Shown in pieces: positions 1-64,000 of a DNA stretch of 64,000 nt. This DNA comes from Blepharisma japonicum (lineage: Eukaryota > Ciliophora > Heterotrichea > Heterotrichida > Blepharismidae). The stretch lies in NCBI GenBank assembly GCA_949751835.1, contig CATKHK010000112.1, forward strand, positions 1 through 64,000. Direction: 5' to 3'. The notes under the pieces were generated by a model. That model worked only from the letters and a program-made list of their open reading frames with translations, was not told the DNA's origin and made no database searches. Made by a program: the position numbers and the translations under genes. Numbering within the stretch: the first letter of the stretch is position 1; each line of letters starts with the position of its first letter.

Positions 1-571
1 TTCTCTTTATGATATAAACAAAAAGCCTGAAGCAATGGAATGTTATAGTAGAGCAATAGAAATAAATTCTAATAGTATTTTGAAATTCTGCTATAGTGCT
101 AAGCTACTTGATTATCTTGGTCAAGAGGCAGATGCCCTTCAAAAAATTAATGAGGCATATCAATTAATGCAAGCAATCCAAAAAAATCCGATAACTTTAA
201 TAAAGAGAGACCTCCAAGAAAACTCTTTGAAAAGAAATATTAACATTTACAATAAAAATTTAAGTCAATATTGCATTGAATTACTTCAAAAGCTTTATAA
301 TTTGCAGAAAAGAGCTGTTGATACCAAAGAAGATTTTCAGAGTCTTAAAAATGCTTTTCAAACTAATAAAGAGCTCTTAAAAGAAATTGAAGATAAAGAG
401 AAAATGGTCAAGGCTAAGCATATGCAAATTCTTTCAGCAGCAGTTGATAGCCTGAGTTTAAGTGATGATGAGATTATCAGAGCAATTAAGCAGATAGAAA
501 AAGAAGAAAATGAGCTCCAGGAAGTAGCAGCCGCTATAGTTGCCAAGCTTCAGGTATCTATTCAGCAATAA
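1..571 (+). CDS. TPR/coiled-coil protein, C-terminal part (5' end outside window)
   Basis: The frame is open from base 2 and ends at TAA 569-571, so about 189 residues are visible. The first part is the second half of a tetratricopeptide repeat: a KPEAMECYSRAIEIN signature followed by a second helical pair with GQEADALQKINEAYQL. The rest, from about residue 70, is a Lys/Glu/Leu-rich coiled coil ending in Gln-Gln. TPR arrays are protein-interaction scaffolds; no specific partner can be named. The ATG at 35 is internal to a TPR, so it is not the real start. The gene points away from the minus-strand TPR units that follow and may be an intact member of the same broad family. Sure of a coding 3' end, unsure of role. 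Confidence 0.7.
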   Translation, partial: SLYDINKKPEAMECYSRAIEINSNSILKFCYSAKLLDYLGQEADALQKINEAYQLMQAIQKNPITLIKRDLQENSLKRNINIYNKNLSQYCIELLQKLYNLQKRAVDTKEDFQSLKNAFQTNKELLKEIEDKEKMVKAKHMQILSAAVDSLSLSDDEIIRAIKQIEKEENELQEVAAAIVAKLQVSIQQ

Positions 572-819
572 TGGTGATTAAAGAAAATAATTTAACTTAT
601 AATAAAATAAATTTTGGTCTGATGCAGAATATATATGCTCAAGTTAAGCGCTTCGTGGTCAAACGGAAACTAGTCAGGAAACAAGATAAAACCTAACAAT
701 ATATGATCTAAAAGGGGTAATATTGAAGCTAAATCTGGTATACTTCATATAAAAAGGAGAGAAATAATTTCTGCATATTTTTTATTATTAATATTATTAT
801 TCTACAGCTTTATCAAAGT

Positions 820-1000
820 TATGTTTATGGATTCAAGAGAAAGATAAAATGGTGCAAGCAAAACATTAAAAATTAAATTTCAGTTGAATCCTAAAGCCAA
901 TTGAGAATCCTGGAGTTATAGAAATGCCGCAAATTTGAAAAGAAAAAAAGAGCATCAAGAAGTATTTATATCTATTGCAACTCAGTTTAGAATTCTACGC
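820..1000 (+). pseudogene. Decayed copy of the coiled-coil tail of the preceding TPR gene
   Basis: Within this stretch a phrase reading EKDKMVQAKH mirrors EKEKMVKAKH-like sequence in the coiled coil at about 370-425. Further on, a Lys/Glu-rich segment followed by HQEVFISIATQ mirrors the terminal LQEVAAAIVAKLQ. Stops and frame changes interrupt the match, so this looks like a relic of a tandem copy whose TPR part is gone. The flanking bases 572-819 and 1001-1246 are AT-rich and show no recognisable gene. Confidence 0.4.
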
Positions 1001-1246
1001 ATAGTAATGGATTAACGAAATATTATAGGAACCTATCTTAAACTAAGTGATTCGAAAATCTTAATTTAGCAGAAATTAAAAGGATAACATAGATTAATTT
1101 AATTTTAATTAAGTTAAAAAGCCTTAAATAGGTAACTCTGAAAAATATTTGTTTCCTTTTTAACTATTATATGGGATTCTTGTAGGTCTAAACTCAAAAC
1201 ATGCTCAAGATATAATATGCCAGTTAAGTGTTATGTTTTTTGTATG

Positions 1247-1364
1247 AAATTAAAATAAATTAGCCATATAAGCTAAATTCTGTTTCCAAAATATTTATTA
1301 TTATAATAGAAATAATATAGAATTATGTAAATTTGTTAGCATTAAAATATTCATTTGTTTTCTA
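1247..1364 (-). repeat. TPR-gene 3' flank, copy 1
   Basis: This non-coding stretch lies just downstream (in minus-strand sense) of TPR unit A. It aligns over about 115 bases with 3091-3210 and more loosely with 4008-4130. Shared blocks are an AAATTAAAATAAATTA-type start, a CCATAT(A/G)A block, a TATAGAATTAT block and a terminal ATTCATTTG. Three such flanks, each beside a TPR unit, show that whole gene ends were duplicated and not only the coding repeats. Confidence 0.55.
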
Positions 1365-1372
1365 ATCGGTGT

Positions 1373-2409
1373 CTAAACTTTTAAGATCATGTCCATTATT
1401 TCCATAATAAGTAGCACAATGAGGATTGTTTCTGACTGATCATTGCAATATTTCACTGCTTCTTTATATCTCTTATCATTATAATTTAAGATATCTCCTA
1501 TCTCATTGAATGCATTAATATCATTTGGATCCGTTCTAATTGCTTCATTGTAGCATTCCATAGCTTCATCTCTTCTCCCTAAATCATAAAGAGTATCCCC
1601 TTTATTTCTATAATAAAGAGCATAATTGGGATCGATCCTGATGTCTATATTGTAATTTTTCAGTGCTTCTTCATAACACTTTCTCATTTGTAAGATATAT
1701 TTCCTATTCCATTATATGCTTCAATTCATTTGGATCTAACCTAATTGCTTCATTAGCGCATTCCATAGCTTCATCTCTTCTCTCTAATTTGTATAAAGCA
1801 TTCCCTTTATTTTTATAGTAAATCGCTCAATTAGGATTAACTTCAATTTCTAAATTGTAATATTTCAGTGCTTCTTCATATCTCTTGTCATTGCAAAAGA
1901 TAGCTCCTATTCTATTGTATGCTTCAGCCCCATTTGGATCTATTTTAATTGCTTTCTTATAGCTTTCCATAGCTTCATCTCTTCTCCTTATAAATCTTTA
2001 AGGGCAATTCCTTTATTTGTATGATATATAGCGCAGTTGGGATTGATTCTGATATCTCTTATCATTTAGTAAGATATTTCCTATTTCATTATTAGCATCA
2101 GCTTCATTCGGACCTATTTGAATTGCTTCATTATAGAATTCCATAGCTTCATCTCTCCTCCCTAAATCTTTAAGAGCATGCCCTTTATTTGGATGATAAG
2201 GAGCACAATTGGGATCGATTTTGATTGCATCGTTGTAATAATTTACCACTTCTTCATATCTTTTATCATTGTAAAGAATATTTCCTATTTCATTGTATGC
2301 ATCAGTTTCATTTGGATTTATATAAATGTCTTCATTATAGCATTTCATGGCCTCGCCTTTTCTCCCTTAATTTTTAAATATTCAATTCAGATAGGAGAAT
2401 ACGCATAGA
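1373..2409 (-). pseudogene. TPR unit A, broken
   Basis: Minus-strand translation gives typical 34-residue TPRs in pairs of 68 residues, for example YALYYRNKGDTLYDLGRRDE and DPNEADANNEIGNILLNDKR. They fall in several frames (1373-1687, a middle portion 1688-2010, and 2013-2348), with deletions between repeats. One TGA lies where neighbours have Cys. No N-terminal zinc motif is found upstream. It is most simply a decayed paralogue of the 4124-5446 gene. A multi-exon gene is less likely, since the breaks fall inside repeats without splice-like borders. Confidence 0.6.
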
Positions 2410-3090
2410 GTCAGTGCCAGACTTTATTTTGCAATGCAAATGCTCGACTAAAGCATCTTGAAAGACTAGACAGATGTGAGAATTCCAGGAAGCTGAAATC
2501 AAGTAGCGTGTCATAGCAATGTCCTAAATGCAATGACAAAGGAACAACTGGAGAAGAGGCTATCCGAATTAAAAGTGAATATAATGAGGATAATTGATGG
2601 AAACTGCATTATATGAGAAAAATATTGAAATTCTAATGAGAAGCATATAGGAAGGAGGAGAGAACGATGCTGGGTGGGAGTTAGACTCACCAATAAAATT
2701 TTTCCACTTGGGAATTCTTGCTGAAAGAGCAAGATGTTTCACTAAAGGAAATGGAGAAATTGAGCATTCCGTGGGGTAATAGCAAGATGGGTGAAATAGA
2801 AGAAATTGAAGTTGGCAAATTTTATGTTAAAGTCCGAAATGCCTGCTAGTAGTGTTGCTGATGTTATTTATAATCTCGGGAAATTGAACAGCTCAAAACA
2901 AATTAATTATTTAGTGATTTTAATGTGAATCATTTAATAAGTTTGCATCCAGTTAAGTTGTTGAATTTTTTCTCCTTGAGCTTATCCAGTTACTCTGTAT
3001 AATAAATGGGTCTCACCTTCGATATAAAATATCATAACATTCATCGCAAATACTCAAGAAATACTAGATTTAATATATATTTTTTATATA
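2410..3090. other. Intergenic stretch with one short unassigned frame
   Basis: No confident gene. On the plus strand, if TGA is Trp, a 70-codon frame runs from ATG 2533 to TAA 2743-2745. It starts MTKEQLEKRLSELKVNIMRI, which looks like a coiled-coil fragment, and turns Arg/Lys-rich. It has no recognisable family and may be a relic. The rest is AT-rich. Confidence 0.2.
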
Positions 3091-3210
3091 AAATTAAAAA
3101 TAAATTATCCATATGAACTATTATTTTGTTACCAAAATGCTATTATTTAATTATAAATATTATAGAATTATTCTGAATTGCTAGTTCTTTCATAAATTCA
3201 TTTGCTTCTT
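3091..3210 (-). repeat. TPR-gene 3' flank, copy 2
   Basis: Aligns with 1247-1364 over its whole length and ends at the same GAAGCAAATGAATT-type border (minus-strand sense) as the flank at 4008-4130. It lies immediately downstream of TPR unit B. Confidence 0.55.
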
Positions 3211-3214
3211 ATTT

Positions 3215-4006
3215 TTTACATATCCTTTAAAGAGCATCTCCTTTACTTCTTTTATTAATCGCATAAATTGGATTGATTCTGGTTGCATCATTGTAATATT
3301 TCGCTGATTCTTCATATTTCTTATCATTTCCTAAATTAATTCCTATTTCATTGTATGCATCAGCTTCATTTGGATCTATTCTGATTGATTCTTTATAGCA
3401 GTCCATAGCTTCATCTCTTCTGCCTAAGTTTGATAAAGCATGTCCTTTATTTCTATAATAGCGAGCACAATTGGGATCGATTCTGATTGCATTATTGTAA
3501 TATTTCACTGCTTCTTCATATCTCTTATCATTATAATCCAATTTCATTGCATGCGTAAGCTTCATTTGGATCTAATCTAATTGCTTCATTATAACAGTCC
3601 ATCGCTTCATCTCTTCTTCCTAACAATTTAAGAGCATTTCCTTTATTTCTATAATAAAGAGCACGATTGGGATAGATTCTGATTGCATTATTCTAGCATT
3701 TCACTGCTTCTTCATATCTCTTATCATTTTTAAAAATTATTCTTATTTCATTGAATGCATGAACTTTATTTGGATTTAATCTAATTGCTTTATTAAAGCA
3801 ATCCATAGCTTCATCTTTTTCCCCTAAATCACTAAGAGCATTTCCTTTATTTGTATAATAAGTAGAACAATTGAGATTGATTCTGATTTCATCATTGAAA
3901 TATATCACTGCTTCTTTATGTCTCTTGTCTTTGTAAAAAACATTTCCTATTCCATTGTATGCAGCATCATGGTTTGGATCTAATCTAATTGCTTCATTAT
4001 ATCTTT
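3215..4006 (-). pseudogene. TPR unit B, broken
   Basis: About 790 bases of double TPRs on the minus strand, such as DPNCARYYRNKGHALSNLGR and NPNKVHAFNEIRIIFKNDKR. They are interrupted by an in-frame TAG near 3693 and a frame change near 3565, and begin directly against the 3' flank of unit C at about 4006. The N-terminal zinc motif is absent. This is a truncated tandem copy caught between two homologous 3' flanks. Confidence 0.6.
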
Positions 4007-4007
4007 T

Positions 4008-4130
4008 TGTTGTAAAAATTATCCATATAAACTAAAGTTACTGTTGCTAAATTGTTATTGTATTATTAAAATAAATTAGAATTATGCTAAATTGTTTGCT
4101 CTTTTATATAATTCATTTGCTTCTTATATT
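4008..4130 (-). repeat. TPR-gene 3' flank, copy 3
   Basis: Downstream (minus sense) of the long TPR frame ending at 4124. It shares the AAATTATCCATATAAACTA block and the terminal ATTCATTTGCTTCTT block with 3091-3210, with an insertion-rich centre. It borders the truncated unit B directly. Confidence 0.45.
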
Positions 4131-5446
4131 TTACTTATTCTTTCAAGAGCAAATCCTTTATTTCTATAATAAATCGCACAATTGGGATTGATTCTGATTG
4201 CATTATTGTAATATTTCACTGCTTCTTCATATCTCCTTTCATATTTTAAAAGATTTCCTATTCCATTGTAAGCAGCATCATGGCTTGGATCTAATCTAAT
4301 TGCTTCATTATAGCAGTCCATAGCTTCATCTCTTCTCCCTAAATTTGATAAAGCATATCCCTTATTTCTATAATAAATCGCACAATTGGGATTGATTCTG
4401 ATTGCATCATTGTAATATTTTACTGCTTCTTCATATCTCTTATCATTATAATAGATATTTCCTATTTCATTGTATGCACCATCATGGCTTGGATCTAATC
4501 TAATTGCTTCATTATAGCAATTCATAGCTTCATCTCTTCTCCTTAAATTTGATAAAGCATCTCCTTTATTTCTATAATAAAGAGCATAATTAGGGTCTAT
4601 TCTGATTGCATCATTGTAATATTTCACTGCTTCTATATATCTCTTATCATTGTAATAAATATTTCCTATTCCATTGTATGCACCATCATGGTTTGAATCT
4701 AATCTAATTGCTTCATTATAGCAATTCATAGCTTCGTCTCTTCTCCCTAAATTTAATAAAGGATTTCCCTTATTTCTATAATAAAGAGCATAATTGGGGT
4801 CTATTCTGATTGCATCATTGTAATATTTCACTGCTTCTTCATATCTCTTTTCATTATAATAGATATTTCCTATTCCATTGTAAGCAGCATCATGATTTGG
4901 ATCTAATCTAATTGCTTCATTATAGCAGTCCATAGCTTCATCTCTTCTCCCTAAATCTGATAAAGCATCTCCTTTATTTCTATAATAAAGAGCATAATTG
5001 GGGTCGATTCTGATTGCATCATTGTAATATTTTGCTGCTTCTTCATATCTCTTTTCATTTCTTAAAATATTCCCTATTCCATTGTAAGCAGCATCATGGT
5101 TTGGATCTAATCTAATTGCTTCATTATAGCAGTCTATAGCTTCATCTCTTCTCCCTAAATCTGATAAAGCATCTCCTTTATTTCTATAATAAAGAGCATA
5201 ATTGGGGTCGATTCTGATTGCGTCATTGTAATATTTTACTGCTTCTTCATATCTCTTAAAATTCTCAAAGATATTTCCTATTTTATTATAACTAGCATCT
5301 TGATTAACACCTAATATAGCACACAAGGATGCTGACCTGAAGTTATGGATTCCTTGAGTTGCTTCATAATGCCAAACTAAGTGCTCGCTGCACATATAAG
5401 CTTGCGGAGAAGTGCAATTGCATGAATATTCAACATTTTGACCCAA
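4124..5446 (-). CDS. Zinc-motif TPR-array protein
   Basis: About 440 residues ending at TAA. The N-terminal 35 residues hold a compact Cys/His motif: C-x-C, then AYMCSEHLVWH with further His residues. This resembles the B-box-like N-terminus of the zinc-finger genes at 6952-8640 and 9901-11373. The rest is about twelve TPRs arranged as six 68-residue pairs of consensus YNDAIRIDPNYALYYRNKGD / YNEAIRLDPNHDAAYNGIGN, giving a superhelical scaffold. The DNA repeats at a 204-base period. The start is unresolved: no ATG precedes the zinc motif in frame, the frame is open back to about 5582, and the position-5446 codon is TTG. Either a short upstream exon is missed or the 5' end was lost at the junction with the kelch relic beginning near 5490. 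Sure of the TPRs, unsure that the gene is functional. Confidence 0.6.
   Translation of the reverse strand: MGQNVEYSCNCTSPQAYMCSEHLVWHYEATQGIHNFRSASLCAILGVNQDASYNKIGNIFENFKRYEEAVKYYNDAIRIDPNYALYYRNKGDALSDLGRRDEAIDCYNEAIRLDPNHDAAYNGIGNILRNEKRYEEAAKYYNDAIRIDPNYALYYRNKGDALSDLGRRDEAMDCYNEAIRLDPNHDAAYNGIGNIYYNEKRYEEAVKYYNDAIRIDPNYALYYRNKGNPLLNLGRRDEAMNCYNEAIRLDSNHDGAYNGIGNIYYNDKRYIEAVKYYNDAIRIDPNYALYYRNKGDALSNLRRRDEAMNCYNEAIRLDPSHDGAYNEIGNIYYNDKRYEEAVKYYNDAIRINPNCAIYYRNKGYALSNLGRRDEAMDCYNEAIRLDPSHDAAYNGIGNLLKYERRYEEAVKYYNNAIRINPNCAIYYRNKGFALERISKI
4190..5290 (-). repeat. 204-bp tandem repeat encoding paired TPRs
   Basis: A block reading roughly GCATCATTGTAATATTT recurs near 4200, 4406, 4608, 4814, 5018 and 5222, a period of about 204 bases or 68 codons. 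Neighbouring units differ at few positions, so the copies have either arisen recently or been homogenised. Units A and B to the left carry more divergent versions of the same period. Confidence 0.75.
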
Positions 5447-5489
5447 TAACTGTGGATTGCCTGCCAGGTTAAATTTTTCTAGCGAAAAC

Positions 5490-5930
5490 CTGCGAGACTG
5501 AGTATAAAACCAAAATAGTGTATCTATTTTAACAGAAGTGTCTATTGCTTTGAAGGATTTATAAAAAGTGCTGTTAATCTATCAAATAGATTTGATTTGG
5601 ATAAAAATCGATGAATAAAATTGAGTCCATGCCGCACTCAGATATGCAATGCACTAGTGTTGCATTTAATGGGAATATATTAATTTGTGAACTTAAGACA
5701 ATTATAATTTTGCAATGTTCAATTGATCTTGACTCTTTCTCGGCAATTCTTTATAAATTTGCAGTAAGGAAAAGAAAAATCATGATAAGTGCAGAGGAGA
5801 GACTGTACTTAATCGAATGTGGTAAAGGTGGATTCATCTATGAAAGCGAAATTGGAGATGAATATGCTTGAAAACAAATAATAAGCTCGATAATTATTAG
5901 ATGGCGTCCTTGCCAAATTTATTATTCATA
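5490..5930 (+). pseudogene. Kelch-type propeller gene relic, C-side piece
   Basis: Plus-strand translation starts in one frame with SVYCFEGF followed by RFDLDKNRWIKLSPC, where W is TGA. This is the classic pattern of a kelch blade. It then moves to a neighbouring frame (5611-5871) that continues with blade-like ICELKTIIILQCSIDL and RLYLIECGKGGFIYES. It matches the C-terminal blades of the zinc-finger/propeller genes to the right in general style, but on the opposite strand. No complete gene remains. It abuts the 5' end of the zinc/TPR frame. Confidence 0.5.
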
Positions 5931-6019
5931 TAAGGCCTTGCAAGCCAAGAACGAAGTATTCAAGAGTTAAATGCAAAAACATACGCGATCTTAAACAGAT
6001 CCCATAATGATTCAAAATT

Positions 6020-6500
6020 GAGCAAGATTTCAGAAGAATTTGTCAATTATATGAAAGCCAAAGCTCTTCTTTCAACCCATCACTAAGGCGCAGCTTATCA
6101 AGAATACGTCAGTGCTTATCATAAGATTGCATCTCTTTATCTTTTTAAGGCATCAGATAATAGACGTAGTTTATTCATTTATGACACTGAAAATATAAGA
6201 GAAGAAGTAAAATTGCTAAAAATTCCCCAAGAATGGCATAATGTTAGAGCATCTGCTACTCAAACTCCAAATGGCGAATTATTCTGTATCGGTGAAAATT
6301 TTAAAAAATCTTTTCGCAGATTTATTGCCTTCATAATTGATAGAAACTATGCAATTCGAGTACTGCCATCTAAAACCAATTATCGGTTCACATCAGCTAT
6401 CTATTTCGACAAAAGTGTCTATTGTTTTGGATCAGTAAAGAATCTAAACGATGATATTGTGTTAATAGATATTCATTTCTACAAATGCAATATATAAATG
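6020..6500 (+). pseudogene. Kelch-type propeller gene relic, N-side piece
   Basis: From about 6093 a plus-strand frame is open to TAA near 6497. It reads YQEYVSAYHKIASLYLF, SLFIYDTENIREEV, ASATQTPNGELFCIGE and SAIYFDKSVYCFGSV, which are successive propeller strands. It ends where the next blade should begin. Because this earlier part of a propeller lies downstream of the later part at 5490-5930, the two are pieces of different tandem copies. No start region is found. Bases 6501-6950 add no recognisable gene; a short frame at 6485-6685 has no family resemblance. Confidence 0.5.
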
Positions 6501-6951
6501 CTTTAAATTGTAAGAAGACTCCAATAGATGATAAAATAGCACGTAAATGTTTATTGTTTATCAAAAATCTACATTTCCAAGCAATTATGCTTCTTTCATT
6601 CAGTAGCACTATAAAATGTAAATCAATTATATTTTATTTATTAATGGTAGAGCTATTTTTAAAAGAAGAATTTTATACCCTATAGCCCATTGATGTAAGT
6701 GCTAATTCAATACATTTTAATTCTTTCCTCTTTCTATTAACTTTATGTAATGGATTGCTGCTGTTGTTGCTTGAAAATGTAGTAGAGGTTGCATTTTTGC
6801 TGAAATGCTTAAGTTATTGAAGGATTTTGTTGTGTTTAAAAGAGATAAGTGTTTCACAGTGTTAGAAAGATTAAACTTAATAAACTAAAATAAAGAATTT
6901 AAATATATAAAAATCATCTAATTCTTAGGTTCTAAAATTATAAGTTCTATT

Positions 6952-8640
6952 TTAGAATTCAATCATGCATTTCTTTTTCATATCAAATTTATATCAATGA
7001 CTTTTCTTGGATGAACAGTAATAAGTAGAATCTCGGATTTTTAAATAAAATGCTCCATCATTATACACACTATATTTCAAAAAATAGCATTTTAATGGCG
7101 CTTTTCCTATTTCAGACCAAATATATTCATTATTTTCTTCACATTCAAAAATTGATCCATAATTTTCAAATATATATGCTCTGGAACAATAAGAAACTAG
7201 GAATTTTCAATCCTCAAATCTCGAATCTGCATATGGAATCACAGATCAACTGTCTATTGTTAAATCAAATTTAACTATTTTTCTTTCATATAATATGCAG
7301 GATATAATGCTTTTATTGAATAAAGCTAATGAATTCGCTTCAAATTTTACAAAATATTGATATTTATTCATAGTGTATTTTACCAAATCGACTTTGTATA
7401 TGAGATTCAAATTTGTTTTCTTATTTCCTAATTGCAAATCAAGAAAGTAAATACAATTTTCATGATATAAAAAATTCCCTGCAATCAATTTATTATTTGG
7501 GCTTTTCAATAATGACATAAATTGTAAATTTGCAAAAATTTTTTCAAAGCATGCTTGAGTAGTAAAGATTGAACTCGTTTCAAGCCGAATTGGCATATAA
7601 TTGCGCTTTAGGCTAGAATATTTACTATGCATATAACTTATTTTCTTTGATGATAAAAATTTATTTAAAAAAATTGACTTAGTGATATTGTCATTTATCA
7701 AGAATATGCATTGATCAATTTCAGAATTTATGCTTTTTTGTTTATTAATCCTATGAGCTTTCTTTTTATCTTTTACTAAAATCGACAATAAAAACTTCTG
7801 CATATGCTTTATTTGGCAAAATAGATTATCTGTCGAAGATGCAGGTATTTCAAGTAATGATAAAAATCTCAGTGCTTCTTTTAGTTTAGATATGCACATT
7901 TCTAATCAATTGATCCATATACTTTCAGTTTGTAATTGCTCTAAATAGTCAGTCGCTTTCTTATAAATTTTATTACATTCCTCAACAAAATTCTCATATT
8001 TTGATTTAAATGATTTGCTCAATATACAAAGTTTATTAATTTCATTAATATTGCCAATCTCCATCTGATAGGATTGAAATTTTATTTGAAGTTCTTGTAT
8101 AATTTTTTCATAGTAGTTTTTAAGCTCATAAAATTTATTTTTGCGAATAATTTCTAATTCTTTTTCTACCTGCATTGATATTTCAGATATTTTTTTATTA
8201 AATTTTTTAAGGTATAAATTAATTCTGAAGTAAACTCAGCAGTAGTTCATACATTTTTCTCTTATATTCTGAATTTTCTTCATCATATCTCATATAAATA
8301 TTTCTAAATTTGTTACATTTTTTGCTTTTAGAACTGATATAAAAATTTTGTTGATTTTTTCGATTCCTTTGTCAATTTCTTTAGGACCGTTGTATTCCCA
8401 TTTATCTGGCTCAATGCTAATCTCTTGAATTTTTAATTTTTTCTTTTCAAGCTTAGCTTTTGCATTAAGAAGCATTTCAAGAATTGCAATGATTTCATGT
8501 AGACTCCTGTGCTCATTATTACAATCTTTTAGATGATAATTGAAATGGTGTGCACAGAAAAAATTATCTGATGATAAATAACTACAAATATAGATAACTT
8601 TAGAGTGGCAGGCTGGGATAAAACACTGATAGGCTTCCAT
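6952..8640 (-). CDS. Zinc-finger / coiled-coil / kelch-like propeller protein (copy Z1)
   Basis: ATG at 8640, TAA at 6952-6954: 562 residues in one frame with several TGA codons read as Trp. Residues 1-45 hold a Cys/His motif with C6, C11, C19, C29, H32, H36, C40 and H44, the same spacing as in the 9901-11373 gene and B-box-like. Residues about 50-240 are Lys/Glu-rich and probably coiled coil (KAKLEKKKLKIQEI). From about 260 the sequence becomes a beta-propeller-like region with strands such as RKIVKFDLTIDSW and GSIFECEENNEYIW. It ends with a conserved terminal module containing YNDGAFYLKI and the basic FDMKKKCM. The layout recalls TRIM/kelch-type cytosolic adaptors, but no RING is present. 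The function cannot be named. It stands tail-on to its paralogues on the same strand. Confidence 0.8.
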
Positions 8641-8699
8641 TTTATGAATCTACAATATTTAAATGTCTTAAAACCTTTGAACGACTAAGACAGATAATA

Positions 8700-9640
8700 A
8701 AATTATGCATAAATGTGCAATGCTTATCTATATTTAGATTCTTAAAGAATTAAGTCATATAATTTCTATCCTGATCTTATTCAAACAATTCATAGCTTTC
8801 TTCAAAATATCATTACATTTTCTGCATACAGCTCATAACTTGATTTAAATTTATTACTTAATTGGCAAATTATGATAAAAAATTGTAGGCTAAATTCTAT
8901 ATTTTATTAGTTTTTAGTACCAAAAATATTGTGAAATACGGAAGCAAAATATTTGGCAAATTTAGAACTTTCAATTTCCTCTGATTTTTTAGCTTTTCTT
9001 TTACTTCTTGCTTAATTTTTCAAATTTAGAACTTGCATAACTCAAAAAAATGATTATTGTAAACAAGCTCTACGTCCTTCTCAGCCTGCATAGAAATTTC
9101 AGGTATTTTTTTCATTTTTTTAATCAAATCTATTATTCTATAATAAATCTAGCAGCATTTTCTGCAATTTTCTTTTATTTCTTCAATTTTCTTAATAGCA
9201 TCTATATTGATAAGCCAATTTCAATTATTGACTTAGCTTTTATAACTATGAAAATAATTCCTGAAAGGAAGCTATTCCTTTATCAACTTCTTCTTGTTCT
9301 TATGGAATAATAACTCATCAGAATCAGTAATGATTGATAAAATTTTTATTTTTCTCTTCGAGTTTTCTTTTTGCTTCTATAAGCATTCCGAGGACTCCCA
9401 TTTTTTTCATTAAGGCTTGATGCAATCTTTGAGATGGATATTAAAATGAATATCATAGAATTAAGATATTGAAAGAGAATTATTTTTTTCGTTTAGGAAA
9501 GGAGAGAATAGATAGTGTAGAAAGTTTTAGTCTCAGTAAATAGCGTTATCTTGTAAAGATATGCAGCTGCATATAAAGATGATTTGAGAGCTGAAGCCTG
9601 AAATAAAACACTTGCAGTTTTCCATCTATAAATATTAGAA
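8700..9640 (-). pseudogene. Zinc-finger/coiled-coil gene copy, broken and truncated
   Basis: Starting near 9630 the minus strand reads MENCKCFISGFSSQIIFICS, the family N-terminus with its first cysteines. Later come a Leu-Lys-Asp-Cys phrase equal to HLKDC of the intact copies and the Glu/Lys-rich coil. Parts correspond in order to Z1, but in several frames. The propeller half is missing: the relic stops near 8700, just upstream of the intact Z1. It is one of at least three decayed members in the cluster. Confidence 0.65.
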
Positions 9641-9900
9641 GTTTGCAATGAAATTTTAAATGGTCAGATAATTAAAATAATTATTTAAAACCCAAAATAT
9701 TTTGGTATTATTATTTTAGTTCTCATTAGACTATATAGGATCAAAATTAGGTAAAGAAGCATATATAATTTATCACTATCTCTGACAGTATTTTATTATC
9801 AATACATTCAATTATTAGCCATAGTAATAGCTTAATTTTTTCTTCTTTGATAATACTTATCATAAAAATATTGATTAGCTAAATTAAAAAAAGTATATAT

Positions 9901-11373
9901 TTAATAACTTTTAATTTTACCTAATCTACTCATTTTTTTCTTTTTGAGTTCAAATTTAAACCAACAACTTTCTTCATAAAAGCAAGCAGACATTTTTTTA
10001 TAGCCCTCTTCTTCAATATTTAAATAAAACGCTCCGTCTTTAAAAACTTTATATTTCAAATCTCCCCATCTTAAATTTACCATGCCAATTTCATTTCATT
10101 TGTATTTATCATCTGCATCACATTCAAATATTTTGCCTCTACTTTCTAAAACATACAATCTCGATTCATAAGGAAGAAGAATTTTAGGTTCTAAGTTTTC
10201 ATCATGTGCATAAAAAAATTTAGAAAAACTGTCTATCAATAAATCAAATATTACTATTGCTCTGGTTGCTTTTATGAGAAACAAAATATTTGTTTTTACT
10301 TGCACAATTGAACCCTTATCAATTTCTATTTTCAATGATTTATAAACAGTCAATTTTTTCGTTGACAAATTGAATTTTTTCATACTTAATAGCCCCAATG
10401 GAGAGTATTGGTAAATCACTTGTTCATCGAAACTATTGAAGAGATAAACGGCATTTTCATGTAATAAAAATTCCATCCTATCATTAGGCGATTTTTTTGA
10501 AACTTTTTCTTTTTTTTGGGTCTTTAGATCTATAATATAAATGGCATTATATCTGGAGACAAATAATTTGCCATTAGGAAGCTTTAAAATAGGAATAAAT
10601 ATAATTTTTTCTAAAATTTCGTAGCTCTTACTAAAAAGATTATAATTTTCTGGATCTTTTAGCTTTTTAATATAATTGTCTAATAAATTAAGTCATTGAT
10701 TTTCAACTCTCAAAGTTTCTAAACAATCCATTATTATTTGATGAGTTTTGTTTCAATTTTCATTAAAGTGCTCATAGATTGATATAAATTCTCAATCAGA
10801 GTTGCAAAAGCTACTGCTCCATAATTGGGCTAGGATGATATTAAGTTTTTTTTGATATTCTTCCTTTAACTGTAAAATATCTTTCTCTTTATACTTAAAA
10901 AAGCAATCATAATAAATCGAATCAATTTCATAATTAAATTCCAATTGAATTTTATATAAAGATTTAAATCAGCAAAATAATCTGCATTTTTCTTTTATTT
11001 TATCAATTTGACATGTAACATCTCGTGTCGACGAATTAGGACTCTTTTTAATTTCCGCTTGTAAAATATCTATAAACAATTTATTAAAGTAAGCTAATTC
11101 TTTGTCCATTTCTTCAATCCCTTTTCCTACCAATTCATCGAATTCGAAATTAATTGATTTAAGTTTTCTTTTTTTCTTTTCAAGCTTGAACTTGGCTTGA
11201 CAAAGTTCAACAAGTATTTCAATTACTTTTATAAGATTTTCGTGCTGATTACTACAATCTTCGAGATGGGTTTTAATATGTTCTTCACAGAAAAAAATAT
11301 TTGTATTAAAACCAGAGCAAATATAAGCAACTTGTGAAATACAATTCGGAAGAGAGCATTTAAAGTTTTCCAT
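9901..11373 (-). CDS. Zinc-finger / coiled-coil / kelch-like propeller protein (copy Z2)
   Basis: ATG at 11373, TAA at 9901: 490 residues in a single frame with TGA as Trp (for example NENWNKT, VENQWLN and CNSDWEF contain TGA). The N-terminus, MENFKCSLPNCISQVAYICS, has the same C6-C11-C19-C29-H32-H36-C40-H44 pattern as the neighbouring paralogue. A basic helix KFKLEKKKRKLKSI follows, then a predicted coiled coil to about residue 230. Propeller-like strands start with LPNGKLFVSRYNAIYIIDL and ALFxxD-type repeats. The terminal module has FKDGAFYLNI and FKFELKKKKMSRLG. It is about 70 residues shorter than Z1, mostly in the coil. Intact and possibly expressed; the substrate or partner is unknown. 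Confidence 0.82.
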
Positions 11374-11539
11374 CTTAAAATATATTTGAAGTCAAGCTAT
11401 TTATGGTAATGACAAGTGATAATAATTAATTAAGATTTAAATTTAATTATTAAAATAGTTTCTTTCTCTGCATGATCCTATTGGAAGCTTGAAAATTATA
11501 AATCAGACGAATGTCTAATCTATGGATGTTTATCTATGT

Positions 11540-11692
11540 TCATACAATTTTGAGATTAAGTCTCTACAATCATAACAATAATATTGATACTCACCTAAGT
11601 GATATTTTGAGGAAAAATGAAAATTTCAAGAAGTGGGAACAGGTATGGTTAATTTAGAGGCACAGGCTGAAACTTCACAATTGTAATTTTCC
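11540..11692 (-). pseudogene. N-terminal stub of a zinc-finger family copy
   Basis: From an ATG near 11692 the minus strand reads MENYNCEVSACASKL, matching the family start MENFKCSLPNC in spacing of the first two cysteines. The remaining zinc ligands are not kept and a stop follows. A separate 74-residue frame at 11649-11873 overlaps it and shows no family match. It is the leftmost-facing remnant of a further copy. Confidence 0.4.
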
Positions 11693-11699
11693 ATATATA

Positions 11700-12679
11700 A
11701 TAAGATTTTCCTTCTAATTTAATTTTAGCAATACTCTTTTTATTTAAATATAACAAGCTTTCTATTAATCTCTCAAAAGACTCTATTTCTCCAAAAATCA
11801 TGAGTCCAATAGCATAAATCTCTAGTTCATTAATAAGTTGATGAGAATTTTTATATGCATTAAGGCTTAACAACTATAATTGTTATATTTAGCATAACAT
11901 AATATTTGCCAATTGATTAACTTTAAATAATGATGATTTGATGCAAATTAATTTCTTATCCTCTTGTTAGTGTAATTTATTACATTTATTTCTCCTTAAA
12001 AGAAAAAATATGGTTTAAGAAAAATAAATTATATCTTACAAAATAGCTAAATGCAAATAATTTTATAACTTAATAAAGTAGAAGCTTGATTATTCCTGAT
12101 CCCTAAAGCATGCAATAATTGTTTTTGGGTCTTTTCAATTCAAAATTATTACATTTAAAAGCAATCGTACATATATGAATATTACGAACCTATGGCAGCA
12201 ACTCTGAGATAGTTTGCGCATTTACTATGAATTCGGCAACCTATATGGCTAGCCAGTACATAAAATATCATAGCATTATTTAGAATAGATGAAAGATAAA
12301 ATATGATTTCTGGGCTATATCAAAAGTTTTGTTATTCATTATTTTCAAGCATCTTATGCACTGATCTATGTGATGAAATCAAAACTTTAACTGATGAATA
12401 AGTTTTTATTAATAGCCAAGATATACTCAACTCGATTTTTCCATCATTATTGACATTTGTAATTTTCACTTTTCATAGGCAGTGGCAAATTTTCCATTAT
12501 GCTCAAAGATTCACATTTTGCAAGCATAGGAATGGGGATCTCAAAGCAGATCCAATAAAAATCCATCCCATTCAAAGCCATAATAGGTTTCAAGCATATA
12601 TGAATAAGAAATTATTAAATTTTGTTAGCAACTCTACTATTAATAAGATTCTTTATAATTTGCTAAAATTATAATAATG
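11700..12679. other. Intergenic, no gene recognised
   Basis: AT-rich spacer between the zinc-finger cluster and the receptor array. A 74-codon plus-strand frame at 12450-12674 has no family resemblance. Its antisense contains a short MENLPLP / ENYKC-like phrase that could be another stub of the zinc-finger family, but it is too short to call. Confidence 0.4.
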
Positions 12680-15600
12680 TTAATTATTAAATTGACTACT
12701 TTGCTTCTCAGTGCTTGGTGAGACTTTTGCCAATGAAGCTTTTGATTGCTTTCCAAAAGAAAAAGCAAACTTAAATAGAGCGCTTGTATCTAGACCCTTT
12801 TTTCTAAACAATAAGCTTGGATATTTTTTCTTTTGAACGACTAATCCAACTGCAATAATAATACCCCATCCAATTAATAAAATTACGAAAAGTATTTCCT
12901 GTCCAGCTTGAATCCCTAATCCAATGGTCGAAAGCAAAGCAAGCCACAAAACTCCAATCAAGCTCAACCCTTCCCACCAGCTAAATCTTGCGTAATTATA
13001 AGGCTTGATCTTGAAAATGAAAATAATATATATGATCAAAATGACCATAAATAAAATTCCATGAGTTAGATCTTGAGCTCTTTTAACTGTTTTATTCATC
13101 ACAATTAAAGCAATCTGAGTGACAGTTTTTATCATTAAGAATAAAGGAGAAGCTTTTACGTGAAGCATTGGCTGCAATTCTTGCCAGAGAGGTCGACAAA
13201 AGACAGCTAATGGCTCATACAGTAGTAAAGCAAAAACTGAGATTATTGCATACACTAAATGCTTGTCTTTTCAGCAAAAATAATAGCAATCTTTGGCAAG
13301 AAAGCTGTCTGTTCATTTGTCTCCAATTGATTGATCACATAAAAAGATATCCAAACATATAGAGACAAAAGGAATAAAGCCAAGATTTCCTAAAATTGGC
13401 ATTAAATAGTCAGCAAGGATATCAAGATATCTATACAGGGAGACAGAGGGCCATTTTTCGTCAAGTCTGAGCAAAATAACAGCACATAGAATAACCCATA
13501 AAGCAATCCCCGCGTAAACAAAGTCAACAACAATTCAGAAAACACCATTTTCAAGCTTTATAATATTTCCTAAATCTAGAGAAAAAATATCACTAAAATT
13601 GGTTCAGACAGAGCTGATGGACGATGCACTTGGCCCCATTGATGAAAACTGAAGAAATTCAATCCCAATTGTAATTCCTACTATAGCATCTTGTAGGGAA
13701 ATTTCTTCTTTTTCTGTTAGTTCATCCACAGTGATATTTCACCATTTTTTCCATATAACAAAAGTTATAATCAAGGTAATAATTGCTACAGAGAAACATA
13801 TTCCAAAAAGCAGACCTCTGCCTCGAGAGAACGTTTTTACTTGTTTATCAGGAAATGGGCATTTACCATTTTCATTTCTTAAATCGCTAGGCTTTAGGGT
13901 TGTTCCATCTGGATATATCATTGGATTAGAAATACTCAAAATTTGAGTACTAAATGGCCTACATTTTCCAATAAATTGTATAATGGCATTTCCAGTGCTA
14001 TCAAGCTTATTTGTGTCTATATCTAATCCATCCATAATTCTATCATTGCTACCTTTTTCAATTGTAACACCTCCAGTGCACCCAGAAAACTGCTGAACTC
14101 TAATGGCAGCTTCTAATTTCATCGGATCTCTATAATCCTGACCTCGATTAATCATATAATTTAATGCATGGGCTATAAGTGATGCTCCGTCAAAATAAAA
14201 ACACGCAAAAGCATTAGGAGAAGAACTATATGTGCTAATAAGCCTATTTTTAGCTTCAGTTCCAATTTGTCCGACCCAATTTTGCCCTGCAAGTCTTAGC
14301 ATTGGGATCCCTATTTCAATTCTTTTATATAAATGCGTGTCATTGGTTCCAATAAGTGTTAAAAAATCTGGAAAAGTGGTGCATATCATAATATCTCCTT
14401 TTCTCATACCTAAATCATAAAGCATTTCCAAAACATAATTACACATAGGGCATTGAATCATTGTTACCAGCAGCCTTGCCTGAGAATCGATAATACTTTT
14501 AATTGCATTTGTATAATTCTTTAATCCCTCCCTATCAAGATTTGGTGGGATCACTCGAGTATTTTCAGGGTTTATAAGATCAAGTCCTTGACTATCAGCA
14601 GCTTGCCTTAAGTAATAATACCCAGATTGCCCCCAACTATTATTTTCATATAAAAATGCCGCTTTTGTCCATCCCATCGCCCTTAATAAAACAGGGAATT
14701 TTGTATATATATAAGAATTCGATACACCAACTCGGGTGTACATCGGATATTTTACAGTCGAGTTTAATGATACATCTGAATTTGTACAGCCTACAATCGG
14801 AAAAGTGACATTTAATTTTTTAAATGTCTGCATTGCTCCAATTGCCATTGCGGATGCAAATGAAGATATATGTGCTACGCCAAACTTATCCTCATCTTTT
14901 TGGAAACAATTATAAGCGAAAGTTGAGTTATAAACGGTAGCTCCACAGTCAAAATTAAAAAATGCTAGTTGAAAGTTTGATAATATTGAATTTCCTTCAT
15001 TTATTCAGTCCTTCGCAATATATGCGCCTCTAGAGCCAATCAGCCCACTTGTTGCTGGGCTTGAATTCGGATTAGTTGAACCTGCATTTATGCTTAATTG
15101 CAGGACTTTTTTGGTTGATACTGGAATAATGCTTGAATTTCCAGGGAATATTAAATTATTCACGAAAACACGATTATTTTTTATAACTGAGCCAACAATA
15201 ACGCGTTTACCTTGCTGGATGTTTACTATTGAAAACTTGTCTTGAAAAAAGTGAGTTTTAAGCTTAGAATTGAGCTCCATAACGAATTCCTGAGAAATTC
15301 GGTATGAAGTGCTATCTAAAATATAAGATATAAAACTCCGAGCAGAAATTTTAAACGATTCTTCTGGAGAACTTGCGAATTCTTTGCCAAATTCTGTTAT
15401 TATTAAAGCCCCATCAGCCACAGAGCTATAACCACTTTCCTCATCTAAAATAATTCCACTTCCAGTGGTCAAAAGTTTAATTGAAATCAAGGAATTTTGT
15501 AATTTTAAAGATTCTGACGAGTGCGTGAATATATAATACTGAGTCGCTCCGAGACGAAAGACAACTTTATTTATAAGGTCCTCTATACTTGATTCTGACT

Positions 15601-16141
15601 CGATAGTCAAAAAAGTTAAATATGGTGAATATTTAAGCATTGTTTCTTTCAAGTCATAATTTTCTCTACTGCAAAATGCGATTCCTTGAGTTCAGTTGAA
15701 ATATCGCACTACTTCTAGATACGCATTTAGCTCGTCATCTCTTGATGCCCTGATCGTAAAAGTATGTTCGTCAAAATATTTGAGTTCGTTTTGATAAGTT
15801 AGGTGGACCAAAGAATGGCTTTTGCAGGCTTGCTGGATTGAGTATTGAATGTCTTGGTCTATTGCTAAATCAAGAACCATCAGGGAGTTTGGATATTCTT
15901 CAATGCAATCTTCTATATCAGAGAATAAGCATTTATGTCATTCAACTCTTGAATTGAATTCTTGGGCTATCTCCAAAAGTGAGGTCTCATTCATTGAGCT
16001 AGTATGCGAAATTGATGGACGTGTGAATACTATTATGATTTCCAGTGAATTCGCATAGTGAAGTATTATAAAACCAAAAACTAAATTTCAGAAACTCCTT
16101 TGCCAAAGAGGCTTCTTAAATGAAATTTGATAAAATTTCAT
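12680..16141 (-). CDS. Double-VFT polytopic receptor R1
   Basis: ATG at 16141, TAA at 12680: 1153 residues without a break when TGA is Trp. A hydrophobic signal segment (FGFIILHYANSLEIIIVF, about residues 22-40) precedes a first ANF-receptor-like module. The second module, from about residue 365, carries the family's key phrases: LSINAGSTNPNSSP, the FNFDCGATVYN-type Cys motif, MGWTKAAFLYENNSWG, FSGCTGGVTIEKGSNDR and YPDGTTLKPSDLRN. About nine membrane segments follow, then a basic tail (KKYPSLLFRKKG, FSFGKQSKASL). R1 is among the more divergent members: FSGCTGG replaces FYGCTGE and the tail lacks the SSPRK motif. It is cut off from the rest of the array by the kinesin gene, so it may be an early-diverged end copy. 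Ligand unknown; a plasma-membrane sensory role is inferred. Confidence 0.88.
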
Positions 16142-16439
16142 TGATTTTAAGGCATTTGCTATCGATCAAAATGGTGGCAACACTTAATCATAATTAAAAA
16201 AATCCTGGATTTAATCTTATTTATAGACTTGCTGTTGAAAAAATATTTTTTGTAAAAAATTAATAATTATTTTATTAAATATATAATTATACATATCATT
16301 ATTGAATTAGTATTTACAAAAATTTAAAATTACGATTATTTTATAATTTCAAATGCTTTGAAAGTTTTTGCTAAGATAAAAAATTGCTTAAATAAGTTTT
16401 ACTGCATAGCCTAAGACTTTTATTGATGATATCATTTTT
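16142..16439. other. AT-rich spacer
   Basis: Very AT-rich run upstream of R1 containing long A/T homopolymer patches; no gene or clear motif. It should hold the R1 promoter, but nothing specific is identifiable. Confidence 0.3.
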
Positions 16440-17113
16440 AATCTTTATATTATCAATTTTATTTAAAAGATCAAGAATATTGCTAATACAAACATTAGGA
16501 GGAAATATATATCTTGATATTTTTCAATGTAATCAGCCAATCGGGGATAATTTCATCGATAGCCTCCTGGAAAAAGACTGCTATTATTTTTGCTGAAAAG
16601 ATGAGCATTTGATATACTCATCAGTGTCAATTTTAGCATTGCTATTATACGAGCCATTAACTGTTTATTGCCGTCCTCTTTGGCAAGAATTGCAAATTAA
16701 CCTACACGTAAAAAAATTCCATTATTTTTGATGGCCAAAACAGTGATGCAAACTACTTTAATTGTTTTAGATCAAAGTGTTAAAAGATAATTTGAAGTCA
16801 TCCATGGGATCATTTTTATTATCTTTGGCTGGTCTTGAAAATCAGGATAGGAATTTGGAAATTCCACTAGTAGTAACTCTATTTTCTGGTTGAGGCGTTA
16901 TCATAATGATTGGATTATATGTTCAAAAAAAGAAATACCCTAGTATGCTTTTCAGGAAAAAGGAACTGGTACAGGAAATTTATTCAAATTTGCATTTAGC
17001 TTCAGAAAAGCTTCTCAGATTTCGTTATTAAAAATTTCTCCTGCCTATAAAAGCTTAGAAAAAAATTCAGATATTATTAGTATCTATAAGGTTACTTTTG
17101 ATAATACAATTAA
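16440..17113 (+). pseudogene. Receptor C-terminal relic on the opposite strand
   Basis: Plus-strand translation from about 16497 gives YLDIFQCNQPIGDNFIDSLL, then DCYYFCWKDEHLIYSS, LYEPLTVYCRPLWQE and LHVKKIPLFLMAKTVMQTTL. These are membrane segments 4-6 of the array receptors. Later pieces match the IYVQHKKYPSLLF and FGKxSK tail in other frames. Several stops and a deletion around segments 7-8 break it. It is inverted relative to every intact receptor and converges on the kinesin gene's stop codon. Confidence 0.75.
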
Positions 17114-20100
17114 TTAAAAATTAATATCCCCCATTCTTGAATCATTGGGTCTTCCACCCTTCATTTGCTGGATGACATTCTTTAGTTCCCCAATCTTTCT
17201 CTGATAGTTCTGTATCGATGAATTCATATGCTCATTCAAATTCTTTAGCTGCTCTTCAGCCATTGTAGCTCTTATGCTCAATTCACTTCTTTCCTTTTCC
17301 AGTTTTCTGAGCACATCTTCAAGATAAGTCACTTTCATCTGAAGATTTTTAGGCTGTGAGCTAGTCGCTGGGCCCGACGCTCCCTGTTCATACTCCATTA
17401 ATTTTTTCCTCAGTCTTTCTATTTCTCCATACAAAGACTGATCATTTGAAGGGATTCCTTGATTACTGCCTCTGGCTCGACTCTCCCTCAATTCTTGATT
17501 AAGCCTTCTATTTTCTTCTCTAAGCTGGTTTCTTTCTTTTCGAAGGACATCTACATCATAATTTCCACTCCCAGGCCTGGATTGACTTACAGGAGCTCCT
17601 TTCAAGTATTCAATTTCATTTAATAGCCTTTCTTGAATTCCGGTGCCTCTATTTCCATTGGCAAGTCTTGAAAACTGCTCATTATTTCCTAGAAGTTTGT
17701 TCTGCAGTGTTTTTACTTCTTGGTCAAGGCTTGCATTTCTGATTCTCAGCTTTTCTAGTTCTTGATTTAGGGCTCTTTGAGCAATAGGCCTGTCTTCATC
17801 TTCTAATAATATTGGTGGTGGAGCCACCAAGACCTGCGGCATTGGCTGCCCTAGAGGAGCCCAGTCCTCAGCTAAGCTTTTCAAGCTCCTCGCATATGCT
17901 TTCAGTCCTCTGATTATTTTGTTTTTGTGGTCGCTTTCGGCCAATTCTTTATTGAGTTTGTCTCTCAGTTCTGCTTCTTGTTCATTATAAGACCTTATCA
18001 TTTCTTCTCTTGCATTAGTGACCCTGTTATCCAAAGGATCAACCCCTTCTTTCATAGTTTTAATGAGTTTTGCTCTAAAATTGGCTCTCATATCGTCAAT
18101 TTGCAAATGAAGCCTTTGGTTTTCATTGCTCATCAAATTGTCATGATTTTGGTAGTCACTTAACAGTTCTTCTAGCTCTGCAACCTTCCTTTGAGCTATT
18201 TTCAGCTGCCTGGTAACAGAAACAATATCAGAAAAATTCATATCGTTTTGCTGGGCTAATTGGCCGACTTTGTTTTCAGCTTCATTTATTTTCTTGTTCA
18301 TTTGCTTGTCTCGCTTATGGTCAGCGTCAATATAGCCTCTTTCCAGCTCTACTTTACGGTTATCAAAATCAACTTGCTGCATTTCAGCATTTAAATCGTA
18401 TTTAATCAGCTCGGATTTGAGCCTCTCCACTTCTGCTTTGGCATTTAATAAAGAATCCTCAAGCTCTCTGTTTAATTTTCCTAGTTTTTCTATTTCTGCA
18501 AGCAGTTTATTTTGCTCTAAAGAGATGTTTCCTTTGATTTTTGCATACGCATCAGAATCGGCTCTTAGGGCCTTGTTTTCGTTTGCTAAGTTTATTATTT
18601 CTAAGCTCAGATTTTCATTTCTAACCTTTTCTTCATTAAACTCATTTGACAAGTTCAAATAATTAGTTTTAAGTGCCACAAATTCTATTTCCAAGTCTCT
18701 TTTTTCTTCTAGTACCTTTTTAAGCTTTTCTTGCATTTCATTAATAGCCTGCAGCGCTTTTTCTTGCTTCATATTGGCAGCCAGGACTTCATTTTCTGCA
18801 TAAAGTACTTTTGAGTTCACATCAAGATCTCCTTTTCCCATTTCATGCTGCAGTTTCGCATTTTCCATCTGCAATTCAATAAGTGCTTTCCCAATATCCA
18901 GCCTTGCTTCTTCTGATTTAATCAATTCTTCTTGCAGATCTGCTTTTTCCTTGATTAATTTGTTATATGCCGCTTTAAGATCTCTCATCCTCAGAATCAG
19001 CTGTGATTTTTCATCAGCAATTCTCAGTTTGTGCAGATTTCCATCAATCAGCTGCTTTTCTAAGTCTGTAATTTGCCCTGAGCCTAGAGCTGAGACGCTG
19101 AGGAGGCTTATTTGGTTCATCAAATTCATGATCTCAATTCTGTATTTCCTGAGTAAGCCTATTTGTCTGCTATCATTAACCACTGGGAAATTGATAGTAG
19201 CCTTGAGCATTTTCATGTAATTAAGTACAAGCAAAGACCCTATGTTGTCTCCATATTGCAAACAAGTCAAGCACATTGATAAACAATTGCCTGCAAAGAT
19301 GTCTTTAAGCAGATGGGTTACATTAGACCCATCATACCTTATATAGTCTTCTTTATCTTGGCTGATATTTCGTATGAGCTCCCCTATAGTTAAAACTGCT
19401 TTGTTCAATGTATTTCCTTCACGAATCCTTAATGTCTCTGCATCTTCATTCAGCTTTTCCATCCCAGGCAGGTCTACAAAGTTCAACCTAGAAACCAATA
19501 CATTTGTCTCCTTTGAAACCTGGTCCACTGCAATCTGCAAAATTTCGACCGTGAAAAAAGTGGTCGCTTTATCACTTAGAGGCCCGAATTCATTAGTAAC
19601 CTGAGTTCTATTTCTTCTGGCTAATGTGAACATATCAATCAGCTCATGAGAGCTGTTGCATTGGAGCCAGCTTGCATTTTTCACGGCTGGGCCTTCTCAT
19701 TCACTCTGCACAATATGCAGAGTCCCTAGGATTCTTGAATTGGACTGGATCAATAAGTCAGAAATTTCTTCATCGACGATTTCCAAGTAGCGAATTCTGA
19801 CTGAGTATGAATAAGCTTGAGAGCTCCCTGAAGAAGGCCGCCCTTGGTTGAGTTTGTACTTTTTTTCGTCGAGAGATTCGAATAGAGACTGAACGAAGTA
19901 GTGGATCAAGCCGGAGTCGGAGCCTTCACCCTCGAGATTGAAGGTTTTGCCTGATCCTGTCGTTCCGAAGCTTACAATGCCTACATTGACACCTTCAAGA
20001 ATTGCACCTAAATAAGCTTGGCAAGAATTTTCGAAGATTTTGTAGAGAGGAGCTCCACCATCATAAATATCCCCACATTCGAATTCTTCACGGACTCGAT

Positions 20101-20248
20101 TATTTGCGTCGAGAACACCGATCTTGGTTCCTGTTATTTTTAAGTCTTCTCTGAAATAGCCTGCGTTAGGCTTGATTTTAATGACTGATTGGATTGGAAC
20201 ACCAATTGCTAACTGTTTCAAGTTGTGTGCTGTATTTGGGGCTGCCAT
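17114..20248 (-). CDS. Divergent kinesin-like protein with long coiled coil
   Basis: ATG at 20248, TAA at 17114: 1044 residues. A single in-frame TGA (Trp184, at 19694-19696) splits it under the standard code. Residues about 1-390 are a kinesin motor fold: P-loop GTTGSGKT at 95-102, and switch II DLPGMEK at 259-265 in place of DLAGSE. The helix-4 phrase is NKAVLTIGELI at 282-292. Switch I is degenerate: the usual SSRSH is replaced by PLSDKATTF near 223-231. From about 400 to the end it is predicted coiled coil, with a Pro-rich hinge APPPILLEDEDRP near 650. A motor-first, coil-after layout is typical of N-kinesins, but the missing switch residues suggest weak or absent ATP turnover and a structural role. 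Codon use looks less AT-rich than in the flanking receptors. It may act in cilia or cortex, which is inference only. Confidence 0.88.
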
Positions 20249-20470
20249 TTTGATATAATTCTTATAGAAAGCTTACTATTAGTGTTTTAGAAGGTTATAT
20301 ATTGGTTTTGATAGAGTTAAAATATCGAAAAGGTAAATTTGTAGGATAATTTGCTTATAAATACATTTTTTATTGAAGACAATACTTATAAAATTACGAG
20401 TTTTTAATACAAAAATTCAAATATTCTAAAGCTTATTATTAGAAATTAATGGGTACCACAAATATATAAA

Positions 20471-23400
20471 TTAAGGAGCATTATCTTCAATATTTTGAGC
20501 TGAAGATTTTGATAGCCCACTTGGAATAATTTTTATTAATGCATTTTTTGAATGTTTACCAAAAGTAAAAGCAAATTTAAACAAATTTGAGGTGTCTTGA
20601 CCTTTTTTCCGAAATAATAGACTTGGGTATTTTTTATGTTGAACATAAATCCCGATTAATCCAATAACTATAAGTCCCAATATGAAAATAAATGTCAAAA
20701 TTAGCGGATTGCCTCCAACACTTTGATGTATTATAGAGAGTAAAGCAAGCCAAACCACTCCAATTAAAACTAAAGCTTGCCATCAGCTGAACCTTTGATA
20801 ATTGTAAGGCCTAAATTTAAAAAGAAAAGCAATATATAGAGCCATTACTAGAACAAACAAAGCTGCATGGAGAATTCTTTGCGCCCTCTTTACTGTCTTG
20901 TTCATCGCAACTAGAGTTATTTGAACAATTGTTTTTACCATCAAAAAGAGCGGAACTGCTTTTACGTGCAAAAGAGGTTGCAGCTCTTGCCAAAGGGGTC
21001 TGCAGAATACTGCAAGAGGTTCGTATGCTATTAAAGCAAATATAGATAAAATTGCATAAACTAAATGTTCGCCTTTCCAGCAAAAATAATAGCAGTCTTG
21101 AGCGAGAAAACTATCAGTAAAGTTATCTCCTATAGATTGATCACATAAAAATATATCAAGGCAAACTGAAATAAAGGGAATAAAGCAGAGATCTCCTAAT
21201 ACAGGCATAAGATAATCAGCAAGAATATCCAAATATCTAAACATAAAAATTGACTGAAATTTTTCATCAAGCCGCAAAAGTACCACCAGACAAAGGATTA
21301 CCCACAACGTAATTGATCCGAATACAAGGTCAACAATTATTCAAAATACACCTTTTTCTAGCTTCAAAATGCTATCTAAACTTAATGAAAAGGCATCGCT
21401 TATTTCCGCTAATGTAGAGTTAATAGGGGAGAAATCAGGACCCATTGAGCAAAATTGGAAAAATTCAATGACAATTGTTGCACCTACAATAAAATCTTGA
21501 GTTGAAATTTCTTCTCTTGTAGTTAATGGTTCAATAGAGATCTTCCACCATCGTTTTCATATATAAATAATAATGATAAGAGAAATCAGTGCGACTCCAA
21601 AGCAAATTCCAAAAACCAAAGCCCTTCCTTTTTCAAAAGTCTGTATTGATTTATCTGGGAAAGGGCATTTATAATTAGTGTTTCTGAGATCAGATGGTTT
21701 TAAAGTTGTCCCATCTGCATATACCAAAGGTTCAGTAATTTCTATAAGTTGAGTGCTATAGGGCTTAAACAGTCCCATATAAAATGTTGTTATATTTCCA
21801 TATTCATCCTGCCTATTTACCTCTATATTAAGGCCTTCCATAATTCTATCGTTGGTTCCTTTTTCTATAAGAACTTTTCCAGTACATCCGTAAAATTGCT
21901 GATTTCTCATAATTTTTTGCAGCTTATCTGAGTCTGTATAATCTAGTCCTCTATCAATCATATAATCAAGCGCATGTGCAATTAAATATATTGCATCAAA
22001 ATAATAGCAGCTATAAGGGCTAATTTGGTTACCATAGTACTTTGATATAAGTGATTTAACTTTTGAAGCTACTGGCTCAACTCAGGTCTGCCCATACATT
22101 GCTAGAAAAGGAACAGCAATTTCTAATAATTTGTATTTATAAGCGTTGTCATACCCGGAAAATGAAAGCAACTCAGTAGCTGCCGTTAAAAGTATAAGAT
22201 CTCCTGATCTTAGTCCTAAGTCATAAAATTCTTCAAATATATAATAAGCTGATGGCTCCAGCACAATAAAAACTAGAAATCTTGCCTGAGAGTTAATAAT
22301 TTCTTGCAGTATATATGAATACTTTTTCATTCCAGCTCTGTCAAGACTTGGAGGAATAGCTCTACTGCTCTCTGGGTTTATAATTTCTAAGTCATGATAA
22401 TAGGTGCTCTGATTAAAATAATAATATCCTGAATTTCCTCAAGTATCATTTTGATATAAAATTGCGCATTTCTCCCATCCCAAAGCTCTTATAAAAATTG
22501 GAATTAATGTAAAAGAATAAGCATTTGAAACCATAACCCTCATGTACATTGGAAAATTCTCTGTTGAGCTTAAACTAACATCGCCATTTGAAGCACTAAC
22601 TATAGGAAATGTTAAGTTGAGCTGCTTAAAAGATTGCATTGATCCGACAGTCATCCCAGACCCTGTAGCTCCTACATGGGCAATTCCAAACTTGTCTTTA
22701 TCTTTGTTATAGCAAGCATTTGCAAATGTGGCATTATAAATAGTTACTCCGCAGTCAAAATTGAATAATTCGAGTTGAAAATTATCTAGTAAGCCAGAAC
22801 TACCTTCATTAATTGCATTGCAAGCGGCATATGAGCCATACCCTCCAATTTTACCAATAGTGACAGGAGTTCCAGTAGGATTTGTAGAGCCAGCTTCAAT
22901 GCTTAACTGTAAAGCTTTTTTGGTTGATTTTGGAGTTTCTTGGGTATCTCCTGGGAAAGTTATATTACTTAATAAAAATATTTCTTGATTGAAAACTTCT
23001 CCAACGATAATTCTTTTTCCTTCCTGGATATTTACTACTGAGAAATTGAAATTTGTGCTTAAAAGGGAATTTAGTTGAAATAGCATTTCTAGTTTGCTTT
23101 CAGTTTTGACATTTTCTAGCAAATAAAATATAACATTTTTTAAAGCTGAATTCAAATAATCGTCATTTGAAGTCGAGAACTCTTGGCCCTTGACTGTTAT
23201 AATCAATGCGCCATTAATTATGCATTGATAACCACTATTTTGGTCTAAAACAATCCCATTTCCTTCAACTAAAAGTTTATTGTCAGTCAGCTCAATCTGC
23301 AAATTATACGACTCTACTGAGTTCATGAAAACATAATACATAGTTGTGCCAAGCGGAGTTATGATTCTGTTTACCAATTCTCCAATGTTTGACCCAGACT

Positions 23401-23932
23401 CAACCAATAAATAGCTAAAGCTTTTAGAGTAATTTTCAATTTCAGCCTTTGTTGACTCTTCAATTTTTTCACTTATCACAAGTCCTTTTTGCCATCCAAA
23501 GTATCGAAGGACAGCTAAAAAAGCTCGGAGTTTTTCAGAAGATGACGGAATAACTGAAAAAGTTAATTCATCAAAATAGTTAAGTTTATTTTCTAGAATC
23601 AAGTGAGGAACTTTCCATTCCTTGCATATTTCTGAAATAAAAAACTGAGTTTCTATAAGATCTGTTAAGTCTAAAGCAAGCAGAGCATTATTATAAAGCA
23701 TAATGCAATCCACTAATTCTGAATATTCGCAGTTATGAACTTCTAGAGCAGAGTTGATATCTGCTGATAAATTCAAGAATATATTTGAGCTTAAAAATGG
23801 ACTTTGCTTTTGATATATCACAATGACTTCTAGAGAATAGCAAAAGGACAGCAGATAAGCAAAGAAAAAAAGTTTCCATCAAAAACAAAGATTATAGCTC
23901 AAATCTGTTCTCAAACTTTTAATATAAAGCAT
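20471..23932 (-). CDS. Double-VFT polytopic receptor R2
   Basis: ATG at 23932, TAA at 20471: 1153 residues. The N-terminal signal region is WWKLFFFAYLLSFCYSLEVI, where the first of the two Trp is TGA. The first binding-protein module contains LDLTDLIETQFFISEICKEW and RYFGWQKGLVI, and closes with NITFPGDTQETP. The second contains SIEAGSTNPTGTP, GWEKCAILYQNDTWG and FYGCTGKVLIEKGTNDRIM. It is clearly closest to R3: the lipid-facing segments and the loop RSGDLILLTAATELLSFSG are almost shared. The tail ends SAQNIEDNAP. Its stop lies 222 bases from the kinesin start. A TATA-like AATATATAAAATGTCTA (coding strand) lies about 16-32 bases upstream of the ATG. Confidence 0.9.
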
Positions 23933-24485
23933 TTTTATTAAAAGTGATAGACATTTTATATATTCAAAAGGAACGAATTAAAAAAAACTGTAATCAAAGC
24001 GAATTTATTTTTTTAATCCATAGAAAATCTAAACTTATTTTATTTTAATATATTTACTTTATCCACACAAAATATTAAGATATATTAATATTTTCCCTAA
24101 ATTTCAAATTTTTGAGACAGTGATTTCATCGGTATTTCAGTGAAGCTAGTTATTCTATTTACTTTTCGAAATAAATTATTAACTTTAAATGAAGAGTTTT
24201 AATAATTTAGCGCTATATTAACATTAAAAAAGTCTGATATACCTATCCTGTGTTTGGCTTGAAGATTCTTGATTAAATGTTATGCAAAATTGATTTGAAT
24301 CAAATATTCTTATTGAATTTTTTGGAAAAACCCTGCCTTGTATGTATATTTTTTAAATTAGAAACATTCTTGGACCATTTAAGATATGAATTATATTATT
24401 ATCATAGTAATAAAAAATCCTAATAAATTAATATGTTTCTATCAGAATAAGCAAAAAAGCTATCATTTCAACTTATATAAAATGT
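23933..24485. other. Spacer upstream of R2
   Basis: AT-rich. The first 40 bases beyond the R2 start are shared with the R3 upstream region (23948-23964 versus 28431-28447). Otherwise no gene or relic is recognised. Confidence 0.35.
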
Positions 24486-24814
24486 GATTCTCATATAGAG
24501 ACTTAGTAAAGTAGTGAATCAAGTTGGAGTCCTAGCATTCATCCCCGATTTAAAAGATTTTGCTGATCCTGCCATCCTAAAGCTTTCAACTTTACATTGA
24601 CACGCTCCGAATAAGCTTGGAAAGATTTTCAAATTTTCCACCTATTGAATTCTTTCCGGGCTTGGTTATTTTAGTCGAGAACATTGATCTTGGTTCCAGT
24701 TATTTTTAAATCTTCTCTGGTGTAGCCAGCAAAGGGCTTAATTTTTATAAATGTCCAAATTCGAACGCAATTTGCTAACTGTTTCAACATGTATCCTGTA
24801 TTGGGACCTGTCAT
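24486..24814 (-). pseudogene. 5' fragment of the kinesin gene (fossil copy)
   Basis: Aligns base by base with about 19884-20248 of the kinesin gene. It starts at a CAT (ATG) corresponding to the kinesin initiator at 24814. It includes recognisable TTGGTTCCTGTTATTTTTAA- and GAAATAGCCTGCGTTAGGCT-like blocks and passes the region coding the P-loop. Small deletions and stops make it non-functional, and nothing of the rest of the motor or coil follows. It sits between R2 and R3, about 140 bases from the R3 stop. The true kinesin start is similarly close (222 bases) to the R2 stop, so it was carried along in the duplication that made R2/R3. Confidence 0.85.
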
Positions 24815-24952
24815 TTAGATCTAATTTTAAAATAACTAGCTATTTAATTTAATTAAGAACATACTTATACCATAACATTATTTTAAAACGAGAATTTCCT
24901 ATTTCTATCTTCTCTATTATTAGTAAATTAATAGGAATAAGCTATATATAAA

Positions 24953-27900
24953 TTAAGAATTATGGCTTTCAATTTTTTGAGCTGAGGATTTTGATAGACT
25001 ACTTGGAGTAATTTTTGTTAAGGCTTGCTTTGAGTGTTTGCCAAAAGTAAAAGCAAATTTAAATAAAGTTGACGTATCATGACCTTTTTTGCGGAACAAC
25101 AGACTTGGATACTTTTTACGCTGGATATAAATTCCTATTAGAGCAATGATTATAAGCCCAAGTATAAAAATAAAGGTCAAAATTAGTGTATTACCTCCAA
25201 CATATTGAGTTATTATTGATAGTAAAGCCAGCCAGATCACTCCAATTAAAACTAAAGCTTGCCATCAGCTGAATCTTGGATAATTATACGGTTTGAATTT
25301 AAAAAGGAAAATAATATACAAAGCCATCACTAATACAAAGAGTGCTCCATGAAGAGTGCTTTGTGCTCTCTTCACTGTTTTGTTCATCACAATTAAAGTT
25401 ATTTGAACAATTGTTTTCACCATCAAAAAGAGCGGAACTGCTTTTACGTGCAAAAGAGGCTGCAGTTCCTGCCAAAGGGGTCGGCAGAATACTGCAAGAG
25501 GCTCATAAGCTATTAATGCAAATATAGATAAAATTGCATAAATCAAATGTTCACCTGTCCAGCAAAAATAGTAACAGTCTTGGGCGAGAAAACTATCAGT
25601 AAAATTGTCTCCAATTGATTGATCACATAGGAATATATCTAGGCAAATTGAAATGAAGGGAATAAAGCAGAGATTCCCTAAGACAGGCATAAGATAATCA
25701 GCAAGAATATCCAAATATCTAAACATAGAAATCGACTGAAATTTTTCATCAAGCCGTAAAAGTACCACCATACAAAGGATTACCCACAATGTAATTGATC
25801 CGAATACAATATCAACAATAATTCAAAATACCCCATTCTTTAGCTTCAAAATGCTATCTAGATTTAAAGAAAAGGCGAAGCTTACTTCCGCCAAGGTAGA
25901 GTTAATAGGGGAGAAATCAGGACCCATTGAACAAAATTGGAAAAATTCAATGACAATTGTTGCTCCTACAATAAAATCTTGCATTGAAATTTCTTCTTTT
26001 TCTGTTAATTGCTCAATAGAGATTTTTCACCATCGTTTTCATATATAAATAGTAATGAGAAGAGAAATCAGTGCGACTCCGAAGCAAATTCCAAAAACCA
26101 AAGCCCTTCCTTTTTCGAAAGTCTGTATTGATTTATCTGGGAAAGGGCATTTATAATTAGTGTCTCTTAGATCAGATGGCTTCATTGTTGGCCCACCTGG
26201 ATAAACCAAAGGCTTCGTAATTTCTATAAGTTGAGTGCTATAAGGCTTAAACAGTCCCATATAAAATGTTGTTATATTTCCATCATTAGTCGGACTGTTG
26301 ACTTCTATATTAAGGGACTCCATAATTCTATCATTACTGGTTTTTTCAATAAGAACTTTTCCAGTGCATCCATAAAATTGCTGATTTCTCATAATTTTTT
26401 GCAGTTTATCTGGGTCTGTATAATCCAGTCCTCTATCAATCATATAATCTAGCGCGTGCGCAATTAAATATATTGCATCAAAATAATAGCAGCTATAAGG
26501 GCTTATTTGGTTATCATAATTCTTTGCTATATGTGATTTAACTATTGAGGCAACTGGCTCAACTCAGCTCCGTCCATATATTGCTAGAAAAGGAATAGCG
26601 ATTTCTAGTAATTTATATTTATAAGCATTATCATATCCGGAAAATGAAAGCAACTCATTAGCTGCTGTTAAAAGTATAAGGTCTCCTGATCTTAGTCCTA
26701 AGTCATAAAATTCCTCAAGTACATAATAAGCAGATGGCTCAAGTACAATGAAAACTAGAAACCTTGCCTGAGAATTAATAATTTCTTGGAGTATATATGA
26801 ATACTTTTTCATTCCAGCTCTATCGAGACTTGGAGGAATAGCTCTGCTGCTTTCTGGGTTTATTATTGCTAAATCATGACTATAGGTGCTCTGATTAAAA
26901 TAATAATATCCTGATTTTCCCCAAGTATCATTTTGATATAAAATAGCGCATTTATCCCATCCCAAAGCTTTTATAAATATAGGAATTAAGGTGAATGTAT
27001 AAGCATTTGAAACTGAAACCCTCATGTACATTGGAAAATTTGCTGTTGAGCTTAAACTAACATCACCATTTGAACCACTCACTATAGGAAAGGTTAAGTT
27101 GAGCTGTTTAAAAGATTTCATTGACCCTATAGCCATGCCTGATCCTGCAGCTGCCACATGAGCAACCCCGAACTTTCCATAATCTTTTAAGTAGCAAGCA
27201 TTTGCAAATGTAGCATTATAAATTGTCGCTCCACAGTCAAAATTGAATAACTCAAGTTGGAAATTGTCGAGCAAGCCTAGACTACCTTCATTAATTATAT
27301 CACAGGCTGAATATGAACCATAACCTCCAATTTTACCTACATAAACAGGTGGGCCAGTAGGATTTGTAGAGCCAGCTTCAATGCTTATATGCAAAGTTTT
27401 TTTGACTGATTTTGGAGTTTCTTTGGTGTTGCCTGGAAAAGTTATATTGCTTAATAAAAATAATTCTTGATTAATGATCTCTCCAACTATTACCCTTTCT
27501 CCATCCTGGATATTTACTACTGAGAAATTGAAATTTGTGCTCAGTAGGGAATTTAGCTGATAAAGCATTTCTTGTTTACTTTCCGTTTTAACATGATCAA
27601 GCAAATAAAAAATAACGCTTTCTATTGCTGAATTAATATATTCATTTTCCGAAATTGAAAACTCTTGGCCTTTGACTGTTATAATCAATGCACCATCTAC
27701 TATGCACTGATACCCGCTATTTTGGTCCAAAACAATTCCATTTCCTTCAATTAAAAGTTTATTGTCAATCAATTCTAATTGCAATTTATATGACTCAGTC
27801 GAGTTCATGAAAACATAATACATAGTTGTGCCTAGAGGGGTAATAATTCTATTCACTAATTCTTCAATACTTGACCCAGACTCAATTGTCAAATAGTCGA

Positions 27901-28414
27901 AGCCTTCAGAGTATTTTTCAAATTCAGCCTTTGATGACTGCTCAATTTCTTCATCTACCACAAGTCCCTTTTGCCATCCAAAATACTGAAGGACAGCCAA
28001 AAAAGCGTTGATTTTGTCAGAAGATGACGGAATAATTGAAAAAGTTAACTCATCAAAATAGTTGAGTTTATTTTCTAGAACCAGATGAGGAATTTTCCAT
28101 TCTTTGCAGAATTGAGAAATAAAAAACTGAGTTTCTATAAGATTTGTTAAGTCTAAAACAAGCTGAGCATTTTTGTAAAGCGTCATGCAATTATCTGACT
28201 CTGAATATTCACAATAATGCAGATCTAGAAAGGAACTGATATCTGCTGATAAATTCAAGGAGTTATTTGAGCCTAAAAATGAACTACTTTTTTGATATAC
28301 CACAATGGCTTCTAGAGAGTTGAAAGTAGGTAGCAGATAAATAAAGAGCAATAATTTCCATCAAAAATACTGATTGTAGGTAGTATCTTTCATCAGACCT
28401 TTAATAAAAAACAT
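24953..28414 (-). CDS. Double-VFT polytopic receptor R3
   Basis: ATG at 28414, TAA at 24953: 1153 residues, sister of R2. The signal region reads WWKLLLFIYLLPTFNSLEAI. Both binding modules are complete (LDQNSGYQCIVDGALIITVK in the first; FNFDCGATIYNATFANACY in the second). The linker before the membrane part is YPGGPTMKPSDLRDTNYKCP, differing from the usual YADGSTIKP. The membrane core is conserved, and the tail ends SAQKIESHNS. Identity with R2 extends through much of the gene, indicating a recent duplication that also copied the kinesin 5' end now at 24486-24814. Confidence 0.9.
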
Positions 28415-28918
28415 TAATTAAATAAACTAATAGACATTTTATATATTAAACGTTGAACTGATTGAAAATTGTACGTTATGTTTCGAATGAATTTATAAAG
28501 CAACACCTAAATTAATTTATTTAAATCTTATTACTTTATTTTTGCTCCCTTGCAAAGAAAAAATATTTTAAAATAAAATAATATATTTTATGTGAAATTT
28601 ATAATGCAAGTTCCTAAATAATTGCAGTATAGAAATTAGAGCATATTGCTAACAACCATTTGCAAAAATCCCAATGCAGCCATGCTAGATCAAATTATAT
28701 CTTGTGAATCTCTCATTAGTTTTAGTAGAAAACTAAAGCACTCCATTTAAGAATATTCACATTTCAATACCATGTTTAACTTTGATAGTTTTTTTTTACT
28801 TAGAAAATTTTTGCAAAGAAATCATTTATTTTACCCAATTTTTTAAGAAATCTATATAATTTCTCTTTACACTAAGGTCCTTGGTTGTAATAAATTATGA
28901 TTTTTTTTTCAGATTGCT

Positions 28919-29125
28919 TTATTTTGAGTTCTCTTTTGTAAAGAATTCAAGAATTACTTTTTTGTCTCCCTCAAGTCTGCATAACATCGATTTAATGTTA
29001 TGAACTCTATTAGGTAAGTTGTATGCTTCCCCGATATGTATTTCTCAAGATAAAGTTTCACAAGCAGAGCATTTGAATGCTATACAATCTTTTATTAATC
29101 CTAACTCGATGCATTTCTTCACCAT
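28919..29125 (-). CDS. Small hypothetical protein, 68 aa, with CxxC
   Basis: With TGA as Trp, a frame opens at ATG 29125 and ends at TAA 28919-28921. It reads MVKKCIELGLIKDCIAFKCS, then a second Cys three residues on (C-x2-C), the phrase EIHIGEAYNLPNRVHNIKSM and a basic end. The composition looks protein-like rather than random AT-rich translation, and one internal TGA falls before Glu. I recognise no family. It could be a real small gene, or a fragment of a mobile-element or zinc-binding protein stranded in the R3-R4 spacer. The remainder of 28415-28918 shows no gene. Confidence 0.3.
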
Positions 29126-29144
29126 CATATATATAATTAAAAAT

Positions 29145-29560
29145 AAAAGAGATAACTCCAATTAAATTTAATCTTGTAATAATAGAATCTTGGATAATTG
29201 TGAAATCAGAAAACAAAAATGGCATAAAAGTTAATATTTTAGGCCCATGAAGGGTGGTTATACTCTTTTTAGTGCTTTATTCATAACAATTAGCTATCGG
29301 TTTTAAATCAAATATAATCCGTTGATAAAATTACAGATATAATTTCTAAACACAAGAATTTTTGTCAAAAAGAAGTTTTCAGAATAAAGAAAAATTCAAG
29401 CCATTAAAACGAATATAGAAATAAATATTTACCTTTTCAGCAAAAACATAGACATTCTGGGCCAAATAAAAGAAATAGATATTCAAATACATTGGCATGA
29501 AGCTTCTGTGAAATTATCTTGGGATTCTAATTTTAGATATCAGAACTTTCAAAATATCAT
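29145..29560 (-). pseudogene. Receptor membrane-domain relic
   Basis: The DNA aligns with the R4/R9 segment coding membrane segments 5-8. Matches include AGAATCTTGGATAATT (PRFS region), CTCTTTTTAGTGCTTTATTC (MNKTVKRA region) and TTACCTTTTCAGCAAAAACA (FCWKxEH region). A diverged GAAATTATCTTGGGATT (IGDNFT region) also matches. Order and strand agree with the array; stops and indels are frequent. It is a decayed additional receptor between R3 and R4. Bases 29561-29821 hold nothing recognised. Confidence 0.65.
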
Positions 29561-29821
29561 AAAATTAAATTCTTATACATAAAAATAGCAAATAAGTTCT
29601 TTTTTTCTATCAGTTTTATTAAAGTTTCTTTAATTGTTCCTAGTTGTGACTTTATTACTAATTCAATAAATTTGATTATTTCTTTAATTTTAAAATATCT
29701 ATTTGAGGATAATATATTTTAGAATATATTTCAGCCTATAAAACCAATTTATTTTGCCAAAAAATAAATTTATTAATTATATTAATGGTTTAAAAATGTT
29801 ATATAAATCTAAGCATTATAT

Positions 29822-32800
29822 TTAAGAATTCTTACTTTCAATTTTTCTTGGCGATGATAGTGAAGTCCCACTTGGAATAATTTTTGATAAAGCTAATTTT
29901 GAATGCTTTCCAAAAGAAAAAGCAAATTTAAACAGATTTGTTGTATCTTGACCTTTTTTACGGAACAGCAGACTTGGGTACTTTTTGCGCTGGACATATA
30001 TTCCAACAAGAGCTATGATCATCAACCCGAATATTATAATAGATGTCAAAATAATTGGTTCACCTCCGGCAATTTGAGCAATTATAGAGAGAAAAGCTAG
30101 TCACACAACTCCCATTAAAACTAAAGTTTGCCATCAGCTGAATCTTGGATAATTATAGGGCTTGAATTTTAATAGGAAAATAATATAGGAAATCATCACT
30201 ATTAAAAATAAAGTCCCATGAAGAGTACTTTCAGCTCTTTTCACAGTCTTGTTCATTGCAATTAAAGTTATTTGAACTATTGTTTTGACCATCAAAAAGA
30301 GTGGAACTGCTTTTACATGCAAAAGAGGTTGTAATTCCTGTCAAAGAGGTCTGCAGAATACTGCAAGAGGCTCATAAGCTATTAAAGCGAAGATAGACAA
30401 AATTGCGTAAATTAAATGTTCGTCTTTCCAGCAAAAATAATAGCAGTCTTGAGCAAGAAAGCTATCTGTAAAATTATCTCCAATTGATTGATCACATAAA
30501 AATATATCTAGACAAATTGAAATAAAGGGAATAAAGCACAAATCTCCTAAAATGGGCATAAAATAGTCAGCAAGAGTACCCAAGTAGTTAAATATAAATG
30601 TCTGAGGGAATTTTTCATCGAGACGCAAAAGCACTACCAAGCAAAGAATTACTCATAGTCCTATAGCTCCAAATACAGCGTCTACAACAAACCAAAATAC
30701 TCCTTTCTGTAACTTTAAAACGTTTTCCAAATTCAATGAGAAAGCGTTGCTTATTTCTGCCAAAGTTGAGTTTATAGGTGAGAAATCAGGACCCATTGAA
30801 GAAAATTGGAAAAATTCTATGATAATTGTTGCGCCAACAATAAAATCTTGCAATGAAATTTCTTCTTTTACAGCTAAAGGCTCAATAGAGATTTTTCACC
30901 ATCGTTTTCATATATAAAGCGTAATGTAAAGAGAAACCAAAGCAGCACCAAAGCAAATCCCAAAAACTAAAGCCCTTCCTTTAGCAAACGTTCTTATTGA
31001 TTTATTGGGAAAAGGGCATTCATAATTAGTGTTTCTTAGATCTGATGGCTTTATTGTTGATCCATCTGCATAAACCAAGGGGTTTTGAATACTAATTAGT
31101 TGAGAGCTATAAGGCTTAAACTGCCCCATAACGTATGCAGTTAAGTTTTCATTTTGATTCAGCTTATTTACAGTAATTTCAAGAATTTGCATGATCCTAT
31201 CATTTGACCCTTTTTCAATGCTAACTTCTCCTGTGCACCCATAAAATTGTTGATTTCTCATGACTGCATTCAATTTATCAGGATTAGTATAATCAAGGCC
31301 TCTATTGATCATATAATCTAAAGCATAAGCAATCAAGAAGATAGCATCAAAATAGAAGCAGCTATGAGTATTTACCTGGCCTCCATAGTCAGTCATAATT
31401 TTCGATAATGCTTTCGCCCCTAATTTTCCTACTCAGCTTTGTCCATATAATGTTATAATCGGAACAGCAATTTCGTTTAATTTATATGTATATTCGTTAT
31501 CATACCCTTCAAAATTAATTAGCTCATTGACTGTTGTTAAAACTAGAATATCTCCTTTTCTCATTCCTAAGTCATAAAGCTCTTCAAATATATAATAAGC
31601 AAAAGGCTCTAATACAATTAAAACAAGAAATCTTGCATGGCAGTCAATAATCTCCTGAATTATTTTTGAATTCGCTTTGACTCCTGCTCTATCAAGATTT
31701 GGAGGAATAGCTCTGCTGCTTTCAGGGTTAATTAACGACAGATCATGGCTTTGGATACTTTGGTTGAAATAATAATATCCAGATGCACCCCAGTTATCAT
31801 TCTGATAAAGAATAGCTAATTTTTGCCATCCCATAGCTCTAATAAAAATTGGGATTAATGTATATGCGTGAGTATTTGAAAGCGAAACTCTCATGTACAT
31901 TGGGAAATTCACTTTTGAGCTTAAACTGGCATCTCCATTTGTAGCACTAACTATGGGAAAGGTTAAGTTGAGCTGCTTAAAAGATTCCATTGATCCAATT
32001 GTCATGGATGAGCCAACGGGTCCTATATGAGCAAGTCCGAACTTTCCTTTGTCTTTTGAGTAGCAGGCATTTGCAAAGGTGGAATTATATACAGTCGTCC
32101 CGCAGTCAAAATTGAATAACTCAAGTTGGAAATTGTCTAGGATTTCAGAATTATTTTCGTTAATTATATCACAAGCTGCATATGAACCATATCCACCGAT
32201 TTTACTAATATTTACAGATCCAGAAGATGGATTTGAAGAGCCAGCTTCAATACTTAGCTGCAAAGATTTTTTGACTGATTTTGGAATTTTTTGGGAATTG
32301 CCTGGAAAAGTTATATTTGTGAATAAGAATAATTCTCCATTGATGATTTCTCCTACCACAATTCTTTCTCCATCTTGGATATTTACAAGTGAAAAATTAA
32401 ATTTGTTGCTGAATAGGCTATTTAGCTGAAAGAGCACTTCGGATTTAATTTCGGTTTTAATATTTTTCAGCAAATAGGATATAACGTTTTCTATTGCTGA
32501 GTTAATGTAATCTTCTTTTGATGGGGATAGCTCTTGACCTTTAATGGTAATAATCAATGCACCATCAATTATGCATTGATATCCGCTATTTTGATCAAAA
32601 ATAATTCCATTTCCTTCAATTAAAAGTTTATTATCCATTAGAGCATCTTGCAATTTATATGATTCATTAGAGTTCATGAAAACATAATACATAGTTGCGC
32701 CAAGAGGGGTAATAATCCTATTGACCAATTCTTCGATATTTGAGTCAGATTCAATGTTTAAATAGTTAAAACTTTCAGAATACACGTCAAATTGAGCTTT

Positions 32801-33283
32801 TGGAGACTCTTCAATTTCTTCATTTATCACAATTCCTTTTTGCCATCCAAAATAGCGAAGGACAGCTAAAAAAGCATTTACTTTTTCAGAGAATGATGGT
32901 TCAATTGAAAAGGTTAGCTCATCAAAGGAGTTAAGTTTGTTCTTAAATACTAAATACGGAATTTTCCTTATCTTAGAATATTCTGATATAAAAAACTGAG
33001 TTTCAATGCTATCTGTTAAATCTAAAACAAGTAAAACATTTTCGTAAAAATTAATACAATTTAGAGTTTCAGAATATTCACAAATGTGCCATTCTGCTAG
33101 GGAAATTATGCCTTGAGGCAAATTGAAAGACTCGTTTGAATTCCAAAATAAATTGCTTTTTTGATATACTGCAATAGCTTCCAGGGAATTACAAAAAGAT
33201 AACAAAAAAATCAATAAAGCTAATTTTTGTCAAAAAATTAAATAGTCACACATATTTTTTGCAAAAATTTTAAACCAGCTCAT
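29822..33283 (-). CDS. Double-VFT polytopic receptor R4
   Basis: TAA at 29822. I chose ATG 33283 (MSWFKIFAKNM...) over the downstream in-frame ATG at 33253, because it gives 1153 residues, exactly the length of R1, R2, R3 and R5. The signal region reads LALLIFLLSFCNSLEAI. The first module contains KVNAFLAVLRYFGWQKGIVI and the second SIEAGSSNPSSGS and MGWQKLAILYQNDNWG. The membrane core contains FIPFISICLDIFLCDQ and DCYYFCWKDEH. The tail SGTSLSSPRKIESKNS contains a Ser-Pro pair next to basic residues, a possible phosphorylation site (inference). Confidence 0.9.
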
Positions 33284-33652
33284 TTATCAATAAAATCAAC
33301 TAGGTAGATTTAGGAATTTAATGGATGGCTTAATTTAAAAAAATATTTTACAATATGAATTATTTTTCTTAAAGAGAGCTGAGTCCAAACTAATAAATAC
33401 AATTCAGATTTTTCTGTTTTAAAACGAAAATATAAGCGATTTATTTTTAAATGATATAAATTGATTTTTAAAGCCTTTTATTCTCCTAATAATAATTAAA
33501 TTATGCGTTATCGCACTCAAGGTGCCTTTATTACTTATTTCTCGCACATAATTTGATAAATCTCTTGCAGTATCATCAATAAAGCAGGAAATATATTAAT
33601 AATTCAAGGAAAAACTCAGTATAAGTGCAGCACTGATCCATCTTTAACTCTC
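33284..33652. other. Spacer upstream of R4
   Basis: AT-rich, no gene recognised. It is bounded on the right by the transposase-like segment. Confidence 0.3.
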
Positions 33653-33904
33653 TTAATTATAGCAAAAAATTTTTAATACATGCTTCACAAAATCAACAAT
33701 AACTTCATTGAAAACCTGATGTATCTTATGGCTTAAAAGTATATAATTAAGAATATAAAGTTTTTTCTTTTGATGTCATTGCCACACTAAGCACTTGGAC
33801 ATGCATTTCTGCAATACTTGATCATATATTGCAATTACAAGAAAAAGCTTAAAATCCTTTTGCGGCAAAATTTTAAGAGTAGCATCAATATATCAATGCT
33901 CGAT
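33653..33904 (-). mobile_element. MULE-type transposase fragment (probable)
   Basis: A minus-strand frame (TGA as Trp) runs from about 33904 to TAA 33653-33655. It contains WYIDATLKILPQKDFKLFLV, then an IYD phrase, a Lys-Lys-Leu-Tyr and an Ile-Val-Asp-Phe. In MULE-family transposases the first catalytic Asp lies in (I)DGTFK..P..F.QL..I, followed by K...LY and a later DFE motif. The order and spacing here fit that scheme, although Gly-Thr-Phe has become Ala-Thr-Leu. Only about 84 codons remain, bounded by stops, with no terminal inverted repeats spotted. It is a decayed DNA-transposon core lying between R4 and R5. Confidence 0.45.
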
Positions 33905-33974
33905 TTAGGGCAAACAAAGCGAATTCTTGCCTTATCTATATTAAAAAATTATACCTTAGAAAATTAATTATAAA

Positions 33975-36900
33975 TTAAGAACTCTGATTTTCAATTTTTT
34001 GAGATGATGATTTTAAAAGACTGTTCGGACTAATTTTCGTTAAAGCTAGCTTTGAATTCTTTCCGAAAGCAAAAGCAAACTTAAATAAATTTGTGGTGTC
34101 TTGGCCTTTTCTGCGAAATAATAGACTTGGGTATTTTTTATGTTGCACATAAACTCCAATTAGTGCTATAATTATAAATCCTAATATTAAAATTGATGTC
34201 AAAATCAATGAGTTCCCACCAACATTTTCAGCAATTATTCACAGTAAAGTAAGCCAGACAACTCCGATTAAAATCAAAATTTGTCATCAGCTAAATCTGG
34301 GATAATTGTACGGTTTAAATTTGAAAAGAAAAATAATATATAAAACCATCACAACTAAAAATAGAGCTCCATGAAGAGTGCTTTCTGCTCTTTTTACTGT
34401 TTTATTCATCACTACTAATGTTATTTGAACCATTGTTTTTACCATTAAAAAGAGTGGAACTGCTTTTACATGTAAAAGTGGTTGCAATTCTTGCCATAAA
34501 GGTCTACAGAATACAGCAAGAGGCTCGTATGCTATTAAAGCGAATACAGATAAAATTGCGTAGGCTAAATGCTCGTCTTTTCAGCAAAAATAGTAGCAAT
34601 CTTGAGCAAGAAAACTGTCTGTAAAATCGTTTCCTATTGATTGATCACATAAGAAGATATCCAGGCAAATAGAGATAAACGGAATGAAACACAAATCACC
34701 TAGGATAGGCATAAAATAGTCAGCAACAGTGTCCAAATATCTAAAAATAGGAATTGTAGGATAATGCTCATCAAGACGCAAAAGTACAACTAAGCAAAGA
34801 ATTACTCAGAGGCCAATTGCTCCAAATACTATGTTAGCAATAACTCAAAATATGCCATTTTGTAGCTTTAAAACGCTATGCAAGCTCAATGAAAATGTAT
34901 TATTTATGTCTTCTAATGTTGAATTTATTGGAAAAAAATCAGGTCCCATTGAGCACAACTGAAAAAATTCAATTACAATATTTGCACCAACAATAAAATC
35001 TTGCAATGAAATTTCTTCTCTTTCCGTTAGCGGCTCAATTGATATTTTCCATCATCGTTTTCATATATAAATAGTAATAACTAGAGAAATAAAGGCAACA
35101 GTAAAACATATTCCAAAAACCAAAGCTCTTCCTTTTGCAAAAGTCTTAGCAAGCATGCTAGGGAATGGGCATTTATAATCAGTGTTTCTCAAATCTGGTG
35201 GTTTTATTGTTGACCCGTCTGCATAAACCAAAGGTACTTGAATTTTGATGAGTTGAGTGCTTTGAGGTTTAAACTGGCCCATAATATATGTTGTTAAGTT
35301 TCCATTTTCATCTAGCTTATTGACAGTTATTTCAAGTGCTTGCATAATTCTATCATTTGACCCTTTTTCAATAATTACTTCTCCAGTACATCCATAAAAT
35401 TTCTGATTTCTCATAACTTCATTCAGCTTTTCAGGGTCAGTATAGTCCAAACCTCTGTTGATCATATAATCTAGTGCATATGCAATCAAAATTGCGGAGT
35501 CAAAGTAAAAACAGCTAAAAGTGTTCTTTTGGCTACCATAGGCAGTCGAAATACGTGATGCAGCTTTTGCTCCAAGTGACCCTACTCAACTTTGCCCATA
35601 CAAAGTTATAAATGGAATCGCAATTTCATATAATTTATACTTATAAGTATTGTCATAGGCTGAAAAAGTAATTAGATCATTCACTGACGTTAAAATAACA
35701 AGGTCTCCTTTCCTCAGTCCCAAATCATAAAACTGTTCAAAAACATAATAGGCTGCTGGGTATTGCAAAATTAAAACTAAAAACCTTGCCTGACAGTCAA
35801 TAATCTGTTGAAGGGCATTTGAATGCTCTTTAATTCCAGCTCTATCAAGATTTGGCGGCAATGCTCTACTGCTTTCTGGGTTGACTAATGAGAGATCATG
35901 GCTTTGAATACTTTGATTAAAATAATAATATCCAGATGCTCCTCAGGTATCATTTTGATAAATAATAGCACATTTCTTCCACCCCATAGCCCTAATAAAA
36001 ATAGGCACTAAGGTGTAAAAATAGGAATTTGAAAGTTGAACCCTCATATACATTGGAAAATTAGTTATAGAACTTAAACTGACATCGCCATTTGTAGCAC
36101 TTACTATAGGGAATGTTAAGTTGAGCTGTTTAAATGATTTCATTGAGCCCACTGCCATAGCTGATCCTAAAGCTGATATATGACCAAACCCGAATTTTTC
36201 TTTATCTTTTAAGTAGCAAGCATTAGCATATGAGTTATTATAGATAGATGCTCCACAATCAAAATTGAATAGCTCAAGTTGAAAATTCTCGAGGATTCCT
36301 GAACTTTCATCATTAATTATATCGCAAGCTGCATATGATCCATATCCTCCGATTTTCCCAACAAAAACAGATGATCCTGAAGGATTCGAGGAGCCAGCCT
36401 CAATGCTTAGCTGTAAAGTCTTTTTGATGGATTTTGGAGTTTTTTGAGAATCCCCAGGAAAAGTTACATTGGTTAATAAAAATAATTCCCCATCAATTAT
36501 TTCTCCAACTTTTACTCTTCCACTATCTTGTATATTAACTAGAGAAAAGTTTCAATTTTTGCTTAAGAGAAAATTCAGTTGAGAAAGAATTTCGAGGTAG
36601 TTCTCAGTTTTAGCATGCTTCAGCAAATAATAAATAACATTTTCCATTGCTGAATTAATATAATCTTCTTTTGAGGAGGCAAGCTCTTGACCTTTAACTG
36701 TAATAATTAAGGCGCCATCAATTATGCATTGATATCCGCTATCTTGATCCATAACAATTCCATTTCCTTCTATTAAGAGCTTTTTATCCATTAACACCTC
36801 TTGCAGTTTATATGATTCAGTCGAGTTCATGAAAACATAATACATAGTTGCTCCGAGAGGGGTAATAAATCTACTGACTAATTCTTTGATATTTGAGCCA

Positions 36901-37436
36901 GATCCAATGGTCAAATAATTAAAGCTTTCAGAATATATATCAAATCAAGACTTTGGAGATTTTTCAAGTTCTTGATCAATCACAAGTCCTTTTTGTCAGC
37001 CAAAATGGCTAAGGACAGATAAAAAGGCGCTAGTTTTTTCTAAATATGAAGGGGTAGCAGAAAAAGTTCACTGATCATAATAATTGAGTTTATCTTCGAA
37101 AACCAAATGCGGTATTTTCCTCTCCTTGCAAAATTCTGAAATAAAAAATTGAGTCTCAATAAGGTCTGTTAAGTCTAAGACTAGTAGAGCATTTTCGTAA
37201 AAATCAATGCAATCTGCTGCTTCCGAATACACGCAATAATGTATATCAACAAATGGGTTTATATCCGCAGACAAATTCAATAGTTTATTTGAATTTCAAA
37301 ATGAGTTTCTTTCTTCATATACCACAATGGCATCTAGGGAACTGCAAAGAGTTAGTAAATAAGCAAATAGAGCCAACTTTGATCAATAAGCTTGATGGAA
37401 ACAAAAATTCTTGGCCAAATCTTTACTCAGAGACAT
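33975..37436 (-). CDS. Double-VFT polytopic receptor R5
   Basis: ATG at 37436, TAA at 33975: 1153 residues. The signal region reads WSKLALFAYLLTLCSSLDAI. The first module includes LDLTDLIETQFFISEFCKER, and LLIEGNGIVMDQDSGYQCII before ALIITVKGQEL. The second has GSMKSFKQLNLTFPIVSATN, MGWKKCAIIYQNDT and FYGCTGEVIIEKGSNDRIM. The segment before the membrane part has PSMLAKTFAKGRALV. The tail is SLLKSSSQKIENQSS, closer to the R2/R3 tail than to the SSPRK type. About half of the conserved Trp codons are TGA, so a standard code would cut it into many pieces. Confidence 0.9.
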
Positions 37437-38540
37437 TAATTAAATTAATTAAGAAATCAAACAGATAGAGAATAAAAAATAGCCATATATTATGATTTAA
37501 TATCTTTAAATAGCATTTAGACTCATAAAATTTAATTATTATTGCTTTAAAAATAGGCAATTTGATTATTTTCCTATATAAGTATAAAATTTCAGTTTTA
37601 GCTATTTTTTTTAATGAAAATTTGTATTTTTGGCTATGTAATTTTTAAATATCTTATTGATTTAAGAATATTTATTAGCCAAAATTAAGATCCTTTGGTA
37701 AATTATTTTTAATATTTTAATTAAATCTGCCTTATATTTGTTTCCCTTTTTATTAAATATCATATTTTTGTTAGAGATTGAATAATCCTGATTTTATCAA
37801 TAAATTGAAGAGTATTGAAATTTCAACCATTAGTCAATTTATTTTTATTCTTATATTAAAACTAATCAATTATAACTAATTACATTAGGCCTAAAATTCA
37901 TCTTTATAATTTCTAGATGTCTGATGCCATTAGCTATAATTAATTTTACAATTTAGATGATTTATTTAGTTGATATTTTGATAGAAATTCTCATAGCTCT
38001 AAAATCTTTTTAAAACTAAAAAATGGCATTCACGCTAAATAAAAATTGCTGGTGAAATTTTTTGAATGTTAATCTAAAATTATTAAGAATTGAGTTGATA
38101 AAATTTATTAATTTTATCTTTGTTTGAGAAATTTAGCTTTCAAGTTTTATTATTTACATAAGGGTCAAACTTGATAATGCTCTTGTGGTAGCTTTTGTGT
38201 AAAGCATTTGTAAACAAAAACGAAGCTCCAATTTTATATAAGCTATTATAATAGCTGTTTTATCAAAAGTCATTAAATAAGATTTTCTAGGAAGGCAAAC
38301 TTATTATAATTTGAATCTTTACCTGAATTTATTATAACATTAAAAATCTGAAAAAAAAATATCAAGCTCCTATGTTTATCAATTTAAAATTAATTACGAA
38401 TTTAAATTAATGAGAGAGATGATTATTTAAGGGTATTCTTTCAGACCCAATCCCAATTAAAAATCTTCATTACTTCTAAACTTGTTTTTATACTTTATGC
38501 TTTATAAGAAGTAATAGTTAAATATAAAACAATAAATATT
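37437..38540. other. Long spacer between R5 and R6
   Basis: About 1.1 kb of very AT-rich DNA. I find no receptor relic, no transposase motif and no frame of note on either strand, also when TGA is read as Trp. Confidence 0.3.
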
Positions 38541-41500
38541 CTAAGGGCTTTGATCTTCAATTTTTCGCGGAGATGACATTGAGGTCCCGCTTGGAACAAT
38601 TTTTGATAAAGCGAGTTTAGAAGTCTTTCCAAAAGTAAATGCAAACTTGAACAAATTTGATTCATCTTGCCCTTTTTTACGGAATAGCAGACTTGGATAC
38701 TTTTTATACTGGATATATACCCCAATAAAGGCTATAAGCAATAGCCCCAGTACTAAAATAGATGTCATTATTATTGAATTGACTTCAATTCACTGAGCTA
38801 AGATAGAGAGAAAAGCAAGTCAGACAACTGCGATTGAAACTAAAGTTTGCCACCAGCTGAATCTTGGATAATTGTAGGGCTTGAACTTAAATAAAAAAAT
38901 AATATAAAAAATCATCACTATTATAAAGAGACCGCCATGAAGAGTACTTTGAGCTCTTTTTACTGTCTTATTCATAGCAATTAAGGATATTTGAGCCATT
39001 GTCTTTACCATCAAAAAGAGAGGAGTTGCTTTTACATGTAAAAGAGGCTGCAGTTCTTGTCAAAGAGGTCTACAAAATACTGCCAGTGGTTCGTAAACTA
39101 TTAAAGCAAATACAGACAAAATCGCATAAACTAAATGTTCATCTTTTCAGCAAAAATAATAGCAATCTTGAGCAAGAAAGCTATCAGTAAAATTATCCCC
39201 AATAGATTGATCACATATGAATATGTCAAGACATACTGAAATAAAAGGAATAAAGCACAAGTCACCTAAAATTGGCATAAAATAGTCAGCAAAGGCATCT
39301 AAATTCCTAAATATAAAATTTGTAGGAAATTTTTCATCAAGTCGTAGAAGTACAACCAAACAAAGGATCACTCATAAGCTTATTGAACCAAAAACAACAT
39401 TAACAACCATTCAAAAAATTCCATTCCGCTGATTTAAAACTTTGTCCACACTCAGAGAAAAAGTACTGCTTATATCAGCCAATTTATAGCTGATTGGAGA
39501 AAAATCTGGACCCATTGAGCAAAATTGAAAAAATTCAATAACGATTGTTGTTCCAATAATAAAATCTTGCAAAGAAATTTCTTCTTTCACTGTTAATGGA
39601 GCAATTGAGATTTTTCACCATCTTTTTCATATATAAATGGTAATGCAGAGAGAAATTAAGGTAACGAGAAAGCAAATTCCAAAAATTAAAGCCCTACCTT
39701 TTGCGAAAGTTCTTACGAGCCTATTATCAAAAGGGCATTTATAATTAGTGTCTCTTAGGTCTGTTGGTTTTACTGTCGATCCATCTGCATATACCAAAGG
39801 CTCTTGGATTTTTATTATTTGTGTGCTTTGAGGCTTAAACTGGCCTACAGTATAAGTCGTTAAGTTTCCATTTTCGTCCAATTTGTTTGCAAAAATTTCT
39901 AAGGTTTGTAAAATTCTATCATTCGACCCTTTTTCAATAATAACTTCTCCAGTGCATCCATAAAATTGTTGATTTCTCATAGTTTCTTGCAATTTAGTAG
40001 AATTAGTGTAATCAAGTCCTCGATTTATCATAAAATCCAAAGCATAAGCAATCAAAAACACTGAGTCGAAATAGAAACAGCTATATGAATTCTTTTGATT
40101 GCCATAAGCCTTTAATATCTGTGATGAAGCTTTTGCTCCAAGTGGCCCAACTCAGCTTTGCCCATATATAGTTACCATTGGAACTCCTGTTTCATATAAT
40201 TTATATTTATATGCGTTATCATATCCTTCAAGTGGAACAATATCTGCAAGTGGTGCTGAAGTAACCAGATCTCCTTTTCTAAGCCCCAAATTATAAAATT
40301 CTTCAAATATGTAATAAATTGCTGGTAATTGTACAAGAGGAATAAAAAATCTTGCCTGAGAATCAATAATGTCTTGAAGGAGATGTGAATAATTTTTAAC
40401 ACCATCTCTGTCAAGATTTGGTGGAATAGCTCTGCAGCCTTCTGGATTGATTAACTTGATGTGTTGATTTTTAGCGCCTTGGGTTAGATAATCATAAGCT
40501 GATAATCCTCAAGAATCATTTTGGTAAAGAACTGAAGCTTGATGTCAGCCCAAAGCTCTGATAAAAATTGGAAGCAATGAGAATGCGTAATAGTTTGAAA
40601 GTTGGACTCTCATGTACATAGGGTATGCAGCTTTTGAGTTTAGTCCTGCATCACCATTTGATGCACTTACTATTGGAAAAGACAAATTGAGCTCTTTGAA
40701 AGAGACCATTGAGCCTACTGTCATTACTGATCCTCAAGCTGAGATGTGACCTCAGCCAAAATTTTCTTTATCTTTTAGGTAACAAGCATTAGCAAACGTA
40801 GCATTATAAATTGTTGCCCCACAGTCAAAATTGAACAATTCGATTTGGAAATTTGTGAGTAGACCAGAACCGTTTTCATTAATTATGTCCTGAGCTGCGT
40901 ACGAACCATATCCTCCAATTAACCCAATAAGAATATCTGGACCTGTAGGATTTGAAGAGCCAGCTTCAATGCTTAATCGTAAAATTTTCTTTTGAGACTT
41001 TGGGATTTTGGCAGAATTCCCAGGAAAGGTGATATTTCCAAATATTGATAATTTTTCGCCAATAATTTCTCCAACTATAACTTTTTCTCTTCCTTGAATA
41101 TTAATTAATGAAAAACTTCTGCTGTGATGCTTTCTTAGGAAAAAATTTATCTGAGAAAGGATATCAAGGCTGCTTTCTGCTTCAATATTCTTCAATATGC
41201 CAGAAACTACGCTTTTCATTAATGATTTCGCGTAATCTTCATCTGAAGAACTGAATTCTTGCCCTTTGGTAGTAATAATTAAGGCTCCATCAATTATGCA
41301 TTCATATCCACTTTTCTGATCTAAAACCACCCCATTTCCACTTGATAAAAGTTTAGTGGATATCAAAGCCTTTTGAATTTTATAAGATTTATGAGGATCT
41401 AAGAAAATATAGTATAAATTTGCACCTAAAGGAGTAATAACTCTATTAACTAATTCATCGATATTTGCACCAGATTCAATCTGCAAAAAATTAAAATTTT

Positions 41501-42005
41501 CTGAGTAATTTTTAAGATTTTCTTTTAAAGGATTCTCAAATTTATCATTTGCCACCAAACCTTGCGTTCACCCGAAATAGCTAAGAACAGAAATGAAAGC
41601 ATTTATTTGATCTTCAGGAGATGGTGTTACTGAGAACGTCAACTGATCTATATACTTCAGCTTATTTTCTAACACTAAGTGAAGAATTTTTCTCTCTTCG
41701 CATAACTTTAACACAAATATCTGCGTTTCAATGCGATCTGTTAAGTCTAAAATAAGCATAGAGTTCTTATACATGTTAAAGCAATTTAAAGTTTCAGGAT
41801 ATTCACAATTATGCCATTCAATAACGGTGCTAAATTCTTCTGATAAGCCTAAAAAGAATTTTGAGTTTCAGATATTGCTTTTTTCATAGATTAAAATAAC
41901 TTCTAGGCAGCCAAAAATATCTAATAAACAAATGAATATAATCAGTTTTCACAAAGGGAGCCAGTGATTAATCAAAATTTTTGGAGACGTTTTCAAATAG
42001 GTCAT
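38541..42005 (-). CDS. Double-VFT polytopic receptor R6
   Basis: ATG at 42005, TAG at 38541: 1154 residues. It is the first member of a right-hand subgroup (R6-R9) whose N-terminus starts M-x-x-LK-x-SPK-like and whose first module reads EWHNCEYPETLNCF and CEERKILHLVLENKLKYIDQ. The stretch 40061-40752 carries many TGA codons but remains in frame and keeps conserved phrases (LNLSFPIVSASNGD, LGWHQASVLYQNDSWG). The membrane core is intact, although one upstream loop reads CQRNGI-like rather than the usual KLRNG. The tail is SGTSMSSPRKIEDQSP. Confidence 0.88.
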
Positions 42006-42791
42006 TATTTAATGCTATTTTGTACGTTTAATATTTGATAATAGTGATTATAACAATAGCCACACCACAAGATATAAATATGCAAATTATAAATATTTTT
42101 AAAAATTAAGGATTTACTGACTATATTAAACTATAGAGTTTATGATTGAGATTTATAAATTATGACTGAAAATTAATAATCTATCGAAAAATTATTATTA
42201 GCAAATTAAAATATTTTTTTATAATTTATTGTTTACTTTTCTTGATCTTAAAGCTCATATAAAAGTCTTTAGATAATAATAATTTTTATTTATAGGTAAA
42301 ATGTAAAGGAATTATATAAAAATTGTAATATTTAATTTAGAAAGACATGACAGAGGAGACCTGCTTGCTTATAAATAAAATTATAATAATAAAATGAATA
42401 TAAATTAGCTACACAAATGCTAATTAATTCAAAAGAAGTACTTAAGTTCCTAATTTTTAGTATTAGATGCTTTATTCAGCCCAAAATTGAGATTTTAATA
42501 TTTAATATCAAAATATAAAAATAGCCTATAAAATCCCTTTAAAATAAAAATAGTTATATTTCATAACTAATTGTGATTCTCAATAGGTTACAAATTTTCA
42601 TTACATAATAAGTAAGATGGAGTCTAAAATTTTTTAGGATAAAATTCTGTTAATTAATTATAAAATAAAATGAAGAGTCACTATATAGTCATAAAGACTG
42701 AATGAATAATTGCGCAAAAATTATTAAAATTATGGTAATTAAAAGCCATGAGAATAACAGTTAATTACATTAAATTGCAAATATATAAAGT
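42006..42791. other. Spacer between R6 and R7
   Basis: AT-rich. The bases next to the R6 start, and the equivalent bases at R7 (46259 onward), share a TTATTTAATGCTATTTT block on the plus strand. No gene otherwise. Confidence 0.3.
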
Positions 42792-45700
42792 TTAAGGACT
42801 GAAATCTTCAACCTTTCGAGGTGATGAGATAGATGTCCCGCTTGGAGCAATTTTTGATAAAGCGAGTTTAGATGCCTTGCCAAAAGTAAATGCAAACTTA
42901 AACAAATTTGATTCATCTTGCCCTTTTTTACGAAATAGCAGACTTGGGTACTTTTTATGCTGTACACATATTCCAATGAGAGCTATTATTATCAACCCGA
43001 ATATTAAAATTGATGTCAAAATAAGTGGTTTTCCGCCAACATTTTGAGCTATTATTGAGAGAAAAGCAAGTCAGACAACTGCGATTGAAACTAAAGCTTG
43101 CCACCAGCTGAATCTTGGATAATTGTAGGGCTTGAATTTAAATAAAAAAGCAATGTATAAAACCATTACTGCTATAAAAAGTGCTCCATGAAGAGTGCTC
43201 TCTGCTCTTTTTACTGTTTTGTTCATTATGACCAAAGTTATTTGAACCATTGTTTTTACCATCAGAAATAGTGGAACTGCTTTTACATGCAAAAGAGGTT
43301 GCAGTTCTTGTCAAAGAGGTCTACAAAATACAGCAAGTGGCTCATAAGCTATTAAAGCAAATACAGACAAAATTGCATAAATTAAATGTTCATCTTTTCA
43401 GCAAAAATAATAACAGTCTTTTGTAAGAAAACTATCAGTAAAATTATCTCCTATTGATTGATCACATAAGAAGATGTCTAGGCAAATTGAAATAAAAGGA
43501 ATGAAACACAAATCGCCTAAAATCGGCATAAAATAGTCAGCAAAAGCATCTAAATTTCTGAAAATAAAATTCGAAGGAAATTTTTCATCAAGCCGCAAAA
43601 GTACAACTAGGCATAAAATCACTCATAATCCTATAGATCCAAAAACACCATTAACAACTATTCAAAAAATTCCATTTCGTAGCTTTAAAATATTGTCCAA
43701 ATTAAGAGAAAAAAAATCGCATATATCAGTCAATGTAGTATTAATTGGAGAGAAATCAGGGCCCATTGAAGAAAATTGAAAAAATTGAATAGCAATTGTT
43801 GCACCGATAATAAAATCTTGCATAGAAATTTCTTCTTTTTCTGTTAATGGAGGAACAGAGATTTTTCACCATCTTTTTCATATATAAATAGTAATAACTA
43901 GAGAAATTAATGCAACACTGAAACAGATTCCAAAAAATAAAGCCCTTCCTTTTACAAAAGTCTTTTTCAGCCTATTAGGAAAAGGGCACTCATAATTGGT
44001 GTTTCTCAAGTCAGTTGGTTTTATAGTTGACCCATCTGCATATATCATAGGCTCTTGGATTTGTATAAGCTGTGTGCTTTGAGGTTTAAGCTGTCCCACA
44101 ATATAAGTTGTTAAGTTTCCATTTTCATCTAGTTTGTTAGTAAAAATTTCAAAAACTTGTACTATTCTGTCATTTGTCCCTTTTTCAATTATGACCTCTC
44201 CAGTACACCCATAAAATTGTTGATTTCTCATAACTTCATTCAATTTATTAGGATTAGTATAATCAAGTCCTCTGTTTATCATATAATCCAAAGCATAAGC
44301 AATCAAAAAAACTGCGTCAAAATAAAAGCAACTGTACATATTTATTTGGTTTTCGTAAGCTGTCGAAAGCTTCGACAACGCTTTTGCTCCAAGTGGTCCA
44401 ACTCAACTTTGTCCAAACATAGTTACAATTGGAATTCCAGTTTCATATAATTTATATGTATATAAATTATCGTACCCTGTAAACGGAACAATTTCTGCAA
44501 TTGAAGTTAAAATTATTAGATCTCCTTTTCTAAGTCCCATATCATAAAATTTTTCCAATATATAGTAAATTGATGGATATTGAACAAGCAAGATTAAAAT
44601 TCTTGCCTGAGAATCAATAATCTCTTGGAGTATATTTAAATACTTTTTGATGCCATTTCGATCAAGGTTTGGTGGGATAGATCTACTGCTTTCTGGATTA
44701 AGCAGATACATATTATGATTTTTGGAACCTTGGTTTAAATAACTATAGGAAGTTGATCCCCAGGTATCATTCTGATAAAGGACTGAAGCTTTTTGAAAGC
44801 CAAAGCCTTTGACGAATACTGGGAGTAATGAGTATCCATATAAATTTGAAACTTGGACTCTCATATACGTAGGGAAATTAACTGTTGAGCTAAAGTTTGG
44901 ATCTCCATTTGCAGCCCCTACAATAGGAAAAGACAAATTAAGCTGCCTAAAAGAAATCATTGAGCCAGCAGTCATCGATGATCCTCAAGCTGAAATATGT
45001 CCTCAGCCAAATTTTTCTTTATCTTTTAAATAGCACGCATTGGCAAATGTGTTATTATAAATTGATGCTCCACAATCGAAATTGAACATTTCGATTTGGA
45101 AATTTGTGAGAAGACTAGAGCCAGCTTCGTTAATCACATCTCGGGCTGCATATGAACCATATCCTCCAACTAATCCAAAAGGTATTGAAGGCCCGATTGG
45201 ATTTTTAGAGCCTGCTTCGATGCTCAGCTGCAAAACTTTCTTTTCTGACTTTGGAATTATCTGAGAATTGCCTGGGAAAGTGATATCTTTGAATATTGAT
45301 AATTTTTCCTCAACAATTTCTCCAACTATTACTCTTTTTCCGTCTTGAATATTAATTAATGAAAAATCCTTCCTGCTGTAGAGTTTACTTAGGAAATTTA
45401 ACTGAGAAAGAATCTCAAGACTGCTCTCTGTTTTAACACGTTCAAGAATTTCAGAAATTGCACTTTCTATTGACAATTTAATATAATCTTCTTCAGAGGC
45501 GCTAAATTCTTGACCTTTGATAGAAATAATCAAGGCTCCATCAACTATACACTCGTATCCACTTTTATGATCTAAAATAATCCCATTTCCACTTGTTAAA
45601 AGCTTCGCAGATATTAAAGCCTTTTGAATTTTAAAAGACTTAATAGGGCTTAAGAAAATGCAATATAAAGTTACACCTAAAGGTGCAATAACTCTATTGA

Positions 45701-46259
45701 CCACCTCGTCAATATTTGTACCAGATTCAAGTGCAAAATGATTGAAATTTCCTAAGTAATTTTCAAATTTTTCTTCTAGAGTGTTCTTTAATCTGTCATT
45801 TATAACAAGACCTTGAATTCATCCGAAATATCGAAGAACAGAAATAAATGCCTTGATTTGATCTGAAACAGATGGTGCTGCTGATAAAGTTAATTTATCA
45901 GTATAATTCAGCTTATTTTCAAACACTAAATGAGGAATTTTTCTCTCCTCGCATAATTTCAAAACAAAAAACTGTGTTTCAATTCGATCTGTTAAGTCTA
46001 AAACTATCGTAGAGTTTTCATAAGTATTAAAACAATTTAATACTTCTCAGTATTCACAATAATGCCACTCAACAAGGTAATTAAATTTTCCCGACAAATC
46101 TCAAATGGATTTTATATTTCAGAATGCAGAGCTTTTTTCATAAACAACAATAATTTCTAAGCAACTAACGATATCTAACAGCCAAATATAAACAGCAAAT
46201 TTTCATAGCGAGAGCCAGCCACCACTCGAGTTTTTTGGAGATATTTTCAAGTTAGACAT
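42792..46259 (-). CDS. Double-VFT polytopic receptor R7
   Basis: ATG at 46259, TAA at 42792: 1155 residues. The signal region reads WKFAVYIWLLDIVSCLEIIV. The first module is complete (LDLTDRIETQFFVLKLCEER, YFGWIQGLVI with Trp from TGA). The second contains SIEAGSKNPIGPS, FNFDCGASIYNNTFANACY, FGFQKASVLYQNDTWG and FYGCTGEVIIEKGTNDRIV. The membrane domain keeps FIPFISICLDIFLCDQ and DCYYFCWKDEH. It differs in having SFLTKDCYYFC where others have SFLAQDCYYFC. The tail is SGTSISSPRKVEDFSP. It has the GWQ-to-GFQ change in the second module, which other members lack. Confidence 0.9.
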
Positions 46260-46539
46260 TATTTAATGCTATTTTAAGTTATTAATATTTATTATTCTAT
46301 TCTAAAGGGACTTATTAGCAAATTTCTTAGATATTTTATCTATAAATTGTACGTTCATTAAAATATTTTTTCTGCATTTGAATCGCCATCGAGCATTGAC
46401 ATGACCTCTTGATGGTAATTTAAGAATCTCTTATTAGGTAAGTCATTGCAAAGCAAAAAAATCCTAATTTTTTATTATCTCAATATAATTATTCTAATTT
46501 TAAGATAATCAATAAAAAAGATATATCAAAGGATAAATA
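46260..46539. other. Spacer upstream of R7
   Basis: No gene recognised; AT-rich apart from a short GC-richer patch near 46380-46420. Confidence 0.25.
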
Positions 46540-46673
46540 AATTATGTAAATTAAGAACTTGGCTTTTGCAGACAAATTGCATAAGCTATATGCTCACCTT
46601 TTATCAAAATTAAACAGCCTTGAACAGTAAAATTATCTCCAGTTGACTGATCACATAAAAAAAATCAAGCTCC
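46540..46673 (-). pseudogene. Receptor relic with large internal deletion
   Basis: The left end resembles the stop/tail border of the receptors (AAATTAAGAACTTGGCTTTT). It then jumps to DNA aligning with 51840-51955 of R9, with GACAAATTGCATAAGCTA, TGCTCACCTTTT and AAAATTATCTCCAGTTGACT blocks. That corresponds to membrane segments 4-5. About 500 bases or more between these parts are missing. It is a remnant of a former receptor copy between R7 and R8. Confidence 0.6.
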
Positions 46674-47336
46674 CCTCTATGAGATATAATTAAAATATGC
46701 ACTTTAAACTGCCTAGCCTCCCAATCATGCCTGGCGAATACACCATATTTTAATTTATCCAACAAATTATCATAGAATGGGTAGAAATGATAGATAAATA
46801 ATTTGGTCATATTCAGAGTCTATTCCAAGTTAGCTTTAAGCTGCATTTTTCTCTTGGAACGATAGAGACGACTCTGCAAGGCCAATCAGCAACTTCTTAA
46901 CACTTTGCCAGGTGTATTATATGGGTTTCAACTCCCATTTGGCAGAAAATTTGCTAGAAAATTAATTTTTTCGAATTTCTAAGGCTTTATCCAAATTTAC
47001 GCTTAAGTCAAATTATAAATTTAATGTATAATAATAATAAGTATAAGTATAATTATTGAAGAGATACTTAGCTGAAAAACAGAAATTTCTTGATTATAAA
47101 AGATATAAAATCATAAAGCACTTAATTAAGTAATATGATAAAAATTATCCTTAAGGCACATTTTTACCCAAAAAATACTTATAAAAATATTTATATAAAT
47201 AATTAATTCTAAATTTATAGTCGACTCAAGTTAATTATCCATTAAAATAGTCAAAGTTTCTGTTTTAATAAGCAAAAATATTAAAAAAGCTGATTTATCT
47301 TAAATAAATGCTTATGAGAATCTTTGATTCCATTTG
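46674..47336. other. Spacer between R7 relic and R8
   Basis: The part at 46690-46970 is less AT-rich than usual here and contains short frames of uncertain nature. One weakly resembles a reverse transcriptase segment (see rejected items). The remainder is AT-rich and empty. Confidence 0.25.
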
Positions 47337-50300
47337 CTAGGTTCCGTTTGGAACGATTTTTGATAATGCAAGTTTTGAGGATTTGCCGAAAGAAAAAGCA
47401 AATTTAAATAAATTGGATGAATCCTGACCTTTACTACGGAATAGTAGGCTTGGATACTTTTTATGCTGAACATAAACTCCAATTAAAGCAATTATTATAA
47501 GTCCCAATATTAAAATAAATACCAAAATAAACGAATTTCCTCCAAAGCATTGAGCTATTATAGAGATAAAAGCAAGCCAGACAATTCCTATGGAAACTAA
47601 AGCTTGCCATCAGCTGAATCTTGGATAGTTGTACGGCTTGAATTTAAATAAAAAAATAATATAGAAAACCATTACTGCTATAAAAATAGCTCCATGAAGA
47701 ATACTTTGTGCTCTTTTTACTGTCTTATTCATCGCAATCAATATTATTTGAACCATTGTCTTTACCATTAAAAAGAGAGGAACTGCTTTTACATGCAAAA
47801 AAGGCTGTAATTCTTGCCAGAGAGGCCTGCAAAATACAGCAAGTGGCTCGTAAGCTATTAAAGCGAATACAGATAAAATTGTATAAGCTAAATGCTCACC
47901 CGTTCAGCAAAAAAAATAGCAGTCTTGGGCAAGAAAACTATCAGTAAAATTATCTCCAATTGTCTGATCGCATAAGAAAATATCTAGACAAATTGAAATG
48001 AAGGGGATAAAGCACAAATCACCTAAAACTGGCATAAAGTAGTTAGCTAGGATATCCAAATATCTAAATATAAAATTTGATGGAAATTTTTCATCAAGTC
48101 TTAGAAGTACAACTAGACACAGAATTACTCATAATCCTATTGATCCAAAAACAGCATTAACAATTATTCAAAAAACACCATTTCTCAACTTCAAAATGTT
48201 TTCCAAATCCAGAGAAAATGTATCGAATATTCCATTAATAATATAGCTGATTGCAGAGAAATCAGGACCCATAGCTGAAAATTGAAAAAATTCAACTACA
48301 ATTGTTGCTCCAACAATATAATCCTGGAAAGAAATTTCATCTTTTGTTGTTAGTGGAGGAACAGAGATTTTTCACCATCTTTTTCATATATAAATAGTAA
48401 TAACTAGGGAAATTAACGCAACACTGAAACAGACCCCAAAAACTAATGCTCTTCCTTTTGCAAACGTCTTTATAAGTCTATTAGGAAAAGGACATTCATA
48501 ATTGGTATTTCTCAAGTCAGTTGGCTTTATAGTTGACCCATCTGCATATATCATAGGCTCTTGGATTTTAATAAGCTGTGTGCTTTGAGGCTTAAACTGC
48601 CCCACAATATAAGTGGTTAAGTTTCCATTTTCATCTAGCTTATTTGCAAAAAGTTCAAAGGCTTGGAGAATCCTGTCATTTGATCCTTTCTCTATAATGA
48701 CTTCTCCAGTACACCCATAAAATTGTTGATTTCTCATAACTTCATTCAATTTAAAAGGATTGGTATAATCGAGTCCTCTATTTATCATATAATCCAAAGC
48801 ATAAGCAATCAAAAATACTGAATCAAAATAAAAACAGCTATAAGAATTCTTTTGGTTTCCATAAGCAGTTAAAATTTTTGATAATGCTTTTGCTCCAAGT
48901 GGTCCAACTCAACTTTGGCCGTACATAGTTATAATTGGAACTCCAGTTTCATATAATTTATATTTGTATAGGTTGTCATATCCCACAAGTGGAACAATTT
49001 CTGAAAGAGATGTTAAAACAACGAGATCTCCTTTTCTGAGTCCTAAATTATAAAATTCTTCTAATATGTAATAAATTGCTGGATTTTGTACAAGAGAAAT
49101 AAACACTCTTGCCTGGGAATCAATAATCTCTTGAAGTAAGTACGAATACTTTTTCACTCCGCTTCTGTCAAGGTTTGGAGGGATAGATCTACTACTTTCA
49201 GGGTTAATTATTTGGAGTTTGTTGTTTTTAGCACTTTGGCTTAAGTAATAATAAGAAGCCAATCCCAAGGAATCATTTTGGTAAAGAACTGAAACTTTTT
49301 GCCACCCAAATGCTCTAATTAAAACTGGAAGTAAAGAGTATCCATAAGAGATTGAGAGCTGAACTCTCATGTACATTGGAAAAGTAGCTGTTGAGCTTAG
49401 ACCAGCATCTCCATTTGCAGCACTAACGATTGGGAAGGTTAAATTGAGCTGTTTGAAAGAGATCATTGAGCCAACTGTCATGACTGATCCTAGTGCTGAT
49501 ACATGTCCTAAGCCAAATTTTTCTTTATTTTTTAGATAGCATGCATTAGCAAAAGTGGCGTTATAAATTGTTACACCACAGTCAAAATTAAACATTTTTA
49601 TTTGAAAATTTGTTAGCAGGCCAGAGTCGCCTTCTTTAATTACATCTGCAGCTGCATATGAGCCATATCCTCCTATCAATCCAAAAGGAATTGGTGGCCC
49701 AACAGGATTTGAAGTGCCTGCTTCTATGCTTAGCTGAAGAATTTTTTTTTCTGACTTCGGAATTTTAGTGGAATTACCTGGAAATATTATATTTCTAAAT
49801 AATAATAAATTTTCATCCATAATTTCTCCTATTATTACTCTTTTTCCTTCTTGGATGTTAATCAATGAAAAAACTCTACTCCTGGAGTGTTTTTCTAGTA
49901 AGAAATTTATCTGAGAAAGAATTTCTATTTTGCTATCTGTTTTATTATAATTTAGCAGCTCAGAAATTATACTTTTTATTGACCATTTCATGCAATCTTC
50001 AGCTGAGATGCATAATTCTTGTCCTTTGGCAGTAATAATTAAAGCTCCTTCAATTATGCATTTGTATCCACTTTTCTGATCTAAAACAATCCCATTTCCA
50101 CTATCTAAAAGTTTAGTGGATATTAAAACCTTTTGAATTATATAGGATTTTTCAGAGTCTAAGAAAATGTAGTATAGATTTGATCCTAAAGGAGTAATAA
50201 CTCTATAGACTAATTCATCAATGTTTGCTCCAGATTCAATAGCCAAATAATTAAATTTTTCTGAATAATTGCTAAGATTTGCTTCTAGAGAATCGGTTAA

Positions 50301-50765
50301 CCCATTATTTGCAACAAGGCCTTGAGTTCACCCAAAATAGCGAAGAACAGCAATAAAAGCATTGATTTGATCTGAAGGAGATATTGCTACTGAGAAAGTT
50401 AACTGATCAATATAATTCAGCTTATTTTCAAACACCAAATGAGTAACTGTTCTTTCTTCACATAATTTTGAAATAAAAAACTGTGTTTCAATGCGAATAG
50501 TTAAATCTAAAATAAGCATTGAATTCTCATATTCATTAAAACAATTTAATGCTTCTGGATATTCGCAATTATGCCATTCCACAAGAGGACTAAGCTCTTC
50601 TGAAAAATCTAAAAGGGACGTTGCACTCAATATACTGCTTTTTTCATAGATCACAATAATTTCTAAGCAATTGCAAATATTTAGCAAATAAATTAATAAA
50701 ACCAATTTTCATCATAGAATCCAGCAATTACTCAACAGGTTAGCAGATGTTTTCAAGAGAGCCAT
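47337..50765 (-). CDS. Double-VFT polytopic receptor R8 (shortened tail)
   Basis: ATG at 50765, TAG at 47337: 1142 residues. The signal region reads WWKLVLLIYLLNICNCLEII, both Trp being TGA. The first module contains EWHNCEYPEALNCF, CEERTVTHLVFENKLNYID and LDQKSGYKCIIEGALIITAK. The second contains SIEAGTSNPVGPP, FGWQKVSVLYQNDS and FYGCTGEVIIEKGSNDRIL. The membrane part is complete. The C-terminus stops at SKIVPNGT, where R6, R7, R9 and R12 continue for about 15 more residues including SSPRK. The following DNA keeps little similarity to that tail, so the loss is an established change. The receptor may lack a regulatory motif. Confidence 0.88.
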
Positions 50766-51265
50766 TTTTTATGTTATTATCAAGCTCATTTAAAGTATGC
50801 TCTTAGATAAAAATAAAAATATTTTGCTTAAATTGTATGCAAAAAACAGAAAAGTATCGCGAACTTTCATAAATTATACTTGATATTAAAAAATATTAAA
50901 AGTTTTATTAAAGTTAAACATTGTTGACTATATACTATTTTTATTTTAGGATTATTAAATAAGCCTTGAATTATATACCTTTCAGTGATTTAATATAGTC
51001 AGTTTTTTCCTATCCAAATTTTTGAGATATTTGTTTTATGTAAACCAGTGAGAAAATTATCACCATCTTGACTTTGCATGAAGCTATAGGAATTTATTAT
51101 ATGGTTATTTGGTTAAATTACAGAAAAATAATCAGGAATCAATAATTTTTACTAATATCTTAAAGCATTATCTTTGCTATTTTTAATGAAAATCATTATT
51201 AAAAGAAATTGTTTAATGAAATCTTTTAAAAACATAAAAATTAGTTAACGGTCAATATATATAAA
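50766..51265. other. Spacer between R8 and R9
   Basis: AT-rich; no gene or relic recognised. Confidence 0.3.
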
Positions 51266-54200
51266 TTATGGGCTTGGATCTTCAATTTTTCGCGGAGACG
51301 ACATTGATGTCCCACTTGGTACAATTTTTGATAAGGCGAGTTTTGAGCTCTTACCGAAAGAAAAAGCAAATTTAAATAGATTGGATGCATCTTGACCTTT
51401 TTTACGGAATAGCAGACTTGGGTATTTCTTATGCTGAACATAAATTCCTATTAGAGCTAAGATTATCAGTCCGAATATTAAAATAGATGTCAAAATAAGT
51501 GGATCATCACCACCATTTTGTGCAATTATTGAGAGAAAAGCTAATCAGACAACTCCAATTGAAACTAAAGTTTGCCACCAGCTGAATCTTGGATAGTTAT
51601 AGGGTTTAAATTTAAATAAAAAAATAATATAGAAAATCATCACTGTCATAAATAGAACTGCATGAAGTGTGCTTTGTGCTCTTTTTACTGTCTTATTCAT
51701 CACAATTAAAGTTATTTGAACCACTGTTTTTACCATCAAAAAGAGTGGAACTGCTTTTACATGTAAAAGAGGCTGCAGTTCTTGCCAAAGAGGTCTACAG
51801 AATACAGCAAGCGGCTCATAAGCTATTAAAGCAAACACAGACAAAATTGCATAAGCTAAATGTTCACCTTTTCAGCAAAAATAGTAGCAATCTTGAGCAA
51901 GAAAACTATCAGTAAAATTATCTCCAATAGACTGATCACATAGAAAGATATCAAGACAAATTGAAATAAAAGGAATAAAACACAAGTCACCTAAGATAGG
52001 CATAAAATAGTCAGCAAAAGCATCCAAATTTCTAAAAATAAAATTTGTTGGGAATTTTTCATCTAGTCGTAAAAGTACAACTAAGCAAAGAATTACTCAT
52101 AATCCTATTGAGCCAAAAACAGCATTAACAATTATTCAAAAAATCCCATTCCGTAGCTTCAAAATATTGTCCAAACTGAGAGAAAATAAACTATTTATTC
52201 CAGCCAGTGTAGAGTTAATAGGTGAGAAGTCAGGGCCCATGGACGAAAATTGGAAAAATTCGATAACAATTGTTGCTCCGACAATAAAATCTTGCATAGA
52301 AATTTCTTCTTTTACCGTTAATGGGGCAACAGTTATCTTTCACCATCGTTTTCATATATAAATAGTAACAAAGAGGGAAATCAAGGCAACACTGAAGCAG
52401 ATTCCAAAAACTAAAGCTCTTCCTTTCTCAAATGTTTTTATAAGTCTGTTAGGAAATGGGCATTCATAATTGGTGTTTCTCAAGTCAGTTGGCTTTATAG
52501 TTGACCCATCTGCATATACCAAAGGTTCTTCAATTTTTATAAGCTGTGTGCTTTGTGTCTTGTACTGCCCTACAATATAAGTTGTTAAATTTCCATATTC
52601 ATCTAACTTGTTCGCAAAAATTTCAAAGACTTGGAGAATCCTGTCATTTGATCCTTTCTCAATAATAACCTCTCCAGTGCACCCATAAAATTGTTGATTT
52701 CTCATAATTTCATTTAGTTTATTAGGATTGGTATAGTCGAGTCCTCTGTTTATCATATAATCCAAAGCATAAGCAATCAAAAATACTGAATCAAAATAAA
52801 AACAGCTATAAGAATTCTTTTGGTTTCCATAAGCAGTTGAAATTTTTGATAATGCTTTTGCTCCAAGTGGTCCAACTCAACTTTGGCCATACATAGTTAT
52901 AATTGGAATTCCAGTTTCATATAATTTATATTTGTACAGGTTGTCATATCCTATAAATGGTACAATATCTGTGAGTGATGACAAAATAACTAGATCTCCT
53001 TTCCTTAGTCCTAAATCATAAAATTCTTCAAAAATGTAATAAATAGCTGGGTATTGTACAAGAGAAATAAAAAATCTTGTCTGAGTATCAATAATCTCTT
53101 GGAGTATATATGAATAATTTTTTATTCCAACTCTGTCGAGATTTGGAGGTATGATTCTGCTGCTTTCTGGATTGGCCAACTGGATTTGATTATTTTTAAC
53201 GCTTTGCTGCAAATAATAGTAAGAAGATAATCCCCAGGAATCATTTTGGCAAAGAACTGAAACTTGTTGCCATCCCAAGGCTCTGATAAAAATTGGAAGC
53301 AATGAGTACGCATAGGAATTTGAAAGCTGGACCCTCATATACATTGGGAAAGTAGCTGTTGAGCTTAATCCTGGATCTCCATTTGCTGCACTTACGATTG
53401 GGAATGATAAATTGAGCTGTTTAAACAAAACCATTGAGCCAGCTGCCACAGCTGAGCTTAATGCTGATACATGTGCTCAACCAAATTTCTCCTTATCTTT
53501 TAAATAGCATGCCTTAGCAAAAGAGGCATTAAAAATTGTTACTCCGCAGTCGAAATTAAAAAATTCAATTTGAAAATTCGTAAGCAGACCAGAGTCACCT
53601 TCGTTGATAACGTCTTTAGCTGCATATGAACCATATCCTCCAACTAATCCAATAGGAATGGCTGGCCCTATTGGATTTGTAGTGCCTGCTTCAATACTTA
53701 ACTGCAAAATTTTCTTCTCTGACTTTGGAATTTTAGTGGAATTTCCAGGAAATATTATATTTCCGAATATTGATAATTTTTCATTATAAATTTCTCCAAC
53801 AATTGCTCTTCCACCGTTTTGAATATTAACTAAAGAAAAGTCTTTGCTGCTATAGTAATCTTTTGATATAAATTCCAATTGAGAAAGGATTTCAAGTTTA
53901 CTTTCGGCTTGAGTATGATTTAAGAGCTCAGAAATTATGCTTTTTATTGATGATTTCATATAGTTTTCATCTGAAGTACTGAATTCTTGTCCTTTAACAG
54001 TTAATATTAGAGCTCCATCAACTATACAATTATATCCACTTTTTTGGTCTAAAATAATCCCATTTCCACTTGATAAAAGTTTAGAGGATATTAAAGCCTT
54101 TTGCAATTTGTAGGATTCTGTACAGTTCATAAAAATATAATACAAAGTAGCACCTAAAGGAGTAATAGCTCTACTAACTAGTTCATCAATATTTGCTCCA

Positions 54201-54736
54201 GACTCGATTGTTAAATAATTTAAGCTTTCTGAATAATTTTTTAGGTTTTCTTTTAAAGTATTTGTAATTCCATTATTTGTAACAAGCCCTTGAGTCCATC
54301 CAAAATAGCGAAGGGCAGAAATAAAAGCATTGATTTGATCTAAAGGAGATGGAGTTATTGAAAAAGTTAGCTGATCAATATAATCCAGCTTATTTTCAAA
54401 CACCAGATGAGGAATTTTCCTCTCTTCACATAATTTTGAAATAATATACTGTGATTCAATGCGATCTGTTAGGTCTAAAATAAGCATAGAGTTTTCATAT
54501 GTATTAAAACAATTTAACGCTTCTAGGTATTCACAATTATGCCACTCCACAAGTGAAATAATATCTTCTGGCAAGTTTAAATATGATTTTGCACCCCAGA
54601 CTGTGCTGTTTCTATCATAGATCACAATAACTTCTAAACAGCTACCAATATTCAATAAACAAATAAATAAAATCAATTTTCATCACAAGGGCCAATGAAT
54701 TTTAGAATTTTTTGGATAGTCTTTCAAATAGGACAT
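51266..54736 (-). CDS. Double-VFT polytopic receptor R9 (reference member)
   Basis: ATG at 54736, TAA at 51266: 1156 residues, used here to map the family. The signal peptide is about 18-37 (WWKLILFICLLNIGSCLEVI). Binding module 1 is about 35-345: CEYLEALNCF, LDLTDRIESQYIISKLCEER, FGWTQGLVT, and the closing INIQNGGRAIVGEI-type strand with FPGNSTKIP. Module 2 is about 350-745: SIEAGTTNPIGPA, a Cys pair in FDCGVTIFNASFAKACY, LGWQQVSVLCQNDSWG, FYGCTGEVIIEKGSNDRIL. Then comes YADGSTIKPTDLRNTNYECP. Hydrophobic segments lie near 772-794, 817-836, 866-887, 908-930, 958-980, 994-1014, 1024-1044, 1053-1072 and 1082-1100. The tail from 1101 is basic (HKKYPSLLFRKKGQD) and ends SSPRKIEDPSP. An odd number of segments after a signal peptide places the tail in the cytosol. 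Confidence 0.9.
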
Positions 54737-54855
54737 TAATTAATGATTGATATTCATAAAATCCATAACTAAAATTAAAAAACACTCAAAGATAATCATT
54801 ATTAAATATTAAAAAAATTAATTTTTGCCTATTAATATATTTTTATTTGTATACC

Positions 54856-57800
54856 CTATTTTTCTGGATCCGCAAGCTCATGCAATGAGCCTTTAATTGA
54901 CGAACTTGGCACAATTTTAGCCAGCGCAATTTTCGATTGTTTCCCAAAACTAAATGCAAACTTTAGCAAATTTGCAGTATCATTACCTTTTTTCCTATAT
55001 AGTAAACTAGGATATTTTTTTACTTGAATATATATCCCAAAACTCGCAATAACCCCCCAGCCAATACACAATATTACAAATAAAATTATTGACTCCCCTT
55101 TTACCCATATTGCCAATATTGATAAGAATGCAAGCCAAACTACCCCAATTAAGCTTATACCTTGTCATCAGCTAAATCTTGGGTAATTATAAGGCTTAAA
55201 TTTCATAATAAAAACAATGTAGCCTATCATAATAATTAAAAATAAAATTGCATGAGTTGTGCTTTCGGCTCTTTTTATGGTCTTATTCAAAACTATAAGT
55301 AAAACTTGGACTACAGATTTTGTCATTAAAAATAGCGGAGTAATTTTTACGTGTAATAAAGGCTGAAGCTCTTGTCAGAGAGGTCTGCAAAATACTGCGA
55401 GAGGCTCATACGATAATAAAGCTAAAAACGAAATTATAGCGTATACTAAATGCTTGTCTTTTCAGCAGAAGGAATAACAGTCTTGGGCTAGAAAACTCTC
55501 AGTGAAGCTGTCACCTATTGATTGGTCACATACAAAAACATTTAAACACATAGAAACAAAAGGAATAAAGCATAAGTCGCCTAATATCGGCATCATATAA
55601 TCAGCTAAAAGGTCTAGATATCTAAAAACCAATACAGAAGGGAATTTTTCATCTAATCGAAATAGAACAACTAAGCATAAAACCAGCCAGAGCCCAATAA
55701 ACCCAAAAACAGTATCAACTACAATTCAAAATACCCCATTCTCCAGCTTTATAATTTTATCCAAACTTAGCGATAATGAGTTACTAAAATCAGCTAAAAT
55801 CTCACTGATCAAGCTAAAATCAGGCCCCATTGATGCAATTTGGAAAAATTCAATACAAATTGTGGCAGATACAATAAAATCCTGTAAAGAAATTTCCTGT
55901 TTTTCTTTTAATGGTTCTATTGATATATTTCATCATCTTTTCCATATATAAATAGTGATAATAACTGAAATCAAAGCGACAGTAAAACAAATCCCAAAAA
56001 CAAGGCCTCTACCTTTGGCAAAAGTCTGAATTTGACTATCAGGGAATGGACATCTGTAATTGGTGTTTCTTAAATCAGAAGGTTTAAGTGTGGTGCCATC
56101 TGCGTATACCAATGGCTGTTGGATAATAAAAATCTGAGTACTATAGGGTTTAAGCTGTCCGACAACATAAGTTGTGACATTTCCTGAAGCCGATAACTGA
56201 TTTGCTGGTATTTGGATGGCGTCTATTATCCGGTCATTGCTGCCTTTTTCTATTGAAACCTTCCCTGTGCAGCCTGAAAACTGTTGGTTTCTCATGGCTG
56301 ACATTGCTTTGCTAGGGTCAGTAATATCTAATCCTCGGGTTATCATATAATCTAAAGTATATCCTATCAAATAAGCTCCATCAAAGTAGAAACACGTAAA
56401 AGTGCTCGGCGTAGACTTATAATTTAAAATAACCCTTGAATAAGCCTCTTTTCCTATTTCTCCAACCCAGTTTTGGCCATATACACTCAACATTGGAATT
56501 CCAATCTCAAAGGCTTTATATGAGTACAAAAAATCATAGTCAAAGAAACTCAAAATATCTGCAACTGAAGTAAGCAAAATTAAATCTCCTTTTCTCAGCC
56601 CCAAATCATAAAACTGCTCCATTATATAATAGCACATAGGATATTGGACTATATGAATAAGAAACCTCGCCTGTGAATTTATGATTGTCTGCAAAAGATT
56701 TTTATATTTCCCTATAGAAGTCCTATTCAGATTTGATGGGATTGCTCTTGAGTTTTCAGGGTTTATCAGCTCTAAATCATGGTTTTTCACACTTTGTAAC
56801 AAATAATAGTACCCTGATTGTCCTCAGGTATCATTTTGGTATAGAACAGCTGCTTGTTTTCAGCCCATTGCTCTTATTAATAACGGTATCATAGAATATG
56901 CTAGCGAATTTGACATCTGTACTCTTACAAACCATGGAAAAGTGGCTGTTGAGTTTAAAGAAGCATCTGCATTGGCACAGCCTACTATAGGGAATTTTAA
57001 ATTCAGCTGCTTAAAAGATTTCATTGACCCAATCGCCATAACTGACCCTGGAGCTGCTATATGTGCCAATCCAAACTCGTCAATATTTTTTGTATAGCAA
57101 GCATTTGCAAAAGTCGCATTATGGCAAATGCACAGCAGCTGCATTCTATTGGAAATAGGCTCCATTGCAACTGAGATATTTAAATGTAAAAATATTAATA
57201 GGCAATTTCCCAATATATTTTGGCTTACAAATTATTATTTTATATTCGGGGAGATCAGTATAGGTAGTGGCATGCAAGGCTGGTCTAGAAAGGTGTTTGA
57301 ATAATATAGATAGTCACCCCGCAGTCAAAATTAAAAAATTGAACCTGGAAATTTTGTAAAATTCCAGTAATTCCTTCATTAATCATGTCTTTAGCTACAT
57401 AGGTTCCAAAAGATCCTAAATATCCAACAGTCATTGGAGTTGAATTGGGGTTCGTAGTTCCTGCTTCAATGCTTAAATGCAGGATTTTTTTTGCTGATTT
57501 AGGAATTGCTGTTGTATCTCCTGGGAACGCCAAATTTCTAAAAATTGTAACTTTTTGACCTATAATGAAACCGACGATTATTCTTTTTCCACTTTGAATA
57601 TTTATGAGTGAAAAATTGCTTTTTGCGTGATGATTTTTTAAAATAGTATTAAAATTTTCATAGGTATCTGTTGAATAATTTAATAAAAGATCTAGTGTTT
57701 TTTCCAAAGAAATTTGAAAATACTCTTCCTTTGAAGATACAAATTCATAGCCTGTCTCTGTAATAATTATAGATCCATCATTTGAGCAATTATAGCCACT

Positions 57801-58496
57801 TTCCTGGTCTAAAATAATCCCATTCCCATCAGCTAAAAGTTTTTTCGAAACCAAGGAGTTTTGCAATTCTAATGATTCAGAAAATTCCATAAAAAGATAA
57901 TAAAGTGTCGTGCCCATAGGCATAATAAATCTACTTACCAAATCATCAATTATTGCTCCAGATTCAATTACCAAATAATTAAATTCAGATGAAAATTTTA
58001 AAAAATCATTTTTTAAGTTGCTTTTTTCTATATCAAAAATTACAAGCCCTTGGTTTCAGCCAAAATATTTTAAGATTGCTAAAAAATTTTCTGCTTTATC
58101 TGAATAAGAAGGGATCATATAATAGGTCATGTCATCAAAATAAGAAAACTTATTTTCGAATGCTAAATGGACTTTTTTATATTGTTTACAATATTCAGAA
58201 ATAATAAGCTGCAGATCGTCTGATAAATCTAAAACAATTAAAGCAGATGGATATAAGTCAAAGCAATTTATAATTGATGAAGAATTGCATATATGCCATT
58301 CTATAGTTTGGCCAAATTTTTCAGTAATTTGCAAAATGCTATTTAAATTATAATTTGGATTGCGATTGGGATGAATAATAATTGCTTCGAATGAAGAGCA
58401 AAACCTTACTAAAAACGCCAATAAAAATATTCTTGAAAAATTTGGGAATCTGTGCAAATTTCTAGATATGGCTGGAGTTTGTGTGGTATAAACCAT
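54856..58496 (-). CDS. Double-VFT polytopic receptor R10, interrupted by a TA-bounded insertion
   Basis: ATG at 58496, TAG at 54856. The frame is continuous except for a 185-base insertion (57120-57304). Without it, the gene codes 1151 residues in one frame. The insertion falls inside the conserved phrase DCGVTIYNATFANACY of the second binding module, where all paralogues are uninterrupted. If retained, translation stops at residue about 404, after only the first module. R10 is divergent: it starts MVYTTQTPAISRNLHRFPN before the signal segment (IFLLAFLVRFCSSFEAI). The first module has QNSLVSKKLLADGNGIILDQ and the second FSGCTGKVSIEKGSNDRII. Its tail, SSIKGSLHELADPEK, is unlike the others. It shares FSGCTG with R1, hinting at an older pair. 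Only 119 bases separate its stop from the R9 start. Confidence 0.85.
57120..57304. mobile_element. TA-bounded 185-bp insertion, candidate internal eliminated sequence (IES)
   Basis: The left border is GCAT-TA-TGGCAAATG and the right border GAATAA-TA-TAGATAG. A TAT direct repeat occurs at 57120-57122 and 57305-57307. Deleting one repeat plus the interior leaves GCATTATAGATAG, which codes the conserved ATCTATAAT (Ile-Tyr-Asn) of the paralogues on the minus strand and restores the frame (185 = 3x61+2). Neither end gives GT...AG on the coding strand at any allowed placement, so a spliceosomal intron does not fit. Ciliate IESs of the TA type leave exactly one TA. Ends show only weak inverted similarity (TATGGCAAATGCAC versus TATTATTCAAACAC). 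No coding content is seen. It implies either a germline sequence, an IES retained in the macronucleus, or a variant. Confidence 0.75.
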
Positions 58497-58785
58497 AATG
58501 TTAATGTATAATCAATAATAAATATCCCAATTTATTAATGTTTTCATTAGAACACGAATGGGCTATTATTAGAATATCTCTTGAATTCATTATTTTTATA
58601 TAACTTATTAAAAAATAATAAATTAATGATTTTTATAATATAAAAAACCAATTTATCCATGAGGAATATACTTTACTAATATCATGATAAATTTTATTCG
58701 TTATCTTATCGAGTACCTGTGTGCATGAATTTAATAAAAAAAGAAATTATATTTATATTAGAAATATTCATTTTTTCAAGTACTG

Positions 58786-61700
58786 CTATTTTAAAATTAT
58801 CTTTTCTACATTAGTATTCGGGACAATCATTTTTAAAGCTTGCTTTGAATGCTTTCCAAACGCAAAAGCAAATTTAAACAAAGTTGACGTATCATGACCC
58901 TTTTTGCGATAAAGTAAACTTGGGTATTTCTTATACTGCACATAAATACCAACTAATATAATAACTACTAATCCTGAGCATAATATTGTCGACAGCATAA
59001 ATGGGTTACCTCCTATACTCTGCGCAACTATTGATAAAAAAGCAAGCCACACGACTGCTATTAAAATCAAAGTTTGCCACCAACTGAATCTTGCATAATT
59101 ATAAGGCTTGAATTTAAGCAAAAAACTAATATAAATAAGCATCACTATTAAAAACAGAGCTCCATGAAGGGCGCTTTGCGCCCTTTTGACTGTCTTATTC
59201 ATCACAATTAAAATTATTTGAACCATTGTTTTTACCATCAAAAATAGTGGAATTGCTTTTACATGCAAAAGTGGCTGCAGCTCTTGCCAAAGTGGCCTAC
59301 AAAATATTGCAAGAGGAGCATAAGCTGCCAAAGCAAATACTGAAAAAACTGCATAAAATAAGTGTTCGCCTTTCCAGCAAAAATAATAACAATCTCAAGC
59401 TAAAAAACTTTCTGTAAAGCTATCCCCAATTGATTGGTCACACAAAAAGATATCAAGGCATACTGAAGTAAAAGGAATAAAACAAAGATTCCCTAAAATT
59501 GGCATAAGATAGTCAGCTAAAGCATCTAAATGCCTTAACATAAAAATTGTTGGAAATTTCTCATCAAGCCTTAAAAGAACTACAAAACATAAAAGTACTC
59601 ATAAGCCGATAGCCCCAAAAACAATGTCAACTACTATTCAAAACACCCCATTTTGGAGCTTAAGGATATGGTTTAGGCTTAAGGAAAGCATATCACTGAT
59701 CCCAGTCAAAGTAGAATTGATGACTGTAAAGTCTGGGCCCATTGAGGAAAATTGAAAAAATTCAATAAAAATGGTCGCTCCCACAATCACATCTTGTATA
59801 GAAATTTCTTCTTTTCTCATGAGTGGCTCAATAGAAATTTTTCACCATCTATTTCATATATATATTACAATGCCAAGGTAAATAAGTCCAGCGCCAAAGC
59901 AAATCCCGAAAACTAAGGCTCGGCCTTTTGGGAAGGTTTTTACAAGTCTGTCAGGGAAAGGGCATTTATAGCCAGTGCTTCTTAAATCTGGCGGTTTGGT
60001 GGTGGAACCATCTGCATATACCAAAGGCTCTTGAATTGTTATGAGCTGCGTGCTTTGAGGTCGAAACTGCCCCATTAAATAAACAGTTAAATTGCCATAT
60101 TCGTCTAATTTATTCACAAAAATTTCAAAAGTTTGAATAATCCTATCATTTGACCCTTTTTCTATATTAACTGGTCCAGTGCAACCATAAAACTGCTGAT
60201 TTCTCATAATCTTTTGTAGCTTATAAGGGTCAGTATAATCCAACCCTCTATTAATCATAAAATCCAGTGCATATGCAATTAAAAATACAACGTCAAAATA
60301 AAAGCAGCTGTAAGAATTTATCAAGCCTCCATAGGATTTTTTTATTTGTGATAGAGCTTTTGCTCCTAATGGTCCAACCCAGCTTTCTCCATATCCAGTC
60401 ATAATAGGTACAGCAACCTCGTATACTTTATACTTATAAGCATTATCATATGCAGAAAACGAAATAAGGTCGGAAAGTGACGTAAATATGACGAGATCAC
60501 CTTTTCTTAAGCCCAAATCATAAAATTCTTCAAATATATAATAAGCGGTTGGATACTGCATTATCAAAATTAAAAATCTAGCCTCAGAGTCTACTATTTC
60601 TTTAAGTATATAAGAATGTTCTTTTACCTCATCTCTATTAAGATTTCCTGGAAAAGCTCTGCTGCTTTCTGGGTTGACTAAAGAGAGATCATGGCTTTTG
60701 CTCCCTTGGTCAAAATAAATGTACCCAGATAGTCCTCATGTATCATTTTCGTAAAGGACTGCCACTTTCCGCCAGCCTAAAGCCCGGATAAAAATTGGGA
60801 TTAATGAGTACTCATAAGAAAAAGAGGCCTGAATCCTCATATACATTGGGTAATTTTTGGTTGAATTTAGCGTGACATCTCCATTAGAAGCACTTATAAC
60901 GGGGAATGTTAAATTAAGCTGCTTAAAAGATTTCATTGACCCGATTGCCATAACTGATGCTCAGGCTGATATATGTGCGAGGCCAAAACTGTTTTTATCT
61001 TTTAAATAGCAAGCATTAGCAAATATGGAGTTATAAATTGTTACTCCACAGTCAAAATTGAAAAGGCTGATTTTAAAGTTATCGAGAAGTCCAGAGCTAA
61101 AGTTAATTATGTCGCGAGCTGCATATGAGCCATATCCTCCAATTTGTCCGACAGATATAGGTGGACCGGTAGGATTAGAAGAACCAGCTTCAATGCTCAG
61201 CTGTAATATTTTTTTTTGTGATTTAGGAATTTCTTGAGAATTGCCTGGAAAAGTAATATTTTTTAGTATTGATAGTTTTCCATCATTTATTTCTCCTACT
61301 ACTACTCTTTCTCCATTTTGAATATTTAATAGAGAAAATTCTCTTGCAAAATTTTTTGAATATAAATTTAACTGAAAATGAATTTCAGGGCTGCTTTCAG
61401 CTTTGATATGACTTAATAAATAAGAAATTATACTCCTCATTGAAGATTTTATATAGCCTTCTTTAGAAGAACTGAACTCTTCTCCTTTAACAGTAATAAT
61501 TAAAGCTCCCTCAACTATGCAGGAATATCCACTTTTCTGATCTAAAACAATTCCATTTCCAGAGGTTAAAAGATTTGTAGCTATTAAAGCACTCTGCAAT
61601 TTCAAGGCTGCAGAAGATTCAGTAAAAATATAATATAAAGTTTCTCCAAGTGGAGTAATAATTGTCTTAACTAATTCGTCTATATTTGTTTCATCTTCTA

Positions 61701-62226
61701 TAATTAAATAGTCCAAATTTTCTGAGTATTTTTCTGAATATTTTTTTAAAGAATCTCTAGTCCCATTATAGAGCACAAGACCTTGTGCTCAACCAAAATA
61801 TGTAAGTACAGCTAAAAATGAATTAATTTGGTCCGAAGATAAAGGCATTATTGAGTAAGTTCATTGATCAATATAATTCAGCTTATTTTCAAAAACCAAA
61901 TGTGAAATTTCTCTTTCTTTGCATAATTTAGAAATAAAAAACTGAGTTTCAATGCTCTCTGTTAAGTCTAAAACTAGAATAGAGTTTTCATAAAGATCAA
62001 AACAAGCTAAAACCTCTGAATATTCACAGCTATGCCAATCAGTAAAGCTATTAATATCAGATGACAACTCAAAAATTAAATCTTGGCTTCAGATTTCACT
62101 ATTCGTTTTATAGATCACAATTATTTCTAAGCAATTGCAAAAATTCAATAGCAAAATCGATACAAGTAATTTTCACAGGAGATGATAATAACCAAAAATT
62201 TTAGCGATTTCTTCAATTAAAAGCAT
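58786..62226 (-). CDS. Double-VFT polytopic receptor R11
   Basis: ATG at 62226, TAG at 58786: 1146 residues. The signal region reads WKLLVSILLLNFCNCLEIIV. The first module has DWHSCEYSEVLACF, LDLTESIETQFFISKLCKER and IIEDETNIDELVKTIITPLG, and closes with FPGNSQEIP. The second has SIEAGSSNPTGPP, LGWRKVAVLYENDT and FYGCTGPVNIEKGSNDRII. The membrane core is conserved, but the loop after segment 5 starts LAAYAPLAIFCRPLW rather than LIAYEPLAVFCRPLW. The tail is cut to VPNTNVEKIILK and lacks the Ser-Pro motif. It is intact, with TGA at many Trp codons. Confidence 0.88.
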
Positions 62227-62664
62227 AAGTTTAGGTAAATAATTGATTTTTATTATGCTATGTATTGACTAAATATCAAAATTTATTAAAATACTGGAAT
62301 ATTTATTTGATTTAATAAAAGAGTTTTATTTGAAATTTTATAAAATTTATAAAAAGAAAAACAAATATCAAAAATGGGATTTCCAAAAAAAAATATAAAG
62401 TCTATAAATTTTCTCGATTAAATATTGATAAGAATATTGCTATTTAAATTTTATTAGTTCTTTGGCCTCGTAATGGATATTTTCTTTTAAGATTTTGCCA
62501 GAAAATCATAATAAAGAATCAAAATATAGCAAAAAGTTAATTTATATCTCTTTCTGTAAAATTTTGCTTATTTTTAAACGAATTATATTTAAATTATTTT
62601 ATTAATGATAAGAAAACTATTTATATTCAATTAATTATTATAAAACGTTGAAATAATATATAAT
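62227..62664. other. Spacer between R11 and R12
   Basis: AT-rich, no gene or relic recognised. Confidence 0.3.
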
Positions 62665-64000
62665 TTAAGGGCTTTGGTCTCCAATTTTACGTGGCGATGA
62701 CATAGATGTCCCACTTGGAACAATTTTTGATAATGCAAGCTTTGAATTTTTGCCAAAAGAAAATGCAAAAATAAACAAATTTGATGTATCTTGGCCTTTT
62801 TTGCGAAAAAGTAAACTTGGGTACTTTTTATACTGGACATAAACTCCGATTAAAGCAATCATTATAAATCCAAAGCACAAAATTGATACTAAAGCAAGGG
62901 GGTCTCCACCAATACTTTGCTCAATTACTGAAATAAAAGCAAGCCACACTACTCCAATGGAAAACAGAGCTTGCCACCAACTGAATCTTGGATAATTAAA
63001 AGGCTTGAATTTAAATAAAAAAACAATATAAAAGCTCATCACTATTATAAATAAAATGCCATGAAGGAGATTCTGGGCCCTTTTTACTGTCTTGTTCATC
63101 ACAATTAAAGTTATTTGAACAATAGTTTTTACCATCAAAAATAGTGGAACTGCTTTTACGTGTAGAATAGGTTGTAGCTCTTGTCAAAGAGGCCTACAAA
63201 ATACTGCAAGCGGCTCGTAAGCTATTAATGCAAATATAGAAAAGATTGCATAAGCTAAATGTTCATCTTTTCAACAAAAATAGTAGCAATCTTGAGCAAG
63301 AAAACTCTCAGTAAAATTATCTCCAATAGCTTGATCGCATAAAAAGATGTCAAGGCAAACTGAAATAAACGGAATAAAGCAAAGATCGCCTAAAATAGGC
63401 ATCAAATAATCAGCCAAAGTGCTTAAATTCCTAAAGACAAAGCTCAAAGGAAATTTCTCATCAAGCCTAAGGAGAACTACTGAGCATAGGATAACTCATA
63501 AGCCAATTAATGCAAAAACAGCATTAGCAATAATTCAAAATACCCCATTTCTCAGTCTCAAAATATGGTCTAAACTAAGCGAAAAAGTATCACCTATTTC
63601 AGCCAATGTAGAATTAAGCAATGAAAAATCTGGCCCCATTGAAGAAAACTGGAAAAATTCTATTATAATTGACCCTGCCACAATTGCGTCTTGCATACAA
63701 ATTTCTTCTTTTGCTGTCAGAGGTTCTATTGAAATTTTCCATCACTTTTTTCATATATAAATAGTAATTGCCAGAGAAATCAAAGCAACAAAAAAGCAAA
63801 TCCCAAAAACCAAGACTCTTCCTTTTGCAAAGGTTTTCGCAAGTCTATCAGGGAAAGGACATTTATAATTGGTATTTCTCAAATCTGTTGGCTTTATTGT
63901 TGAACCGTCAGCATATACTATTTGTTCTTGAATTTGTATTAGCTGTGTGAATTGAGGCCGAAACTGTCCCATCACATAGGTGGTTAAATTGCCATTATCA
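62665..64000 (-). CDS. Double-VFT polytopic receptor R12, C-terminal part (cut by window edge)
   Basis: The TAA lies at 62665. About 445 codons are visible and the frame is open to the right edge. It includes the end of the second binding module (YADGSTIKPTDLRNTNYKCP), the complete membrane domain and the tail SGTSMSSPRKIGDQSP. Variants include NLFIFAFSFGKNSK, where others have NLFKFAFSFGK, and a Cys in LVSILCFGFIMIALIGVY. Most similar to the R6-R9 tail type. The array continues beyond this window. Confidence 0.88.

What the first reader, a model, noticed from the sequence alone, without database searches (positions are those of the whole stretch)
57120..57304. Precise TA-bounded insertion in R10: a caught internal eliminated sequence
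A 185-bp segment with a TA/TAT direct repeat interrupts a conserved phrase. Its exact removal, leaving one TA, restores frame and sequence shared by all paralogues. No GT-AG borders exist. This is the hallmark of programmed DNA elimination; its presence means the source is germline DNA or an IES that escaped excision in part of the macronuclear copies.
Basis: partly seen in the sequence, partly recalled or inferred. Interest (0 to 1): 0.85.

Follow-up and report, generated by a model that had tools for sequence, protein, structure and literature searches.

The report
TA-flanked insertion breaking a receptor gene
In DNA that looks like that of a Blepharisma-like ciliate, one of a dozen similar receptor genes is interrupted by a 185-base insertion that resembles a germline segment normally cut out of the working nucleus, although only sequencing reads could prove that it is ever cut out.

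Summary
Window 57120-57304 (185 bp) interrupts R10, a minus-strand receptor gene (58547-54856). Ten of ten full-length paralogues lack it, and removing it restores one 1168-codon frame and the shared phrase. A TAT direct repeat flanks it; random insertion gives a TA-containing repeat 3.2% of the time.

The genes read TGA as Trp and end in TAA/TAG, as in Blepharisma (PMC9942806); the species is not identified. TAT/ATA is among the commonest terminal repeats of Blepharisma stoltei IESs; length and GC also fit (PMC9942856). The insert lacks splice borders, and heterotrich introns are 15-16 bp.

'Germline DNA' is contradicted: at B. stoltei density about 35 IESs would be expected in the array genes; one is seen. 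Best reading: an IES-type insertion retained, wholly or partly, in a macronuclear-type sequence. A plain recent gene-breaking insertion is the main rival. R10 has no other stop or frame break and probably has not drifted neutrally beyond about 2%. Terminal inverted repeats, hairpins and repeat copies were sought and not found. Excision is untested. New member of a known kind; modest interest.

The parts
57120..57304 (-). 185-bp insertion (gene strand starts TTATTC, ends GCCATA in this register); 34.1% GC
   Evidence: absent from 10 of 10 full-length paralogues; removal restores the frame; GC
57120..57122 (+). left copy of the direct repeat TAT
57305..57307 (+). right copy of the direct repeat TAT
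57305..58547 (-). R10 coding sequence before the insertion (414 codons and one base)
   Evidence: open under TGA=Trp; 42-46% identical to the ten full-length paralogues; no Pfam match
54856..57119 (-). R10 coding sequence after the insertion, to its stop codon; contains an ANF_receptor match
   Evidence: open under TGA=Trp; 61-65% identical to paralogues; PF01094 E=7e-15
57285..57304 (-). stretch of insert read in the upstream frame up to a TAG stop, which would leave R10 as a 420-aa product if nothing is removed
51266..54736 (-). R9, an intact paralogue used as reference (1156 aa, ANF_receptor E=7e-22)
12680..16183 (-). R1, neighbour of R10 in both unrooted trees (support 0.997 and 1.000), uninterrupted

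Best explanation
The segment is an IES-type element: a TA-bounded stretch that entered the germline copy of R10 and is removed, or was until recently removed, precisely at the TA during macronuclear development, most likely by the domesticated PiggyBac homologue that is the candidate IES excisase in Blepharisma. The window is a macronuclear-type sequence of a Blepharisma-like heterotrich in which this one IES is retained, in part of the copies or in all of them. Where it is retained, R10 would make a 420-aa truncated product.

Shown: the insertion, its repeat, the restored frame, TGA as Trp, and no comparable insertion in the ten full-length paralogues. Inferred: that the host is a heterotrich ciliate, that the segment is germline-limited, that it is excised, and by which enzyme.
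For: The repeat TAT contains TA (3.2% by chance). Among 39,799 B. stoltei IESs, 30,212 are TA-bound, and TA, TAT/ATA and TATA are the commonest repeats, especially up to 228 bp; median length is 255 bp and GC 33.3% (PMC9942856). The insert is 185 bp and 34.1% GC. Its GC is above that of the DNA between listed genes (mean 25.4%; 6.4% of 978 overlapping 185-nt windows reach it).

About 70% of B. stoltei IESs are intragenic. Removal restores 1168 codons. R10 has no other stop or frame break; under a simple substitution model 1.9% neutral divergence would already give three expected stops. So the gene worked until recently, which fits removal at DNA level, but fits a recent insertion too. The code fits: 109 in-frame TGA in 12,576 codons of 11 genes, and 17 of 30 TGA columns also hold TGG.
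Against: No read evidence of excision. TIRs are common in Blepharisma IESs, but here none was found beyond TAT/ATA. Most sequence in IESs of 115 bp or more is repetitive; here no clear copy exists in the window, only one weak AT-rich 33-nt match that 1 of 200 shuffles equals. No hairpin (z 0.11).

Residual retention in MAC-enriched B. stoltei DNA is at most 0.02, so an IES in an assembled sequence would be unusual. R10 keeps fewer of the others' invariant residues than nine of the ten other paralogues, so relaxed constraint is possible. 185 bp is not a published length peak (153, 174, 228, 389), although most IESs fall outside peaks. The ciliate assignment rests on code and composition alone; no marker gene was looked for and no related record was found.
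Confidence: 0.55

Rival explanations
1. Plain recent insertion that broke R10: a TA-targeting element or repair-filler fragment that is a permanent part of the macronuclear sequence and is never excised; R10 is a young pseudogene.
For: The TPR stretch of the window (about 1.4-4.0 kb) shows stops and frame breaks as in decaying genes, so broken genes seem to occur here. No IES-specific sequence feature was found in the insert. R10 is one of at least 12 similar copies and may be dispensable; it keeps fewer invariant residues than nine of ten others.
Against: It needs a recent event, since R10 has no second lesion. A TA-containing repeat would arise by chance in only 3.2% of insertions that do not target TA; a TA-targeting element escapes this objection.
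Confidence: 0.28
2. Spliceosomal intron of unusual length, removed from RNA rather than DNA.
For: Seven frame-keeping, stop-free pairs (six GT-AG, one GC-AG) lie near the site, for example a 179-nt GTGACT...ATGCAG.
Against: None of the seven keeps the conserved VTIY-NATF phrase. The four registers of exact removal lack GT-AG, GC-AG and AT-AC borders. About 95% of heterotrich introns are 15 bp and the rest 16 bp (PMC11441545 passage; PMC9942806 section 5). None of ten full-length paralogues has an insertion here.
Confidence: 0.06
3. Assembly or contamination artefact: a stray germline read or chimeric join written into the consensus at one place.
For: The insertion is single, and micronuclear contamination of the library is named as a possible source of apparent retention (PMC9942856 passage).
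Against: The borders fit to the base and preserve the phrase, which a random chimera would not do. A stray true micronuclear read would still make the segment an IES. Not testable here: no reads.
Confidence: 0.1

Closest known systems
TA-bound intragenic IESs of Blepharisma stoltei (PMC9942856)
   Same: TA-containing direct repeat of a common type (TAT/ATA), similar GC, length in the published range, inside a coding sequence, exact removal restores the frame, UGA=Trp code
   Different: sits in a gene array otherwise free of such insertions, so apparently macronuclear; excision not shown; not at a published length peak; no inverted repeat or repeat-family match found (published IES sequences not available here)
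Residual TA-indels (occasionally retained IESs) of the Paramecium macronucleus (PMC3464196)
   Same: TA-bounded segment in a macronuclear sequence
   Different: there the retained form is the minor one in reads and absent from the assembly; here it is the assembled form and the retained fraction is unknown; different ciliate class
Tc1/mariner-type and MITE insertions at TA
   Same: a TA-containing target duplication is compatible
   Different: no terminal inverted repeats found, no Pfam match in two open frames of the insert, 19-base core of the BogoMITE inverted repeat absent from the window

Membership tests
Blepharisma-type IES | bounded by a terminal direct repeat, usually containing TA | tested here: met
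   TAT at 57120-57122 and 57305-57307; chance 3.2% for a TA-containing repeat
Blepharisma-type IES | precise removal restores the coding sequence | tested here: met
   joined flanks give 1168 codons and the phrase shared with 10 of 10 full-length paralogues
Blepharisma-type IES | length and base composition in the published range | tested here: met
   185 bp, 34.1% GC against median 255 bp and 33.3% GC
Blepharisma-type IES | terminal inverted repeats (common but heterogeneous, not required) | tested here: not met
   no inverted pair joins the two ends among the 25 of 30 pairs shown; ends mirror only as TAT/ATA. Not a defining feature: no single motif is shared by Blepharisma IESs
Blepharisma-type IES | germline-limited: present in the micronucleus and absent from most macronuclear copies | not testable with these tools
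   no reads or second assembly; the array looks macronuclear, so the assembled form retains it
Blepharisma-type IES | excised during development by the candidate PiggyBac-derived excisase | not testable with these tools
   needs developmental reads or excisase knockdown
Blepharisma-type IES | host is a ciliate with Blepharisma's code (UGA=Trp, UAA/UAG stop) | tested here: inconclusive
   code fits: 109 TGA in 12,576 codons, ends 8 TAA and 3 TAG; 12 of 30 TGA columns are Trp in all ten paralogues and 17 of 30 also hold TGG. Species and phylum not identified directly
Spliceosomal intron | GT-AG, GC-AG or AT-AC borders at positions that restore the protein | tested here: not met
   four registers; the seven alternatives lose the conserved phrase
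MITE or DNA transposon | terminal inverted repeats | tested here: not met
   only TAT/ATA mirror each other at the ends; 19-base core of the BogoMITE repeat not found in the window with up to 3 mismatches

The most novel reading that the evidence does not exclude
R10 is a developmentally switchable receptor paralogue: a long, inefficiently excised IES leaves the gene on or off in different macronuclear lineages, so DNA elimination diversifies which receptors of a gene array a cell displays. This would be analogous to IES-based control of mating-type genes in Paramecium (recalled, not looked up).
Probability: 0.05. Interest if true: 0.7.

Novelty: new member of a known kind. Interest (0 to 1): 0.33.

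Why it matters
If the IES is partly retained, R10 is a natural single-locus assay of excision efficiency in a heterotrich, with ten intact paralogues as internal controls. It would also illustrate how a failed IES can silence one member of a receptor family. If it is fully retained, it marks the step by which an IES becomes an ordinary gene-breaking mutation.

Tried and rejected
Germline (micronuclear) source of the window: contradicted by insertion density. About 35 IESs are expected in 39.5 kb of array coding sequence at B. stoltei density and one is seen; Poisson P of one or fewer is 3e-14 (ten-gene alignment gaps). This assumes B. stoltei density, and only array genes were checked for insertions.

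Karyorelict source (Loxodes type): Loxodes has UGA as its only stop codon (table 27; PMC11441545 passages), whereas here 11 of 11 genes end in TAA or TAG and long frames are open with both read as stops (the genes were delimited under table 4). Other hosts with UGA=Trp, ciliate or not, were not excluded.

Hairpin: DNA folding z-score 0.11. Repeat family: best match of the insert elsewhere in the window is 33 nt at 9705-9673, AT-rich (BLAST E 6e-5 with the low-complexity filter off), equalled by 1 of 200 shuffles; not pursued as a homologue. Protein content: two open frames of the insert (60 and 52 aa) have no Pfam match at E up to 10. BogoMITE inverted repeat, 19 of about 30 bases: 0 matches with up to 3 mismatches. 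Telomere repeat, two units: 0 matches with up to 3 mismatches.

Relatives elsewhere: an R9 protein scan matched peptide patterns at 3 stretches of viral contigs and 7 of genome contigs, none confirmed as relatives. Exact patterns gave none. These collections hold viruses and prokaryotes, so the absence says little. No whole genome is held for the window.

Tiny introns as proof of a heterotrich: inconclusive. Two similar 15-nt GT...AG stretches lie near the ends of TPR genes; in the second the frame is already broken before the stretch. A scan for frame-rescuing 15-16-nt introns gave 4 hits against 2-5 for five control motifs. Splicing a 16-nt candidate upstream of the kinesin start gave no sign of a further exon.

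First protein alignments misplaced the end of R10's N half; the site comparison rests on BLAST coordinates.

Full report
What is there. The window carries an array of related genes on the minus strand, with a kinesin gene between the first and second. Read with TGA as tryptophan, ten run full length, listed at 1142-1167 aa. One, R10, is split into two open frames, 57285-58547 and 54856-57213, and a twelfth is cut by the window end. Sixteen open frames, thirteen of them array pieces, were compared all against all (the printed table was cut at 120 rows). R10's two halves match the ten full-length paralogues and meet at paralogue residue 398-403 in nine and 418 in R1. The 185 bp between them, 57120-57304, are absent from ten of ten. 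Joining the flanks in a script gives 1168 codons ending in one stop, with the phrase FNFDCGVTIYNATFANACY.

Borders. TAT stands at both ends, so four equivalent registers of removal exist. On the gene strand their borders are TT..TA, AT..AT, TA..CA and AT..CC; none is GT-AG, GC-AG or AT-AC. In a search 60 bases to either side of the upstream border, and from 75 inside to about 55 outside the downstream border, six GT-AG pairs and one GC-AG pair kept the frame without a stop, and none kept the conserved phrase. For 100,000 simulated insertions of window DNA into the ten full-length genes, 3.2% have a TA-containing repeat and 2.0% a TA-containing repeat of three or more. This is suggestive, not overwhelming, for one event picked out by eye. 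In the TA-bounded register both ends also fit the Paramecium consensus TAYNR (TATTA and TATGG, read); given TA ends this happens about once in 16, and the consensus does not hold for Blepharisma, so no weight is put on it.

Host. In eleven genes (ten receptors and a kinesin) there are 109 TGA, 90 TGG and no TAA or TAG codons in 12,576, and the genes end in 8 TAA and 3 TAG. The genes were delimited under table 4, so absence of internal TAA/TAG follows from that choice. The independent support is that frames of this length are open at all, and that of 30 alignment columns with a TGA in the ten receptors, 12 are Trp in all ten and 17 also hold TGG. B. stoltei reads UGA as Trp and is 66% AT (PMC9942806 section 5). 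Loxodes uses table 27 (PMC11441545 passages). Neither species nor phylum was identified directly: no genome is held, and no relative was found in viral or prokaryote collections.

Germline or soma. B. stoltei has 39,799 IESs on a 41-Mb somatic genome, about 70% of them intragenic (PMC9942856). At that density 62 would be expected in 64 kb and about 35 in the 39.5 kb of array coding sequence. The ten full-length genes align with internal gaps of at most 4 residues, plus a 14-residue gap at the N terminus, where R1 is longer, and up to 13 at C termini. R10's insertion is thus the only one of its kind seen. So the window is macronuclear-type, if the species resembles B. stoltei in this, and the insertion stands in the assembled form of a macronuclear-type sequence.

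Is R10 alive? R10 has 1167 tested codons without a stop. A random substitution makes a stop in 4.6% of cases, so about 65 neutral substitutions (1.9% divergence) would already give three expected stops (simple substitution model, indels ignored). Codon-position counts against columns invariant in the other ten show constraint: N part 13/113, 12/174 and 7/19 changes at positions 1, 2 and 3; C part 28/319, 17/458 and 14/77. Against this, R10 keeps 70 of 78 and 257 of 278 invariant residues, fewer than nine of the ten others; only R1, its neighbour in both trees, keeps fewer. R10 belongs to a diverged lineage that stayed coding until recently at least. That fits DNA-level removal, and fits a recent breaking insertion as well.

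The insert itself. It is 34.1% GC, like coding DNA of the window (mean 32.9%) and unlike DNA between listed genes (25.4%; 6.4% of 978 overlapping windows reach it). B. stoltei IESs average 33.3%. There is no hairpin, no terminal inverted repeat beyond TAT/ATA, no Pfam match for two of its open frames, and one weak AT-rich match in the window. TIRs are common in Blepharisma IESs, and most sequence in those of 115 bp or more is repetitive, so these negatives count somewhat against an IES.

Interpretation. A TA-containing direct repeat of a common Blepharisma type, exact restoration of a constrained gene, composition and length all fit an IES. The published intron sizes (15-16 bp) make a 185-bp intron improbable. 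What is not shown is that the segment is ever excised. In MAC-enriched B. stoltei DNA residual retention is at most 0.02, so presence in an assembled sequence would need inefficient or lost excision. The authors describe excision as a continuum rather than all-or-nothing. A plain recent gene-breaking insertion is the serious rival; the TPR stretch suggests that decayed genes exist in this DNA. For Paramecium it is stated that TA-indels cannot be considered IESs without further experimental support (PMC3464196 section 12); the same caution applies here.

Papers. PMC9942856: abstract, part 1 of 3 of the Results, sections 15 and 23 and passages. PMC9942806: section 5 and passages. PMC11441545 and PMC4967479: passages. 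PMC3464196: section 12 and passages. Others appeared only in search listings. Supplementary files were not read. Whether this insertion is already listed among published B. stoltei IESs was not checked.

Noticed in passing
12680-64000: Array of at least twelve minus-strand genes of about 1150 aa (ten full, R10, one cut by the window end). R9 and the C half of R10 match ANF_receptor (other copies not scanned); R9 has about eight hydrophobic segments after it and weak PDB matches to plant GLR3.4 and metabotropic glutamate receptors. Ligand unknown.
   Followed up: partly
1442-5578: TPR-repeat genes with repeats of about 204 bp; the stretch below about 4.0 kb shows stops and frame breaks as in decaying genes.
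   Followed up: partly
4120-4134 and 3205-3219: Two near-identical 15-nt GT...AG stretches (GTAAAATATAAGAAG, GTAAAAAATAAGAAG) at similar places near the ends of TPR genes; candidate tiny introns, not proven.
   Followed up: partly
9673-9718: AT-rich stretch between genes with a 33-nt, 85% match to the insert (57210-57242) and a second, weaker match in the other orientation; 1 of 200 shuffles as good as the best.
   Followed up: partly
17114-20248: Kinesin motor gene with a DUF4472 domain on the minus strand, lying inside the receptor array; a 16-nt GTAAG...AG stretch (20276-20261) lies just upstream of its ATG.
   Followed up: partly
6952-11373: Two open frames of 562 and 490 aa (6952-8640, 9901-11373) whose N termini look alike by eye (cysteine- and histidine-containing), without Pfam match.
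   Followed up: no
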